DNA of 64,000 bases from Procambarus clarkii. Lineage: Eukaryota > Arthropoda > Malacostraca > Decapoda > Cambaridae. Positions 1 to 64,000 of this stretch are shown here, one piece after another. The position numbers and the translations under genes are program-made. A model generated the notes under the pieces. That model made no database searches. It was not told the origin of the DNA and saw only the letters and a list, made by a program, of their open reading frames with translations. Position 1 is the stretch's first letter. Each line of letters opens with the position of its first letter. Location of the stretch: NCBI RefSeq assembly GCF_040958095.1, contig NC_091227.1, forward strand, positions 19,659,210 through 19,723,209. Reading direction: 5' to 3'.

Positions 1-1060
1 CTTTTTTTTTTTTTTGCACTACATTTTGATGTGTGCTGTTTTCTCTTCAACCTGTGTTTTCTTTCAGTATTATGCTGTATATCAAATAAAAAGGAATACT
101 CTTCTCTGATTTCCATTAATCATTACAGGACTGAAAACGGTGAACAAGTCCTAAACACGAAGAAGAAAACATTAGCATACAAAAAAAACATTGTAAAAAT
201 CTTTCCAAATTTGTAAATTTATTATAGTGGGCTTAACCCTCACACTGCAGGGCAATATTATGTGCCTATCTATCCATGTACATAAGCAATAAAATTACAT
301 ATCCCAAAATTTACTTTTCTTCAGAAATTGTTAAATAGCATCTCGGAACATGTCATAAAATAAATCATTTACATACCATCATTTATTTTTTATTTATTTT
401 TTGTAGCTGGATAGTGTGGTGGCTGGTGGCAGTTGCTCAGGGATGAGTGATGGGGTGGAGTGCTGTGCAGCCATTTCTCTATTTCCATGCATATATACAG
501 CACTGTACATGGTAATCATTGATTTGGTGTTTTTGAAAGTTTTGGAGATTGTGACAGTCTGTGGAAAAAAGTAAATGGTGAACATGATGCAATAATCTAG
601 ATTTTGTTTCCTAGAAATCAAAATTTCTTAGGGAAAAGTTATACAATGTTATATAAGAAATAAAAGCTATTAATAAATAGTCATTCCGCTGTACAAAATT
701 TCAGTGTTTTTACGTGAACTGCCACAGTGTTGTCCAGCTTGTATAAAGTTGTAGCGGTTGTCAGATTTCATACAACTGCTGAAAATTCTTCAATGGTACT
801 GTTGTTTTGGACAATTTGCTGTCTGTTAATAGTGAACAAATCCTTTGATTATTTAACATTAAAAACTCTCTTAAGGGTAACAATGTTTGTAGAAAATCAT
901 ACTTTAGATTTTACTGGAAGAACTCATTAGTTATTTCAGTACTGTACACACACAACAATCCACAAACATAACATTAATCAGAAAAAATATATTTTAAAAT
1001 GTTTTTTTTTTTTTTTAATTAGCTATATTAATAGTTAATGTGATGAGTGTTGCATCACTG
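1..1060. other. AT-rich intron-like sequence
   Basis: No coding signal. Begins with a T tract (1-15) and has another T tract near 1002-1016. Short frames here lack any domain. I read it as the intron upstream of the first zinc-finger exon. Confidence 0.6.
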
Positions 1061-1062
1061 AA

Positions 1063-1083
1063 TAAGATGGGCATCCCTTACAG
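1063..1083 (+). promoter_or_regulatory. Conserved splice acceptor of zinc-finger exon A
   Basis: Acceptor GATGGGCATCCCTTACAG (1066-1083) directly precedes the open frame. It is purine-containing rather than a polypyrimidine run. The same block recurs before exons B and C almost unchanged and before D and E in weaker form. A second AG lies at 1065-1066, 17 bases upstream of the used AG. Confidence 0.75.
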
Positions 1084-1668
1084 ATGCAACTGAACAGGGA
1101 AGAACAAACGGCTGAAGGAGCAGCAGCCACAGGCGATGAGGAGGGCTTCACTTCTGTCAGCGAGTTACATCACTGTCCCTTCTGCCCTTACAACACATCC
1201 AAGAGCTTAATGTTAAAGAAACATATTCAGACGCATTGTCTAGATAATGCATATTCTTTATCACAGTTGATGCTGATTGATGACAAGACCCGATATCGAG
1301 CTGCTTGTGCTGCTGCACCAAGTAGGGGAAAACAGTATTCATGTTCAATCTGCCCATTCACTGCTTCGGAAAAATGTGGTCTGAAAGTTCATATGCGAAC
1401 TCACACTGGCGAGAGACCATTTGCATGTCCTCACTGTCCATCTAAATTTACCCAAAACGTTCATCTTAAGGATCATCTTCATATACATACCGGAGAAAAA
1501 CCATATACTTGTCCACATTGTCCATTTCGCTGTGCTAATAATAGTAGTATTCGGAGACACATTAAAACTCATACTGGAGAAAGGCCATATAAATGTGAGT
1601 TTTGCTCGTTATGTTTTATTCGGTTGTGTCAACTAAAGCAGCACACACTAACACATGCAAAGTCATAA
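1084..1668 (+). CDS. Alternative terminal zinc-finger exon A (five C2H2 fingers) of a BTB-ZF-type gene
   Basis: This is a 194-residue 3'-terminal coding exon read from the AG at 1083 in phase 0 to a TAA at 1666-1668. It carries five C2H2 fingers: CPFC...HIQTH near residues 32-53, CSIC...HMRTH (88-108), CPHC...HLHIH (116-136), CPHC...HIKTH (144-164) and CEFC...HTLTH (172-192). Fingers 2-5 are joined by TGE[RK]P-type linkers, typical of tandem DNA-binding arrays. A loop of roughly 35 residues separates finger 1 from finger 2, unlike the sister exons. The first codon is ATG, but the conserved acceptor just before it argues that it is an internal codon, replacing the valine seen at this place in the other five exons. 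In lola-like genes such exons supply the DNA-binding half of one isoform, after a shared BTB dimerisation domain; that 5' part is not in the window. An independent small zinc-finger gene is the less likely alternative. Confidence 0.85.
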   Translation: MQLNREEQTAEGAAATGDEEGFTSVSELHHCPFCPYNTSKSLMLKKHIQTHCLDNAYSLSQLMLIDDKTRYRAACAAAPSRGKQYSCSICPFTASEKCGLKVHMRTHTGERPFACPHCPSKFTQNVHLKDHLHIHTGEKPYTCPHCPFRCANNSSIRRHIKTHTGERPYKCEFCSLCFIRLCQLKQHTLTHAKS

Positions 1669-4489
1669 TTATATTCTTGATTATACAGTATATATGTGAT
1701 TCATACAGATTTATCTTAGAAATTTACTTTATTTTGAAAAAGTGTGCAGTAATAGGAAAAATTAATTCTAATATAATGTATCAAAGCAGCATAAGCAAAA
1801 CACATTTATTAGTCTTACACCATTCCCATTAAAAGGGAATGAGAAAGGCACTTAATCCCCAAAGCAATAAATGTATGTAAAGTTTACATACTCTAAATAA
1901 AAGTTAAGATGGCAATTGTTTGTAGGGATTAAAATGGTCTTCCATTAAGCATTTTCTTGAGTTATCAGAATATACAGTACTCTACTGTATTTGTAATGTC
2001 TCATTAGAATTATATGAGCATAAGACTCGCATAAAATGAGTGAAAATGTGAAGGGTGGCATATCAAACTGTGTTGATACTAAAATACAACATAAAACTTT
2101 TTGTTATTGATGTTAGTTATGCTGGTAATCTTACTAAATTTGTGTTGAAAAGGTTGATTTGAACATGAAATAGTTGTGACACTTGTGAATGTTGAGTCAG
2201 CAGGAAGAGTATCATTTGGCCTAGCTCGGGTGTCAGACTCATTTACTGTCACGGCCCAGATTTCATGTGATACTACATGATGTGGGCCATGCCAAGGAAA
2301 ACCTTCCCCCTTCACGAGTGAACCAGTTGTATCAGAAAGAAAACGACAATTTTTACCTTATTGCTTGGCATTACTACTTCCTAAGACTTGATATCTCTAG
2401 GTTTATCACATTGCATCAAAGTTTGGAGTAAATGACTGAGCTACAGCAACCTTGAGTACTGAATTTAGGTGTGCATATGCAAATTGAAAACAATGCCAAG
2501 ATTTGTTAATGTAGGAACAGGCACCAACTGTTTATTTCATTATGTTCTTCCAAACATGGACATAATCTTTGAAGCAAAACACTTTGATCTTAGGATACTG
2601 TAATTTGGTCCTAGAGACTCACAAACTGTGCCAACAGCTGCATTTAAACTTTTCCCCACAACACAAATGCAGTGTAACAATTATTTCTAGCCAAAGAAGT
2701 CCTGGTACAGTACTTAACTAATAAAGAATAGGTTATAACAAAATTAAGAAATATACAGTATCTGAGTATTTAAAGTCGGTACAATATTTGAGGCTCTTTT
2801 TTAAATTTATAAATCATGCTTCAATAGTTTTCCGAGTGGAAATATCATAAAATTCAGGTATGTCCTGTGGGAATTTCAAGGTTAAAATGTACGAAAGACT
2901 ACTGTCTTAAGAGTTGCTTCTCAAAAGGCTTGAAGCAGTGTGCACATTGTGGGCTGCTTATAGTGTGGTGGTGGGCCTCGTGTCTGACACCCCTGGTTGA
3001 GCTGGTAACTGATTGAAGGGTAACAAAGGTGACAGGGATATTACCTTCGTGTTAGGAAATACAAAAATATTCTTGCCAACAGAGTAGTTGACAAGAGAAC
3101 ATAGTGTATACTGTACCTTCACCATTAGATGGGTTAAGATTTTACAGGAATACTTTTTTCCTGTAACTACAGTTCAATAATTTGAAATACAGGTACAATA
3201 TACAGTATTACTACAGACAGGTAGATAGTGACGGACAGAGATTGATAAAAACAGTGGCACAGAGTATGACAGCGAAGGAGGGAGGTGTGGAGAGGCCACA
3301 AATTAAAGGTGTGACAGATCAGAGTGATGGGGATGGGGGTTAAGCCAACCAGGATATCTTAACATTCAGTACAATATAGCAATTTGTCGTTGCAAATTAA
3401 AGTTATTCGGTTTAAACAGGCAGTGGTAGACTGCAGGTCAGTGACTGGAGTTGGTAAAGGTATACAGTATTGTATTTTGTTAATTAAGGGGCCAATATTT
3501 CAGTATAAAAAAAACTCGCATTATAGTAGATTAATCCAGCATAGTTTGGCAGTGTTTTCTGACAAGTATGGGCAGGGATAGTTTAAGGTAAACCTTTACA
3601 TATACAATGGTTAATTTTGGATTTGGAGATTTTTCTTTCCTTTATACATATATATTACAGCATTGTTGTTTAAGGTATATTGTATCACTTCTGGTGATAT
3701 TCTTTAATAGTTTTTACTTTTAAAGCTTATCTCCAGAACTGGTGTATTCTGCCATAAAAAATTAAGAGTTAATAATTGTATGCCTGTCTTGAATTCAAAG
3801 ATATACTACTGCTATATTTAGCTGAAATTTACAAACAAAAATAAATTTAAATTAATGAATTTAGCTTTTTCATTTTTGCTTTCCTGGGTAAGCACCTTTT
3901 ATGATTGTAAGTACAGTATTTTGCTCATGGATATGTAGTACATACTGTACTTATGATTGTTATTTATCAAAGAATCATGGCTGATGGTATCAAATTTGGA
4001 AAAGTAAAGTGCCATTCCGTTTTCAAGTGAGCTGTTGAGTGAAACAAATTATTAAACTTGACTCTAATTCAAAACTGAAAAATTCTTTAATGAAGCACTT
4101 GAAACTTAATAATGTAAAGCCTTAAATAAGTAAATGTGTGTATAATTAATACTGTATGCACATTTGATGAACAAGTGGCTACTGGGCTACAAGGAGTGGC
4201 AGGAATTAGGAATTACTGTTAAATGTGGAGAGGATTGTGACGTCAGGCATTACAGAATAAGATGAGTACTACAATATTTCTAGGAGCCCGCCCACCCTTG
4301 TTGTCTCCCGGAAGCTATCTTACTGAGATGACTTTCAACTTCTGGGTCACATCAGTTGCAGGAGTCATTTAGGCTTACTGTAGATCAGAGCCAGAACCTG
4401 GCTCCCCCCACAGAGGTACAGAGAGATGGGGACTATTATTGCCCCTATCTCTGATAGTGTTACCTCCATTTTTTAATTTAATCAACCGT
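1669..4489. other. Intron or 3' UTR and spacer after exon A
   Basis: AT-rich, no coding signal. Candidate poly(A) signals AATAAA occur at about 1866 and 1897, roughly 200-230 bases after the exon A stop, so exon A could end transcripts here. A moderately GC-rich block at 4370-4460 before the Tigger-like element may be another old repeat. Confidence 0.5.
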
Positions 4490-5157
4490 CTCTGTGGAAT
4501 CCGGAGACGGTTCAACAACTGAAAATTAAGAAAACAAAACATTTTCCCATAAGAAATACAGGCTGTAATGTAAATTGAATTAATCCATTCCACACACAAA
4601 AATATTAACTTAATACATTTTATACATAGTACTACTCATATTTTGTATAGTACAGTATGTACAAGTATATCTTACCTTCACTGAGAACTCTTGTTGGCAT
4701 ATGGAAAATGGTGATTAGGTTTGGGGAAAAGGTGTTAGTGTTTGGAAGGGGAGTCCCCTTTCAATATAACATCAGGCAGTGATGACATTTCTGGGGTACT
4801 CTTTCTCACATTTGGCAATGCCACTAGGACCTGGTTGTGTGGCCATTACCCACGGAGTGATACAGTATATAATACTGTAATTACTTTTATGTTCAGAAAC
4901 TAAAAAAATCACAAAAAAAAATCACAAAGAATTAAAGTGCAGCCGTCACTAGGCAAGACATACAGTACGGGTAAACTGAGGGGCACTTCGCCCGTGCCAT
5001 CAGAACCACGCGCTTAGCTGACCCATACGTGTGTAAACCAACTATGAGAAGTGAGGCAAACCTCGAATACCGAGTCAAATTTTTAGAAGAAATTGAGCTC
5101 GAAAACTGAAAAGTTAAAAAAAAAAAGAGGGGCATTCGAAAACCGAGGTTCCACTGT
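4490..5157 (-). mobile_element. Tigger/pogo-like DNA transposon remnant
   Basis: The right end reads ATTCGAAAACCGAGGTTCCACTG-like sequence (5135-5157), the inverted form of the CAGTGG-ACCTCGGTTTTCG terminal repeat typical of Tigger elements. The left part (around 4500-4570) and the internal words at 4540-4860 recur in the same order at 25740-26060, showing a shared family. No intact transposase frame is left here. The left terminal repeat is degraded. Likely a decayed copy inserted in the intron between exons A and B. Confidence 0.7.
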
Positions 5158-5773
5158 TGTATAATACCCATTGAGAGTCTAATTCACAAAATATCAAGCA
5201 TGTGTTCAGATATTACATTTTGCTGTTGCAACCCTTATTGTTTCCACAATATGTATATATCATATGACAGAATATTTGTAATTTTTGCCTTATTGAAGAT
5301 TGACAGATCAACTGTTGAAGAAATGGCATAGATCAACTGTTTAAGACATGGCATAGCTTATCACTAGACGATCGAGTATTATAATATGACATTAGCTCGT
5401 TACATTAAATAAACAAACAAATTCTAAAGGCATGGCAGATGTTACTTATTGTAACATTTATGCTGTAGTACCTGAAATATACTGTACTCGGAAACAAGTC
5501 TTGAATTTTGTTTTTAACAATTACAGAATAATGATGACATTAGATATGTACTCCTAATCTGGGAGACAATATCATCTAAGTTGTTTCAGAAATGCAATTT
5601 TTTTTATTGGCATCTTTGCACCTTAAGTGTGTGAATAACCAGCCTTTAACATACTTAATACTGTATTTAAGTACTGTACAAGATATACAAAATATATTTT
5701 CAGAATTCTGTAATGATATTTGAGCCCATTTGCTTTAGTATTAAGAATTTATAACTCGCAATGTTGTATAATT
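5158..5773. other. Intron sequence before exon B
   Basis: AT-rich, no feature seen. The reading frame of exon B stays open upstream to about 5720, but that extension crosses the conserved acceptor and is not expected to be exonic. Confidence 0.5.
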
Positions 5774-5777
5774 GATA

Positions 5778-5797
5778 CAGCTGGGCGTCCCTTACAG
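5778..5797 (+). promoter_or_regulatory. Conserved splice acceptor of zinc-finger exon B
   Basis: CTGGGCGTCCCTTACAG (5781-5797) matches the acceptor block of exon A at 14 of 17 bases or better by eye. A second AG is at 5779-5780, again 17 bases upstream; using it would give a stop within seven codons. Confidence 0.75.
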
Positions 5798-6298
5798 GTA
5801 ACCATGATGAGTGACAGTGACAAGACTAACCAAGAAGAATCGCCAGGGGCTGAAGACTCTTTCATCAGTGGTGCTCAGTTGAACCAGTGTTCCTACTGTC
5901 CATATTTAAATTTTGATAATGATGCCATGTTGCAACATCTGATTACACACACGAAAGAACAAACATGCTACTCATGTACAGAATGCCCTTTTCGTTCTTC
6001 CTCGAAAATAAATTTTGCCAGTCACATTCGTTCTCATAGTGAAGAAAAGTCATATCCTTGCAAGTACTGTCCATTCAGAACTACCTTTGAATATAATTTG
6101 AGAGTTCATATGCGAACTCATACTGGTGAAAGGCCATATGCATGCTCTTACTGTCCATCACGATTTGCACAGAAGACCCACCTAAAATACCACCTTGCAA
6201 CTCATACTGGAGAAAAGCCCTTCCAGTGTCTTCATTGCACACTTAGATTCAGTCGGATGAGTAGTTTAAAGAGACATAACCGTGTTCATAGTAAGTAA
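5798..6298 (+). CDS. Alternative terminal zinc-finger exon B (five C2H2 fingers)
   Basis: Phase-0 terminal exon of 166 residues, from the valine codon after the acceptor to TAA at 6296-6298. A leader of about 30 acidic and polar residues (SDSDK, EESPGAED) precedes five C2H2 fingers: CSYC...HLITH, CTEC...HIRSH, CKYC...HMRTH, CSYC...HLATH and CLHC...HNRVH. The first two linkers (TKEQTC, SEEKSY) depart from the TGEKP consensus, while the last two keep it, so fingers 3-5 probably make the main DNA contact. The third finger has asparagine at helix position +3, as in exons C, D and E. The protein ends two residues after the last histidine (VHSK). Start chosen because of the acceptor, although the frame is open 78 bases further upstream. 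Same inferred role as exon A: one isoform-specific DNA-binding module of a lola-like regulator. Confidence 0.87.
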   Translation, partial: VTMMSDSDKTNQEESPGAEDSFISGAQLNQCSYCPYLNFDNDAMLQHLITHTKEQTCYSCTECPFRSSSKINFASHIRSHSEEKSYPCKYCPFRTTFEYNLRVHMRTHTGERPYACSYCPSRFAQKTHLKYHLATHTGEKPFQCLHCTLRFSRMSSLKRHNRVHSK

Positions 6299-7347
6299 GT
6301 GGTTTACATTAGTATCTCACTTTATAGAGACAGTGTGTCCTTGCTTGAACGAACCACATGGGCAAGGATGATTCGTTTCATTCGGGATTTTCTTCGACCT
6401 GTCAGACCCCAGGTAACCCCCCATCCCCACCCCAGGAACAAAATTCAATGGGCCTACATTCACTATAATTCATATGAAGGCTTGTGACTTACCTTACTAT
6501 GAGAGTAGTGTAGTGAATTATCTTCATTAATAACACTGAAGCACATTTAGGCAAGTACAAATTCATTATAACACATCCTTTTTCACATCTATATTAACCC
6601 TTTCGCGTCCCCGGCAGGCTGGCCGCCGCATACCCCAAGGTATCCTGAGCGATGTTTATACTCTCAACTTTTTTACCTCAATTGTCATGCTATGCCGTTC
6701 AATTTGGTATCAAATTGTTTGCAATAGAATGCTGTAAAGGAATATTTACATACAAGAACAAATATAACAACAACATTACCAATACCAAAAAGTATTGGTA
6801 AGATAAAGTACATACAGTAGAGTGGCCGCCTCACACCTGATGGTCCGGGTGTTGCAACATTGTCATTAGTACAACTGCTGTCATCCTCATCACCTCATCA
6901 GTATGATGTCATTTTTGAGAGGCCCTTGTGTAGTACTTGTATAACACAAGAGCATTATGTATAGCCACAGAGAATGGGAAGACGTTAGTGCACATTTTAA
7001 AACAAACCGCATAATAATCAGATAATAAATGGAATTTTTACAAATATTACATAATGACCAGGATTTACACAAAGAAACTCTACCAGTCTCGATATAAATA
7101 TTTACAAAAACTTTATTCATTATACATTTTTCATTTTGTCTAGTATAGGATAGAGCAATCATTGGGAAGTAATTTGGTATCCAAATTATGTATATTTTAT
7201 CATTATTGAAAGTAAACAAGCAAAATATTGAATTATCTCACCAAACTAGTGAAAGAGAAGGGAGGGAAGAGATCCACCAGCATCCTCCCTCTCTCTTGCC
7301 ACAATTGTGGCGTGCCTCCTGATGTCAAGTGGCAACTACGTAACATA
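6299..7347. other. Intron sequence after exon B
   Basis: No coding signal. A short GC-rich block at about 6597-6650, including CCTTTCGCGTCCCCGG, stands out from the AT-rich surroundings and may be a fragment of a dispersed repeat. No close AATAAA follows exon B in the first few hundred bases. Confidence 0.4.
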
Positions 7348-7690
7348 TTTGTCGTCAAATTTCTATAAATGTATTCAACTATTTATTTCAGTGCTGATAA
7401 TGCTATAATACAAACTTTTTATTTTTATGTAGATTTCTATCAAAAAATAATAATTTTACGCCATATGTCCGATTTATTGAGGTTACTATGCTCAAATAAA
7501 CCCCAAAACCATTACCCAAATGAATTTTAAATTATGTATTTTACTAATATTTATACTTAATCTAAAATTCATTTGTGTAATGGTTTTAGGGTTTGGGGTT
7601 CAATTGAGCACAGTAACCTCAATAAATCGGACATATGTAATTGAAAATAATTGGAAGGCTTATGATAGAGCGGAATTTGATGACAAATGC
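7348..7690. repeat. Foldback element with long inverted arms
   Basis: The segment 7463-7530 (from CATATGTCCGATTTATTGAG) is the reverse complement of 7562-7637 with a few mismatches and small gaps, around a loop of about 32 bases. An outer pair, TTTGTCGTCAAATTT near 7349-7363 and GAATTTGATGACAAAT near 7672-7687, is also inverted. The whole unit is about 340 bp with no frame, like a non-autonomous foldback transposon. Confidence 0.75.
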
Positions 7691-9162
7691 TTGAAATAAG
7701 AAATATGAATTGAAGAAACATTGAACATGTTTTATATTTTTCCAAGTGATTTTGGTATCAAAATGTGCACAACAATTGTTTTATCATTTGCACTATTAAA
7801 AGTATAATAGTGGTTGGCTTAAAGTAACACACAAAATTTTCCTATTTGGATGAATAAAATTTTTGTCTCTGTGGAAGTGGGGATGATATCAATTTATTCA
7901 CTAAAGTCGGAATACTGAATGCTGTTTTTTTAATACATTACTTTGTATTATGTGGTCTAATTATTTTAAGTAAGAAAACTCCAAATTTAGCTAAAGACAG
8001 TAAAAATCTTGCTGGTTCTTAAATCTTGATAAATCAGAGCAGGTTCTGTCCCAGTTAGTCTGACATACTGTATCAAAGTTCCACTGTATATGTACCTCTA
8101 AAATAATAATGACTAATACTTGTATATCTGTTCTGAAGACTTTTAGTAGTACACATGAATAATACAAGTAATTGTATTCCTGTATTAAACACACCGATTT
8201 CTCTTCTCACGGACAATCATTTGTTTTACTCTGTTGTAATGACACATTTACTACTAAGAGTTATCTTACACATCTGCATTTAGTAAGAAATATTGAGTTA
8301 TACCTTTATTATTGCACAAACCTTTTACATTTATATTATTTCAAATTTTTGATGGAGCTAGCTGTGCATCCTCAGTTTTAAGTCTGTTTTCCAAATTTTG
8401 TGGGAATTTGTGAGTAGCTTTATTATTTTATATACAGTACTGTACTGTATTTTGATTTACCAGTTATATGTTTGTTTCAATGAAATGAATGATATTTAGA
8501 GTCATGACAGCTCCTCTTTTTCATTTACAGACGACTGTATTCAATGCATTTATTTTATTGCATATACAGAAAAGAGTACTGTATAGAAAGTGCTTGAACA
8601 GAGATGGGCATAGATTTTATAATTTTACACTTTAAAGAGTTCCCATGATGTTAAAACACATCATCCATCTCAAAATTCCTGAAAATCAGATTATTTTTTT
8701 GATCAGTGTGGGTATAGCTTATGAAGGGACCAACAGAAGTATCAGGGGAACTATCAAGAGGTAACCTTGGACTACCTATCACTGAAAATTATACTTGCTG
8801 TGCTTGTGAATATTTTCACAATGGTTTGCAAGTTACCTACCAAAAAAAGTTTAAAAGTTATGCTTGTTTTCTTTTTTCAGCAATATAGAGCAATCATGTA
8901 CTCACTTTTCCATATTTTTTGTTTCCATTTATGGTGAAAAAATAAGAGGAATGTTGAAATGTTCATAATCATTTATTCAACTCCATAATGCATAATCTAT
9001 TACTAAAACACTTTTTGTTTTGAATCTGTAGTCTAGCAAAGTCGTTTAGAAACATTTTGACACCAAATTTATAGTTGTAACTCAAAATTAACCGAGAAGA
9101 ACATTTTAGTTGTCACCACAGCCTGTCCTCTTGAACGCTCACAATGTACGCTCACAATGTCA
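7691..9162. other. Intron sequence, nothing recognised
   Basis: AT-rich with scattered TACTGTA/TACAGTA words (for example around 8439-8451). No frames with domains and no clear repeats. Confidence 0.4.
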
Positions 9163-9275
9163 CTAAACTGATGTACTAAATTGCCCAAATCTAACCAAGA
9201 ACCCATGAATAGAAAATGGGACATCACATCAAGTTTGGGAGCTACTGTACTATGATTTTTAGTACATCAGTTTTT
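9163..9275 (+). mobile_element. Small TIR element (MITE), copy 1
   Basis: About 113 bp bounded by CTAAACTGATGTACTAAA on the left and TTTTTAGTACATCAGTTTT on the right, which are inverted repeats of each other. The interior contains TTGCCCAAATCTAACC and AGAAAATGGGACAT. An inverted copy lies at 10389-10500. Confidence 0.75.
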
Positions 9276-9974
9276 GGCCTTAGTGTATTTATACATCAAA
9301 ATGTGATGTACTTACTATATGAGAGGACGGGTTGGTTACAAAGTGGGACTTGAAATGTCCAGAACATTTCTAGTTGTGTACGTACCAATGGGTCAGAATG
9401 CTAAAGTGTGAGGAAACATTTTTATATAATAATAATAATAATAAATAATATTTATTTACAAGAAGCTACAATGGGTATGTGAGATTACAAAACATTTGTA
9501 TTTCTTGCAAAGCCACTATGCTTTTTTATTTTTTATGCAGTCTTGCATACTGCATCAGTAGGTTACTGGCATTATCTAAATATTTTCACCACTCATGAAA
9601 ATGATTAATAAAGAATCAGAAATCTAAATAAAATATGAATATTAAATATTACAGGCAAATATATGGTTTGAAGAGGGGGTTGGGCCCAGGAGCTATGAAT
9701 AACTCACTTTTCCGAGTTTCCCACCACTGTTTTTAACCAGAAAAAAAAATTACTTTCCCTATATGGCATATTTCAGTTAATTTCTTGCCTGAAAACTTAT
9801 TTTATTAAACATAATGCAAGATAGAAATGTAATAAATAAGTTGGTTCAAATATATACATCTCTGATAAGAGTAGATTCAGCTATTGTTTTAATGGTGTTT
9901 CTGTAAGTCATTTCATTGTTTAGCAGTCAAGTGGCTGACCATCAGCCTATCTAAATCTTCCTACGTGCCCACCA
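9276..9974. other. Intron with AAT microsatellite
   Basis: A short (AAT)n run at about 9427-9450; otherwise AT-rich with nothing recognised. Confidence 0.5.
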
Positions 9975-10640
9975 ACCCATATTTGCTCATCCAGCTCACC
10001 TGCTTGAAAGCCCTCTAGCCTGCCTACCCCACCCCACCTGCCCTCTAGAAACCCATCCAATCATCTCGCCTACCCGCCCTGCCTGGCCAATCCATCATTC
10101 CATCCATCGAGCTCGCCTGTCCACTTACCAGCCATCCTCCCCTTTTCAACCTGTTCGTCCAGCAATCCATCCATCCAGCCCAACCCACCTGCCCAATCAG
10201 ATTCTTGGCCATCTAGACTGCCCGCCCTTTCACCATCCCACCTAGCCCTCCTGTCTGGCCCTCCTGAACCTACCTTCCTGCCTCCCCACCAACCAGCAAT
10301 CCATCCATCCAGCTCACTTGCCTACCAGCCATCTCAACCCTTCCTCTTAAATAGTACATTGCATTTTGACATGCAAGTTCTCTAATGACAAAAACTGATG
10401 TACTAAAAATCATAACAGCTTGCAAAAATTGACATGTCCTGTTTTCTATTTGTGAATCTTCAGCTAGGTTAGGTTTGGGCAATTTAGTACATCGCTTTAG
10501 TGATGAGAGTGTTCAAGAGGCACTCACCCTGCCTGCCTGTCAGTTCGTCTGCCTCATTCCCCCCCTGCCAATCAGCATTCCATCCATCCAGTTCACTAGC
10601 CTGCCAGTCTACCCGCTCATCCCAAACCATCCAGCCTGTT
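9975..10640. repeat. Degenerate C-rich CCATCCAT-type repeat
   Basis: Two C-rich blocks (about 9975-10345 and 10510-10640) are built of loosely repeated words such as CCATCCATCCAGCTCACCTG and CCTACCAGCC. The MITE copy at 10389-10500 and a short AT-rich piece separate the blocks, consistent with insertion into a once continuous repeat. Frames through this region are by-products of the repeat. Confidence 0.6.
10389..10500 (-). mobile_element. Small TIR element (MITE), copy 2
   Basis: Reverse-complement copy of 9163-9275: AAACTGATGTACTAAAAATC at the left, GGTTTGGGCAATTTAGTAC near the right end. Size (about 112 bp) and interior words agree, so both copies are full length. Confidence 0.75.
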
Positions 10641-11519
10641 GCCTTCCCAAATATGACTAAAAAGTTACCAACATTGAATAATACAGTATTCTCCAGTTTT
10701 GTCTCAAAGCAACCAACCCAGCAACTGCTGGCTTACAGCGTCTGCCCGGCCAAAAATTGAGCAGCCAATCAAGTGGGCATATTCGTCATTTCTGAATAAA
10801 TGTCTTGGCAAGCTATATCCCGAATACAAGGGATAAACGAATGAAACATTGGCGAAAGCAGTATCATTGCCTGTATTATGAAGATATTTTAAATGTCATA
10901 TTTACAAAACAAGATGTATTTCAGTATCCCTCAGAACAAAGTTATCTTCAATATAATATACAGTACTGTACTTGTATTGTCATAAATATTTTTTTTTGAT
11001 CCGACAAAATAAAAATACCCTGTACATTAAGTTACGAGTTTAAAATTTCCACTTCTCCCAGACGATCAGTGGCATAACTCGCATAAGGTGGTATGCAGAT
11101 TTTCACTTATCTTAATATTTGGAGCTTTAAGGCCTTGTGTACAACCACTTGGTTAGGAGCTGGGTGAGGACCAGGTGGTCATGCAACAGTACACAGTGTG
11201 TCTGTCCTATGAAATTGTTGCCATTGTGATTTCTTTTGGGTTGGAGTCAGTTTTGGCTTGTTTGCTTGGATCTATGGAATGTTTAGTGGTACTGTGTATT
11301 TCACTACACTTGAAGTTTAAGGCTTGGCTAGGGTTTCAAGTGGGCCACATCTACCACCACTTTTGGCTTTTCTGTGTTGTCAGACCCAAGTCAAGTGGTG
11401 CTTTATTATCTCCAGGATCCTGGAGGCCAAATTTTGTCATACTTTAATGACTGGCCCATTTGTGCTCCCTGTTGTCAGAATTGTCTGCTAATTAGGGATT
11501 TTGTGCTTTCACAGTTGGT
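10641..11519. other. Intron sequence, possible old repeat from 11170
   Basis: AT-rich to about 11160. From about 11170 the base composition becomes more balanced and runs into the LINE fragment at 11520; this part may belong to the same insertion but I cannot find a protein match. Confidence 0.4.
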
Positions 11520-11890
11520 ACTTGGAGCATACCTGGAGAGGGTTCTGGGAGTTCTGCTTCCTATATCCAGCCTGAGGTCAGGCTCAACTTGTGATAATTT
11601 AGTCCAACAAGCTGTTGCTTGGAGTGACCCACAGGCCACTATATATCCACTTCAGTGGAGTGGAGTGATCCACTACATTTCGGTTGGTCTGGCACTTCTT
11701 ACAGGAACTTATCCAATTACCTTTTGAAGTTCATCTGTGTTCCAGTAATATTTCTAATACTTGCTGGGAGAGTACTGAATAGCCATAGACTTCTGATGTT
11801 CATACAGTACTCTTCGATTGTGTCAATTGGCAATCAACTTCTTCCTATGAGTTTACAGGACTACCATTGCCTAGTATTACAAGGCCTATG
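11520..11890 (-). mobile_element. CR1-like LINE 3'-end fragment
   Basis: Read on the minus strand, the segment gives the C-terminal tail of a non-LTR reverse transcriptase: EEYCMNIRSLWLF, LPASIRNITGT and a stop-broken LDKFL / VPDQP. The same tail pattern (FKRELDKHL, PDQPGCD) occurs on the + strand at 62166-62330. Stops and gaps show it is dead and 5' truncated. Confidence 0.7.
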
Positions 11891-13116
11891 CCATTCCTGT
11901 TGAGACACTGAACACCTTTGTTGCCTGAATTTTGCCTGCATAGTCTTTCCATTGGGCCAGATTTGGCTGATGGACGTTTACCACCACCTGTGCAGGTTGG
12001 CACTTCATTGCAACAGATGTGGCCTCCTTGAGGCTTATGGAGGATTTTGATTTGCTATTTACCAATTCAGACTCTTCGGGTTCAGTTCCGTCACTAGAAT
12101 TGTTAACCAATGCATTGAAACTCAATTGGAGCTTGTTTCCAGTTACCATATGTTAATTTTAGTTATCACCCAGTTTTTATACAAATGATGAAAATATAGT
12201 TATAATAGATTAATATAAATGTAATGAGCAGAATTTTTTTCATGGGCCTAGATTATAATTATTAATCACTTACTATAGATGAGGTTATCTTGCATCACCA
12301 GGAAGGTAATTATCATCAAATCACAATATGGCATTTCTCACCAGTCTACACTTTGAACTGTGCCAAAACATATTTATATATAATATAGGTGTACTGTACA
12401 TACAGTATTACAATGAATGTCTATATGCAGTCTTCAATAGTTTTTCATCAACTATGTATACATAAATTATTTTACACATTGTGTAAACTAAAGTGAAACA
12501 GCAAAAATACATATACACTAAATCGTTTATCACAGCTTGATCCATGACTTGGTTTGTCAGCAAATATTCCTTACATTTTGCATGCACATTGATCTCTTCA
12601 TAAGAAAAGTTTTTTTCTCTTTTTGTGCACAACCAGGGTACCTTTGATCAGAGGAGAATACTGTACTGTATTACATGTTTAGGAAGTAAAGGATGCACTT
12701 CTCTAGAAATTATATTTTTTAAGTGGATTACAGTACAGTATTTATTTACATTTGCTGCAGATAAAAGGTACTAGCAAAAACAAGGATTATTTAATATGTA
12801 CGGTACTATACTTTATTAAGTCACTTCAAAGATTTGTGTCATTACTTTATACAGAACAATTGACAAGGTTCTAACATAATTTGTAATTTGTGGTATTATT
12901 GCACGCACTGTAATGTAAATCAAATTCTTGTTTGTGTACTAGTCTCTGGATAAAAAAAATTTCATTTCAGTTTCCCTCTGTTACAGTAATTGTAAAATTA
13001 GTGATAAAGAGTGGAAAAATATTGCCATCATTTAAGAGCAACTTTACTGATATTTCAATCATTGCTGTGCACACTGTGCTCTATAATTGTAATACTGTAT
13101 ACTGTATTCATTTTTA
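11891..13116. other. Intron sequence before exon C
   Basis: AT-rich with several TACAGTA/TACTGTA words (12400-12420, 12660-12740). No coding or repeat signal recognised. Confidence 0.4.
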
Positions 13117-13117
13117 G

Positions 13118-13138
13118 TAAGATGAGCATCCCTTACAG
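13118..13138 (+). promoter_or_regulatory. Conserved splice acceptor of zinc-finger exon C
   Basis: GATGAGCATCCCTTACAG (13121-13138) differs from the exon A acceptor block at one base of 18. A second AG sits at 13120-13121, 17 bases upstream of the used AG, preceded by an in-frame TAA. Confidence 0.78.
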
Positions 13139-13465
13139 GTGCGTGTGAATAATGATGGTTATGCGAGTGACAAGAGAGGAGCATCTGGTGTGGGCACCAA
13201 CTTTGAAACTATCGGCACACTACACCATTGTACTTTTTGTCCTTTCACCAGCCCCATTGATGATGTTATTTTGAAACATATGTATATTCACAAAGAGAAG
13301 CCACATGCTTGTCCACACTGTCCTTATCGTGCCACTTTAAAAGGAAATCTTACTATTCATCTTCGTATGCATACTGGAGAGAGGCCATATGCTTGTTCAC
13401 AATGTGACTATACTACTTCTTATAAAAGTAATATGAAAAGACATTTGTATAGGCATAACAAATAG
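13139..13465 (+). CDS. Alternative terminal zinc-finger exon C (three C2H2 fingers)
   Basis: Phase-0 terminal exon of 108 residues starting with a valine codon (GTG) and ending in TAG at 13463-13465. After a glycine- and charge-rich leader of about 30 residues come three C2H2 fingers: CTFC...HMYIH (about residues 33-53), CPHC...HLRMH and CSQC...HLYRH. The linker after finger 1 is shortened (KEKPHA), lacking the threonine-glycine pair; the second is TGERPYA. Fingers 2 and 3 have the KGNL and KSNM helix form with asparagine at +3. No methionine opens the frame, so translation must come from an upstream exon; this is strong evidence that it is an exon and not a small intronless gene. Fewer fingers than A and B suggests a shorter DNA target for this isoform. 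Confidence 0.87.
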   Translation: MRVNNDGYASDKRGASGVGTNFETIGTLHHCTFCPFTSPIDDVILKHMYIHKEKPHACPHCPYRATLKGNLTIHLRMHTGERPYACSQCDYTTSYKSNMKRHLYRHNK

Positions 13466-14502
13466 ATCATTCAGGTATAGTGAATCTGTTTTGTTGAGAT
13501 ATATATATATATATATATCATAGTATATGATTAACACTGTTCCAACTAAGCATTTATGTACATTTGCAATTTCCTTCAGGCTTCAGTCAAGGCATCCATT
13601 ATATTATGTCCTATGTGAACTGTATCATGCAGTAATATAACAACCTTCCAGGAAGGCATTGCTATAAAGTGGCATGTATGAATGTTGAGGAAAATAATGT
13701 ACTAAGTTAAAGTATTAAATTTATTCTTTACTTAAAAATAGTATACTTATGACAGGCCAAGGAAAGGATTCACAGGATAGATCACCTCGAAGGGATGACT
13801 AAAATGAGCACCTTAACTCTCCCACAATGAGGTTCACAATACATAGACCAGACATGAGTAGTTTTAGCCAAATGGTCAATAACTTGAAGTTGCACAGTGA
13901 AAGGGTATGGTTAACCGTGATACTAGACTAACACAACTATAACACGGATGCATAAAAACAAGAATTGTATGGTAACTTTTTGCACTTTGTTGAGTATTTA
14001 ATTATCAATACATTGATTTATGTACCTTTTACTAGGTAATAAAGCAATAATTACACTATTGGAAATGTGTTATTATCCACCATTTGTCAAAGGTCATATG
14101 CAATCACAATTTCCTTTAAACTGTGATGTTATAGAGAATAATTTTTCTGACAGTTTTGTTGAGACATCTACAAAATTGTGAGTTTTTCCACACCATATTC
14201 CAAATGATTAAAATTTCTCATGGGTGGAAAATTGTTCCGACTTAGGCCAGCTAATACTGGCATGACTGATAACTTTTTTTTGGGTGGGGTGGGGGGGGTG
14301 AAGATATAGAAAAACTATCAACAATTTAATTTGATACATAGTAGTTTTGATGGGTAAGATCTCTAAATATGGATACTATGTTTCATTCATTCTTACAACA
14401 GAAAGTACATTAATATTAATTAAATATTAAGAATGAATTAATTATTAAGTTTGTTAGGTCCAGGCAAATTAATGGACCTTGATAAAACTATGTATGATAG
14501 AC
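13466..14502. other. Intron after exon C
   Basis: Holds an (AT)n run at about 13498-13518 and a G-rich patch at 14281-14299 (GGGTGGGGTGGGGGGGGTG). A possible poly(A) signal AATAAA is at about 14038. No coding signal. Confidence 0.5.
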
Positions 14503-14650
14503 AGTGATGGATAGTTGGAACAAACGAGGTGGTGGTGGATACCAAAACAGGAGTTTCAAGCTGTCATATGACAGAGTACTGGAAAGACGGGACACCACGA
14601 GCGTAGCTCTCACACTGTAACTATCCTTAGGTAATTACACACATTTTCCT
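14503..14650 (+). mobile_element. 3' end of a CR1-like LINE, short copy
   Basis: The words GATAGTTGGAACAA, GAAAGACGGGACACCACGAG and CTTAGGTAATTACACACA match, in order, the last 140 bases of the LINE at 42138-42905, including its 3' tail. Only the extreme 3' end is present, as expected for 5'-truncated LINE insertion. Confidence 0.8.
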
Positions 14651-15104
14651 TAATTCCTGAAGTCTATGAGACAGTCTACAAGTCTGGAGTCTATCAGCAT
14701 TAAGCCTTGTGATTAACTTGTGTTTTTAGAGAAGCATTTTTTTGGTTTGTTGATAAACACTGGCCCAACTCAAGTCATTTTGAAATCACACATGCCCCTT
14801 ACAATATTGCAGTGATAAAAACAATGTCAAATAATTTTTTTTTTTATTTTACAATAAGTTTTGTTCTTTTCTCAGATATAAATTATGACATTTTATTCCT
14901 ACAAAGTTTCAAAATGACTACACATGACATACTGTAATGACCTCAATATACAAGTAAATAGGTGTAGCTTTTCAAATGGAATTTTATATAAAGTCTCACA
15001 GTAAGAGCTTCACTATGAGCATTGTTTGGTTTAATTTCATATATGTTAGATGACTTCATATGATAATAGTAAATTAAATGTTACCATCTGTTATTTTGAG
15101 TACT
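14651..15104. other. Intron before exon D
   Basis: AT-rich, T tract at about 14836-14848. Nothing recognised. Confidence 0.4.
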
Positions 15105-15129
15105 ATAAGAATAGTGGCGTCCTCTACAG
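15105..15129 (+). promoter_or_regulatory. Splice acceptor of zinc-finger exon D, weaker copy of the motif
   Basis: ATAGTGGCGTCCTCTACAG (15111-15129) keeps GGCGTCC and TACAG of the shared block. Upstream AGs lie at 15108-15109 and 15113-15114; the latter is in frame and would add five residues (WRPLQ). Confidence 0.7.
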
Positions 15130-15480
15130 GTGGGGGTACCTGGTGATGCTGAGAGTGTGGGATCTATGGAAGCTCAGAAGATCTACACTGCAACAGGCAA
15201 CGTTCATCAGTGCCCATTCTGTGAAAATATTTTCCATCGACCATTTCTCTTAAGAAGGCACATCCGTGTTCACACTGGAGAAAAACCTTTCACTTGCCCA
15301 TACTGTCCTTTTCGTTCTGCCCGGAAGAGTAATTTAAAAAATCATCTTTATATTCACACTGGAGAGAAACCATATGCTTGTCCACACTGCCCTATGCGCT
15401 TTTCACGGAAAGATCGCTTCCAAGATCACTTTCGTACTCACTCCATAAATCATCCACAGCATCATTTTACCACTTTATGA
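15130..15480 (+). CDS. Alternative terminal zinc-finger exon D (three C2H2 fingers)
   Basis: Phase-0 terminal exon of 116 residues, from a GTG valine codon to TGA at 15478-15480. Leader of about 27 residues, then three C2H2 fingers: CPFC...HIRVH (about residues 28-48), CPYC...HLYIH and CPHC...HFRTH, joined by two perfect TGEKP linkers. Finger 1 has phenylalanine at the standard core position (ENIFHRPF), while finger 2 has the family variant with the aromatic residue two places after the second cysteine (CPFRS). Finger 2 carries the KSNLK helix with asparagine at +3. A histidine-rich tail (NHPQHHFTTL) follows the last finger and is unique among the six exons. No start methionine is available near the beginning, again pointing to splicing from a common 5' exon. 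Confidence 0.87.
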   Translation: MGVPGDAESVGSMEAQKIYTATGNVHQCPFCENIFHRPFLLRRHIRVHTGEKPFTCPYCPFRSARKSNLKNHLYIHTGEKPYACPHCPMRFSRKDRFQDHFRTHSINHPQHHFTTL

Positions 15481-17215
15481 AACTAGGTGTTTTGTGCTCT
15501 TAGTGAATTTATCTATACAGTACTGTACTACAAATGCATTCATCCCTTCCTTTCAAACCATTTCCACCAAGCATTGACTTTGACTATATCCTGTGTATTT
15601 TTCATACAGTACTATACTTAAAAAGCAATTTAACACTTGCCATGTCTGCCCATCTTTTCCTAGCCTTACTCAAATTTACTTTAGTCTAGACCAGTGTAAA
15701 AGAGTGTATTCACCATATGTTCAGCATGCCCAAATCACCAATATGTTTATCAGTACCTTAATCTTTATGGTTTATTGAATTTTGTACTCCAGATCTCTTC
15801 ATAACATTTTCAATTCTTTCTATTGTATGTCTATTGCTCCAGTGCTTGATTTTTCACATTCATGCCAATCCATCTTGCATCAGATCATAAGGGTTGATAC
15901 ACCACTCCTTCATGCAGCCCTCTGACTGCATCTAATCTTAACATTTTTATTTTATTTATTTTTGTAATCATGACTTCATTGCGCCTCCCCCTGTCTGACC
16001 CTACTTTACCATCATTACTTTTGTCCATATTCACTGTTAATAGCCTTCTCACACAAACATCAGTTAGATTTTAAATTAGTCTACATAAACTTATATCACT
16101 GGTAAAATACCTATATTATCTGCACATAATAATATAAAACCAGTCAATCAGTACACCATTAACTTGTACACATGCACTGCTATTTGTACAGAAATAATTT
16201 TACATTATTTAATAGAATTGTGCCAACTTCTTTAATGCTCATTACTCTACATAGTTAATAAAGAAAGTTGGAATGTGCTTTTTGCAATCTATAATAGTCA
16301 TGCACAGACTCGGTGCAAATATCTGATACACACCCACTTCTACCACAACCTACCTCGGTCATCACTGATAAATTTCTAAATTTTCTGTACTCTTCCAATC
16401 ACTGCCATAGTAAACTAATGATTCTATAATTCATATATTCACTACATTTCCTTAATTTTTCTGAGGTTTATTAAAAGCTTTTTTTGGGTACTCTGGCACA
16501 GTTAGCACTTTACTTCACGTGGTAAATTCTTCACAACCACTCCATTCCCATTTCTCCACTGCATTTAACTATTTCTGAATATATTCCACGAGTAATTGCA
16601 GCTTTCATACATTTTAGCTTTCTAGCTGACGTGTGACATTAACTGACTAACTTTCTAACATTAACTAAGTATAATGTCTTCCGTAGGTACTGTACATCAG
16701 TTGGTATACTATCTTGCACTCTTCCATCATCATCACATCCAGTCAGGTTCACATTTAGCAGTCTTATTACTAACAAATTCCACCTCTGAAATATTTCTTG
16801 TACCACCTCTAGCACTATGATTACAACTGTAAGACATCTTTTTAATAAAAAAAAAAAGGCAAATATAGTGTAGAAATGAGATATTTAATAAGAGCATAGG
16901 TTGCCACCAAGCCATGCAACTCGGGTGTTCAAAGGTATAGAATGACTGTGGCTTAGACACATATCCACACATGTTCTGGCAATTTAATATGTTTTAAATT
17001 GTTAATGTGTGATGATAATATCAGTTTATTAATTTGTCATATTTGAATTTATTTTTGTTTTATGTATCAATACTGGTATTTAAATTTAGCATTAGAATTT
17101 CATGAACATGGATGAGAAGCAATAACTTAAACTTTTGACTGTTTTCTGTGCATTTTTTGTTATATAACATTGATAAAATAGTAAAATACTGTCATTTGAA
17201 TTTGATTACCTGATG
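15481..17215. other. Intron after exon D, nothing recognised
   Basis: AT- and C-containing sequence with many short pyrimidine runs but no coding frame of note. AATAAA-like words occur near 16257. No repeat family identified. Confidence 0.4.
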
Positions 17216-17570
17216 ACAGGAAAAACAAAACAAAAATGTATGTGACCTACTTTGGCCGTGGTGTAGCTTGGAAGTCTAGCAATTCACAAGCGTTGAAGCA
17301 GCATTCACCCCAGGGTAGTCGATCCAGCCTCGCTGTGGGGTGGGAGTTGCTGCAAAGATATTTTGAGATTATTTCAATGTTTCTGATTTGTTTTTTTCTA
17401 GTTTTTCAGTACTATTATTCAATAGGGTATCACGAGAAATTTATATACAGTACTGTAATAAAATATGTGGAATATTGGAATGCTCAAATATATTCATGTT
17501 ACTAATATGCACACAATATTATATGCTTGGAACAATAAAATGAAGTTTTTGCTGTTATTTGTGGCATGGC
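17216..17570 (+). repeat. Unclassified interspersed repeat, copy 1
   Basis: Shares, in the same order and spacing, words such as ATGTATGTGACCTACTTT, GGGAGTTGCTGC, TTGAGATTATTTCAATGTTTCT, TGTGGAAT and AGTTTTTGCTGTTATT with 59520-59860. No frame with a domain. Size about 350 bp; family unknown to me. Confidence 0.65.
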
Positions 17571-18355
17571 ATTCTCCCCTCCTATGGTGCCACAACCACC
17601 AAGGGATGTCCCAGTCGCACATGGAGTGGAGTTCACACACACCCAGACCTTGTACCCCCTGTGCAGAGTGGGAGAAGGCCAATGATCCCCTGGGCCACGG
17701 TCTCTTCCCGACCGCCAATGTACAGGACTTTGTACCTTCGACCTAGCCCCAACAAAAGTAACCCTCTCCCAAAAGTTGCCAACCTGGCTAGCTCACACTT
17801 CCACTGCCAGGTAAACTTCAACATATTGGTACTTGGTCCCAGCTCAAGCTTTGATGGTACTCATACATGGTCATAAGCCCATGTAATCAGTTTACAAAAA
17901 GTGAAGTTGAGGTCTTAATACCAAACAATAATAAAGGAACAGAGGTTTACTAAAGCAATATTTACATATGCTTGTGGCCAATAAAATTCTAATGACAATT
18001 ACTAATGTTATGGCAATGCTTAGAAATTTGAAATGATGATTGGCAACACTGCCTAGATTCTTCATAACTACAAGCTAATAATTTCTTCTAGCACCACATG
18101 GGCTTCTTTACACTTAATACACTGATGATGAATTGAATCACATTGGATACTGGTAATTAAAAAAAATACAAAATTAAGTAAACTAGTAATTAAAAAATAA
18201 ATCGCCACTAAATTCTTAATGTACTCAACATTACGTTGCTCTCTCTAATAACTGGTTGCCTTGCCCTTATGTATCAAATATCTTAAAATACAAACACACT
18301 TGGGTATACCATAACTGAGTACTGTACAGTATTATATATATTTTATATATTTATG
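17571..18355. other. Intron sequence with a GC-richer block
   Basis: 17570-17880 is clearly richer in GC and has overlapping frames on both strands without domains; it may be an extension of the repeat at 17216 or another insertion. 17880-18355 is AT-rich with nothing seen. Confidence 0.4.
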
Positions 18356-18797
18356 CAAACAAGCCTGAATGGTCCCCAGGCATATATGCTTCTGAAAACT
18401 CTCACCCAAGAAGTGACTCGAACCCATACTGCCAGGAGCACTCTGCAACTGGTGTACAGGACCCCTTAACCACTCGACCATCATGACCAGACAAAAGATG
18501 ATGGTAGCCGAGGCTAATTCCCCATCATCCCCCCAGCACTCTGATGGTAATCTTGGGCATGGTATTTTATCAAATCACTTCATTCTTTGGGGCACACATG
18601 AGGAACACAAATGTGAACAAGCCTGAATGGTCCCCAGGCATATATGCTTCTGAAAACTCACACCCCAGAAGTGACTCGAACTCATACTGCCAGCACTCTG
18701 CAACTGGCGTACAGGACCAAGGATGATGGGGAATTAGCCTCGGCTACCATCATCTTTTGTCTGGTTGTGATGGTCAAGTGGTTAAGGGGTCCTGTTA
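18356..18797 (-). mobile_element. Two tRNA-derived SINE copies, the second with an internal inversion
   Basis: AAGCCTGAATGGTCCCCAGG opens both copies (18361 and 18620). On the minus strand the unit has tRNA-like promoter boxes: a B-box-like GGGTTCGAGTC and, further 5', a GGTCGAGTGGTTAAGG A-box-like stretch. In the second copy the promoter-side part (about 18717-18797) is inverted and so mirrors 18462-18528. Confidence 0.7.
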
Positions 18798-18887
18798 TCT
18801 GATTCCTGTCACTAAATCATGAATAAGAATAATTTTTCACAAGTTTATTGTCTAAAGGTCTAATTTGTCTTAACTTCTTAACTCCAC

Positions 18888-18967
18888 AGTCTTAACCCTC
18901 AAAGAGGGTTAAGACTGACGATGTCAGTCTTAACCCTCTTTGATGGTTAAGACTGACATCTTCAGTC
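18888..18967. repeat. Pair of nested hairpins
   Basis: GTCTTAACCCTCAAAGAGGG plus TTAAGAC forms a hairpin with an 11-bp stem; about 36 bases on, its inverted form (CTTAACCCTCTTTGATGGTT) follows. The two units can fold separately or against each other. Confidence 0.7.
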
Positions 18968-20166
18968 AACACCTTTTAATGATGTGACTGACATTAAAAT
19001 TTAAACCTTGCCTGTGCAAAAATTTTTTAATCAAATCTGTTCTTGTATGATCCATTTGCATGCAAAATATGGAAAAATAAAAGGAAATATCTTTTCTGGT
19101 TTTATATACTGCAGTAGAAATCTGGGTAGGGAAAACATTGGCTATGTTGACTATTGCTAAGATATGCAAATTGCTAACTTATGGTGAAGGAGTGAGGATT
19201 TTCATGTTCAAGATGGATGGTTTTTATGTTCATTGCTTCACTTTAGTTTCCACATTTTGAATATTTATGTTCACATACTTGACAAAAACAGCATTTGAGA
19301 AATGTATATAAACCAGAATGTAATACAGTATGTACACCTATATTGCTTGTTAACCTGGTTTTGACACTGCTCAAAAGTATCTTACATCCCACTCCTTTGC
19401 TATTACACTATGGCTGTTAATGTCATGAAAAATAGAATCATATACCAGCAGGAAACAACAAATTGTAATTTGATAAACGCTGGCCACTAGTACATGATCA
19501 CCTTATCATGTAGTAAGCAATTACAAAACAATAGCAAACTTTTTTAATGGGTCTTTGTTAACTTCATTACATCTATATACATTGCATGTACTGTATTATA
19601 ATCATACAGATACAGTATTAGGATAAAAACAGGGAATGACTTAAAATGACTAACTGCAAATTTACAAATAACTAATTACATTGGCTTAGGAGAGGAAAAT
19701 AAATATACAATATCTTCAAAGGTTGGTTATCTTCATCAACATAAGAAGATGACCAACCTTAACATGTTCATAATTACTAGTGTCCACAACACATTTTGAT
19801 TTTTAGGTAAAGAAATTGTTACTAATGCAATATTCATAAGAATCCTAAACTTGTACTTGTTAGCATTATGACTTAAATCTTAATTGTTTGCTTATCTATT
19901 TGTGCTTTACTTTCTAACTCCTCATTTCTTTAAGCAACTCCCTTATTTTTATTTAAATATATATTTGTTCATTCATGGTAGTCCACAAGTCTTCACCACT
20001 TCTTTTACGTTCTTTAATATTATGACATTACATCTTCGTATGCTGGTTTAAAATGTTTTTCACTTAGGGATTTTTATCATTAATTGTTTTAGAGTAAATA
20101 ATATCTTGCAACCTTAAAATAAAAGACTATTATGTTGAATTACTTCAGTTAATTTTGAGTGGCCAT
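18968..20166. other. Intron before exon E, with a hairpin at 19719-19760
   Basis: AAGGTTGGTTATCTTC (19719-19734) pairs with GAAGATGACCAACCTT (19745-19760) around a 10-base loop, one G-T wobble. Otherwise AT-rich with nothing recognised. Confidence 0.55.
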
Positions 20167-20167
20167 G

Positions 20168-20190
20168 AATAAGACAGGTGTCTCCCACAG
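20168..20190 (+). promoter_or_regulatory. Splice acceptor of zinc-finger exon E, motif copy
   Basis: AATAAGACAGGTGTCTCCCACAG-type acceptor ending at 20190. It keeps AATAAGA, the GGTGTC core and CACAG; an upstream AG at 20172-20173 is again exactly 17 bases before the used one. Confidence 0.7.
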
Positions 20191-20673
20191 GTGGGTGTGA
20201 AGTGTGATGGTCAAAGCATTGATGCAGAGGAAATGAATATAACAAGAAAACACACACAAGCTGTAGGAGCAACAGCAGCTGTAGGTGCTGCCACTCGAGC
20301 TGACATAAACATCAACCCAGGAAGCAAGATCCATCAGTGTCCATACTGTTCCTACTCCACCCAGCATCTAACTGCTATACGTTGCCATGTTCGAACACAT
20401 ACTGGAGAAAAGCCATATGCATGTCCTCATTGTCCCTTTCGATCTGCACTAAGTGGAAACCTTAAGCTTCACATTCGTTCTCATACTGGAGAAAAGCCAT
20501 ATTCATGCCCATTTTGTCCATTTCGAGCAGCACTTAAAAGTAATCTTAAAATTCATATTCGATCCCACACGGGAGAGAGGCCCTACACATGCCCTCATTG
20601 TTCATCATGCTTTGTTCATGCCAGTCATTTGAAAAGACATGTACGGATCCACACAGCTTCATTATCAATATGA
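20191..20673 (+). CDS. Alternative terminal zinc-finger exon E (four C2H2 fingers)
   Basis: Phase-0 terminal exon of 160 residues, from GTG (valine) to TGA at 20671-20673. The leader of about 48 residues is alanine-rich (GATAAVGAATRA). Four C2H2 fingers follow: CPYC...HVRTH, CPHC...HIRSH, CPFC...HIRSH and CPHC...HVRIH, with three intact TGE[KR]P linkers, so this is a regular array able to read about 12 bases. Fingers 2 and 3 are close copies of each other (RSALSGNLKLH against RAALKSNLKIH), suggesting an internal finger duplication. Both have asparagine at helix +3. The last finger is followed by a short TASLSI tail. Among the six exons this is the most canonical array. Role as for the other exons: isoform-specific DNA binding, inferred. 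Confidence 0.9.
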   Translation: MGVKCDGQSIDAEEMNITRKHTQAVGATAAVGAATRADININPGSKIHQCPYCSYSTQHLTAIRCHVRTHTGEKPYACPHCPFRSALSGNLKLHIRSHTGEKPYSCPFCPFRAALKSNLKIHIRSHTGERPYTCPHCSSCFVHASHLKRHVRIHTASLSI

Positions 20674-21739
20674 TATTCTTAATATTACTGTACTCAAAAC
20701 TATTTTGAAATATAAGAGTAGGGAGATTAAGATGAAATTTAAGAAAATTTAAAAATTATCATATTTGATCCATATGAGGAGTGTTAACAAATTTTACCAC
20801 CATTTAATACTGAGTGAATCAATGCTTCCACACTGCTTACATATTCATTTTGTAAGGATGGCTGAATGATTTATTGCCCTTATTCATTATTTTTTTTAAC
20901 CATAAGTCATCGTAGAGTACAGTATTGGTACAACTGTAATTTATACCTTGGAATCAGATTCTCGGTCCAATTCATTCTTCATTCAAGGTGACTACCATTT
21001 GTGAGCGAGATTCAAACCCATTCTCATAATTCTTCTTTCAAGCATACTCCATCTTTACTAGTATTTATTGTTAAACCATATGTCATGTTGGGTGTAGTAT
21101 ATTCCCATGCCTAGCTGATGACCTGAAGTTAACCACTCCAGTCGTCTACATTGCCTCTTGCTAGCCTTGAAACACTTCACACTCTTTTTGACAATGTCCT
21201 TTCCCACTTTATATAGGATCCTGTATATTAAGGGTTTTATCTGAATAAGCAGATTCACAATTTTTTAAGACCAAAATGTTACCCTCATGAGAGATGGTTG
21301 CATATACAATATGTATAATAAAGCCAGTACTGTATACAGTACATACATACACTTGTTTATTCTTCCTATGAAGTGTTGCCATTGTGAAAAGAATTCAAGT
21401 TAGGGTAGGAGTGCTCCTATTCACTGGCAAGTATTCTCATTTCCCTCATGTAGATGTTTTTCATGTGATTATTCTACATACTGTATTCTTGGTCTATATA
21501 TACAGTACAGTATACTTTTTCTATATTTCCCTCTTATAGTTTAATTTTACATATTTATCCCTAATTTTATCGCATAAAGCTGCAATAGATTAATATTAGT
21601 CATTATTGTACTGTAAATACAAAGCATCCCAGGTAACCTATTTCCAGTACAGTATTTACAAACATATTTCTTCACAAGACTCATATTTAAATAAATAATT
21701 CTCCAGGTCATGCCCTTCCTAAATTACATGTTGCTTGTG
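20674..21739. other. Intron after exon E, nothing recognised
   Basis: AT-rich. AATAAA at about 21317 could serve exon E. Clusters of TACTGTA/TACAGTA words at 21326-21340 and 21500-21512. Confidence 0.4.
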
Positions 21740-24700
21740 AGATATTTCTTTGTCAGACACCGAGAAGGAACAAAATATCTGACAGCCATGGGCCAAGAAA
21801 AAGATCGCTTGAAAAATAGAAACCAGACCAAAGGGGACAAATAAGATTCCAATCCATAGACCAAACAGGCTCAGGAGTAGGCCTTCTTTACTACTACTGG
21901 CATTAGTAGTAGTAGTAGTGGTGGTGATGGTGGTGGTGGTGAAAGAAAGCCTGATACAACTTAAGAAAAGAAGACAACATGATGTTGATAACAAATGCCT
22001 ACAAGACTGGCCCCACTAAAGCTAAACAAATGGAGGAAAGCCAAGAAAGTCCAAATACATAAATTGGCAAAGAACCTAAAACCATTGAGAAACATCCCAA
22101 ATTACTTTCTTAGAGGTGGAGCCATGGAATATGCATGGGTTTGGACACCGAGTTAGAAGGCCTGGAAACTAAGACCAAATTTTTTTTTTTTTTTTTTGAG
22201 AGATATACAAGAGTTGTTACATTCTTGTACAGCCACTAGTACGCGTAGCGTTTTGGGCAAGTCCTTAATCCTATGGTCCCTGGAATACGATCCCCTGCCG
22301 CGAAGAATCGTTTTTTCATCCAAGTACACATTTTACTGTTGCGTTAAACAGAGGCTACAGTTAAGGAATTGCGCCCAGTAAATCCTCCCCGGCCAGGATA
22401 CGAACCCATGACATAGCGCTCGCGGAACGCCAGGCGAGTGTCTTACCACTACACCACGGAGACTGCTTAATGGGCCATAAGTAGCCAAAAGGATCTTGCC
22501 AGCAAACATCTCCAGCCTGAAAGGATGAGAAGAGGATAAAGCCAAACTGGAGGATAAAGATAAGAGAAATCCTAACACATTTCTAAGCTAAACATTAACT
22601 GCAATCAAGGAATGGTAATTGGAAAAATGGAAGCCTTTTTCCTATGCCAACACAGATGTCCACCCAAAGGTAATTGAATGACTCGCAAAGCCAATGGAAG
22701 GATATGTTTGAGGCCATCCACTCTGCATTGAAGGAACGGAAACGAGATACCAACAATTGCACACTGTATCTACACAGAGCCAAACCTAGACTCCAGAAGA
22801 CAAGCTGCATGGAGTCCATCCCTAGAATGGAAAGGACTGAAGCAACCCTCTGTGATTTAGACAAAGAACCACTGGAGCAGGTGGAGTGGAGCTGAATCAT
22901 GAGGCCCAAATGAGAAGAAAGGAGCCAAAAGCAAGCCAGACCATGGTTAACCAACTGCTCTGAGCCACCCAGAGAATGGGGGTCATAAAACTCCAGGCCA
23001 AATACGAGGCTTCCATAAACAGGCAAAGCATGGAGGAGGAACACATCTACAAGGGCCGTGACGAGGATGTTCATTGTGGATTTGTTCATTTGATGCATCA
23101 CGTAATTGTGATTTGTGTGTGTAATGGAGGAAGGTGCCATGGGTCAAACTCCAAATAGCCAAAAGAGGAAAGTGGCAACAAGCTGCCAATGGACAAACAG
23201 GGTTCAAACCCAATGGTACGGATGATAGTAAAATGGGTGGTGCTGGGAAAACCGACATAACACCTACAGACAAACCCAGTGGGCAAACCATATAATCAAA
23301 GTTTGGTATGCTGCACAACCTTTTGCACCTCGAATGGGAAACCTCAACATGCTTCACAAAATATGCACAAAAAGAAACAAGTAGAGCAGATTCACTCGAG
23401 TTGGAGACAGGGATGCCAACCGAGAATACCAGACGAGGCCCATCCAACTCTGAACCTATGGCAGAATCAATTAAGATATCTGCCAATTGACAAAGATTAA
23501 CTTCACCAACTGGGGAAGAGCCACATCTTCTGGTTGCAGACCAGATCTCCCAGCTTGCAAACAAGCTGGGAGCCTAAACCAGCCAGCTGTTAAGTTAGGC
23601 AAAGTTGAGTTCTCCAAAAGATGAAGATGAGAGATCTTGACCCTTGTTAACCCCGGAAAAAACACCCTGGGCTTCAGATTCAAACCAAAGGTAAGAACCC
23701 TGAATCAGTAGCAAAGATGTGCCACACAAAACCCTAGTCAGTCTGTGTACCTTGGATGGAGAGGAACATGGCAATAAATGTTCCAAATGATGAGACTATC
23801 CAAGCATCTGCTTTAAAAGACCAGTCAGTCCTGGCTGAAGGGACTCCTGCAGAAGGTAAGACAAGACTGAAGCCGTCTAATTTGAGAGGTTGAAAAGGAG
23901 TGGTAAGTCCATGGGGAACCACCCAAGCATCCAATCTCTTCATAATAATTCTGGGGAGCAGGGAAAGAGACAGCCAAGCCTGGACCTGCGACACCAAGAG
24001 GAAGCATGAAGACCACTCCCATTGAAGGTCCCACAAAACCACACAAAATGTCCAAGCATGATGAGAAAGCATTCAACCCCTACCCCTATTTCTTCCTGCA
24101 CTGTCAATGGGGTGACTGCAAAAGGACAAGTGCTAAGTACCCTGATGATCAGCCCTCTTGCAAAATTAACGACACTACCACTGAGAAACTGAGGAAGTCT
24201 AAGTCAAAGACAGCACTATGGCCCCAGAAAATTGCATTACAGAATCTCTTACTTGACCAGGAGCCATCAAGGCTAAAACACCCTGAAGAACACCTGCCCA
24301 CAATGGGCAGATTCTTACTGCAAAAATACTCTGCTCAAAGACTGAAAACACTGAAGCTCACTGCCATGCTAAATGAGCTGTAAAAAAAGTGCACCACTGC
24401 CTGTCAGGGAAGAGGGGCATAGAAGGAAATTAACTGCTTTCCAGGGTAGAAGGGCATACAACGGAGGCACCGCCTCTTCTGCACTCGCTGTAGGTAGAAG
24501 AAACCCCATCCCCGGCATTAAAGCCAAAGCATCTAAACTACCACAAAGCTGCACAGAAAAAGGCTCCTGTACAAGAGGCATCCTCTGTGGTCCTCATGAC
24601 CTGAACAGTAGAAACTGTAGGCAAATACACATGTAGCAGCCAAGCATGTGCATCCCAGTGTAGGGCAAGTGCCAACAGGGAGGAATCGAGCCCCTAAACA

Positions 24701-25685
24701 CCTGCGACACCAACCCCATCTCACATACTCAAGCATTCTGAAGCAGTGGAAACTGCTCCAAACCCCCAAAGTGGAATGTCCACAAACTAGGAAGAGGACA
24801 AAAGCTCAAATCTCAACCAAAAGGCAGTAATGGATCCAAACTCAAAAAAGAGGTGAGGTTGCAATCCTACAGCATGAACCCTTGGAGACCCACCCTTGCA
24901 AAAGTCAGAAAAATATGAGATGACAGAAATCTATATAAAAAAGTCAAATCCGAGAAACCTACCAGCACCCGGAAATGCACCTGCAAGTTCAAACAGTGAC
25001 AGATATGTAAAAAAAAAAACCTTTGCAGAGCTACAACCCCCTTACGACCAGGCTTGAAACCATATCGGGATGAAAGGACCCCATAGACCCATTTTGGACC
25101 TACCTGTCCAGCCCCACAAAGCTGAATAGAGGGGCCCCAAGGAAGTACCAGGTTCCTTGCCAGACATCTGAGATCAACAGGTATCCCCACCACAAGGAGA
25201 ATACAATCCAACAAAACCCCTCTGGAACAGAAGACAACAGAACCTCAGAAGGAAACTCTGGCTCAACTGTCACTGCTGCCAGTATGGAAGGAGCCAACCT
25301 TGAAGTCAGAAGCAGCCAAAACTCCTGAAGGATGCAAGCACTTCAAAGTCTGGACTAGGAGAGGTCCAAGTAAAAGTGGCCGAGTGCACCAAACCAGCAC
25401 AGCCCAAAACTGAAGTGGGACGACGAGAAGGAACAAACTTGGAACACATCTGCATAACCAAACACACAACCTCCTCAATGGCAGAGAGTGGAGGAGTTTA
25501 ACTCCTGGGTATCCAAAGCAGATCCAAGACAGGACAAAATTTAAATGGAATTCCCTGTTCGGGTAAGAGGTTACCACCTGATAAGCCACACCCTACAAAG
25601 TGGGTTGGACTAAAAAGAAAGCCACTCCACCCAATAAGTGGTAAGCAGTGACAGAAAAAACTACTATCCACACAAAGCTGCAAAG
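21740..25685 (-). repeat. Large decayed repeat of unknown family, frame-rich on the minus strand
   Basis: About 4 kb with more balanced composition than the flanking introns and a strong purine bias on the + strand. The minus strand has many overlapping frames of 60-190 residues rich in Leu, Ser, Pro, Cys and Trp, but none shows a catalytic motif that I recognise. The change of composition at both edges suggests a single old insertion. A GTA/GTG microsatellite lies at about 21901-21942. A SINE (22180-22463) is nested inside. A DIRS-like origin is possible because the sense strand resembles in style the element at 31625-32900, but I see no shared motif. Confidence 0.4.
22180..22463 (-). mobile_element. 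tRNA-derived SINE, copy 1
   Basis: On the minus strand: A-box-like GTGGTGTAGTGGTAAGACAC, B-box GGGTTCGTATCCTGG, a central body with GGGATCGTATTCCAGGGACC, and a tail ending CAAGAATGTAACAACTC and then a long A tract (poly-T 22180-22197 on +). Copies of the same family lie at 35388-35645 (+) and 45565-45830 (-). Confidence 0.85.
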
Positions 25686-26480
25686 TGCAGTGGTACCTTC
25701 GTTTTCAAATTTAACCTGTTCCCAAAGACGGTTTGAAGACTGAAACGAATTTTCCCATAAGAAATAATGTAAATTGAATTAATCCATTCTACACCCCCAA
25801 AAATGTTGACCTAAAAATACATTTTATACATAATACTACTGTACATACATTTTGTACACAGTATGTACAAGTGTATCTTACCTTTATTGTGGACTCTTGT
25901 TGGCATATGGAAGACAGTGAAGAAGGAGGGAAGGACGACAAGGTGTTAAGTGTTTGAAAGGGGAGTCCCCTTCCATTATAACAGCAATGATGACATTTAT
26001 GAGGTACTCTCTCTCTCTCTCTCTCTCACGTTTTGCAGGCATACCATTAGGACCTTGTTGTGGCTCCTGCTTGCTTGTCTTACTAAGAATCTGTCTATAG
26101 ACACTTGTTTTTCCCTATGTTTTAACACTTATCTGAAGTGAGACATCACTTTGTCTCACTATGAATGATCTCGTTTTTCCTCTATTGTCATCCTCACAAC
26201 TATTTTCTGATGTTGAACTTTACCACCGACTTTCTTGAAACCCATGGCATGATATTTAATAAGAACTTTTATGTTCAGAAACCAAAAAAGCACAAAAACA
26301 ATGAAATTCTTCACAAAGAATTCAAGCACGGTCGTCACTGGGCAGGAGACACTTAAACCGAAGTGTGCCACACACTTGGTTGGCTCATACATGTATCAAC
26401 AAACTCAAGCACCAAGGCAAACCTTGAGTACCGAGTCAAATTTTGCAAAGAAATTGAGCTCGAGAATTTACTGTACCAAG
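25686..26480 (-). mobile_element. Tigger/pogo-like transposon remnant with start of transposase
   Basis: Left end CAGTGGTACCTTCGTTTTC (25688-25706) is a Tigger-type terminal repeat. On the minus strand, 26159-26244 or so encodes the beginning of a pogo-type transposase (MGFKKVGGKV, then VRMTIEEKRDHS), matching the start of the longer frame at 60245-60646, after which the match stops. A CT microsatellite (26008-26028) interrupts the middle. The right end is truncated around 26470. Confidence 0.75.
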
Positions 26481-27069
26481 AAAAAAATTGCACTGTGGCA
26501 ACGCTGCTTGGAGGGATGGTCCATACTGATGCTGTACCACAACATAGGAGACCTGTGGGGAATATCAAAACCAACCATGGAAGGCTAAGTGCAGGGAAAT
26601 GCCCATGAAACTCATACTGACTTCTGAACTGGGAACACACAGCGAGGGGTAAGTGTAATACTTACCGCCACCAGAGTAAGAGCAAAGAGGGCCACCGAGG
26701 GCCACTTACACACTAGTGGCCTCAATGAGGGCAGGAAGCCAGCATCTTGTCAAGTATCCCCCCCATTTGCCCTAATGATTTTTTTCAATCTGGATTTTAA
26801 AAGAGGAACAAATATATGCATGAGCACATGCAGGCCAAAGATCAAAAGAAAAGCAAACATTTAGTCAGGAAGAGCAGATGGGACACTCATTGGTACACAG
26901 GTGACCCCCCCACCACCATCTGACCACACCACAATACTTCTACCCTCCACCCTCCCTGTTGGGGAAACCAAAGGTGTGTGATGGGCATGGGGTGGCAGTG
27001 GGTGACGATGGGTATGGGGTCAGACACAAGGAATTAAGTTGCTGGTTTGGTGGGTGAGGTCTGCAGAAC
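26481..27069. other. Spacer, nothing recognised
   Basis: Balanced composition to about 26760, then G- and C-rich simple patches (26900-27030). No domain found. Confidence 0.4.
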
Positions 27070-27656
27070 GGTCCATCTAATTACCCAAAGCTACCCAAAT
27101 TTACTCAAAGCTTCCTAGCATTACATAAGTAATGAAGAAATGTGATATATTTACTCACTATATTGTTGGTGTTGAATGTAGAACATAAAAAAACATTTTT
27201 ACTCTGAAATAATATAAATTTATAACAAAATTAGATGAAGCTAAGTGGCATGTGAGGCCATAGGAAGTCGACGATCCAAGCGACAATGTTGTGGAGCGAC
27301 TTATCCAAGATAAACAAATTATTCAAGATATATTGTTGCCTAGAGGTTATATCAAGTTATGTTTGGATAAATTAGGTTTGGTTAGGTTAAGTTAGGTAGG
27401 TACAGGAGGCTCATATACCAGCAAACATTGTCGCTTGGACTGTCGACTTGCTTTGACATCACCAGCTTCTTAATTTTTCTCTAATTTCGTTATAAAATGT
27501 TAGTTTTTCAGAGTAAAAATATGTTTTTCATGTTCTACATTCAGCACCAACATTATAATGACTAAATATATCATATTTATTCATTACCAACGTAATGCTA
27601 GGAGCTTTGTGTAGCTTTGAGTAAGTTTGGGTAGCTTTGGGTAATTAGACAGACCC
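27070..27656. mobile_element. Foldback element of about 590 bp
   Basis: Left arm (27070-27310) and right arm (27415-27656) are reverse complements with scattered mismatches: GTCCATCTAATTACCCAAAG at the left end pairs with GGGTAATTAGACAGACC at the right end, and CGACAATGTTG at 27281 mirrors CAACATTGTCG-like sequence near 27430. No frame. One arm of the same family recurs at 47091-47345. Confidence 0.8.
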
Positions 27657-30600
27657 CTTACAGAAGGCCAGGGAAGGAAGGGGTACATGTGAGTGGCAGT
27701 GGTCACACAATTTTCACACATGAGAATTCACTGTTGCATTTATATGTGGAACTACAACCTCACTATACATCTAATTGGAAACAATCACCATTACGTCTGC
27801 TGCAATAAATGTGGGCTTATGTGCCTCCCCTTCACTCCACTCCCCCTCCACCCTTGACCTCCTTCCCACCTGGTGGGAAGACCCTTGACCACCTTCCCAC
27901 TAGGACCAACTCTCCCTCACTCTGGCCTATATACTCTTTCCCTTCCTCTCAGACTTCCCACCAAAAGAACACGCCTTCTTCCATTGATTCTTTTGGAATG
28001 TCACAAAATAATAATAATGTTTCTTCAGGTAAAAGTACACGCACACAAAATGAGTTACAAACAGAATGTTGGGTTTCTATATAGAGCTAATACTGTATAT
28101 ACTATCCCTAAAGCTACTAATACACACAGCATTTCAAGCAGAAAATCCTTGTTTCACTTAGTCTTCAGCAGGTATTTACACAGACTTGAGTCGAGTCTTG
28201 GCTTGCCCAGACCCTGTGATCCTTGTTGAATAAGTAAAACTGTAGCATCCACCCCACCTCATGTCCGGGTGCTGCTGCTGCTGTGTATGTTATATATATT
28301 ATATAATTTATATATAAAATCTGTATTCTGTACATTATATTGTATTGTCAATTCACAATATCTTATTATTCAGAAGTCAAGTAGAATACAGTGGTACTGT
28401 ACTGTACATCCAAAATCAGAATCATATTGTATTGTACCCAATCCAAATTTGAGTGAACTCCAGATTTTTTGACGTTTTAAATTTTTAGATATTGATCATA
28501 TTTTTTCTTTTAGTCTGATACAGTACTTATTTAGACAAATTATATATAATGATTCTATGTACAGTACAGTAGTTTTAATAATGTACAACAAGTTTTGAAA
28601 AATTTGTTGACTTGCCTTGTTATAGCACAGGCTGCTTTTGAAAACAGACAGCCAAAGTACACTTATGGTACTATGTCATGCTGTGTTGAACCTCCACAGG
28701 CACCCTGAACTTGAAGTGTCTGCAGTGTAAGTCCATAGTGGGCACATATAATCACATTCTCTTGGCAAAATACTAACTGTTCTCCACGATCAGCCAGCTC
28801 CAGGCTACAGTGCTGTATAAATCATTGGTAAATACCATCATATAAATCCTCATGCCAAGGTGGTTTCAATATTCTTTTGTTACTTATCTTGACACTGTTG
28901 CTCTCCATTTTATTCCCAAACTATGTGATCCACTTCCATCTCTCTTTAGCAAGGCCAGAAAGGGCATCGATATCATGCAGTACTTTTCTAACTGCTTTCC
29001 TCCCCAGCCATGATCACCCATGATCACTTTTTTTTTTTTTTTTTTTAAATAACGTGGCTGGATTATCTATGGCAAGGCAATTGCTCTTACCCTTGTCTGA
29101 TGTACCAATACTACTCTTGCTGCACAACGTGGCTTCACCGTGGAAATAATGATACATCATATGCAAATGCTCAAGTAACGAGAGCCAGCTATGCATTATT
29201 GTTATGCATGCCTCAACAGTTAGTCCCAAAGAAATCTCAAATCTTGCTTGTACAATTTATAATACAATATTAATACAGTAAAACATTTTAAAAATATAAA
29301 TGCAATATTTGCAATATGGTCAAATATTAATTAAAACAAGATTAGCAAAAAAAAATAGATTACTGTATATATATAATTTGATGGAAATTACCTAACACAA
29401 TGTATCAATGATCCAGATTTTGCTACATTCCCCTCTAGCTTTTTTTTTTTTTTTTGTTTAGAAATTCAAATTTGAGAGGATTGTTGGTTGCATCGTTTGT
29501 CAGCTCAATAGATAGCCCAGGTAGACCTCAATAAGCCTAATGGGCTTTCCGGCCCCAACTACAGGAAACCAACTGGTAAAGGCATTCATGGTTACATGCA
29601 TCATTCAACACTACTCATTATGTAAGGTGTCATCATGCCATCAATAACAGTTAGCTTAGAAAAGATTTTAAACTTCAATGGAATTTGTAAGTAAAAAAGA
29701 ATAAATTTTGTTAGAAAATGTTTGTGGAAATAGCTCAGCTCTGCTTGTTAAATTAACAATGGGCTTCATATTCCAACTGCAGAGTCAATCTTGATGAATT
29801 CTTTTATATTGTATATTGTATTAATAAGTACAGTATTACTGTATTTATGATTTCCTTCTGTAACATTGATAATGCTGTAAGCACAAAATTATATTACATT
29901 GCCATGACTATTAAATGTACATACAATAAACTAAGGTCTTCACTGTAATGGGGCAAGTGTACATTTTTAAATAACATCTACGCTTGCTAATCCGAATTAT
30001 ATGGGGCTCACGCCATTCAAGTTGGCCAAATATTTTACCAGGAATGTTAAAAAAAAAATTTGAATTTATTCAGGTTTTTGTTTGGCAGAAATCTTGGCAG
30101 TCCAAATTTCTTTTTGGGATAAAAAAAAAAAAAAAAAAAAAAAAAAATAAGGTAAAACACAAACTTGATATCATTCAGACTACTCAGAGACTTAAGATAC
30201 TGTACAAGAATCGAAATTACTGAGCTCTTACAGTATAAACACACATATATTATATTGTACTGTATATTGATGTAACTATAGTATGTTTTATTAGCAATTA
30301 TATTACTCCATTGTATAAAATAGTTATGTTTAATAAATTGCAATCTATGTGGTTTATTTTCGTTCATTCCCTGCATTAAGTGTACACTAAAATTGTCATT
30401 CTTATTTCCAAATATTGAAAGTACTGTACAGCAAAGCCCATAAATCTGAACCATACTGGAATCCTTGAAAATTAGAAGTGATTTGACTACTGGAATAGCG
30501 TATAAAAATTCTGAATCGAGGACGAGTCATGAAACCACCATCATAATGATATTGAAACCGATTCTGTAAAGTAATTTCATTGCTGTTCACATATTTTTCC

Positions 30601-31000
30601 AGTAGAGTGTTTGCTTAAATTCTAACACTTTTAGTAGTAAGTATATACTACAGGTATTTGAAAAAACTAAATTGTTATTACAAATGGTTTACTAAAGAGA
30701 TTTGGTTCTAGAGGTCATAGTTTTAGGTTCTCAGGCGAGTCTCATTCTGCTGTTGCACTTCTTGATGCAAGTTCCTCCTCTGCTTGATGTCACAACTATG
30801 CATCATGGAAGGCTGGTTATATGTATAAATATAAAATAAAATAAAAATGAGTGTACTGTATAAATATACACTCATATTTATGAAAGTGTACATGTATATA
30901 CTTAATGTAGCCATGTTTATAAAATGTATATTTATAACTGGTAAATTGTCTTATTGCTGAATGTATATTTCTTAGCTGGATAATCAATAGATCCCTAATT
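27657..31000. other. Long intron before exon F
   Basis: Mostly AT-rich with TACTGTA-type words (28390-28420, 28560). A short SINE-tail-like piece at about 28080-28160 and poly-T runs at 29028-29046 and 29441-29455 hint at old SINE insertions. A 27-base A run is at 30121-30147. No coding signal. Confidence 0.45.
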
Positions 31001-31019
31001 TTTTTGTTTTTTTTTTCAG
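31001..31019 (+). promoter_or_regulatory. Conventional splice acceptor of zinc-finger exon F
   Basis: An uninterrupted T-rich tract (about 30999-31016) ends in CAG at 31017-31019. The shared GGGCATCCCTTACAG block of exons A-E is absent, so this exon has a strong ordinary acceptor. Confidence 0.8.
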
Positions 31020-31256
31020 GTTTTGGGTACAATGGAGGCCAGAAGTGACAAAAACTTATCTGGATTGAAGACATACAAGACACACCGGTGCCAGTATTGT
31101 TCTTACTCCACCTACTTCCATTATCTTCTTGTACGACATACCCGAACTCATACAGGAGAGAGGCCGTACTCCTGTCCACACTGTCCTTACCGCTCCTCGC
31201 GCAAGGATTACCTCAAGCACCACATCAGCACTCATGTTTCGGTCTCCAGTGAATAA
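31020..31256 (+). CDS. Alternative terminal zinc-finger exon F (two C2H2 fingers)
   Basis: Phase-0 terminal exon of 78 residues, from GTT (valine) to TAA at 31254-31256. A lysine- and serine-containing leader of about 20 residues precedes two C2H2 fingers: CQYC...HTRTH (about residues 23-43) and CPHC...HISTH, joined by a TGERPYS linker. A two-finger terminal exon is the usual size in Drosophila lola, so this may be the most typical family member. The CSYS and CPYRSS forms have the aromatic residue two positions after the second cysteine. The stop codon overlaps a GAATAAAA sequence (31251-31258), a potential poly(A) signal right at the end of the frame. It is the last zinc-finger exon I can find in the window; the array may end here or continue beyond the repeats. 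Confidence 0.85.
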   Translation, partial: VLGTMEARSDKNLSGLKTYKTHRCQYCSYSTYFHYLLVRHTRTHTGERPYSCPHCPYRSSRKDYLKHHISTHVSVSSE

Positions 31257-31624
31257 AATTAAGTCAAACATTACATATTTTAGTTGCATATTTCTAAGTA
31301 ATACAACTTTTGCTGCCTCAGGCAAGATCCTGCTAGTTTTCTGGACAGCATTATGCACAGTCAAGACAAGTTGACATCCTACACTGGCACACCATGGATC
31401 CTTTAAAACATCCATGATAGGTCATGCTGAAGAATAACTACTCAGCCTGGAATGTCCTCTAGAAAGCTCATTCAAATTAACTCAGTTATTTCAAATATTG
31501 TACTACTTGACATCACAATGACTTCCAAGCAGTGCTCATTCTAAGTTCTATGTACTATATATCCTTCACAAAGTAGTGCTTACATTCTTGAAGACCTTTC
31601 AACCTTATTTGGGAGGGGGAGGAG
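31257..31624. other. Sequence after exon F
   Basis: Probable 3' UTR and spacer. No feature recognised apart from the AATAAA at the stop codon. Confidence 0.4.
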
Positions 31625-32900
31625 GATGAGGCAGGTTCTGGGTATTTGTGAGGCTTGGGTACTCTCCATTCTCCACTTTAAATGGCCAACAAGCCTTATC
31701 CTTGCTACCTGTTTTGGAATGGATGTTTGCTCCTGCTAAAGACACAGGATCTGTGTCCAAGATAAATGACACACTGACATTGACACTGTTTCAGTTGGAA
31801 TCAGTGGGAAACATTTCTGTGTCATCTAGTGCAATTGCAGTTGCAATCTATCAAGGCTGGAGTGTTTGTGGACCATGTTTCCTGCCCTGCTCTACATTGG
31901 CTCCAAACTCTTCTTCCCTTGTATATTCTCAACTCATAAAACTGGCTTGTAGTGTTATTAATTAATGCAGGCTTTCTGTAGTTCTTAATGTGTGAACTTT
32001 TTACTGCAGATCTTCTGCCATCTGTATGGGAAGCAGGTCGAATAGCTGCTCATCCAACACCTTAGAGCCTCCTCTTATTGTTGCTATCTGGTGTACTTTT
32101 CAATGGTATCTTGTACTGCACCAATTTTCTTCCATGTGTTTTTCTCTTATGTCATTCCTCACTTGAATCTTTATTGCTGAGAAGCTCAGGCTAAACAATA
32201 TTTCTTCATGTAGAGCTGTACTGGCAGAACTGCTTCACCTTAACCTTGGTCTTGAAGTATAGTTCTTTTCTTACGTTTAGTAGGGACTTCAACCATGTGC
32301 AGTTGAACCCAGCCTGGTCTCTTGATAGGGTGCAGCAATTTATCTACTTTGATTTCAAGACTCTCTATTTGAGAATTCTTATGTTTCTTATGCCCTTTGC
32401 TACAGGCAGTTGGGCCAGTGAGCTATTTATTCTTCTTAGTTGTTTTGGCTCATTTTTATAGTCATTGTGCTGGTGCATCATCATTGTGCAGTCACAGCAA
32501 AGCCCTTTTAGCTTTTGGCATTATAATACAGAGTCCCTTTTGCTGAATTTCCAAAGCATGGTGCCTTGCATTGATGACTGGTTTTTCCACTTACAGCATA
32601 GTGTGATCAAGCTCAGCCACAGGCTCTTTCTATGCATGTATCATTTGGTCTGACCTGACATCAGAGCTTAGGAAAATTGGATGGTGTTCTATAATTTTAT
32701 GTCCTGGTACTTGGATGGCTATATTCCTGATCATCTCTTTCCTGGGCAGGAGTCTGAATGTCTGGATATGGATCTTTCCTGGGATGTAGGAACTTCCTTT
32801 CCCTGTGCTTTATAGGTGTTCATGTTAGGTAGAATGTGTCTGGGGTAGTAGCTTGGTGACCCAACTAGTGATTAGTGAGACTTCTACTTGGAAGTTCCTG
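31625..32900 (+). mobile_element. Decayed DIRS-like retroelement with tyrosine-recombinase fragment
   Basis: Balanced composition against AT-rich flanks. The frame at 32246-32461 reads W-SLDRVQQFIYF, then TLYLRILMFLMPFATGSWASEL, which resembles the box I region of the tyrosine recombinases of DIRS/Ngaro elements (LALATG-R-SELHAL). The catalytic arginine place holds tryptophan (TGG), a change that a single CGG to TGG mutation would give. The remainder has frames without clear motifs. Element is broken; boundaries are guesses. Confidence 0.5.
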
Positions 32901-33135
32901 TGATGCCAAGTATGGCTTGGAAGGGCTTTTAGCTTATTTGAACAAGCCTTCTAGATGTCATTTCAGGCTGGATTGTGTATTCTTTAGGGTTTTCCTTGCA
33001 CCACTATGACTTGGAAGGGATGTGTGGAAAGATCTGTACTATATTGGTGCAAAACCTTGCCTTGACTCTGCACTATGTTGTCCAGTAAACCATCAGGATC
33101 TTGCTTCAAGTAGCAACCTAGTTGTTACCTGAAAC

Positions 33136-33178
33136 AAGTAGAATATGAAGAGCTCAGAAAGCTCTTCATATTCTACTT
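33136..33178. repeat. Perfect 19-bp hairpin
   Basis: AAGTAGAATATGAAGAGCT (33136-33154) and AGCTCTTCATATTCTACTT (33160-33178) are exact reverse complements around a 5-base loop (CAGAA). Confidence 0.9.
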
Positions 33179-33299
33179 AAAGAGGGGGCTTGGGAGTCAA
33201 GTTAACTTGTCAACTGTGAATCCCTTCCCTTCCTTTCCCTACGATATTCCACATACAACCACAAATCACCATGGGAAATTGTGAGAACTCATCTGCAAG

Positions 33300-34930
33300 C
33301 ATTTACTCTCTAACCTCAGACAAACACTGAAGATTGCTTAACTAAATTAATATTTTACACCAGTGTTCACACTAGAAAGGTTAGATGACATCCCATCACC
33401 CACACAAATATTTCAAGGAGGTGAAGAGAATGAATTTAGGAATATAACCATAACATATGGCATAATCAGGAAGAACACTGACAAACTAAAAGATTCTAAA
33501 GCCCCAGGTGTGGATGGAATACAATCCAGAGTCATAAAGGAACTGGCAGAAGAACTATACCTACCACTGAAATTACTTTTCACAAAGTCTCTGGACCAAG
33601 GGATAGTAACCCCTAGATTGGAAACATGCAAATGTCACCCCTATTTTTAAAAAGAGGAGAAAGAACTCGGCAGAGAACTACCGTCCAATCAGCCTTGACA
33701 TCACACATCTGCAAGCTCATGGAGAAATTCCTAAGGGAGGGAATTATTCACCATCTTTCAGTGAACAATCTCGTAAAATCAACACAAGATGGGTTTGTTA
33801 AATAAATAGATCCTGCCTTACAAACTTCCTCACATTTTGCAAACGGTAACCAGCTACTCAGACAAGGGACTTCCAGTTGGTCTAGTATACAGTACGGTAC
33901 ATGGATTTTGCTAAAGCCTTTGATAAGGTATCATATGAAAGACTGGCAAAGAAATTACAGTCACATAGAATAAATGGAAGAATACTAGAATAGATAAAAC
34001 AATGGTTAAAACAAAGAAAATAAAGAGTGGTGCTAAATGGGAATGAATCTGATTGGAGAAATGTGGTAAGTGGGGTACCACAGGAGCCCATTTTGGGGCC
34101 AACCCTTTTTGTCATAGCCGTAGCAGCCGTCTAACTCCCAGGTACCTATTTACTGCTAGGTAACAGGGGCATCAGGGTGAAAAACTTTTTGCCCATTTGT
34201 CTCCGCCTCCACCGGGGATCAAACCCGGAACCTCAGAACTACGAATCCGAAGCGCTGTCCACGCAGCTGTCAGGCGCCCCTGGACATACAGTAGATGAGA
34301 ATATTACAAAACACATCATCAAATCTGCAGATGACACAAGATTTGTGGGAAATGATAATGATGTTGAAGCCTTACAAAGAGATCTACAGGAACTTCACAA
34401 ATGGTCAGAAGACTGGTAAATGCTTTTTAATATTGACAGATGCAAGACCTTGCATTTGGGGGCATAACAATCCCTGCCACAACCACTAAATTTGAAACAT
34501 TACAGCAGATTGATTTAAAAAAAAGGATCTTTGAGTCAAAATCCACCACTCGATAAAAGTTGCATGGCAGGTAGAGGCAGCAGTAAAAAAAAACCTAACC
34601 AAACACTTGAAATAATCAAGCGTAACTTTGACTTCAAGGAAAAGAAGGTAGTGATTCAATTGTATCTCTGGTGTATTTGGATTAGTGTATCAGTTTCAAG
34701 CTCAACAAGCCACAATGTAGAACTGAGAACAGGAGATGTTGTTTCACCCACAGGGTTATTAACCCATGGAACCGCCTACCCGCCGAAGCCAAAAATGCCA
34801 AAACTCTGTCAACCTTTAAAGTACAGCTGGAAAAGATCAAGGAAAAGGGGAGGACCTTCAACAAGCCACTGGCTTCCTGTCCTCGTTGAGGCCACTAGTG
34901 TTAGTGGCTCTCAGGTAATGTATAATGTAT
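33300..34930 (+). mobile_element. Decayed CR1/Jockey-like LINE, reverse-transcriptase part
   Basis: Non-LTR retrotransposon ORF2 remnant. In order: YFTPVFT-type start, KLKDSKAPGVDGIQSRVIKE (33492-33550; reverse-transcriptase domain 0/1), frame shifts, NYRPISLT-like, MDFAKAFDKVSYERL (33900-33945; catalytic region A with FDK), VVSGVPQ-P-LGP, then after the SINE insertion KSADDTRFVGNDND (34320-34360; the ADD motif), LHKWSEDW and WNRLPAEAKNAKTLSTF near 34765-34820. Many stops and shifts. A SINE (34124-34282) splits it between region B and the catalytic ADD box. Confidence 0.85.
34124..34282 (-). mobile_element. tRNA-derived SINE inside the LINE
   Basis: On the minus strand begins CAGGGGCGCCTGACAGCTGC, with A-box-like AGCTGCGTGGACAGCGCTT and B-box-like GGGTTTGATCCCCGG, and ends in GTACCTGGGAGTTAGACGG. 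Tail-side pieces of the same family are at 35845-35965 (-) and 59305-59375 (+). Confidence 0.8.
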
Positions 34931-35387
34931 AACTTGTGTAATGCATAACCCACATTAAGATAACCAATCAATCAGTTTTAATTGTATAACACATTGATTT
35001 TTGTATCTAGAAATGACAATACGTACTGCAAGACTCTCCATTATTACAAATATTTGGCAGAGTAGTTTCCATCAATATTGTAAGGTGGCAGACCTTAAAG
35101 CCTATCTAATGTTGACTTATGGCTACTCTATGTATAATAATATTAACCTTAGTGATAAATGCATGGTCCTATTACAATAGCAATAAATCATTTGCTTACC
35201 GAATGTCCAGAACATATTGAAACTATGAGGACACCCTTTCAAAATCATAGATAAAAGGCATTGCTCAGGATAACTATTTTTAAATGAAATCAATCATTGA
35301 ATGTACAGGTACAGTACAAAGATATTATGCACAGTATATTCAGTTTTATAAAATGCATCACATTTATTCCCAAGATTTAATTAATAA
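34931..35387. other. AT-rich spacer
   Basis: Nothing recognised. Confidence 0.4.
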
Positions 35388-35645
35388 TAGTGGTGCAGTT
35401 GTAAGACACTCACCCCACGCTTTGCGAGCGATTTGGCATGGGTTCGTATCCTGGCCGGAGAGGATTGGCTAGGTGCCAATCCTTAACTGTATGTATTTGT
35501 TCACTTCAGCAGTGAATGGGTACCTAGTTGTTAAGCGATTTGGGGGTCGTATTCCAGGGAAAATTAAGATGAAGGACCTGCCCGAAATGCTATGCATGCT
35601 AGTGGCTTTACAAGAATGTAAGAACTCTTGTATGCATAAATAACA
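35388..35645 (+). mobile_element. tRNA-derived SINE, copy 2
   Basis: A-box-like GTGGTGCAGTTGTAAGACAC, B-box GGGTTCGTATCCTGG, body with GGGGGTCGTATTCCAGGG, tail CAAGAATGTAAGAACTC. Same family as 22180-22463 and 45565-45830, in + orientation. It contains TGAATGGGTACCTAGTTGTT that copy 1 lacks in part. Confidence 0.85.
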
Positions 35646-35844
35646 AAGCAAAATAGTGCCACAATGTTTGTGACCTGGTTAGGTTTATGCACTAGTACTG
35701 TAAATTCAATTTTCACCTTATCTGTTTAATGTTGTATGCAGCAGTGCTGGAAGTATGTGATACTGATGCTCTTATGTTAGGGGACAGATAGTCTGTTGGG
35801 TTTAAGGTCACCCTAGACAAAAGATTGATCTTTCCAGGATGCAA

Positions 35845-35965
35845 CCCACAACAGCTGCCTAACTCCCAGGTACCTATTGACTGCTAGGTGAACAGAGGCA
35901 CTAAGTGAAAGGAAACATGCCCAAATGTCTAGTCCACTGCATGAAAATCAAACTCTGGACAATAT
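35845..35965 (-). mobile_element. Fragment of the CCTGGGAGTTAG SINE family
   Basis: CTAACTCCCAGGTACCTATT followed by GACTGCTAGGTGAACAGAGG matches the tail half of the SINE at 34124-34282. Confidence 0.7.
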
Positions 35966-36810
35966 GGTTAAAGTTGACTGTAATGATTACTGCACTACAG
36001 TGGTGCAAGTGTAATCAATAATGTATGCTGGCAATACTGCAAGCCTCTCTAATGATAAATTATGATCTACATGTTTGTGTCACTGGTGCTAGCAGGAAAT
36101 AATAGAAACATCTCTAAATGTTTATGTATATTACACAAAATTATACTTTTGTGTCAAGCATTCAAAGCTTCAAGCTTCAATACTCCTGCTTCTGGTGTAG
36201 CAACTCTTCCCTTGCTATGGCTATATAATACACAAATCTAAGTTTAACAAGTGGTTAATGTTTTCAAGAAATGTACTTGGCATTAACTGTAAAATCATAT
36301 ATCCAAAATTACTGAGGGATGTGCTAATAGTGGATAAGTTTAATACCTGAATGTTTTTAGTTGTTAAATAGTATAAATACCAAAACAGTTTTTGTATATA
36401 ATCAATTGTATTCTTTTATTACTAAATTAGAATTTGGCTATACATTATAAAAAAAAGTTCTATATACTCCAACTACAGTATATGGGCTAACATTTATGTC
36501 CTGAATAACCAAGTGAATAAAATTTAACATGCTACTGTTATTTATTTATACCTAAAATTTTACGATAAAAGACACTAACTGAATATACAATACAATATCT
36601 TATAGATACTGTACATATAAATAAGATATATACATATCTTATTTCTTGTACAACTACTGTAGTTACAAATGTTGGAGAGTAAGAAGATTAAAACCTAAAT
36701 TCTGGGTCACCAGCTCCATCTGAAGCACATCTTGAAACAACCACAGTGCCTCAACACTCGGCTGTGGGTGTCATAACCCACTGAAGACCCCAGGGAGCCC
36801 ATAGAGTTGT
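35966..36810. other. AT-rich spacer
   Basis: No coding or repeat signal apart from TACTGTA-type words near 36600. Confidence 0.4.
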
Positions 36811-37669
36811 CGGTACTGAGAACAGAGGCTGGGTGGGGTGTGGATAGTACGGAGAACAGAGGCTAGGTAGTGTGTAAATGGTATGGAGAACAGAGGCTAG
36901 GTGGGGTGTGGATGGTATGGAGAACAGAGGCTAGGTAGTGTGTGGATGGTATAGAGAACAGAGGCTAGGTGGGTGTGGACGGTACAGAGAACAGGCTAGG
37001 TGGGGTGTGTATGGTATAGAGAACAGACTAGGTAGGGTGTGGAGAGTATTGAGAACAGACTAGGTAGGGTGTGGAGAGTATTGAGAACAGACTAGGTAGG
37101 GTGTGGAGAGTATTGAGAACAGACTAGGTAGGGTGTGGACAGTATGGAAAACAGAGGCAAGATGGGGTGTGGACGGTACGGAGAACAGGCTAGGTGGGAT
37201 GTGGATGGTACGGAGAACAGAGGCTAGGTGGGGTATGGACGGTACGGAGAACAGAGGGTAGGTGGGGTGTGGACGATACGGAGAACAGAGGCTAGGTAGG
37301 TGTGGACGGTACGGAGAACAGGCTAGGTGGGTGTGGACGGTACGGAGAACAGGCTAGGTGGGTGTGGACGGTACGGAGAACAGAGGCTAGGTGGGTGTGG
37401 ACGGTATGGAGAACAGAGGCTAGGTGGGATGTGGATGGTACGGAGAACAGAGGGTAGGTGGGGTATGGACGGTACGGAGAACAGAGGGTAGGTGGGGTGT
37501 GGACGATACGGAGAACAGAGGCTAGGTAGGTGTGGACAGTATGGAGAACAGAGGCTAGGTGGGGTATGGACGGTACGGAGAACAGAGGGTAGGTGGGGTG
37601 TGGACGGTATGGAGAACAGAGGCTAGGTGGGTGTGGACAGTATGGAGAACAGAGGCTAGGTGGGGTGTG
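36811..37669. repeat. Minisatellite of about 33-bp units, roughly 26 copies
   Basis: Tandem units built on GGAGAACAGAGGCTAGGTGG then GGTGTGGACGGTAC. Units vary from about 27 to 34 bp through loss of the AGAGG step or one G. Three identical shorter units (GTATTGAGAACAGACTAGGT type) run at 37045-37130, and a block of several units around 37240-37320 recurs at 37450-37540, showing a higher-order duplication. Confidence 0.9.
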
Positions 37670-39479
37670 CTAGGACCTTAGTATCTTCATAGACATTTGA
37701 CAAATTTCCCTAAACCCTGTGCCATTGTTCACCAAATAGTACTTAGACGGCTGTTGTGGGTGAGAGGGGGAACCTGACCTTAACAACAGAATGCGGGTGT
37801 GTAAATTACGCCCAGATACCTTATCAGGGGCAATTGTGCCCGACACCAAGAATGAAGAATTGATTAGTAGCGATCATCATATTTAACACGAAGGTAACAT
37901 TGAAAATGTCTAATGACTAGCGAGTTTTTATTTGTTTGATACTCTAATATTGCTAGGCAATGACTACTAGGTGCACTAAAGCTGCAACGAAATGGTGGTC
38001 ACGTAAAGATAGTGAAATCGAGGAACAAGACACTTTACTATACACGCAAGTTGTTTCTAACATAAATGAACACTCCCTTATCTTGTTTCCGCAATCCACC
38101 TACATATTGCTGGCAGTGCTGACAAGCAGTGGGGTGAAGTTATAAGGGGGTTTAGAATGTTACCTTCGCCTCCCTCTCCCATCCCACGGTACCCACCGCT
38201 CAGCAAACTGGAAGGCAGGAAACCCGCCCTGGAGGACATCCAGGCTGGCGGCCTTGGCCAGCGCCTCTTATCGCACCTCATAACCACAGTCTAACTCCCT
38301 GCGCCAATTTCCATTTCCCGACCTGAATATAAAGAAGCCACCTCCAATTGGTTATTTGTAGTGACCCGTTCTACACCACCAGACAGCCTTCTACACCACC
38401 AGACAGCCTTCTACACCAAATAGATAGTTAAAAACTCCCAGTGAAGGGATTTGTTATCTACGATCCTCTCACGTGACTAGTCCTTGTCATTTACGTTAAC
38501 ATTGTGAATAACACACGCACTAGACACCTAAGATAATGTTTCTCAACTGTGTACTCACCTAGTTGCTGTGTGCGCTGCGCCTTCTGAAATTTAGACTTTC
38601 CAGTCAGACAAGCACATGATGTGGTTTGTGCTGTTTAGGAACATTTTAAATAACTTTGAAGTGAATTTCACCGAGTAAATGCTATTTAGATCAAATTTAT
38701 GCTATACATCACGGAAATAACTTACTAATTTTCTCACTAAAACATAACAAATTCTAATTACAAAATATAGCCTATTTTATGTTGAAACCAAATTGTGTTA
38801 ACAGCTAGACAACATGCAATTTATGGTCTTTAATTGTGTCCGAATTTAGCAAGACAACACAATAAATTTGTACGGATAGCTCCATTACCTTCCCATGACA
38901 CTTACAGTAATGTATCACAGCCCATGTTTCACAGAGTGGCTGTTAAAAAGCCCATCCTCCTAAAGAAATAGCTTTTACAGCAACCATTTTGTCGAACGTA
39001 CAAAAATGAACCGTTGCTACCAAAAATTTTCACGTTTTGTACTATTAATTTTGTACAGGGTAGGCTAAAAAACGTACCAAACCTTTCTAAGCCTAGTCTA
39101 GCACATATGTTCTCTAATAGGCCTACGATTGCCTGGCCAGGTTAAGTTTTTAACTTTTTAGTATGTCATTTGGGCTGTGAAAGTTAATGTAAGTGGATTA
39201 GTATGAATGTAGATAATTTATTATGCATCACAAACTCGTCCTGCGAGCGGTAGAGGGAACAAATGGTTACAGAGCACATAACTGGTTCAGGATTAGTTTA
39301 TGGGACGCAAGATTATGTTAACTGCTGGTGAAAAACAAGGCAGTCATGAAGGGAATAACAATAATACCCTTAATAGGAGTAAATAATAATAATAAAATAA
39401 ATTAATCTACATGGCAAGCAGACCATTGTGAATATAGACCGAAACAGGTAATTTCAAGATAACATTGGAAGCAATGTGG
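37670..39479. other. Spacer with GC-rich patch and a small tandem repeat
   Basis: 38140-38300 is GC-rich without a supported frame. TTCTACACCACCAGACAGCC is repeated 2.5 times at 38369-38418. A TATA-like GAATATAAAGAAG precedes it at 38324. Remainder AT-rich; nothing recognised as coding. Confidence 0.45.
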
Positions 39480-41050
39480 AGACCAGAGTCGAGTGATGAA
39501 AGGCCAGAGGAAACACTAGATGACAGTCACAGTGGAAGAGGTTAAACAAGCACCTGAAGGCTATAGAGGCAGCAATGTCACCATGGCTACTGATGGAGGC
39601 TGCAGAGGTGCTATGTCACCCGCTAACTGATGTTTTTAATAACACTAAAAACAAGAATTTTTCCAGAACGCTGGAAAAAGGCAAATGTAATCCCAATACT
39701 CAAGAATGCGGACAGACTGGAGGCACTAAATTACAGACCAGTATAATTTTTAAGTATTCCTTGTAAAGTGCTAGAGAGAAATCAGTTGAGGACAGTGGAG
39801 CACCTAGAGAATAAACTTTGTAACTGAACGACAGTATAGATTTAAAGAGAGTGGCATGCTCGACAAACGATCAAGTTCTAAGATAAAGTTACCACAGAAT
39901 ATGACAGGAAATAGAATACTGGGTAGATTGCATTTTCTTAGACTATCAAAAGGCTTTTGATACTGTTCCTCGTGAAAGGCTCGTGTACAAGATGCAGAAG
40001 CAGGTTGGGATAATTCGGAAGACACTGAACTGGATAAGGGAATAACTGAAGGACAGAAGACAGTCACAGTCAGAGGAGATGTCTCCAATTGGAGGAATGT
40101 AACAAGTGGGGTCCCCAAAGGCTCAGTCCTGGAACCACTACTGTTCCTGATTTATGTTTATGATCTACCTGAGGGCGTGATCTCGTACATGCCAATGTTT
40201 GCGGACGATGTCAAGATAATGATGAATGTACAAAACAGAGGACTGCAGAATGATACAGGAAGACCTTGAGTTTGTCCACTCCAGAAGTGGACAAATAAAT
40301 GGTTGCTGGAGTTCAATCCCTATAAGTGTAAGGTAATGAAACAGAAAAGGGAGAAATAATACCAAAGGGCGTCTACACCATTAATGGAAGGTAATTGCAG
40401 GAATCAAGAGAGATCTGAGAGGATATAATTCCATCATTAACATCAGAGATATTTACGGGGTATTCATGCCCGTGGCTTAATCTTCATCATCACCAGAGGA
40501 ACACACAGGCAAGGTGACATAGGCAACATATGGGACGCTGGCAAACATTAGAACGTCGTTTAGAAACCTAAATCACGACGCTTTTAAGGTAATCTGCATA
40601 GCTTTTGTTGGATAAATACTGAAATAAGGAGCGCCGGCTTGGAAACCATACCTTGTAAAACAAATCTAAAATTAAAATAGTGCAGAGGTTTGCAACTAGA
40701 TTAGTGCCAGAGCTCAGCGGGTTAAGAGGATAGACTGAATGAGCTGGACCTCACAACTTGGAGGACAGAAGAAATAGAGATACGATAACAATGTACAAAG
40801 ATACTGTGGGAAATAGACAAGATGGATAAGAACAGCCTCTAAGTTCAGAGGAAAGTAAGACAAGATTACAAGTGGAAGCTGGAAATTCAAATGAGTAAGA
40901 AACGTAAGGAAAATACTCGTCACCTGTCGGTCTACTAGTGAAATGCACCAAAAGAGGAAATTGCGGAAGCCACCTCCATTCACACCTTTAAGGAAAGGTT
41001 AGACATAGATATTGAACGTTAGAATAGTGAAGCTTTAACACCACGGGTAC
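39480..41050 (+). mobile_element. Decayed LINE, second family
   Basis: Reverse-transcriptase remnants in order: EAAEVLCHPLTDVFN (39596-39640), W-KANVIPI-like after a shift, LDYQKAFDTVPRERLVYKMQ (39940-40000; catalytic region A), SPIGGM / SGVPKGSVLEPLLFLIYVYD (40083-40170; region B), and MFADDVKIM (40196-40222; catalytic FADD). The C-terminal tail EEIAEATSIHTFKERLDIDI (40955-41010) is recognisable. Heavily broken by stops and frame shifts; not functional. Confidence 0.85.
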
Positions 41051-42137
41051 AACAAGGCTAGTAGGCAGGGCATAGCTAAACCTCCCTACCCCGTAGTCAG
41101 TGATAGCTAAGTACATAAGCCAGAACTAACGAGTTTACTGAAAAGGTAACGAAAAAATACAAATACCTATGTATAGAATCACTAATTCCTCCATTTTACA
41201 ACACAATAATAATAATGATAATAATAATAACACTGTACTGTATTTATTAAAGTATTACATGGCGAAACATATGCACATATTTTTTCCATGGGCTGTCGTC
41301 CTGGTCCAAGATGATACAAGAGAAATGTTTAACATGTGTAAATTGTGGGCTGTCCAAGCTTCGTGACCCCCGATCCAGTAGCCTCGCAAGGAGAAAAAAA
41401 CTGGACACATTCGACACAGTTTGCAGGACTCTTATACCAAGGCTGAATTTATGTGGAACTGGACAAGTGGTGCAGATAATAATATTGTTATACGAGATAC
41501 AAGGCACGTTATAAGGCACTCGCATCTTGATACATGCTGACAACACTATCTAGCCAACAATTTATCCAAAAATTTTAGTATTTACAGCAATTATTGGTCA
41601 TACATAAATAGACTATTTGTTGGTTTGATTAAAATAGATCCCTAAATGTCAGGAAAAAGGTTGTCAACGTGACTTATACTGCATATCAAGGGCTGGTAGC
41701 GTGCTAGCATGTTACAAGTGCATCCGGGTTGATGATTTGGTTTTTCCCCTCTTCTTAATATTCACGAATGCCAAATTTACGAGTCTTCAGCGAGAGATTT
41801 TTTAACTTAACAACCCCGACGGCATCTTGCAGTTTACTTCATTTTTAACGGATTGTATGTTGTTAAAATATAACCGTTTGCTGTATATACTAGGGGGATG
41901 GGGAGGGAGGGGGTTTAGATACAGGTCCGCTCAGCTCCAAGTTAATTATGGTTCCAGTTTAAATTAAAAGTTTTCAGTTGTAAACATGTGCTTGGGCTGC
42001 AGGGTTAAATTTATGTAAACAACTAATTGTAGACATACCGTACATGGTTTAGCCTTCGCACATGTACACACGCTATATATATACACACACACAGTATACA
42101 CGCGTACGCGCGCGCGTGCACACACACATACACACAT
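41051..42137. other. Spacer with microsatellites
   Basis: (AAT)n-type run at 41204-41231; alternating CA/CG stretch at about 42062-42136. G-rich patch at 41890-41915. No coding signal. Confidence 0.5.
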
Positions 42138-42905
42138 TTGGCAAATGGAATTTAATGTTAATAAATGCCATGTTATGGAATGTGGAATAGGATAACATAG
42201 ACCCCACACAACCTACATATTATGTGAGAAATCTTTAAAGAATTCTGATAAAGAAAGAGATCTAGGCCGGGGTGGTTCTAGATAGAAAACTATCACCTGA
42301 GGACCACAAAAAGAATATTGTGCGAGGAGCCTATGCCACGCTTTCTAACTTCAGAATTGCTTTTAAATACATGGATGGCAATATACTAAAGAAATTGTTC
42401 ACGACTTTTGTTAGGCCAACGCTAGAATATGCAGCGGTTGTGTGGTGCCCATATCTTAAGAAGCACATCAACAAACTGGAAAAGGTGCAAAGACACGCTA
42501 CTAAGTGGCTCCAGAACTGAAGGGCAAGAGCTACGAGGAGAGGTTAGAGGCATTAAATATGCCAAAACTAGAAGACAGAAGAAAAAGAGGTGATATGATC
42601 ACTACATACAAAATAGTAACAGGAATTGATAAAATCGATAAGGGAGATTTCCTGAGACCTGGAACTTTAAGAACAAGAGGTCATAGATTTAAACTAGATA
42701 AACACAGATGCCGAAGAAATATAAGAAAATTCACTTTCGCAAACAGAGTGGTAGACGGTTGGAACAAGTTAGGTGAGAAGGTGGTGGAGGCCAAGACCGT
42801 CAGTAGTTTCAAAGCGTTATATGACAAAGAGTGCTGGGAAGACGGGACACCACGAGCGTAGCTCTCATCCTGTAACTACACTTAGGTAATTACACACACA
42901 CACAC
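42138..42905 (+). mobile_element. CR1-like LINE, 3' part of ORF2 with tail
   Basis: Begins WQMEFNVNKCHVMECG (from about 42138), continues with LSPEDHKKNIVRGAYATLSN (42290-42350), FVRPTLEYAAVVWCPYLKKH (42407-42466), then after a one-base-type break YEERLEALNMPKLEDRRKRG (42533-42592) and FANRVVDGWNKLGEKVVEAK (42738-42797), ending FKALYDKECWEDGTPRA and TAG at 42859-42861. The 3' tail AACTACACTTAGGTAATTAC runs into CA repeats. It is the best preserved LINE of its family in the window, with one frame break at about 42515. Upstream part missing (5' truncation). Confidence 0.88.
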
Positions 42906-42945
42906 GCGCGCGCGCCCACGCACACACACGCGCGTGCACACAAAG
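42890..42945. repeat. CA/CG microsatellite
   Basis: Alternating (CA)n and (CG)n, possible Z-DNA former, joining the LINE tail to the 24-bp minisatellite. Confidence 0.8.
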
Positions 42946-42950
42946 TCCAA

Positions 42951-43424
42951 AGGTGCTGCCTGGTACTTTGGTGGCTGTGCTGCCAGGTACTCTGGTGGCT
43001 GTGTTGCTTGGTACTCTGGTGGCTGTGTTGCTTGGTACTCTGGTGGCTGTGTTGCCAGGTACTCTAGTGGCTGTGCTGCCTGGTACTCTGGTAGCTGTGC
43101 TGCCAGGTACTCTGGTGGCTGTGTTGCCTGGTACTCTGGTGGCTGTGTTGCCTGGTACTCTGGTGGCTGTGCTGCCTGGTACTCTGGTGGCTGTGTTGCC
43201 TGGTACTCTGGTGGCTGTGCTGCCTGGTACTCTGGTGGCTGTGCTGCCTGGTACTCTGGTGGCTGTGCTGCCAGGTACTCTGGTGGCTGTGCTGCCTGGT
43301 ACTCTGGTGGCTGTGTTGCCTGGTACTCTGGTGGCTGTGCTGCCTGGTACTCTGGTGGCTGTGTTGCCAGGTACTCTGGTGGCTGTGCTGCCAGGTACTC
43401 TGGTAGCAGTGCTGCCTGGTATTC
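42951..43424. repeat. 24-bp minisatellite, about 20 copies
   Basis: Unit TGGTACTCTGGTGGCTGTGC plus TGCC, repeated about 20 times with few changes (C/T and CC/CA variants). Because 24 is a multiple of three, and the unit has no stop in three frames, it makes open frames in two + frames (repeat VLPGTLVA and GCVAWYSG) and one minus frame (TRVPGSTA). I regard them as by-products, not proteins. Confidence 0.93.
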
Positions 43425-43439
43425 TAGTATACTTGTACT

Positions 43440-43740
43440 CCCACACCCAAGGGCTTCTTATGGGCTATTCATGCCCATGCCACCTCTTGGATGGCTTAAT
43501 CTTCATCAATCAATCATACCCAAGAGCTTCTATCTTTATCAATCACCATCACCTGCAGTCCTGCTCTTGGATTGGATTGGGGCTTCCACGGACCCCATCC
43601 CCTGATCTCCAGTATCAGCTATTGATACAAATAATGGCTCCAAAGAGCCTCCACTTACGGGCTCACCATAGCCGTGCTACTTGGAACTTTTTGTTCGCAG
43701 TAGCTGAATCTAAAACCACCACCAGCGCCCCAGGGCTCCA
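43440..43740 (+). mobile_element. SINE/complex repeat with the GTGCTACTTGGAACTTTTTG core
   Basis: GGGCTATTCATGCCCATGCC and CTTAATCTTCATCAATCAAT (43460-43515), then GATCTCCAGTATCAGCTATT and CACCATAGCCGTGCTACTTG (43600-43690) and GTAGCTGAATCTAAAACC. A related minus-strand piece is at 43979-44110 and a short + piece at 45165-45237. This combination is a dispersed repeat that I have come to associate with decapods. Confidence 0.65.
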
Positions 43741-43978
43741 GTTCATCTCGTCCGCTCAGCGCTATTCACACCTGTTTTTTTTTTTTAAAACGCCCACATA
43801 ACCGCCCTCCTTGTTTTCAGGGTCTTTCGGGTATCAATTTCCCTGCTTTTATGGGAGGGGGGGAAGGTCTGCCGGAACCCCCCCCCTCCCCATGGTGTAA
43901 CCCATCTTACTATTATGTCTCTTGTGGTCTTCACTTTCTTCAAATCTCAACTTCCTTAGCTGGGCCTGCTAATGATTG
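43741..43978. other. Spacer, nothing recognised
   Basis: Contains a T run at 43776-43786 and a C/G run at 43855-43893. Confidence 0.4.
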
Positions 43979-44110
43979 ATTGATGAAGATTAAGCCACCC
44001 AAAAGGTGGCACGGGCATGAATAGCCCGTAAGTGGTGGCCCTTTTGAGCCATTACCAGTATCAAGAGCTGATACTGGAGATCTGTGGAGGTGCGACTGCA
44101 CCCTGCGTGA
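43979..44110 (-). mobile_element. Inverted copy of the 43440-43740 repeat
   Basis: GATTGATGAAGATTAAGCCA, GGCACGGGCATGAATAGCCC and GAGCTGATACTGGAGATCTG are reverse complements of words in 43460-43620. Confidence 0.7.
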
Positions 44111-45164
44111 CGGGAGATGTCTCTCGTGGGCCTGCTAAGCCAATGTTGTTCTTATATCGTGTCCTTTTGGACAGTAATTGGCAACTGCCATTTTACGCTA
44201 GAAGCCTACACTCATTTATTGTATCCACTGTTATACAGCGTTTGTTTAACTTATTCTTTATGTTTATTACTAATTTCATATTGTTAAACCATGTAAACAT
44301 TATGGCATTTACTTGCTACACGTTTTGTATCACTTACAATTATTATTGTTAGCAAGGTAAAATAAAATAAAATTTTCAAAACCACTTTTTGGCTTTTGCT
44401 TAAACCTCCGAAATTATGTTTTCTAGGGTAGTTTCCACTGGGCATGTCTGTCTGTCTCAGTATGATTGCCGGCTTATGTACTGAAGACCGATAAGGGCGC
44501 GTCCCCTCACACTGGCTGGCCTCCCCGCCCCCCACACTTTAGCTCATGAAATTTCTCGTCTTAATTAATAAATTATATTTATCTGTACTGTTTGATCTCC
44601 TAATTCCACAACTGACTGTATGTTCAGTCATGACGCTGTGGAATACAGCCTCACCTGCGTCGTTAGTTACTGTATATACAACACTAAACCATTATTTAAA
44701 TATCGATAATATAACCAAAGTCATCAGAGAAACTCAGAGGCCAGCGGGAACTCTTAGACAAGGTCGCCTCGTCGAAGTTACTGCGCAACTATTTTGATCC
44801 TTCAAGATAAACGCCTCGCCCGCATGTGTCTTGTTACCTAACACCTTGCCTAATGAGGTGATGCGCCTCACCATCTGGGAGGCGACAGGAACACACTACC
44901 TCCTCCCTCTCAGAGCAGTCGGCTTAACTATAGCCTAACGGACACGAATTCGGTTCTCCCTCATTGTAAAATGATGGCTTCAGATAGCCATTTTTGCTTT
45001 CAAGATGGTTTTTGTACTAAATAGATTTGTTACGAAAGTGATTTCCGAATGTATTTACAGGCACACGCTTGTGAGGGTGTGTAGCCGAGCACCCGGAGGT
45101 CCAAGCAAAGAACTTGTACTAATACTGCAGTACCCCAGTTACAGCCCCGCTCCTGTGCCAGGTA
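44111..45164. other. Spacer, nothing recognised
   Basis: Mixed composition, GC-richer at 44730-44960. No domain-bearing frame. Confidence 0.4.
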
Positions 45165-45237
45165 AGTCCACTACGGGATCACCATAGCCCGTGCTACTTG
45201 CAACTTTTTGTTCCCAGTAGCTGAATCTAAAATAAAC
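45165..45237 (+). mobile_element. Short copy of the 43440-43740 repeat
   Basis: GGGATCACCATAGCCCGTGC followed by TACTTGCAACTTTTTGTTCC and AGTAGCTGAATCTAAAA. Confidence 0.75.
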
Positions 45238-45564
45238 TCCTGCAGTACCCCATGCCCCAAACGTCAGCATTTATGCACACAACGCAGGTCCCTACGGAGG
45301 ATATTCTTAACGTAACTATAATGGAAGACAATAGGTTCCTTCTCCAGACGACGCCAACACTGATGAACCAACTAGCTGCAATATATCTCACATTTTAATA
45401 CGAGTTTGTGCTGCTGAACTTGTTACATAAACATAAGAACAAAGGAAACTGCAGAAGGCCTATTAGTCTATAGGAGGCAGTTCCCATTTACATTCATCCA
45501 AATTGATTCCCATACATGTCATAAGAACATGTACCAATAAACAACACAGGTCAGACGCCAGCAT
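45238..45564. other. Spacer, nothing recognised
   Basis: A possible LINE-tail-like stretch at 45425-45540 (ACATAAGAACAAAGGAAACT, GCAGAAGGCCTATTAG) may be a piece of a dispersed repeat. Confidence 0.4.
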
Positions 45565-45830
45565 TTTTTTTTTTTGTATACACAAGAGTTCTTACATTCT
45601 TGAAAAGCCACTAGCACGCACAGCGGTTCGCAGGTCCTTAATCCTAATTTTCACCGTAATACGACCCGCTAAATCGTTTAACATCCAGGTGCCCATTCAC
45701 TACTGGGTGAACAGAGGCTACAGTTAAGGATTGGCACCCGGTCAATCCTCCCCGGCTAGGATACGAACCCAGGCCAAAGCGCTTGCGAAGCGTCAGGCGA
45801 GTGTCTTTCCACTGCGCTACGGAGACAGGT
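45565..45830 (-). mobile_element. tRNA-derived SINE, copy 3
   Basis: On the minus strand: GTAGCGCAGTGGAAAGACAC (A-box side), GGGTTCGTATCCTAGCCGGG (B-box), body with ATTACGGTGAAAATTAGGAT, tail CAAGAATGTAAGAACTC and a poly-A (T run 45567-45577 on +). Same family as 22180-22463 and 35388-35645. Confidence 0.85.
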
Positions 45831-46129
45831 ACTCCTTTCACACTAGGACTACTTACTCCTATACACTCGCTCACAACCTTCATCATCTGGGTCAACAACT
45901 TAACGAGGTCATCTAGACGATGAATAAAGAAACTGTACGCAATTATACATTCCCAACGCCGAGGCATCAACTGCCAATTTACTCTCTAATTGGCGAGGGT
46001 AGGAAGCGGCGCCTATGTTCCGAACCTTAATGGAATCTGACCCATATATCAATCAGGTCAACCCATGTGTTGCGTTTCCAAAAGGGTCGCCCATGTTAGA
46101 ATCGGTGAACGCCCTAGTAATATTGTTGA
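45831..46129. other. Spacer, nothing recognised
   Basis: No frame with a domain and no repeat identified. Confidence 0.4.
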
Positions 46130-47090
46130 AAACATCTTAATAACTTATTAAACCAAAGGTCTTTTTATGTCAGAAGAACGGCAGAAACTGGATCTATATA
46201 TGAAAACTCTTTCAGGACAAAATTTAAAGTAAAACTAAAGATATTTGTAGTTGTATAAAAGTTGCATTTTTCATCGGTTGTAGAGCCGGAAATCCGCAAT
46301 ATTCATCTCAGAACAATGCTTATTTCACGCAGAATCGTTAATAAACGTAAGATTTTTATACGTCTCAAGAAAGATAGAAACATAATCTTCATTTTAAATG
46401 CCTTACCATGGGCATATTTGTATTTAAAGGGAAGATACGTGTATTTTTCTAATCGGCGAGCTCCGATCCCGCACAGATCGAGCAACGGAGTAACTCTCTC
46501 TCAGAACAATGCTTATTTCACGTAAATTCGTTAATAAACGCAAATGTTTTTATATGTGTTGAGAAAGATAGAAATATAAGCTTCATTTTAAATACTTTAC
46601 CATAGATATATATAAAGTTCTAATGAAGATACATGTGTTTTAATAATCGCCGAGCTCCGACCCCGCACAGACTGATCGACAGAGCAACTCTCTCAGAACA
46701 ATGCTTATTTCACGTAAATTCATTAATAAACACATATGTTTTATATGTCTCAAGAAAGATAGAAATATAAGCTTCATTTTAAATACTTTAACATAGACAT
46801 ATATAAAGCTCAAGTGAAGATACATACGTTTTTATAGTGGCATTCAGTAGCTTTTCGGTCATGGAATGCAGAAGCCTACGCACTTGCCAATATAGTGTGT
46901 AATTAACAAAGATACGCTTATAAAGCCTAAAATATTATATGCCTTCAGAAAGACAGAGATATGCTCGTTATTGTGAGTGCACCAAATGAAATATATCTTG
47001 TTGGAGGACAAAGATATATCAATTCTAAAATAAGTTTCGACTCTCGCTCGGGCGAGAGATAGCGCGACTCTCGCCCCATCTATTGGAGAT

Positions 47091-47345
47091 TCTGTTCACC
47101 TAATGACCCAAAGCTACTCAAAGCCTCCTAGCATTACTTAAATAATGAAGAAATATGGTATATTTATTCACTATAATGTTGGTACTTAATGCAGAACACG
47201 AGAAAACATATATTTACTATAAAATAATATACTTCCATTATGAAATAAGTAAATATGTGGCCTCATAGGAAGTCAACGGTCCAGGTGTCAATGTTGTGGA
47301 GCGACTTATCCAAGATATATTGTTGTCTGGAAAGTGTTTGTTGGC
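47091..47345 (+). mobile_element. One-armed copy of the 590-bp foldback element
   Basis: TAATGACCCAAAGCTACTCA, CTCCTAGCATTACTTAAATA and TGTTGTGGAGCGACTTATCC repeat, in order, the left arm at 27075-27310. The opposite arm is missing. Confidence 0.8.
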
Positions 47346-47826
47346 ATATCAACCTTCTGTACACAGTGATCCAGTCGTCGCACTTCTCTCCTTAAATGAT
47401 CGCAAATTTAGTTTATTATATTAACAAGTAGAATACGTATTTCTAATAATATCTAACATAACTAGCCAGAAAATATTTAAGACATTGAAAAATACATGTC
47501 TGGAAGTTAAATCGACTTCATAGAGCAATAGTGTTTGTCTATACTAATCGTTATTCGTTAGTATGCGTTCGCTACTTAAAACATTTACTGTACTGATGTA
47601 AAATCTCCCATGTCTCTTCGCACATGGAACACTGAACCTTACACACTCTCTGATATATTGTTTAATTAATAGAGATTCACTAATAAAGCTTATAATTGTA
47701 TATGTTATCAAAAAGGCATAGATAAAGTCGTTCTTACGTTTTAGTCACAGAGATTAGATATTTGTAAAGTTCATTTTATTCAGGAAAGTACATAAATAGT
47801 CGATTTACAAACATAATATTGGATTT

Positions 47827-47885
47827 ATAGATAGAGCTAGTACATACAATACCTAAAGCCACTAGTACGCAAAGCGTTTCGGGCA
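47827..47885 (-). mobile_element. SINE tail fragment
   Basis: AAAGCCACTAGTACGCAAAG then CGTTTCGGGCA matches the tail of the tRNA-derived SINE family seen at 22180-22463. Confidence 0.6.
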
Positions 47886-48100
47886 TATTATTGAGAGAGG
47901 AAAGATATTTATATTTAAACAATTTTTTTTTTTACCGACGCTCTCCCTATTGATGAGAACTACAACCTAATGAAGATAAATGTTAATTTTATGTAGATAC
48001 TGTAATAAACGAAAGTTTTTAATGTCATCAGAGAAGCAGAAATATAGGCAAATTTTAAATCCCTTGTCATAAATATAACTGAAGTGAAAGCAAAGATATA

Positions 48101-48470
48101 TGCATTTTGATAGTTACAAAGACAGCTCTTTAACACGGGTGGAACACGAACAAGGGGAACTTAGTACCCAAATGAGCCACAGAGATATTAGAGAGAATTT
48201 TTTCAGTGTCAGAGTAGTTAACAAATGGAATGTATTAAGCAGTGATGTGGTGGAGGCTGACTCCATACACAATTTCAAATGTAGATGTGATAGAGCCCAA
48301 TAGGCTCAGGAACCTGTACACCTGTTGATTGACGGTTGAGAGTCGGGACCAAAGAACCAAAGCTCAACCCCTGCAAGCACAAATTAGGTGAGTACAACTA
48401 GGTGAATACAGCTGAGGGGTGGGACCAAACAGCTGAAGCTCAATTCCCTACGCATAACTAGGCGAATCCA
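48101..48470 (+). mobile_element. LINE 3'-end fragment
   Basis: Frame 48100-48303 gives HRDIRENFFSVRVVNKWNVL and VVEADSIHNFKCRCD, the C-terminal pattern of CR1-like reverse transcriptases (FS-RVV--WN-L---VV-A-S---FK). It is followed by a tail with AGGTGAGTACAACTAGGTGA and CAGCTGAGGGGTGGGACC. The short piece CAGTTGAGAGGCGGGACCAA at 56702-56721 looks like the same tail. Confidence 0.8.
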
Positions 48471-48499
48471 TAGGAATTACCGTTTGTCCTGGCGCCATC

Positions 48500-51400
48500 T
48501 ATGTTTTGACAGCAGTACTACTAATGTTCCCACGTTATGTGATCATCGCTATACGGGTGTTACGGTCAGTTGCTCTTCTATATGTTTATGGACAACGTAG
48601 GTGATTTGAGGCAATTTGCGGCCAGAGTGAAATAGTATCCACGCGGTGAGTGATGGAGGAGGATATATACTGCTGTGTACTCGACCAGCGGGTGAGAGGC
48701 AAGTTATATCGAACAATTATGGGGAATAGATGGGTTATTTTAAGCGTAGAATGTCAGGTAACCGGTAACTACACAGATGGGGAAGTGTTTTTTTAAGTCT
48801 TTATTTACTAAAGTGGAACATTGCATTATGCCTTTAGCTGAACAAGTCTACTGGTGGGGGAAGTAGACGGGTTTTATGAAAGTATTTTACCTAAATATTT
48901 GTATTTGGTTAACTAGTTCAGCCGTTACCAGGGAGGGTGTTCCTTTAATCTAATCTAAAAATTCTAGCCGGACAAAGTGATTAAATAAAGAAATTGAATA
49001 GAACGAAGTGGTTTGCCAGGGTGCTTAACATTTAGTTTAGTTCACTTACTATGCAGCGCATGCTTAAAGAATGCAAGTTTATCATATTGAATTTACCGTA
49101 GTTTTATTGCATTTAATATACCGTTTTTACCCTATTTAATTATGTCGGGTAAAGGCCGGTCGTGGAAAGTTCCTAATATAGCAAGTTTTAAAGGAAAAGT
49201 TTGAGTTAACTTTAACGCTTAAGTTAGTGACCAATTAGCTTAGTCTATTGTGAGGAAAGTTACTAGAATCTAACATTGCAAGTGCCATTTCTCTACTCTT
49301 TTTGAGAAACATGACTAGATACATGAATCGCATAGTTTTATTACTAAATGTTCATGGATTAGGTTGCATAGTTGAGGAAATGGTGATAAGGTTTGAGATT
49401 TTGTGTACCTTGACTTCAGCAGAGATTTTGATAGTGGCGCAAAATTGATAGGGGCTCGGATCATTGGGAATGCTGACTGAAGTTGATTAGGTCATGGCTA
49501 TACCAAAGGAAATTGGTATAAATGGGGTTAAGTTGGGAGAAGTGTTGTAAGTAGTGCCTAAAAGCTCTCCTTGGACCTCGGTTATTCGCAAGATTATGGT
49601 TTAGACTGCAATAGTTGCAGAATTGGCAAATAAAAAAAAAAATACCGATGCCCTATATAGTTTTGAAATGGTTAAGACTACCAGATGCAGTTTAATGCTG
49701 ACAAATGTAAGGTTTGGGGGCTAGGTAAAGATGAGATAGATGGTGTAGATTGTTAAGAGTATTAAATTTTTTGCAGGTGGTAAATTCTCCCCGAGCTGGC
49801 ACTGCTCTCCAGCCTGGGATGTTGATTGGTTAGTCTTCAACTGCCTCCCAACATGGTAGTGAGGTCCTGAGCTGACATGCAGTGAGGAACGTGGAAAGCT
49901 TCCTGAATTGGCACATGGTATGCCTCCCTTTCAAACCAGCAGCTGGCACAAATGTTCCAGCTAACATCAGAATAGTGGATGAAGCCCACACTAAAATGTA
50001 AGTGGTACAGTAAATGGACACACCCCCCCTCCCTTTTGACACTGAACAGTTGGGAGGAAGGGGGGGGGGAGAAAGTGTGGCTTATAGTTCTATTGCTACA
50101 GAATCTTTTGCCATAAGCCAGTGGCAGTGCCTATTGGCACTTGCTATTCAGAATCTCCCCCTTACATAGTTAATTACAAACAAAATGCTGTAGACAAGCT
50201 TAACTTTTGAAGGGGGCAACATTTTCGTTGCCATCAAAGCACATCAAAGATGCTCTGAGCTAACTTCCCCTAGTCATTAGTATCCATGCAGAAAGTGTGC
50301 ACTTCTGCTGTATCTGCCAGTTTGCTAGAAATTGAAATTGGCATACTTGCTCAGCAACTACTTGCCCTCTTGTACCATGTTACTCAACCATAACATAACT
50401 ACCACACCACCCAATCTTCTAAAATAACATCCCATATGATAAAAACTTCTTTTAATAAAAAATATTTCTAACTTTAATATTAGTTGGCTTGCATGGTGTG
50501 TTAATCATTCCTTTGGCAGAACTGTAGCTAAATTGTCTAGGCTTAGGCTAGTGGGTACCATATCTGCAAGTTTAGTCCTTTCAGGAATGTATTGAATAGA
50601 ATGGTATGTTGAAATTGTGAAAATTGTAATGTGGGGCATTAGGTCTTAAACAGCATAGTTGAGGGTGTTTTATTAATAATTTTAATGAAATATAAATGTT
50701 GTTTAGTTAACATTAAATGTTTGTTAAATAAGCTTTAATCTATAAATGTATAACACTGTTAAGGGTAATCATGAGTCAAATAAAGTTAATGGCAGGAAAA
50801 GTTTTGTTTTAAGTGATAGTATTTTTCCCTTGAAAGTAAAAAAAATATTTAATGTTTACTTTAGCTTGGTTTTAAATTTATATAGTTTTCCAGAATGTGG
50901 TTTGGAAAGTCCAGAAGTCCCTCTGTCAGTTGGAAGAGTAAATTGCAGTAAAGGTTAATCTGAATAGATTTGCATAAAAGTAAAAAAATAGTAATAACTT
51001 AAACAATATAGCATTGGCTAAAGATAAATGTAAATTGCCATTGAAGTGCAGTTGTGGATAGTTTCTCAAATGACATTTACTGAAACTTGGCAAATTGATG
51101 CCATATATATTTATATTGCTAAATTAGATCTTTACTACTGCTACTAGAATATGTAGGAAAGGTAAATTTCTTAAAGAAATTTTTCCATCTGAATTTGTAA
51201 AGTACTGAATGTTAATTTGAAAAGTAAAGCAAGATTGCCTTTAAATTTGAACTTAATTTGTTGAAATTTTTCAGGTGAAAGTGATTATGATGCCTGGACT
51301 GGCTTGAAATGAGGCTCCTTTACTCTGCAAAAGTGGGTGAGTTTGAATTTGGTGTTTTAGCTATATCAATGACCTAATCTTAATTCTCTTATCTAGTCCA

Positions 51401-52040
51401 TTTATAGGTGTGTAACCATGTCCTACTGTTACAACCCACAGGGAATGATGCAGTTTGTACTGATCCTACCCCATTTCATAAAAGGGGACCAGGCAGTCCT
51501 GCAGATTTCCCTGGCTTGGCTTTTTCAGAGCTTTGCTCGACTACCCATCTAATAGATGGACTAGATTTGCATAGGTTAAGGGACCCTTAACAATGGTTAC
51601 ATTGTTAATTCTCACAGGGCTTGTTTGCTGAATGGGTGGATGCATCTAAAACTTTAGTGCCTGGCATGCATTGTACAGTGCTTTCAGTAAAGCATATGAA
51701 CAATGTGTTGATGGCACTAAAGTGGTGGATGTAATGCACTCATTCAGGGAACAAGCTCTGCACTAAAATCAGAGGAAGGGATAGGCCTTGCTGAGCCTAT
51801 CTTAAAAGATAGGATGTTAGGATTTTTTTGCTTATTATTGGGCATTGGTGATAATAAAAGTAGTGTCCCTATTTAATGTTTATTTTTCTTTTACAGGTGA
51901 TTGTCTCTGGAGTTGTCTTGGCCTTTTGGATCTTCTGTTCATCTAGGAGCATCTGTCCCACACCCTGAAACAGTAATAAATATTAGATGTATTATAAATA
52001 TATGTAAAACTTGTTAAATAAAACAATTTTAATGAAACTA
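48500..52040 (+). ncRNA. Candidate spliced non-coding transcription unit
   Basis: This 3.5-kb stretch is repeat-poor compared with its surroundings. A TATA-like GGATATATACTG (48660) lies about 30 bases before a good donor GGTGAGAGGC (48690). Downstream are a pyrimidine-rich acceptor TTGAAATTTTTCAG and a strong donor GTGGGTGAGTTT flanking a 60-odd-base exon (about 51275-51338), and an acceptor TTTTTCTTTTACAG (to 51897) before a last exon with poly(A) signals AATAAA at about 51984 and 52019. The last exon reads only 27 or so codons in one frame before TGA and has no domain. The intron between 51340 and 51897 contains compact hairpins (CCATCTAATAGATGG at about 51546; TAACAATGGTTACATTGTTA at about 51587). 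The layout resembles a small-RNA host gene, but no box C/D or H/ACA RNA could be assigned with confidence. Confidence 0.3.
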
Positions 52041-52539
52041 CTTTATACCTTATCCTGAAATTATGCTGGAAATTGTTTACTACTATTGATGCAATGTTTA
52101 AACATCTGAAATTTTTTTACTTTGAAAATAAATACTTGGTAAAATTTACACCTATTTGTAACTTAAGTGCATGCAAAATGCACTAAAAAGATGTAAGTGG
52201 ACTACCTATTCAATTTACATAAACTAACAAATATTGCAAATTAGTCAGAAATATTAAAGTGGAAGAAACTTGTCAATATTTTAGTTCTCATATTTGAAAG
52301 TAAATTTAAAGCTATACAACACCTATGCTTTGTACAAATTATGATTAAATTAACTAAAGATCACTGTTAAATTTACAAAACGTTAGAAAAGTTATACTGA
52401 AGCATCTATACAACATGGTTTTCACAGTCTTTGGTAACTAAAATTTAATCAAAGCTCTTAAATGATTTGTCTGCCAAACTTCAGATATTCTGAAATATTT
52501 TGCCTAGATAATATTTTAACCATTGTTTGAAAGGGCAAA
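52041..52539. other. AT-rich spacer
   Basis: Nothing recognised. Confidence 0.4.
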
Positions 52540-53048
52540 ACAGATTACTGTCAATTAGTTTGACCTAACATCTGCAAGGTCCTGAAGGAATGGAATTTTT
52601 TTTGTAAAACTTTGTTTGCTAAAAACAGACCCTGCCTAATGAACCTGCTCTTTTTTAGAAATGGTAATTGCAACATTACCAAAGTACCAAATGAAAGACT
52701 CTAGAAGCAACAAATGGGTAGAAAGGACAAAAGAATGGTTACGAGGACCCTTTCATTTGTTAAAGAAATGACTGGGGAAAAATGCTGTCATACCACAAGG
52801 GGTCTTAACCCTTGTCATATACATCACTGACATTAATAAGCAATTTTTGTGGTTGGTAATATTTTGATAACATGTTATAAAAAAAAAAGAATATAATATT
52901 GAGGCCTTAATGCAGATCTCTAACTCTACAAATAGTAACAAGACTGGCAATTTCTTAATATAAAAAAAAATCTTAAGACCTTGCACGTGAGCCAGAACAA
53001 TCCATATCACAACTACCACATTAAAATGAAACAACAATGAAGGTAAGG
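52540..53048 (+). mobile_element. Old CR1-like LINE, left part
   Basis: Degraded reverse transcriptase: words ...KEWLRG, VIPQGVLTLVIYITDIN (52785-52840; region B, GVPQG-type) and later broken sequence. It continues on the other side of the I-like insertion (54640-54990), where KVAAVKNKRKYKSLEI and KMIPELNCLIPGT-like sequence match the C-terminal part. Confidence 0.7.
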
Positions 53049-54622
53049 TAATTACCAAAAGAAGGCACCAAACCGGGAAGGCCATGTAGCACCATCAAAG
53101 TGCGAAATAATCAGAGGGCGCTAAATATCACCAAGAATGCCAATACGAGAACAAAAACGCATAAGGCGAACGATATCAAAAGTATCCGATTCACCTAGAA
53201 TTCTATCGAGGGACAAGTGACTGCGAAGGACGGTCGGAAAGCAAGACACACGCTCGTCCTGGAAGTCAGGACATTGAACAAGGATATGCACAACTGTAAG
53301 AGGGACAACGCAATTCGGACAATAAGGAGCAGGGCGGCGCTCCATTAAGTGACCGTGGGTTAAGCGGGTATGACCAACCCACAGCCGTGCCAAAGCAGTG
53401 TCCCACCGCCGGTTACGGTGGTAGGAGGAAGGCCACGGGGACACACTAAGTTTGAGAGTACGCAGCTTGTTACCAACCACAGAGGACCAACAACCCTGCC
53501 AACGGGGAAGAATGAATAACAGGATAAAAGTCGGAATAAGGAATACCTTTACGGGAGATGGGACAAGAACGGATAGCTTCCTTAGCGGCAGCATCCGCAC
53601 GCTCATTGAAACACCAATATGGCTGGGAACCCAGCAAAACTCTACTGATTTAAATTTACTAGAAATAAGAAACAGCCAATGTTGAATCTCAATGACCACC
53701 GGATGGACAGGATTAAAGGACCCTAGAGCCATGAGGGCACTACGAGAATCAACTACAACCACAAAGGAGGAATGAGAATGAGAAAGCAAGAAACGAAGAG
53801 CATAGAGAATACCATAAAGTTCTGCCGTAAAGACGCTAGCCTCCGAAGGGAGGCGACACATGTAAGTACGGTCAGGAAAAACAACAGAGTAGCCCACACC
53901 ATCCGCAGACTTAGATCCATCAGGGAAGATGGAAATAGAGTGGGAGTGCGAAGAAAAGTGCTCAAGGAAGAGGCTTTTCAGAATTGTAGGAGGGGTAAAG
54001 GCTTTAGTAATACAAGTCAAGGACGTAGACAACTTGGGAAGGGGGACTCTCCACGGAGGTAATGAAGGAACAATACGAGGAGAAACATTAGAAATATGAA
54101 CAGAAAGAGAATCCTGTAAGCGAGATAACTGGACAGAAAGTGGGAGACAATGAAGAGGAACAGGAACCACAGGAGGAGGAAAAGTCAATGCACGACAGAG
54201 GCGAGAGGAAGGATGTTGGAAGGACCGCGCAAGATAGCGAAGACAGTAGCGATCACGGCGGTCCTGAAGAGAGAGAAAGCCAGTGTCAACATACAAACTA
54301 AGGGCGGGAGTCGAACGAAAGCCACCAGAGCCGAGACGCAACCCAGTATGGTGCAAAGCATCAAGATGGCGAAGAGTACAAGCAGAAGAGTATGCAGGGC
54401 AACCATAATTGAGTTTAGACAGGACGAGAGAGGAGTGCAAATAGAGGAGCGTGCGCCTATCCGCTCCCCAAGAAGTATGGGACAAAACCTTAAGGAGGTT
54501 AAGGGCCTTAGAGCATTCAACTCGGAGGCAAGAGATATGGGCTGACCAAGACAAACGAGTGTCAAAGACTAACCCCAAAAGCTTCGCGGAATCCCTGTAC
54601 ACAATGAGATGACCATAAAGCA
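53049..54622 (-). mobile_element. I-like LINE, 5'-truncated copy 1 (reverse transcriptase end and RNase H)
   Basis: The minus-strand frame 53121-54629 (502 residues) starts within the reverse-transcriptase thumb region (KLLGLVFDTRLSWSAHI, LLYLHSSLVLSKLNYGCPAY) and continues into an RNase H domain: FPDGSKSADGVGYS (first Asp), FTAELYGILYALR (Glu), VVVDSRSALMAL (second Asp) and CWVPSHIGV (His). It ends with a zinc-knuckle-like end, CPNC...HILVQCPDFQDER. After the IGV step the frame slips (SMSVRMLPLRKLS where copy 2 keeps NERADAAAKEA), so it is a pseudogene. RNase H of this kind marks the I group of non-LTR elements. Target-site duplication of about 18 bases on both sides (53031-53048 and 54624-54641) defines the ends and shows a 5'-truncated insertion of about 1.57 kb into the older LINE. 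Confidence 0.85.
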
Positions 54623-54639
54623 ACAACAATGAAGTAAAG

Positions 54640-54990
54640 GTCCTTTCAGTAAGAATCTATCATTCACTGAAAGTTGCTGCAGTTAAAAATAAAAGAAAAT
54701 ACAAGTCCCTAGAAATAAACAAGCAACCTTTTTAACTAAGGAAAAGAAGGTAGTTATTCTACTGTATAAATCTAAGTATTCACTTAGATAACTGTATCCA
54801 AGCATAGAGGTTCCCCCCCCCCCTTCCCTTTCAGAAAAACATCTACTTTCGAAAAAGTTAACATTGGCCCAACAAAAATGATTCCAGAACTAAATTGCCT
54901 AATACCAGGAACAACTGAGAGCCATGACAAACACTGCAACCCTCTCCTACCCCCAAATCTTATGCTATTTATGATCCAAGGTAATTTGAC
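54640..54990 (+). mobile_element. Old CR1-like LINE, right part
   Basis: Continuation of 52540-53048 after the nested insertion. CTAAGGAAAAGAAGGTAGTT (54738-54757) resembles the word TCAAGGAAAAGAAGGTAGTG at 34635 in the LINE 33300-34930, showing family membership. Confidence 0.65.
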
Positions 54991-56465
54991 ATACTATACT
55001 GTACTTCCTACAGACGAGTCTAGTAAGAGGGTGATCTCCTGGCGATTAAATTGAAGCACGATACAGGTGTCAACGAACATCAGTCAGCCCACTTGTCAGC
55101 ACAGTGGATAACTAATGACATCATAATCTGCAGTGTTGTATGCCTCCCTGTGGCCATTTAAATCAATAAAATACAGGGTTGTGGCAATGTTTACAGCATA
55201 AGGCAAGGTATAGAGGAATCCTGGAATGCCATGTAATGTGTAGTCCTTGAATGTGCTTTAGGCAACCAAATTGAATAACAACATTTCTGGTGTTCGGCTA
55301 TATAATCCGAGTTTCTCATTCGGTATAATGTTTTAAACCTAAATAGGAATTCACTTTAAAGGTCAATTTATTTGGAAAGTGCTAACCAGATTCCAAATTA
55401 CTGAGCTCTGAAAGTATTACAAGGCAAGTTTAACCGAATGAGTGTTTGCCTATCCATACCCCCATGAGGTATGTGACAACACTGAATAAAGAAAGGGTCT
55501 TTGAGCATTCACCGTGCAGGTATTTGACATGACCAATATAGCCAAGTGTTAAAGATCATTCTAAGCAGTTCTGCACAATCCATATACTATCAATTAATAT
55601 AATTGTACAATGGTGCTTGGTGGATGATATTTCCTATTAAAACTCATTGGATAACTGTTTGTATTAGACATTTTAAACCTACAAATGGTAGCCCTAGATA
55701 TCGCACTACAGTATTAATTACAAGATGAACAATGTAAAATCAATACCACAACAGCAAAGGATGACGGCTTTTCAACAACCGACAAACACACAGGTCTAAC
55801 ACCAGCCATCCCGAGAGAGGACGTCCCAAGCATGTACACCCCACAACTTTACATCACCTTTGCTACCTCACGCGAGCACGCAACAGCATGAGGATGCCAT
55901 ACTCCCAAACCAACTCCATGCACTTTGAGGCTTTAACAACTCAACATTTAAAAAGTTGATTTAAAAAATCAAACACCTGAATTTTTCCCTAATTAAATTT
56001 ACTAGGGAAATGCACACCAAGCCATGAAACTTACAATGAAGATGAACAAACTACACACAACTGTCACCAAACTTCCACATACTACCCCCCTCTCACTCCT
56101 GCCCTCCCTCCTTAGGTGCTCTGATTGGCTGAGCACCTAAGCCACCACCACTCACCTCTTGTTGTGAGAGCCTAAAGCATGTTTGGTTGCACTTTAAAAG
56201 TTCCCGAGTGTACTCGCCTAATTGTGAGTACCGCCTGCCCGGTTCACCATTTTGTTTTTCAATCTACCTCAATTTACCCCTTTACAGTCAAATATTATGC
56301 AAAATTCTGTTTAAGACTTGTCCCTTCTTAACTTAAATAACTGCTTTGGCCATCTGCAATCTTTCTAGGTGGGTAAAAATGACTCTTGAGGCCAGAAAGG
56401 ACTTATCAGACGGCGATCATAACAATACGGTACACACACAAAATCACAACCTGATATACACCAAG
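54991..56465. other. Spacer, nothing recognised
   Basis: AT-rich with a C-rich patch at 56085-56160. No domain-bearing frame. Confidence 0.4.
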
Positions 56466-56570
56466 CAGAAAATCCACTGGAGCTGTGAGGCGACGTAAAC
56501 CCTTGCCCAAGGCACTGGCAGCTGCATACTCTACCACAGTATATTACTGACTTTGTAAAAGTCTTACAAC
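56466..56570 (-). mobile_element. tRNA-like SINE piece, inverted partner of 57623-57720
   Basis: On the minus strand: GGTTGTAAGACTTTTAC, then GTGGTAGAGTATGCAGCTGC (tRNA A-box/D-arm-like), then CACAGCTCCAGTGGATTTTC. The same words occur on the + strand at 57623-57720. Confidence 0.65.
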
Positions 56571-57184
56571 CGGATTTCCCCATAAATCACAGCAAGTTTT
56601 GAGGCCCCTCCTTGAGTCAACGTCTTACGTAAGACCTACAAGCACTCAGGTGAAGGCTGAAGAAGCAGTTCAACACCATACGCTCCAACTTCAAATATAC
56701 AGTTGAGAGGCGGGACCAAAACGTGATTTTCTGTGTGTGCCTGAAGTTGGGGCATACGGTCTTGCTTCACCCTTCACCGGCGTACTTCAGGGGTTTTATT
56801 TAATACTTGGACTGGCTTCAGTAGGGCCTCCAGACTTTCTGTGGCTTCACAAGTGTCACGTGAATCCCCTGCATAGCAGTGGAACTGCCTTTTCCCTTCA
56901 CCTTCAATGCCTCTGCACTGGAAGTATACATCTACACCAGCCCAGAAGAGTCATCAGTCCTGCCACCTCTTCATACCCCCCAGGGCCTGGCAAGGCCTGG
57001 TACGACTCAGAGGCAAGCCGGGCGCCACTGCTAACTGGCAGTTTGTCCCCACAAACAAGCAGTTAGCCGCATTCAACTGACAGTGGTACAGCTCAACACA
57101 AAGGCACCGCCAGCCACAACGAGCAGTTTGCTAGTTGACCAGATGTCCACCTCGTGTTGACACTGGACGAGTCATCACCGCCGG
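56571..57184. other. Spacer between the inverted SINE pieces
   Basis: GC-richer than the flanks (56740-57070). The frame at 56737-57066 has no domain. Includes a LINE-tail-like GTTGAGAGGCGGGACCAAA at 56703. Confidence 0.4.
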
Positions 57185-57225
57185 ACTATATAAAGAGCGC
57201 TGCCTCCCTGGAGAGGCAATCTCTC
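57185..57225 (+). promoter_or_regulatory. TATA-box-like core promoter
   Basis: GGACTATATAAAGAGCGCTG (57182-57201) followed about 25-30 bases later by pyrimidine-rich CAATCTCTCCCTTAGTGCTC. It has the spacing of an RNA polymerase II core promoter. No coding frame follows, so its product is unknown; it may belong to a mobile element. Confidence 0.35.
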
Positions 57226-57622
57226 CCTTAGTGCTCTAGGATCACCTTGGTGTCTCTAACCCGTCGTCCACTTCCAGCCAACATCATGTGACTGATGCCA
57301 TGGTGGTATGGTAGCTGTCTTCAGAACACCAGTATATCTTCATACTTTTATTCATTGCTTATAGTTAATTTTTTGCATTTAAGGTCATACTAACTTGTTC
57401 ACCTTTGCATTACATGATAGTCAAGTATAGTCATGTGTTATTTTTGTTCATTACTATTTCAGTAAATTGTTTAATTATTTATTTGATAATTTTCATTTGT
57501 TTCCACCTGCAACTTACACACTGCAAGGCCAATAGCAGCATGTCTTTCATTTATGTGAGGGAGAGCCATACCATCTTGTTTCAGTATAGCTGTGATACCA
57601 TAACCCGTCACACAAGATATCC
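57226..57622. other. Spacer, nothing recognised
   Basis: AT-rich from 57340. Confidence 0.4.
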
Positions 57623-57720
57623 AGTTGTAAGACTTTTACCATCAGTGGTGGTAGAGTATGCAACTGGCAATGCCTTTGTTACAGGTTCGCTTCATCTCAC
57701 AGCCCCAGTGGATTTTCTCA
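57623..57720 (+). mobile_element. tRNA-like SINE piece
   Basis: GTGGTAGAGTATGCAACTGG (A-box/D-arm-like) and CAGGTTCGCTTCATCTCAC (B-box-like GGTTCGCTTC) followed by CAGCCCCAGTGGATTTTC. Confidence 0.65.
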
Positions 57721-57825
57721 CACATTTGAATACATGAAACAACTTTATTTGATACATTCCAAACCAAAGTACTGTACAGTACAGTAATTATCAAACCATC
57801 AAATGTGTGGGATAATCATAGTGCG

Positions 57826-59290
57826 CTAAATATCACTAACGTCGCCAATACAAGAACAAAAACGCATACGGCGAACAATATCAAAGGTATTGAATTTACC
57901 AAGAATTTTATCGAGGGACAATTGACAGTGAGGGATGGTCGGGAAGCAAGACACGTAAGTCCTGGAAGTCAGGACATGTAGAGACAACGGTTTGGACAAT
58001 AAGAAGCAGGGCAGCGCTCCATTAAGTGCCCGTGAGTTAAACGTGTATGACCAATATACAACCTCGCCAGAGCCGTTTCCCACCACCGGTTACGGTGGTA
58101 GGAGGAAGGCCACGGGAACACACTACTCTTAAGAGCACGCAATTTGTTACCAGTAACAGAAGACCAACAACCCTGACAACGGGCAAGAATGGGGAAATGA
58201 ATAACTGGGTAAAAGTCATAATAAGGAATACCTTTACGGGAGATGGGACAGGTGCGGATAGCTTCCTTAGCGGCAGCGTCCGCACGCTCATTTAAGAACA
58301 CACCAATATGGGTGGGAATCCAGCGAAATTCCACTGTCTTAAATCTACTGGAGATAAGAAACAGCCAATGTTGTATTTCAACTTCCAAAGGATGGACTGG
58401 ATTAAAGGATTCTAGAGCCATGAGGGCACTGCAAGTGTCAACTACAAACACAGAGGAGGATTGACAGCGAGAAAAGAGTTGATGAAGAGCATAGAGAATA
58501 GCATAAAGTTCTGCCATGAAGATGCTAGTCTCCGGAGGCAGGAGACACAAAGGTGCAGTCAGGAAAAACAACAGAGTAGCCTACACCGTCTGCAGACTTA
58601 AGACCCATTGGTGAAGACGGAAATAGAGTGGAAGTGTGAAGAAAAGTGTTCAAGGAAAAGGTGATTTAGAACTGTAGGAGGGGTAAAAGTTTTAGTCATG
58701 TGGGTCAAGGCTTACAGAATTTAGGAACGGGGACCCCTCCATAGGGGCAAAGACGGAATGACACGAGGGGAAATATTGGTAACACAAACTGAAAGAGCAT
58801 TTTGTAAGAGAGACAACCGTACAGAAAGAGATAGGTGGTGAAGGGGAACAGGAACCACAGGATGGGTAAAGATCAAGGCATGACATAAGCAAGAGTGAGG
58901 GTGCTGTAAGGACCGTGCAAGGTGGAGAAGACAGTAGCGATCATGGCGATCCTGTAGAAACAGGACGCCAGTTTCAACATACAGGCTTAGGGTAGGTGTC
59001 GAAGGAAAGGTACCAGAGCTGAGCCGTAACCCAGTATGATGCAGTGTGTCCAGATGGTGAAGGGTAGAAGGAGAAGCAGACGAGTAAACAGGGCCATAAT
59101 CGAGTTTAGACAGAACGAGAGAGGAATGTAAAGAGAGGAGCAGTGTCGATTAGCTCCCCAAGAAGTATGGGACATGACCTAAAGTTAGTTAAGGGCCTTA
59201 GAGCATTCAACTCGGACGTAAAAAATATGGGGCGACAAAGACAAACGAGTGTCAAAGATTAGCCCTAAAAGCTTTAGCAGATTCTTTGTA
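57826..59290 (-). mobile_element. I-like LINE, copy 2
   Basis: Same family and strand as 53049-54622. The frame 57969-58571 encodes the RNase H: FMAELYAILYALH (Glu), FVVDTCSALMALESFNPVHP (Asp), FRWIPTHIGVFLNERADAAAKEA (His and the NERAD-AAK end), then GCWSSVTGNKLRALKSSVFP. The first Asp motif (DGS) falls in the adjacent broken part. The upstream reverse-transcriptase remainder (58692-59290) is broken into short frames (SHTSWGANRHC, LNSIMALFTRL). This copy keeps the residues that copy 1 lost by frameshift, but is otherwise more damaged. Not functional. Confidence 0.82.
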
Positions 59291-59304
59291 CAAAAGGGGA
59301 AGAC

Positions 59305-59375
59305 CCCTGTTACCTAACAGTAAATAGGTATCTGGGAGTTAGCTGTTACAGGCTGCTTCCTAGGGGGGTGCGTGT
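59305..59375 (+). mobile_element. Fragment of the CCTGGGAGTTAG SINE family
   Basis: CCCCTGTTACCTAACAGTAA then TATCTGGGAGTTAGCTG matches the tail of the SINE at 34124-34282. Confidence 0.7.
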
Positions 59376-59519
59376 GTGGGAGAAAAAAAAATTTAGTAGT
59401 TAACCACTGAACTGCTCTGTCTCCAAATAACACCCTGGTGCACAAGAAATAAATTCTTTCCAAAAATTTTTTTTCTCTTCTTATATTGTTAAAATGCAGA
59501 GTCTGATCACGGGGAAACT

Positions 59520-59860
59520 AAACAAAAAATATTGTATGTGACTTACTTTAGCTGCGATGGAGCTGGGAAGTTGAGCAAATTATGGGCGCTGAGCGTTGGA
59601 GCGATGGGGGTCTGTCGGCCCCGCCACCCCGTGCGACGGCAGTTGCTGTGAATAAAATGTTGTGCAATTATTTTGAAGTTTCTCATTCATTTCTTCTTTT
59701 TTTTTGCTGTAATATTATTTAAAAGTGTGTAATTTGTGGAATTTATATAATTCAAAGTATAGAACATCGCTATGCTCAAAATTATGGGCCTCATATATGC
59801 GATATATTCTACAATCAAACAGTGTTTTTGCTGTTATTACACTATATACACACATTGTAT
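59520..59860 (+). repeat. Unclassified interspersed repeat, copy 2
   Basis: Partner of 17216-17570 (shared ordered words). This copy is GC-richer in the middle (GGCCCCGCCACCCCGTGCG), possibly less decayed by CpG loss. Confidence 0.65.
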
Positions 59861-59937
59861 ATACCCATCTACGTATGTATTCACCATAACGATCCACTAT
59901 GTTGGTATGGTGAGAGTTGGTATGGTGAGGTATGGTG

Positions 59938-60930
59938 AAATTGTAAAATTAATAGTGATTTCAGAATATTCAGTCCATTTATACTAACAAAATTATATAC
60001 AGTATACTGTAATTGAAATTTTACAGAATGATAAAGGCAATTTAGCAACTTTGTTAAAATGCACATGGGGGAAATACATGAAAATAGGTTAATATTGTTT
60101 GTAAGGTTGATGGGAAATGTTTATTACTTTTATGATTTAAAAGATGTATAGCCCTAATACTCCATCCTGGGTGCATTCCACCAGGTAATGACCACAGCAA
60201 AAGTTTTCCACGAGGGTCTATTGTCACACAAACGTTTCACATTTTCAAACTTGATTAATCTTTTTCCCCCTCGTTCCAGGGGTTTTCTTTAAAAGGTCTT
60301 CATGCAAATGCCTTGGTTTCTCACAAATGATGGCCTCTGAAATGCTATCACCTGCTAACTCTTTGTTGTGTATCCAAATTAATAAAAACTTTTCAATATC
60401 CTCAAGTGTTTGTGTTCTTTGTTTCGGGATTGTTGATATGCCTTTTGCCACTTTAACGCTCATAATGTCCTTTTTCTTAGCAAGTATAGTGCATATTGTT
60501 GACATAGATTTGTTGTACCGCCTAGCTAGTTCAACAACCTGTGCACCGTTTTGACGTTTATGAATGCTCTCTTGTTTTTCCTCTATGGTCATTCTCACAT
60601 GTGTTTTCTTGGCTTGAACCTTACCACTGGCTTTCTTGGGACTCATGGCAAGATATATAATAACAAATTTTATGTTCAAATAGCCAAAAATCCCAAAACA
60701 AATGTAATGCTTTATAAAGAATTCAGGCGCGATAGTTACTAGGCAGGAGACACTGGTAAACTGAGGTGCGATCACCATGCCACCACGCGCTAGGTCAGCC
60801 CATACGCATATCAACAAACTCATTTCCCGAGGCAAAGTTTGTAACCCGATTCAAATTTTTCGAAGAAATTAGGCTCGTAACCCGAAAAGTTCGTAAATAT
60901 TCATTCGTAAGCCGAGGTGACACTATATAT
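59938..60930 (-). mobile_element. pogo/Tigger element part, copy 1
   Basis: Right end CATTCGTAAGCCGAGGTGAC (60901-60920) resembles a Tigger terminal repeat. It contains the transposase N-terminal frame (60245-60646). The left part 59938-60501 recurs at 61599-62165. Confidence 0.75.
60245..60646 (-). pseudogene. N-terminal part of pogo/Tigger transposase
   Basis: 133 residues starting MSPKKASGKVQAKKTH at 60646. The opening is the CENP-B/pogo-type helix-turn-helix: VRMTIEEKQESIHKRQNG, VVELARRYNKSMSTICTIL and AKKKDIMSVK. It is followed by the beginning of the second helix-turn-helix (TLEDIEKFLLIWIHNKELAG, DSISEAIICEKPRHLHEDL). The family normally runs on to a DDE catalytic domain of some 300 residues; here the frame ends in NQV and the rest is missing, so it can at most bind DNA. 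Start chosen at MSPKK because upstream residues of the open frame look like translated 5' UTR. Related starts are at 26159-26244 and 61906-62165. Confidence 0.8.
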
Positions 60931-61160
60931 AAGTAAAAAATTAAAATTTTGTAGATACACTGTGCTGTATTGATGGATACATTCCACAACAAGTGTTTAA
61001 TTGTGAGGAGACATGGCTATTCTGGAAAAAATTGCCGAAGAGGACATACATTACCCAAGAGGAGACGTCACTGCCCGGACACAAGCTAACTTGGGTTAAC
61101 TTGTGTCAGGATAGGCTAACTCTTGTGCTGTGTGGCGATTAGAAAATTAAACCCTTGCTC
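60931..61160. other. Spacer before the DDE fragment
   Basis: Nothing firm; may be part of the same Tigger insertion as the next entry. Confidence 0.35.
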
Positions 61161-61345
61161 GTGTATCATTCCGAAAATCCAAGAGTTTTAAAAAATATAT
61201 AACGTGCAGAAAAACTGTGATGTGGAGTGGTTTGCCCTGCCATCAAAAAATATCTGCAAGAGAAAAGTTTGACACTCAAGGTCCTGCTTCTCAACAATGC
61301 TCCTGCTCATCCTCCAGACTTGGAGGATGCATTGTTGGGGCCACT
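61161..61345 (+). pseudogene. Fragment of a Tigger transposase DDE domain
   Basis: In one + frame: QEKSLTLKVLLLNNAPAHPP (61255-61314) then DLEDALLG. This is the region around the second catalytic aspartate of pogo/Tigger transposases, usually LLLDNAPAHPP; here asparagine (AAC) stands in place of that aspartate. Upstream sequence gives CDVEWFALPSKN-like words. A T run (61346-61358 or so) ends it. Strand opposite to the helix-turn-helix fragment, so from another copy. Confidence 0.7.
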
Positions 61346-61598
61346 TTTTTTTTTTTTTAGGGATATTCCTACATGAGCCCTGAGTTTCTGGCTAATGTAC
61401 CAATGACATGAAGGAGGAGTTTTCAACCTACCTTGTGTTAGGTGTGCAGAGGTCAATGGTTGAACATAATGTCAGGAGCAAAGGGGGGGCGTTTGCCTCT
61501 TCGAACACAATTGCGACCATCTTCATCTCTTCGAACTATCCTAAATGCTCTCTTCACCTGTCTGACCAAATTGGGTGTCCAGACCACCTTTGAATCTG

Positions 61599-62165
61599 AA
61601 ATTGTAAAATTAATAGCAATTTCAGAATATTCAGTCCATTTATACTAACAAAATTATACATACAGTACTGTAATTGAAATTTTACAGAATGATAAAGGCA
61701 ATTTAGCAACTTTGTTAAAATGCACATGGGGGAAATACATGAAAATAGGTTAATATTGTTTGTAAGGTTGATGGGAAATGTTTATTACTTTTATGATTTA
61801 AAAGATGTATAGCCCTAATACTCCATCCTGGGTGCATTCCACCAGGTAATGACCACAGCAAAAGTTTTCCACGAGGCTCTATTGTCATACAAACTTTTCA
61901 CATTTTCAAACTTGATTCATCTTCCCCCCGCCCCTCGTTCCAGGGGTTTTCTTTAAAAGGTCTTCATGCAAATGCCTTGGTTTCTCACAAATGATGGCCT
62001 CTGAAATGCTATCACCTGCTAACTCCTTGTTGTGTATCCAAATTAATAAAAACTTTTTAACATCTTCAAGTGTTTGTGTTCTTTGTTTCGGGATTGTTGA
62101 TATGCCTTTTGCCACTTTAATGCTCATAATGTCCTTTTTCTTAGCAAGTACAGTGCATATTGTTG
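61599..62165 (-). mobile_element. pogo/Tigger element part, copy 2, cut by a LINE tail
   Basis: Repeats 59938-60501 with a dozen or more differences by eye, including the transposase frame (61906-62165, from the KKKDIMSIKVAKG region on). It stops abruptly at about 62165 where the LINE 3' end begins. Confidence 0.85.
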
Positions 62166-62360
62166 TGTTCAAGAGAGAACTGGATAAGCACCTTCAAAGG
62201 ATACCTGATCAACCAGGCTGTGACTCATACGTCAGGCTGCGAGCAGCCGCGTCCAACAGCCTGGTTGATCAGTCCGGCAACCAGGAGGCCTGGTCGACGA
62301 CCGGGCCGCGGGGACGCTAAGCCCCGGAAGCACCTCAAGGTAACCTCAAGGTAAGGCCTC
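62166..62360 (+). mobile_element. CR1-like LINE 3' end
   Basis: FKRELDKHLQRIPDQPGCDS, then RAAASNSLVDQSGNQEAWST and TGPRGR ending in TAA near 62319; the 3' terminus is the repeated CCTCAAGGTAA. Same tail as the minus-strand fragment at 11520-11890. Confidence 0.85.
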
Positions 62361-62734
62361 TCCCCCCTCCTACATGCCTTACCCAATGTTCCTCGTCTTG
62401 TTCTCACATGACAATTCTCATCTACTACATTCATCAGCATATTCATCTTCTTGTCCACATATCACAGCATTAAGCTCCGGCTAGCAACATGTCCCCCCCC
62501 CCACCCCCACAACCCAGCCCTGTTCCTCACCATCCTCCCTGTAAACCTTCCCCCCCCCCTCCACCACCTATATAGTGTGCGATTGTGTATCCGGTTAGTT
62601 GATTTGTCATGTCTAAAATGCACGGGGGGTACGGGGAATAGTAAGGGGGTTTGGGGGGTAGGGGAGGGTGCTGAATGAGAGGAGTGGTGGAGGAGGGAAT
62701 ATGAGGGACGAGTTTTAGGACTGAATGTATTGGG
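62361..62734. other. Low-complexity spacer
   Basis: C-rich (62490-62570) and G-rich (62620-62700) blocks. Nothing recognised. Confidence 0.4.
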
Positions 62735-62975
62735 CAATACAGATGGGGATACCTAGTTCAACTTCATCCTTGTTGCATGCTAATTTGGCCGCCATGTCAG
62801 TGTTATCATTATGAGTTATGTTCATACGAGAAGGAATCCACACAAAATATATTTTTAAACCTTTTATTCTTCACACCGAGCAAGTTGTTTATAATTGCTA
62901 CTATGAGGCTGCTCCCGTGTCTCTCGCAGATGCTGTAAGTGCTTGAAGAGCAGACTGTTAATCACAGATAGAGGA
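62735..62975 (-). mobile_element. RNase H fragment of another LINE
   Basis: Minus-strand translation gives D-QSALQAL near 62955 (with a stop in the active-site motif), then WIPSRMNITHNDNTDMAAKL at about 62785-62845. This is the WIPSH-G---N--AD--AK motif of LINE RNase H, with the histidine replaced. It differs from the I-like pair at 53-59 kb. Confidence 0.6.
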
Positions 62976-63335
62976 GTAACTCCTCTACTCAGATAGAGGA
63001 TAACTCCTCCTCCTATGTTTGTTCAGCGTAGGGAAGGGAACTACGAGGAGAAAGCGCCAAGAAATACAGAAATATATAACAAAAAAATATTAGCAGCAAT
63101 CTTGTGGTACACCGCGCCCGGCCTGCACTAGACAGCTAACATATACCTAACCTCGACGCCCCTTGAAGGTCGTGTTACTCAAGCTCTCACTGAAAGCCAG
63201 TTAATAGAGACACTTCATAACTCAGCGGTATATCGCCAACTATATAAAAATGCAAATGACTTCTCTGCGAGGCTTAACGTACGAAGTTATTCGTTGATTG
63301 TGAATTCTCAAACACATCTTGAGTGGTGGATACAC
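62976..63335. other. Spacer
   Basis: AACTACGAGGAGAAAGCGCC at about 63040-63060 resembles the tail of the next SINE. Otherwise nothing recognised. Confidence 0.4.
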
Positions 63336-63540
63336 GCCATGAGGCTACCGTGGAATGGAATGGAACTATCATGGGAAAGCGCCAAGCCATTACGAATATA
63401 TAGCACTGGGATGGGGTCAGGATAAGGATTTGGGGATGGTGCCCAATCACTTGGACGGTCGGGGGATTGAATGCCGACCTGCATGAAGCGAGACCGTTGC
63501 TCAACCGTCCAGTCCAAGTGGTTGGGTAACCGTGGGTCGG
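63336..63540 (-). mobile_element. SINE with GCTTGGCGCTTTCCC tail
   Basis: On the minus strand: GCAGGTCGGCATTCAATCCC (B-box-like), CCGACCGTCCAAGTGATTGG, CCCAAATCCTTATCCTGACC, then ATTCGTAATGGCTTGGCGCT. A duplicated piece (GTCCAAGTGG-type words) follows at 63500-63530. Confidence 0.65.
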
Positions 63541-63677
63541 TGTTCGGGTGACAATACCTTGGGAGCATTGTTGGGACGTAGTACCTATGCGTGCTAGGAA
63601 AATAAGTTTCATTGACAATAACTGACAATAACATAACAATCCCGATTTGGTCGAACTTCTATGTCTGTTTCTGTCTC

Positions 63678-63822
63678 GCAACTAGATTAACAATCTCCCG
63701 GCCGAGCAACTAGAACAATCTCCCGGCCGAGCAACTAGAACAATCTCCCGGCCGAGCAACTAGAACAATCTCCCGGCCGAGCAACTAGAACAATCTCCCG
63801 GCCCAGCAACTAGAACAATCTT
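63678..63822. repeat. 25-bp tandem repeat, five full copies
   Basis: Unit CAATCTCCCGGCCGAGCAAC plus TAGAA at 63691-63715, 63716-63740, 63741-63765, 63766-63790 and 63791-63815. Only one base differs (GGCCC for GGCCG in the last). A partial unit lies on each side. Confidence 0.95.
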
Positions 63823-64000
63823 TAGTTGCTTGTCTGAGAGAAGTCTGTACCGGGTACAAGGCTGAGCTGCAGGGACTACTCAGTCGCCTGTGTGTCCCGT
63901 GCTGGGAACACGAACCTTAACCAGTGGAGGACAGATGGTCCGGCTCGTCGAAGGTAGACGAACTCTACCCAGTGTTGGCGGGCTGCTGCGACGACTGCTT
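63823..64000. other. GC-richer right edge
   Basis: No feature supported in the last 180 bases. Confidence 0.3.

Follow-up and report, generated by a model that had tools for sequence, protein, structure and literature searches.

Zinc-finger exons of a BTB gene and their acceptors

The window, meaning the whole 64,000-nucleotide stretch of crayfish DNA analysed, contains part of a gene that, in a model built from the sequence, consists of common BTB exons and a set of alternative 3' zinc-finger exons to which they would be joined. A solved-structure search matched the common domain to BTB domains only. The last common exon (e3) ends in phase 0 and is followed by a 13 kb intron (intron 3); there is a single common donor, and each zinc-finger exon has its own stop codon. 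With common BTB exons and alternative finger-bearing 3' exons, the gene has the mod(mdg4)/lola-type plan, the joining of these parts being predicted. A block of approximately TGAATAAGATGGGCATYCCCTACAG is common to the last 25 intronic bases before zinc-finger exons A–E. In total the gene has eight zinc-finger exons, and the block precedes seven of them (A–E and two upstream of the window); exon F is without it.

All features described within the window are on the + strand. Exon A, which starts ATG, has a coding part of five C2H2 fingers that runs to its stop at 1084..1668, and its acceptor block (-25..-1; TGAATAAGATGGGCATCCCTTACAG) lies at 1059..1083. The acceptor of exon B (coding part to stop, 5798..6298) reads GCTGGGCGTCCCTTACAG in its full form and has its block at 5773..5797. 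The block of exon C (13114..13138; coding part to stop, 13139..13465) is one of 39 exact pattern sites in the genome, and that of exon D (15105..15129; coding part to stop, 15130..15480) has its 5' half shifted by 2 bases. Exon E (coding part to stop, 20191..20673) has its block at 20166..20190. These five acceptors, ending at 1083, 5797, 13138, 15129 and 20190, had been reported in a sequence-only reading and are present as written there, although the pattern is larger than it noted. Exon F (two C2H2 fingers, coding part to stop, 31020..31256) is preceded at 30998..31019 by an ordinary T-tract acceptor, TTTTTTTTTTCAG, with a block score of -14.8, and serves as an internal control. Its strand, frame and position would place it in the same transcript set as A–E.

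The elements at these acceptors follow a constant order: TRANTAAG, which resembles a branch site, at -25..-18, then a core RGCRTYCCCNACAG that ends at the AG, and finally a conserved exon start beginning GTGGGGCTGAACAGTGA. When 127,962 positions were scored with a weight matrix built from the A–E acceptors, these five had the top scores (21.6–28.3; next, 13.1), and their leave-one-out ranks were 2, 5, 5, 5 and 7. Over 264 kb, both strands, the same matrix gave two new sites (19.8 and 18.5; next, 14.6), each directly preceding one of the zinc-finger exons upstream of the window, and 6 of 32,890 other AG sites in the 264 kb reached a block score >=10. Across the seven block exons of the gene, pairwise identity of the block (-25..-4) is 62%, compared with a mean of 29% and a maximum of 37% for 553 upstream windows, and none of 3000 random sets of CAG sites equalled it. 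A suggestion that the differences between blocks are nearly all transitions was wrong, transitions numbering 89 against 88 transversions over -25..-4 and 75 against 42 over -18..-4.

These acceptors had been called non-canonical and lacking a real polypyrimidine tract. The AG itself is canonical; the unusual feature is the pyrimidine run, which touches the AG and is short and C-rich. Pyrimidines occupy 7.8/15 positions (sd 1.0) at 40 block acceptors versus 11.7/15 at 10 ordinary ones (p ~1e-6), with C at -8, -7 and -6 in 24, 27 and 33 of the 40, respectively.

Distribution and constraint of the block

A search of the window's own genome (4.03 Gb) showed the block again on other chromosomes, where it precedes alternative zinc-finger exons of paralogous BTB genes. 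Exact sites of a 23-base pattern number 39 in the 4.03 Gb, compared with 0 for a reversed-pattern control. Fingers were confirmed downstream at 36 of the 39, and at 35 a finger was detected within 450 bases. Equal frequency at ordinary acceptors would have spoken against the proposed constraint on the block; instead, 38 of the exact sites are inside zinc-finger exon arrays, the other is before a copied zinc-finger exon, and 0/9 constitutive acceptors of the same genes have the block. On its own, the 13-mer GCATCCCTTACAG lacks specificity (18 sites versus 12 for the control, three of the 18 in arrays), and none of eight of the others inspected by eye has a finger downstream. Viral contigs scanned for the block gave 0 matches; prokaryote-labelled contigs were left out.

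Among acceptors sampled from other zinc-finger clusters, the block is present at 18/20 (15 by matrix score and three small-indel forms by eye), and in a further 20 cluster acceptors, 10 score >=10 and five more are degenerate forms recognised by eye. The full block is not obligatory, because some exons of the same arrays (L097–L099, L102, L103 and L117) have degenerate blocks. Ordinary tracts were found at F and in three genes with one zinc-finger exon among the matches listed (L083, L093 and L105). A rule that one-exon genes lack the block fails, since C70 (L104), with a single exon among the matches listed, has it. Similarly, a rule that the last array exon is a default with an ordinary acceptor is true for F but is not general: the block precedes L082, L094, L100 and L118, each the last exon detected in its array, and in L117 and L099 it is degenerate. 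Overall, the near confinement of the signal to dozens of interchangeable zinc-finger exons points to a dedicated, as yet putative, choice machinery.

When 30 of the 40 block acceptors were compared between genes, leaving out degenerate ones, identity was 62% over the block and 32% over the upstream intron, and fourfold sites were 66% different; the block is therefore under selection. Within the home gene, fourfold sites differ at 63%, near saturation. Block identity drops abruptly at -26, and the intron just upstream is at background. The earlier proposal that the block is constrained, for example as a binding site, is thus supported: the block is almost confined to the arrays, is kept across paralogous genes of one genome, and behaves like a binding site.

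The exon start had been thought to have diverged beyond alignment, and this was not found: identity in the home gene is 53% over +1..+22 and 41% over +23..+44, falling to 27% only at +45..+66. The first Val codon is GTG or GTA in 34/35 exon starts versus 23/55 elsewhere in the exons, and Leu codon 3 is CTG in 17/20 versus 11/76 elsewhere. Codon comparisons of this kind show constraint running across the junction at the RNA level. Part of the exon-start conservation may be at the protein level, given the recurring encoded peptide V-G/R-L-N-S-D.

A proposed acceptor cassette and its alternatives

The preferred reading, to which we assign a probability of approximately 0.6 as a whole, is that the block is the intronic half of an acceptor cassette, roughly 50–65 bases in length, that, within one paralogous BTB family, marks the alternative terminal zinc-finger exons, and that this weak, C-rich cassette is recognised by a trans-acting splicing factor common to the family, with splicing in cis. 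Acceptor use, branch point and bound factor are what we infer from the sequence. The short C-rich tract would make the acceptor weak for the general U2AF pathway, and a sequence-specific factor common to all these genes would recognise it. One candidate, working together with enhancers at the exon start, is a poly(C)-binding KH-domain protein of the PCBP/hnRNP K type, a thin suggestion because the C-rich run is only 3–4 bases long and is broken in D, E and Z. The level of the factor would set how often e3 joins in cis to a block exon and how often to a default exon, of which F is an example. The use of a single exon in each transcript would follow from one common donor and many terminal exons, the winner being set by small differences and transcription order; no special selector would be needed, because there is one common donor and a stop codon in each zinc-finger exon. 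Counted in favour of the cassette is the matrix result, in which training on five exons sufficed to locate two more zinc-finger exons of the gene that it had not seen. Whether a single regulator reads one cassette across some ten paralogous BTB genes, at well over 100 alternative zinc-finger exons in all, and so switches their DNA-binding repertoires together, is a more tentative matter, and the odds lean somewhat against it.

As a counterpoint to the factor reading, no dedicated factor may be needed to keep an acceptor weak, since equal weakness at every exon would stop any one from always winning. The low and even pyrimidine content (7.8/15, sd 1.0), the long arrays (up to 41 detected exons per gene), and the ordinary tracts at F and in the three genes with one listed zinc-finger exon are all consistent with this. 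However, many sequences are weak, and strength alone leaves one specific sequence and the synonymous exon positions unexplained; additionally, C70 has the block with one exon among the matches listed. We therefore consider this account unlikely, though it is the most credible of the alternatives.

It is considerably less probable that the block is a passive relic, i.e., homology left over from duplicated exons that kept their acceptors, which gene conversion may have homogenised. Duplication of the exons is clear, and the C59 array contains several exon pairs that are nearly identical. Yet the block is 62% identical where fourfold sites are near saturation both within and between genes, its edge at -26 is abrupt with upstream intron at background, and conversion would need to act on approximately 50 bases across chromosomes.

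Dscam-type exon clusters use docking and selector sequences, with a shared sequence before every alternative exon of the cluster. A base-pairing selector had likewise been proposed here, in which every block would pair with a single docking site and the donor would thereby be offered just one exon. A shared selector-like sequence is indeed found before 7/8 zinc-finger exons of the gene. However, intron 3, the intron after the last common exon, where a complementary docking sequence was to be sought, contains no site whose ungapped pairing with the blocks is better than that of column-permuted blocks (fraction 0.65), and a scan of the common exons and the 264-kb stretch gave nothing beyond permuted blocks. 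In the first 1 kb of nine donor introns, there was no shared motif and no ungapped pairing (p 0.40). Complementarity between the end of the last common exon and the blocks is striking in one paralog, L085 (GGGGATGC versus GCATCCCC), but exon-end pairing of this kind fails in 7/8 genes and was rejected. No consensus structure or conserved pairs were detected in the 42-base element (hairpin, palindrome or compensatory changes). Neither a docking site in the common intron nor compensatory changes were thus found, and docking is very unlikely.

The same low standing is given to a ratchet in which CAG|GTRRG at the exon start would regenerate a donor after joining, allowing stepwise resplicing along the array. 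Recursive sites take the form of a tract followed by CAG|GTRAGT; block exons start GTRNG in 25/40 cases and GTRAG in 8/40, including Y with CAG|GTGAGT, with no long tract. Against the ratchet, 15/40 exons do not fit (exon A starts ATG), +6 prefers G rather than T, and conservation extends past the donor footprint.

Slightly less probable again is a mod(mdg4)-like trans-splicing signal, also proposed previously, in which the block would mark acceptor RNAs to be joined to a separately made donor RNA. The gene plan, with common BTB exons and many alternative 3' exons, is the same. However, every array assignable to a BTB gene is downstream of that gene's own BTB exons on the same strand, no opposite-strand alternative exons occur among the assigned arrays, and 9/9 donors are ordinary (GTAAGT, GTATGT or GTAATT kind). 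U12-type introns have the donor [AG]TATCCTT and a branch site, TTCCTTAAC, 10–16 bases before the acceptor; TTCCCTAC resembles this branch-site consensus, and the U12 reading was dropped because the donors are of the U2 type and the AG directly follows the pyrimidine run. Finally, that the block is coding and the true acceptor an AG ~17 bases upstream is hardly credible: in all five window exons the reading frame stays open across the block, and the upstream AG is present in 39/40, but the TAA of TAAG is in frame at -21..-19 in 27/40, the upstream AG would shift the frame against the phase-0 end of e3, and in A–E some of the least variable positions are the third positions of the would-be codons.

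Significance and relation to known systems

How one terminal exon comes to be picked from many in BTB-zinc-finger loci remains a question even for flies. In the crayfish, a compact element separates dozens of block exons in several genes from the ordinary acceptors of the same genes, with F as an internal control. If a factor binds the block, the DNA-binding domains of many BTB factors would be chosen under the control of a single protein, and if a family-wide splicing code is true, a crustacean would gain Dscam-scale diversity in its transcription factors. The longest arrays also provide a large natural set for learning the tolerance of the element.

No description of a shared acceptor of this kind was found in the literature searched, mostly non-subscription papers. 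A fruitless-like locus of Penaeus monodon is a decapod BTB gene with cis choice of one of two zinc-finger exons; it has two such exons only, and the accessible part of that report describes no acceptor motif (PMC8858584). Unlike Dscam-type clusters, the crayfish genes yielded no docking partner or pairing, and their block is at the AG itself and is shared across chromosomes. In doublesex, a weak 3' splice site and an exonic enhancer underlie the regulated choice of a 3' exon. The crayfish acceptors similarly combine a weak tract with an exon element, although doublesex has one such exon, whereas the crayfish has at least dozens and its conserved stretch lies on both sides of the junction.

In mammals, alphaCP/PCBP bound to C-rich tracts enhances the exons that such tracts mark upstream, and, in the portion of that work available, use of such acceptors depends on a sequence-specific KH protein that aids U2 recruitment (PMC4797308). 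The crayfish tract may be comparable in being C-rich rather than U-rich, although its run is only 3–4 bases, and binding by such a protein is putative; the alphaCP/PCBP targets described there are a wide range of cassette exons from unrelated genes, whereas the crayfish exons are terminal, belong to one family and have a longer fixed motif.

In Drosophila lola and mod(mdg4), as the available portions of the cited papers describe them, a BTB common part is joined to one of many finger-bearing 3' exons, trans-splicing is documented, and mod(mdg4) exons are on both strands (PMC12692577, PMC4667647, PMC11426971). On these accounts, the crayfish gene is similar in having one BTB-encoding common part and many alternative 3' exons with different DNA-binding fingers. 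In contrast, the assigned crayfish arrays are all on the strand of the donor and several paralogous genes share one acceptor cassette; the likeness is one of gene plan, any identity of the crayfish BTB with that of lola being putative.

The block in the window's gene

The genome searched comprised 4.03 Gb in 2308 contigs (the window being C78:19659210-19723209), and 200 kb around the window was added to the analysis. Six C2H2 zinc-finger exons, A-F, lie in the window on the + strand. The sequence-only reading had described a shared intronic block, covering roughly the last 25 bases before the acceptor AG, at exons A-E, and this block is indeed present: a weight matrix made from its own five sequences ranks them 1-5 in the window, and the next site scores far lower. 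Identity is at background upstream of about -26 and falls across the first 44 exon bases. Unlike these acceptors, that of exon F (31020-31256), the sixth in the window and apparently the last of the array, has an ordinary T tract, and beyond F a regular expression for fingers found no further C2H2 exon of the same kind on either strand to about +114 kb.

Upstream of the window, in window-based coordinates, are three common exons: e1 (-35477..-35397), e2 (-33653..-32997), which carries the BTB domain, and e3 (-31623..-31405). Together they encode 319 residues with a Pfam BTB match, and the 3' end of e3 is in phase 0, matching what the zinc-finger exons require. With A-E as its only training sequences, the matrix also located the zinc-finger exons Y (acceptor -18195) and Z (acceptor -10273), and the block is thus present in seven of the gene's eight zinc-finger exons, the exception being F. 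With a later 25-sequence matrix, whose training sequences included those seven, F scores -14.8 versus 20.1-31.3 for the block exons. The window also holds two minisatellites (36811-37669 and 42953-43425, with units of 34 and 24 bases) and, on the - strand, mobile-element remnants at 57969-58577 and 60245-60850, with matches to RNase H (weak, below Pfam's cut-off) and to a CENP-B N-terminal domain (pogo-like).

Paralogous genes and genome-wide specificity

A zinc-finger search of the genome found large clusters on contigs C88, C59, C49 and others, and a BTB search placed paralogous common regions upstream of them on the same strand, 62-81% identical in the BTB part. The block was found at 18 of the first 20 cluster acceptors sampled (15 by matrix score and another three, which contain small indels, by eye); the two with ordinary tracts are L081 (C11) and L083 (C78, 22.26 Mb). 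Ten of a second 20 score at least 10, a level reached by 6 of the 32,890 remaining AG sites across 264 kb; five more (L097, L098, L099, L102 and L103) have a degenerate block by eye, and five (L093, L105, L106, L107 and L108, of which L108 does not mark the start of an exon) have none. Two acceptors were picked as array-last, of which L118 has the block and L117 no recognisable match. The constitutive acceptors examined in these genes, seven of e3 plus the e2 and e3 of the window's gene, have ordinary tracts. Another zinc-finger exon array, at C11:39.23-39.28 Mb, gave the ordinary-tract acceptors L081 and L106; among the matches listed, the BTB search found no paralog beside it.

When two finger searches are merged, the arrays contain at least 41 zinc-finger exons on C59, at least 33 in each of two arrays on C88 (near 20.3 and 20.6 Mb), and at least 16, 8, 7, 7 and 3 in the others; these are lower bounds, the merged listing holding six of the eight exons of the window's gene, and duplication in the assembly may account for some of the copies on C59. 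At C59:29.31-29.43 Mb, several zinc-finger exons occur in equal-score pairs about 53-75 kb apart (for instance 29314767/29389665, 29333979/29408888 and 29378088/29431400, the last with an extra copy at C5:11303690), reflecting either segmental duplication of recent date or sequence duplicated in the assembly. Prokaryote-labelled contigs (L001-L035), whose labels include Endozoicomonas, Kistimonas, Babeliales/TM6 and Pseudomonas, also encode C2H2 fingers in tandem, with 33-51% identity to exon E; these are either contamination or eukaryote-like symbiont genes.

The pattern TAAGNNNRGCNTYYYYNACAGGT has 39 exact sites genome-wide, 38 of them within arrays on C59, C78 and C88 and the 39th on C5, preceding a copy of a C59 zinc-finger exon; its reversed control has none. 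A finger was detected within 450 bases downstream of at least 35 of the 39, or 36 with exon C, which is absent from the finger matches listed and was added separately. For AAGHYRRGCRTYYYYNACAGGTG, 33 of 34 exact sites are inside arrays, and the other, on C14, has no finger after it. Allowing one mismatch gives 102 sites (100 listed); among the matches listed, 66 are one-mismatch sites, of which 26 lie at C5 or within arrays and 40 elsewhere. By eye, 37 of these 40 belong to one AAGCCAAGC-type repeat, and inspection of the remaining three found no fingers downstream. The reversed control for AAGHYRRGCRTYYYYNACAGGTG has one site. All pattern-site counts are lower bounds. Because both patterns were designed after seeing the alignment A1, to which 8 of the 39 TAAGNNNRGCNTYYYYNACAGGT sites belong, the fair part of this test is the absence elsewhere together with about 30 previously unseen sites.

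Constraint on the block and exon start

Among paralogs of this one genome, the block is 62% identical between genes versus 32% for the intron at -75..-27, a comparison over 30 of 40 block acceptors in which leaving out ten degenerate, indel-bearing or duplicate ones favours the block's figure. In the first finger, 66% of 915 fourfold comparisons between genes differ. Within the window's gene, fourfold sites differ at 63% over exons A-F, and block identity is 62% across seven of the eight exons. Over the 40 block acceptors, column information rises from almost nothing at -26 to a high level at -25, extends into the exon and fades by about +44. Synonymous codon choice is constrained at the exon start: Val codon 1 is GTG in 26/35 and GTA in 8/35 (15/55 and 8/55 elsewhere in the exons), and Leu codon 3 is CTG in 17/20 (11/76 elsewhere). 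The TAA of the TAAG motif (-21..-19) is in the zinc-finger reading frame in 27/40, and any intron-retaining reading would stop just before the exon.

Mechanism and known systems

The suggestion in the sequence-only reading that the block might be a base-pairing selector gained no support, as pairing models failed each test made on this gene and its paralogs. Donors of nine genes are ordinary. Since there is one common donor and a stop within each zinc-finger exon, a transcript can carry a single such exon without any selector. Exon Z also contains a donor-like AAAG|GTAAAT and, judged by this sequence, might continue beyond it. The point to explain is the retention of one specific weak acceptor sequence. 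We infer that a shared sequence-specific factor may act at the branch-site/tract region, aided by the exon start. The block's C run recalls mammalian acceptors that depend on PCBP/alphaCP (PMC4797308), which would make such proteins candidate binders. The main rival to a shared factor is that the block acts as an equaliser with no dedicated factor; a resplicing ratchet is a minor alternative.

Further systems for comparison are Dscam, Ubx, doublesex and U12. In plan, the gene is like lola and mod(mdg4), with common BTB exons and many 3' exons. This arrangement of lola and mod(mdg4) is described in PMC12692577, PMC4667647 and PMC11426971, and a cis choice between two zinc-finger ends is described for a shrimp BTB gene (PMC8858584).
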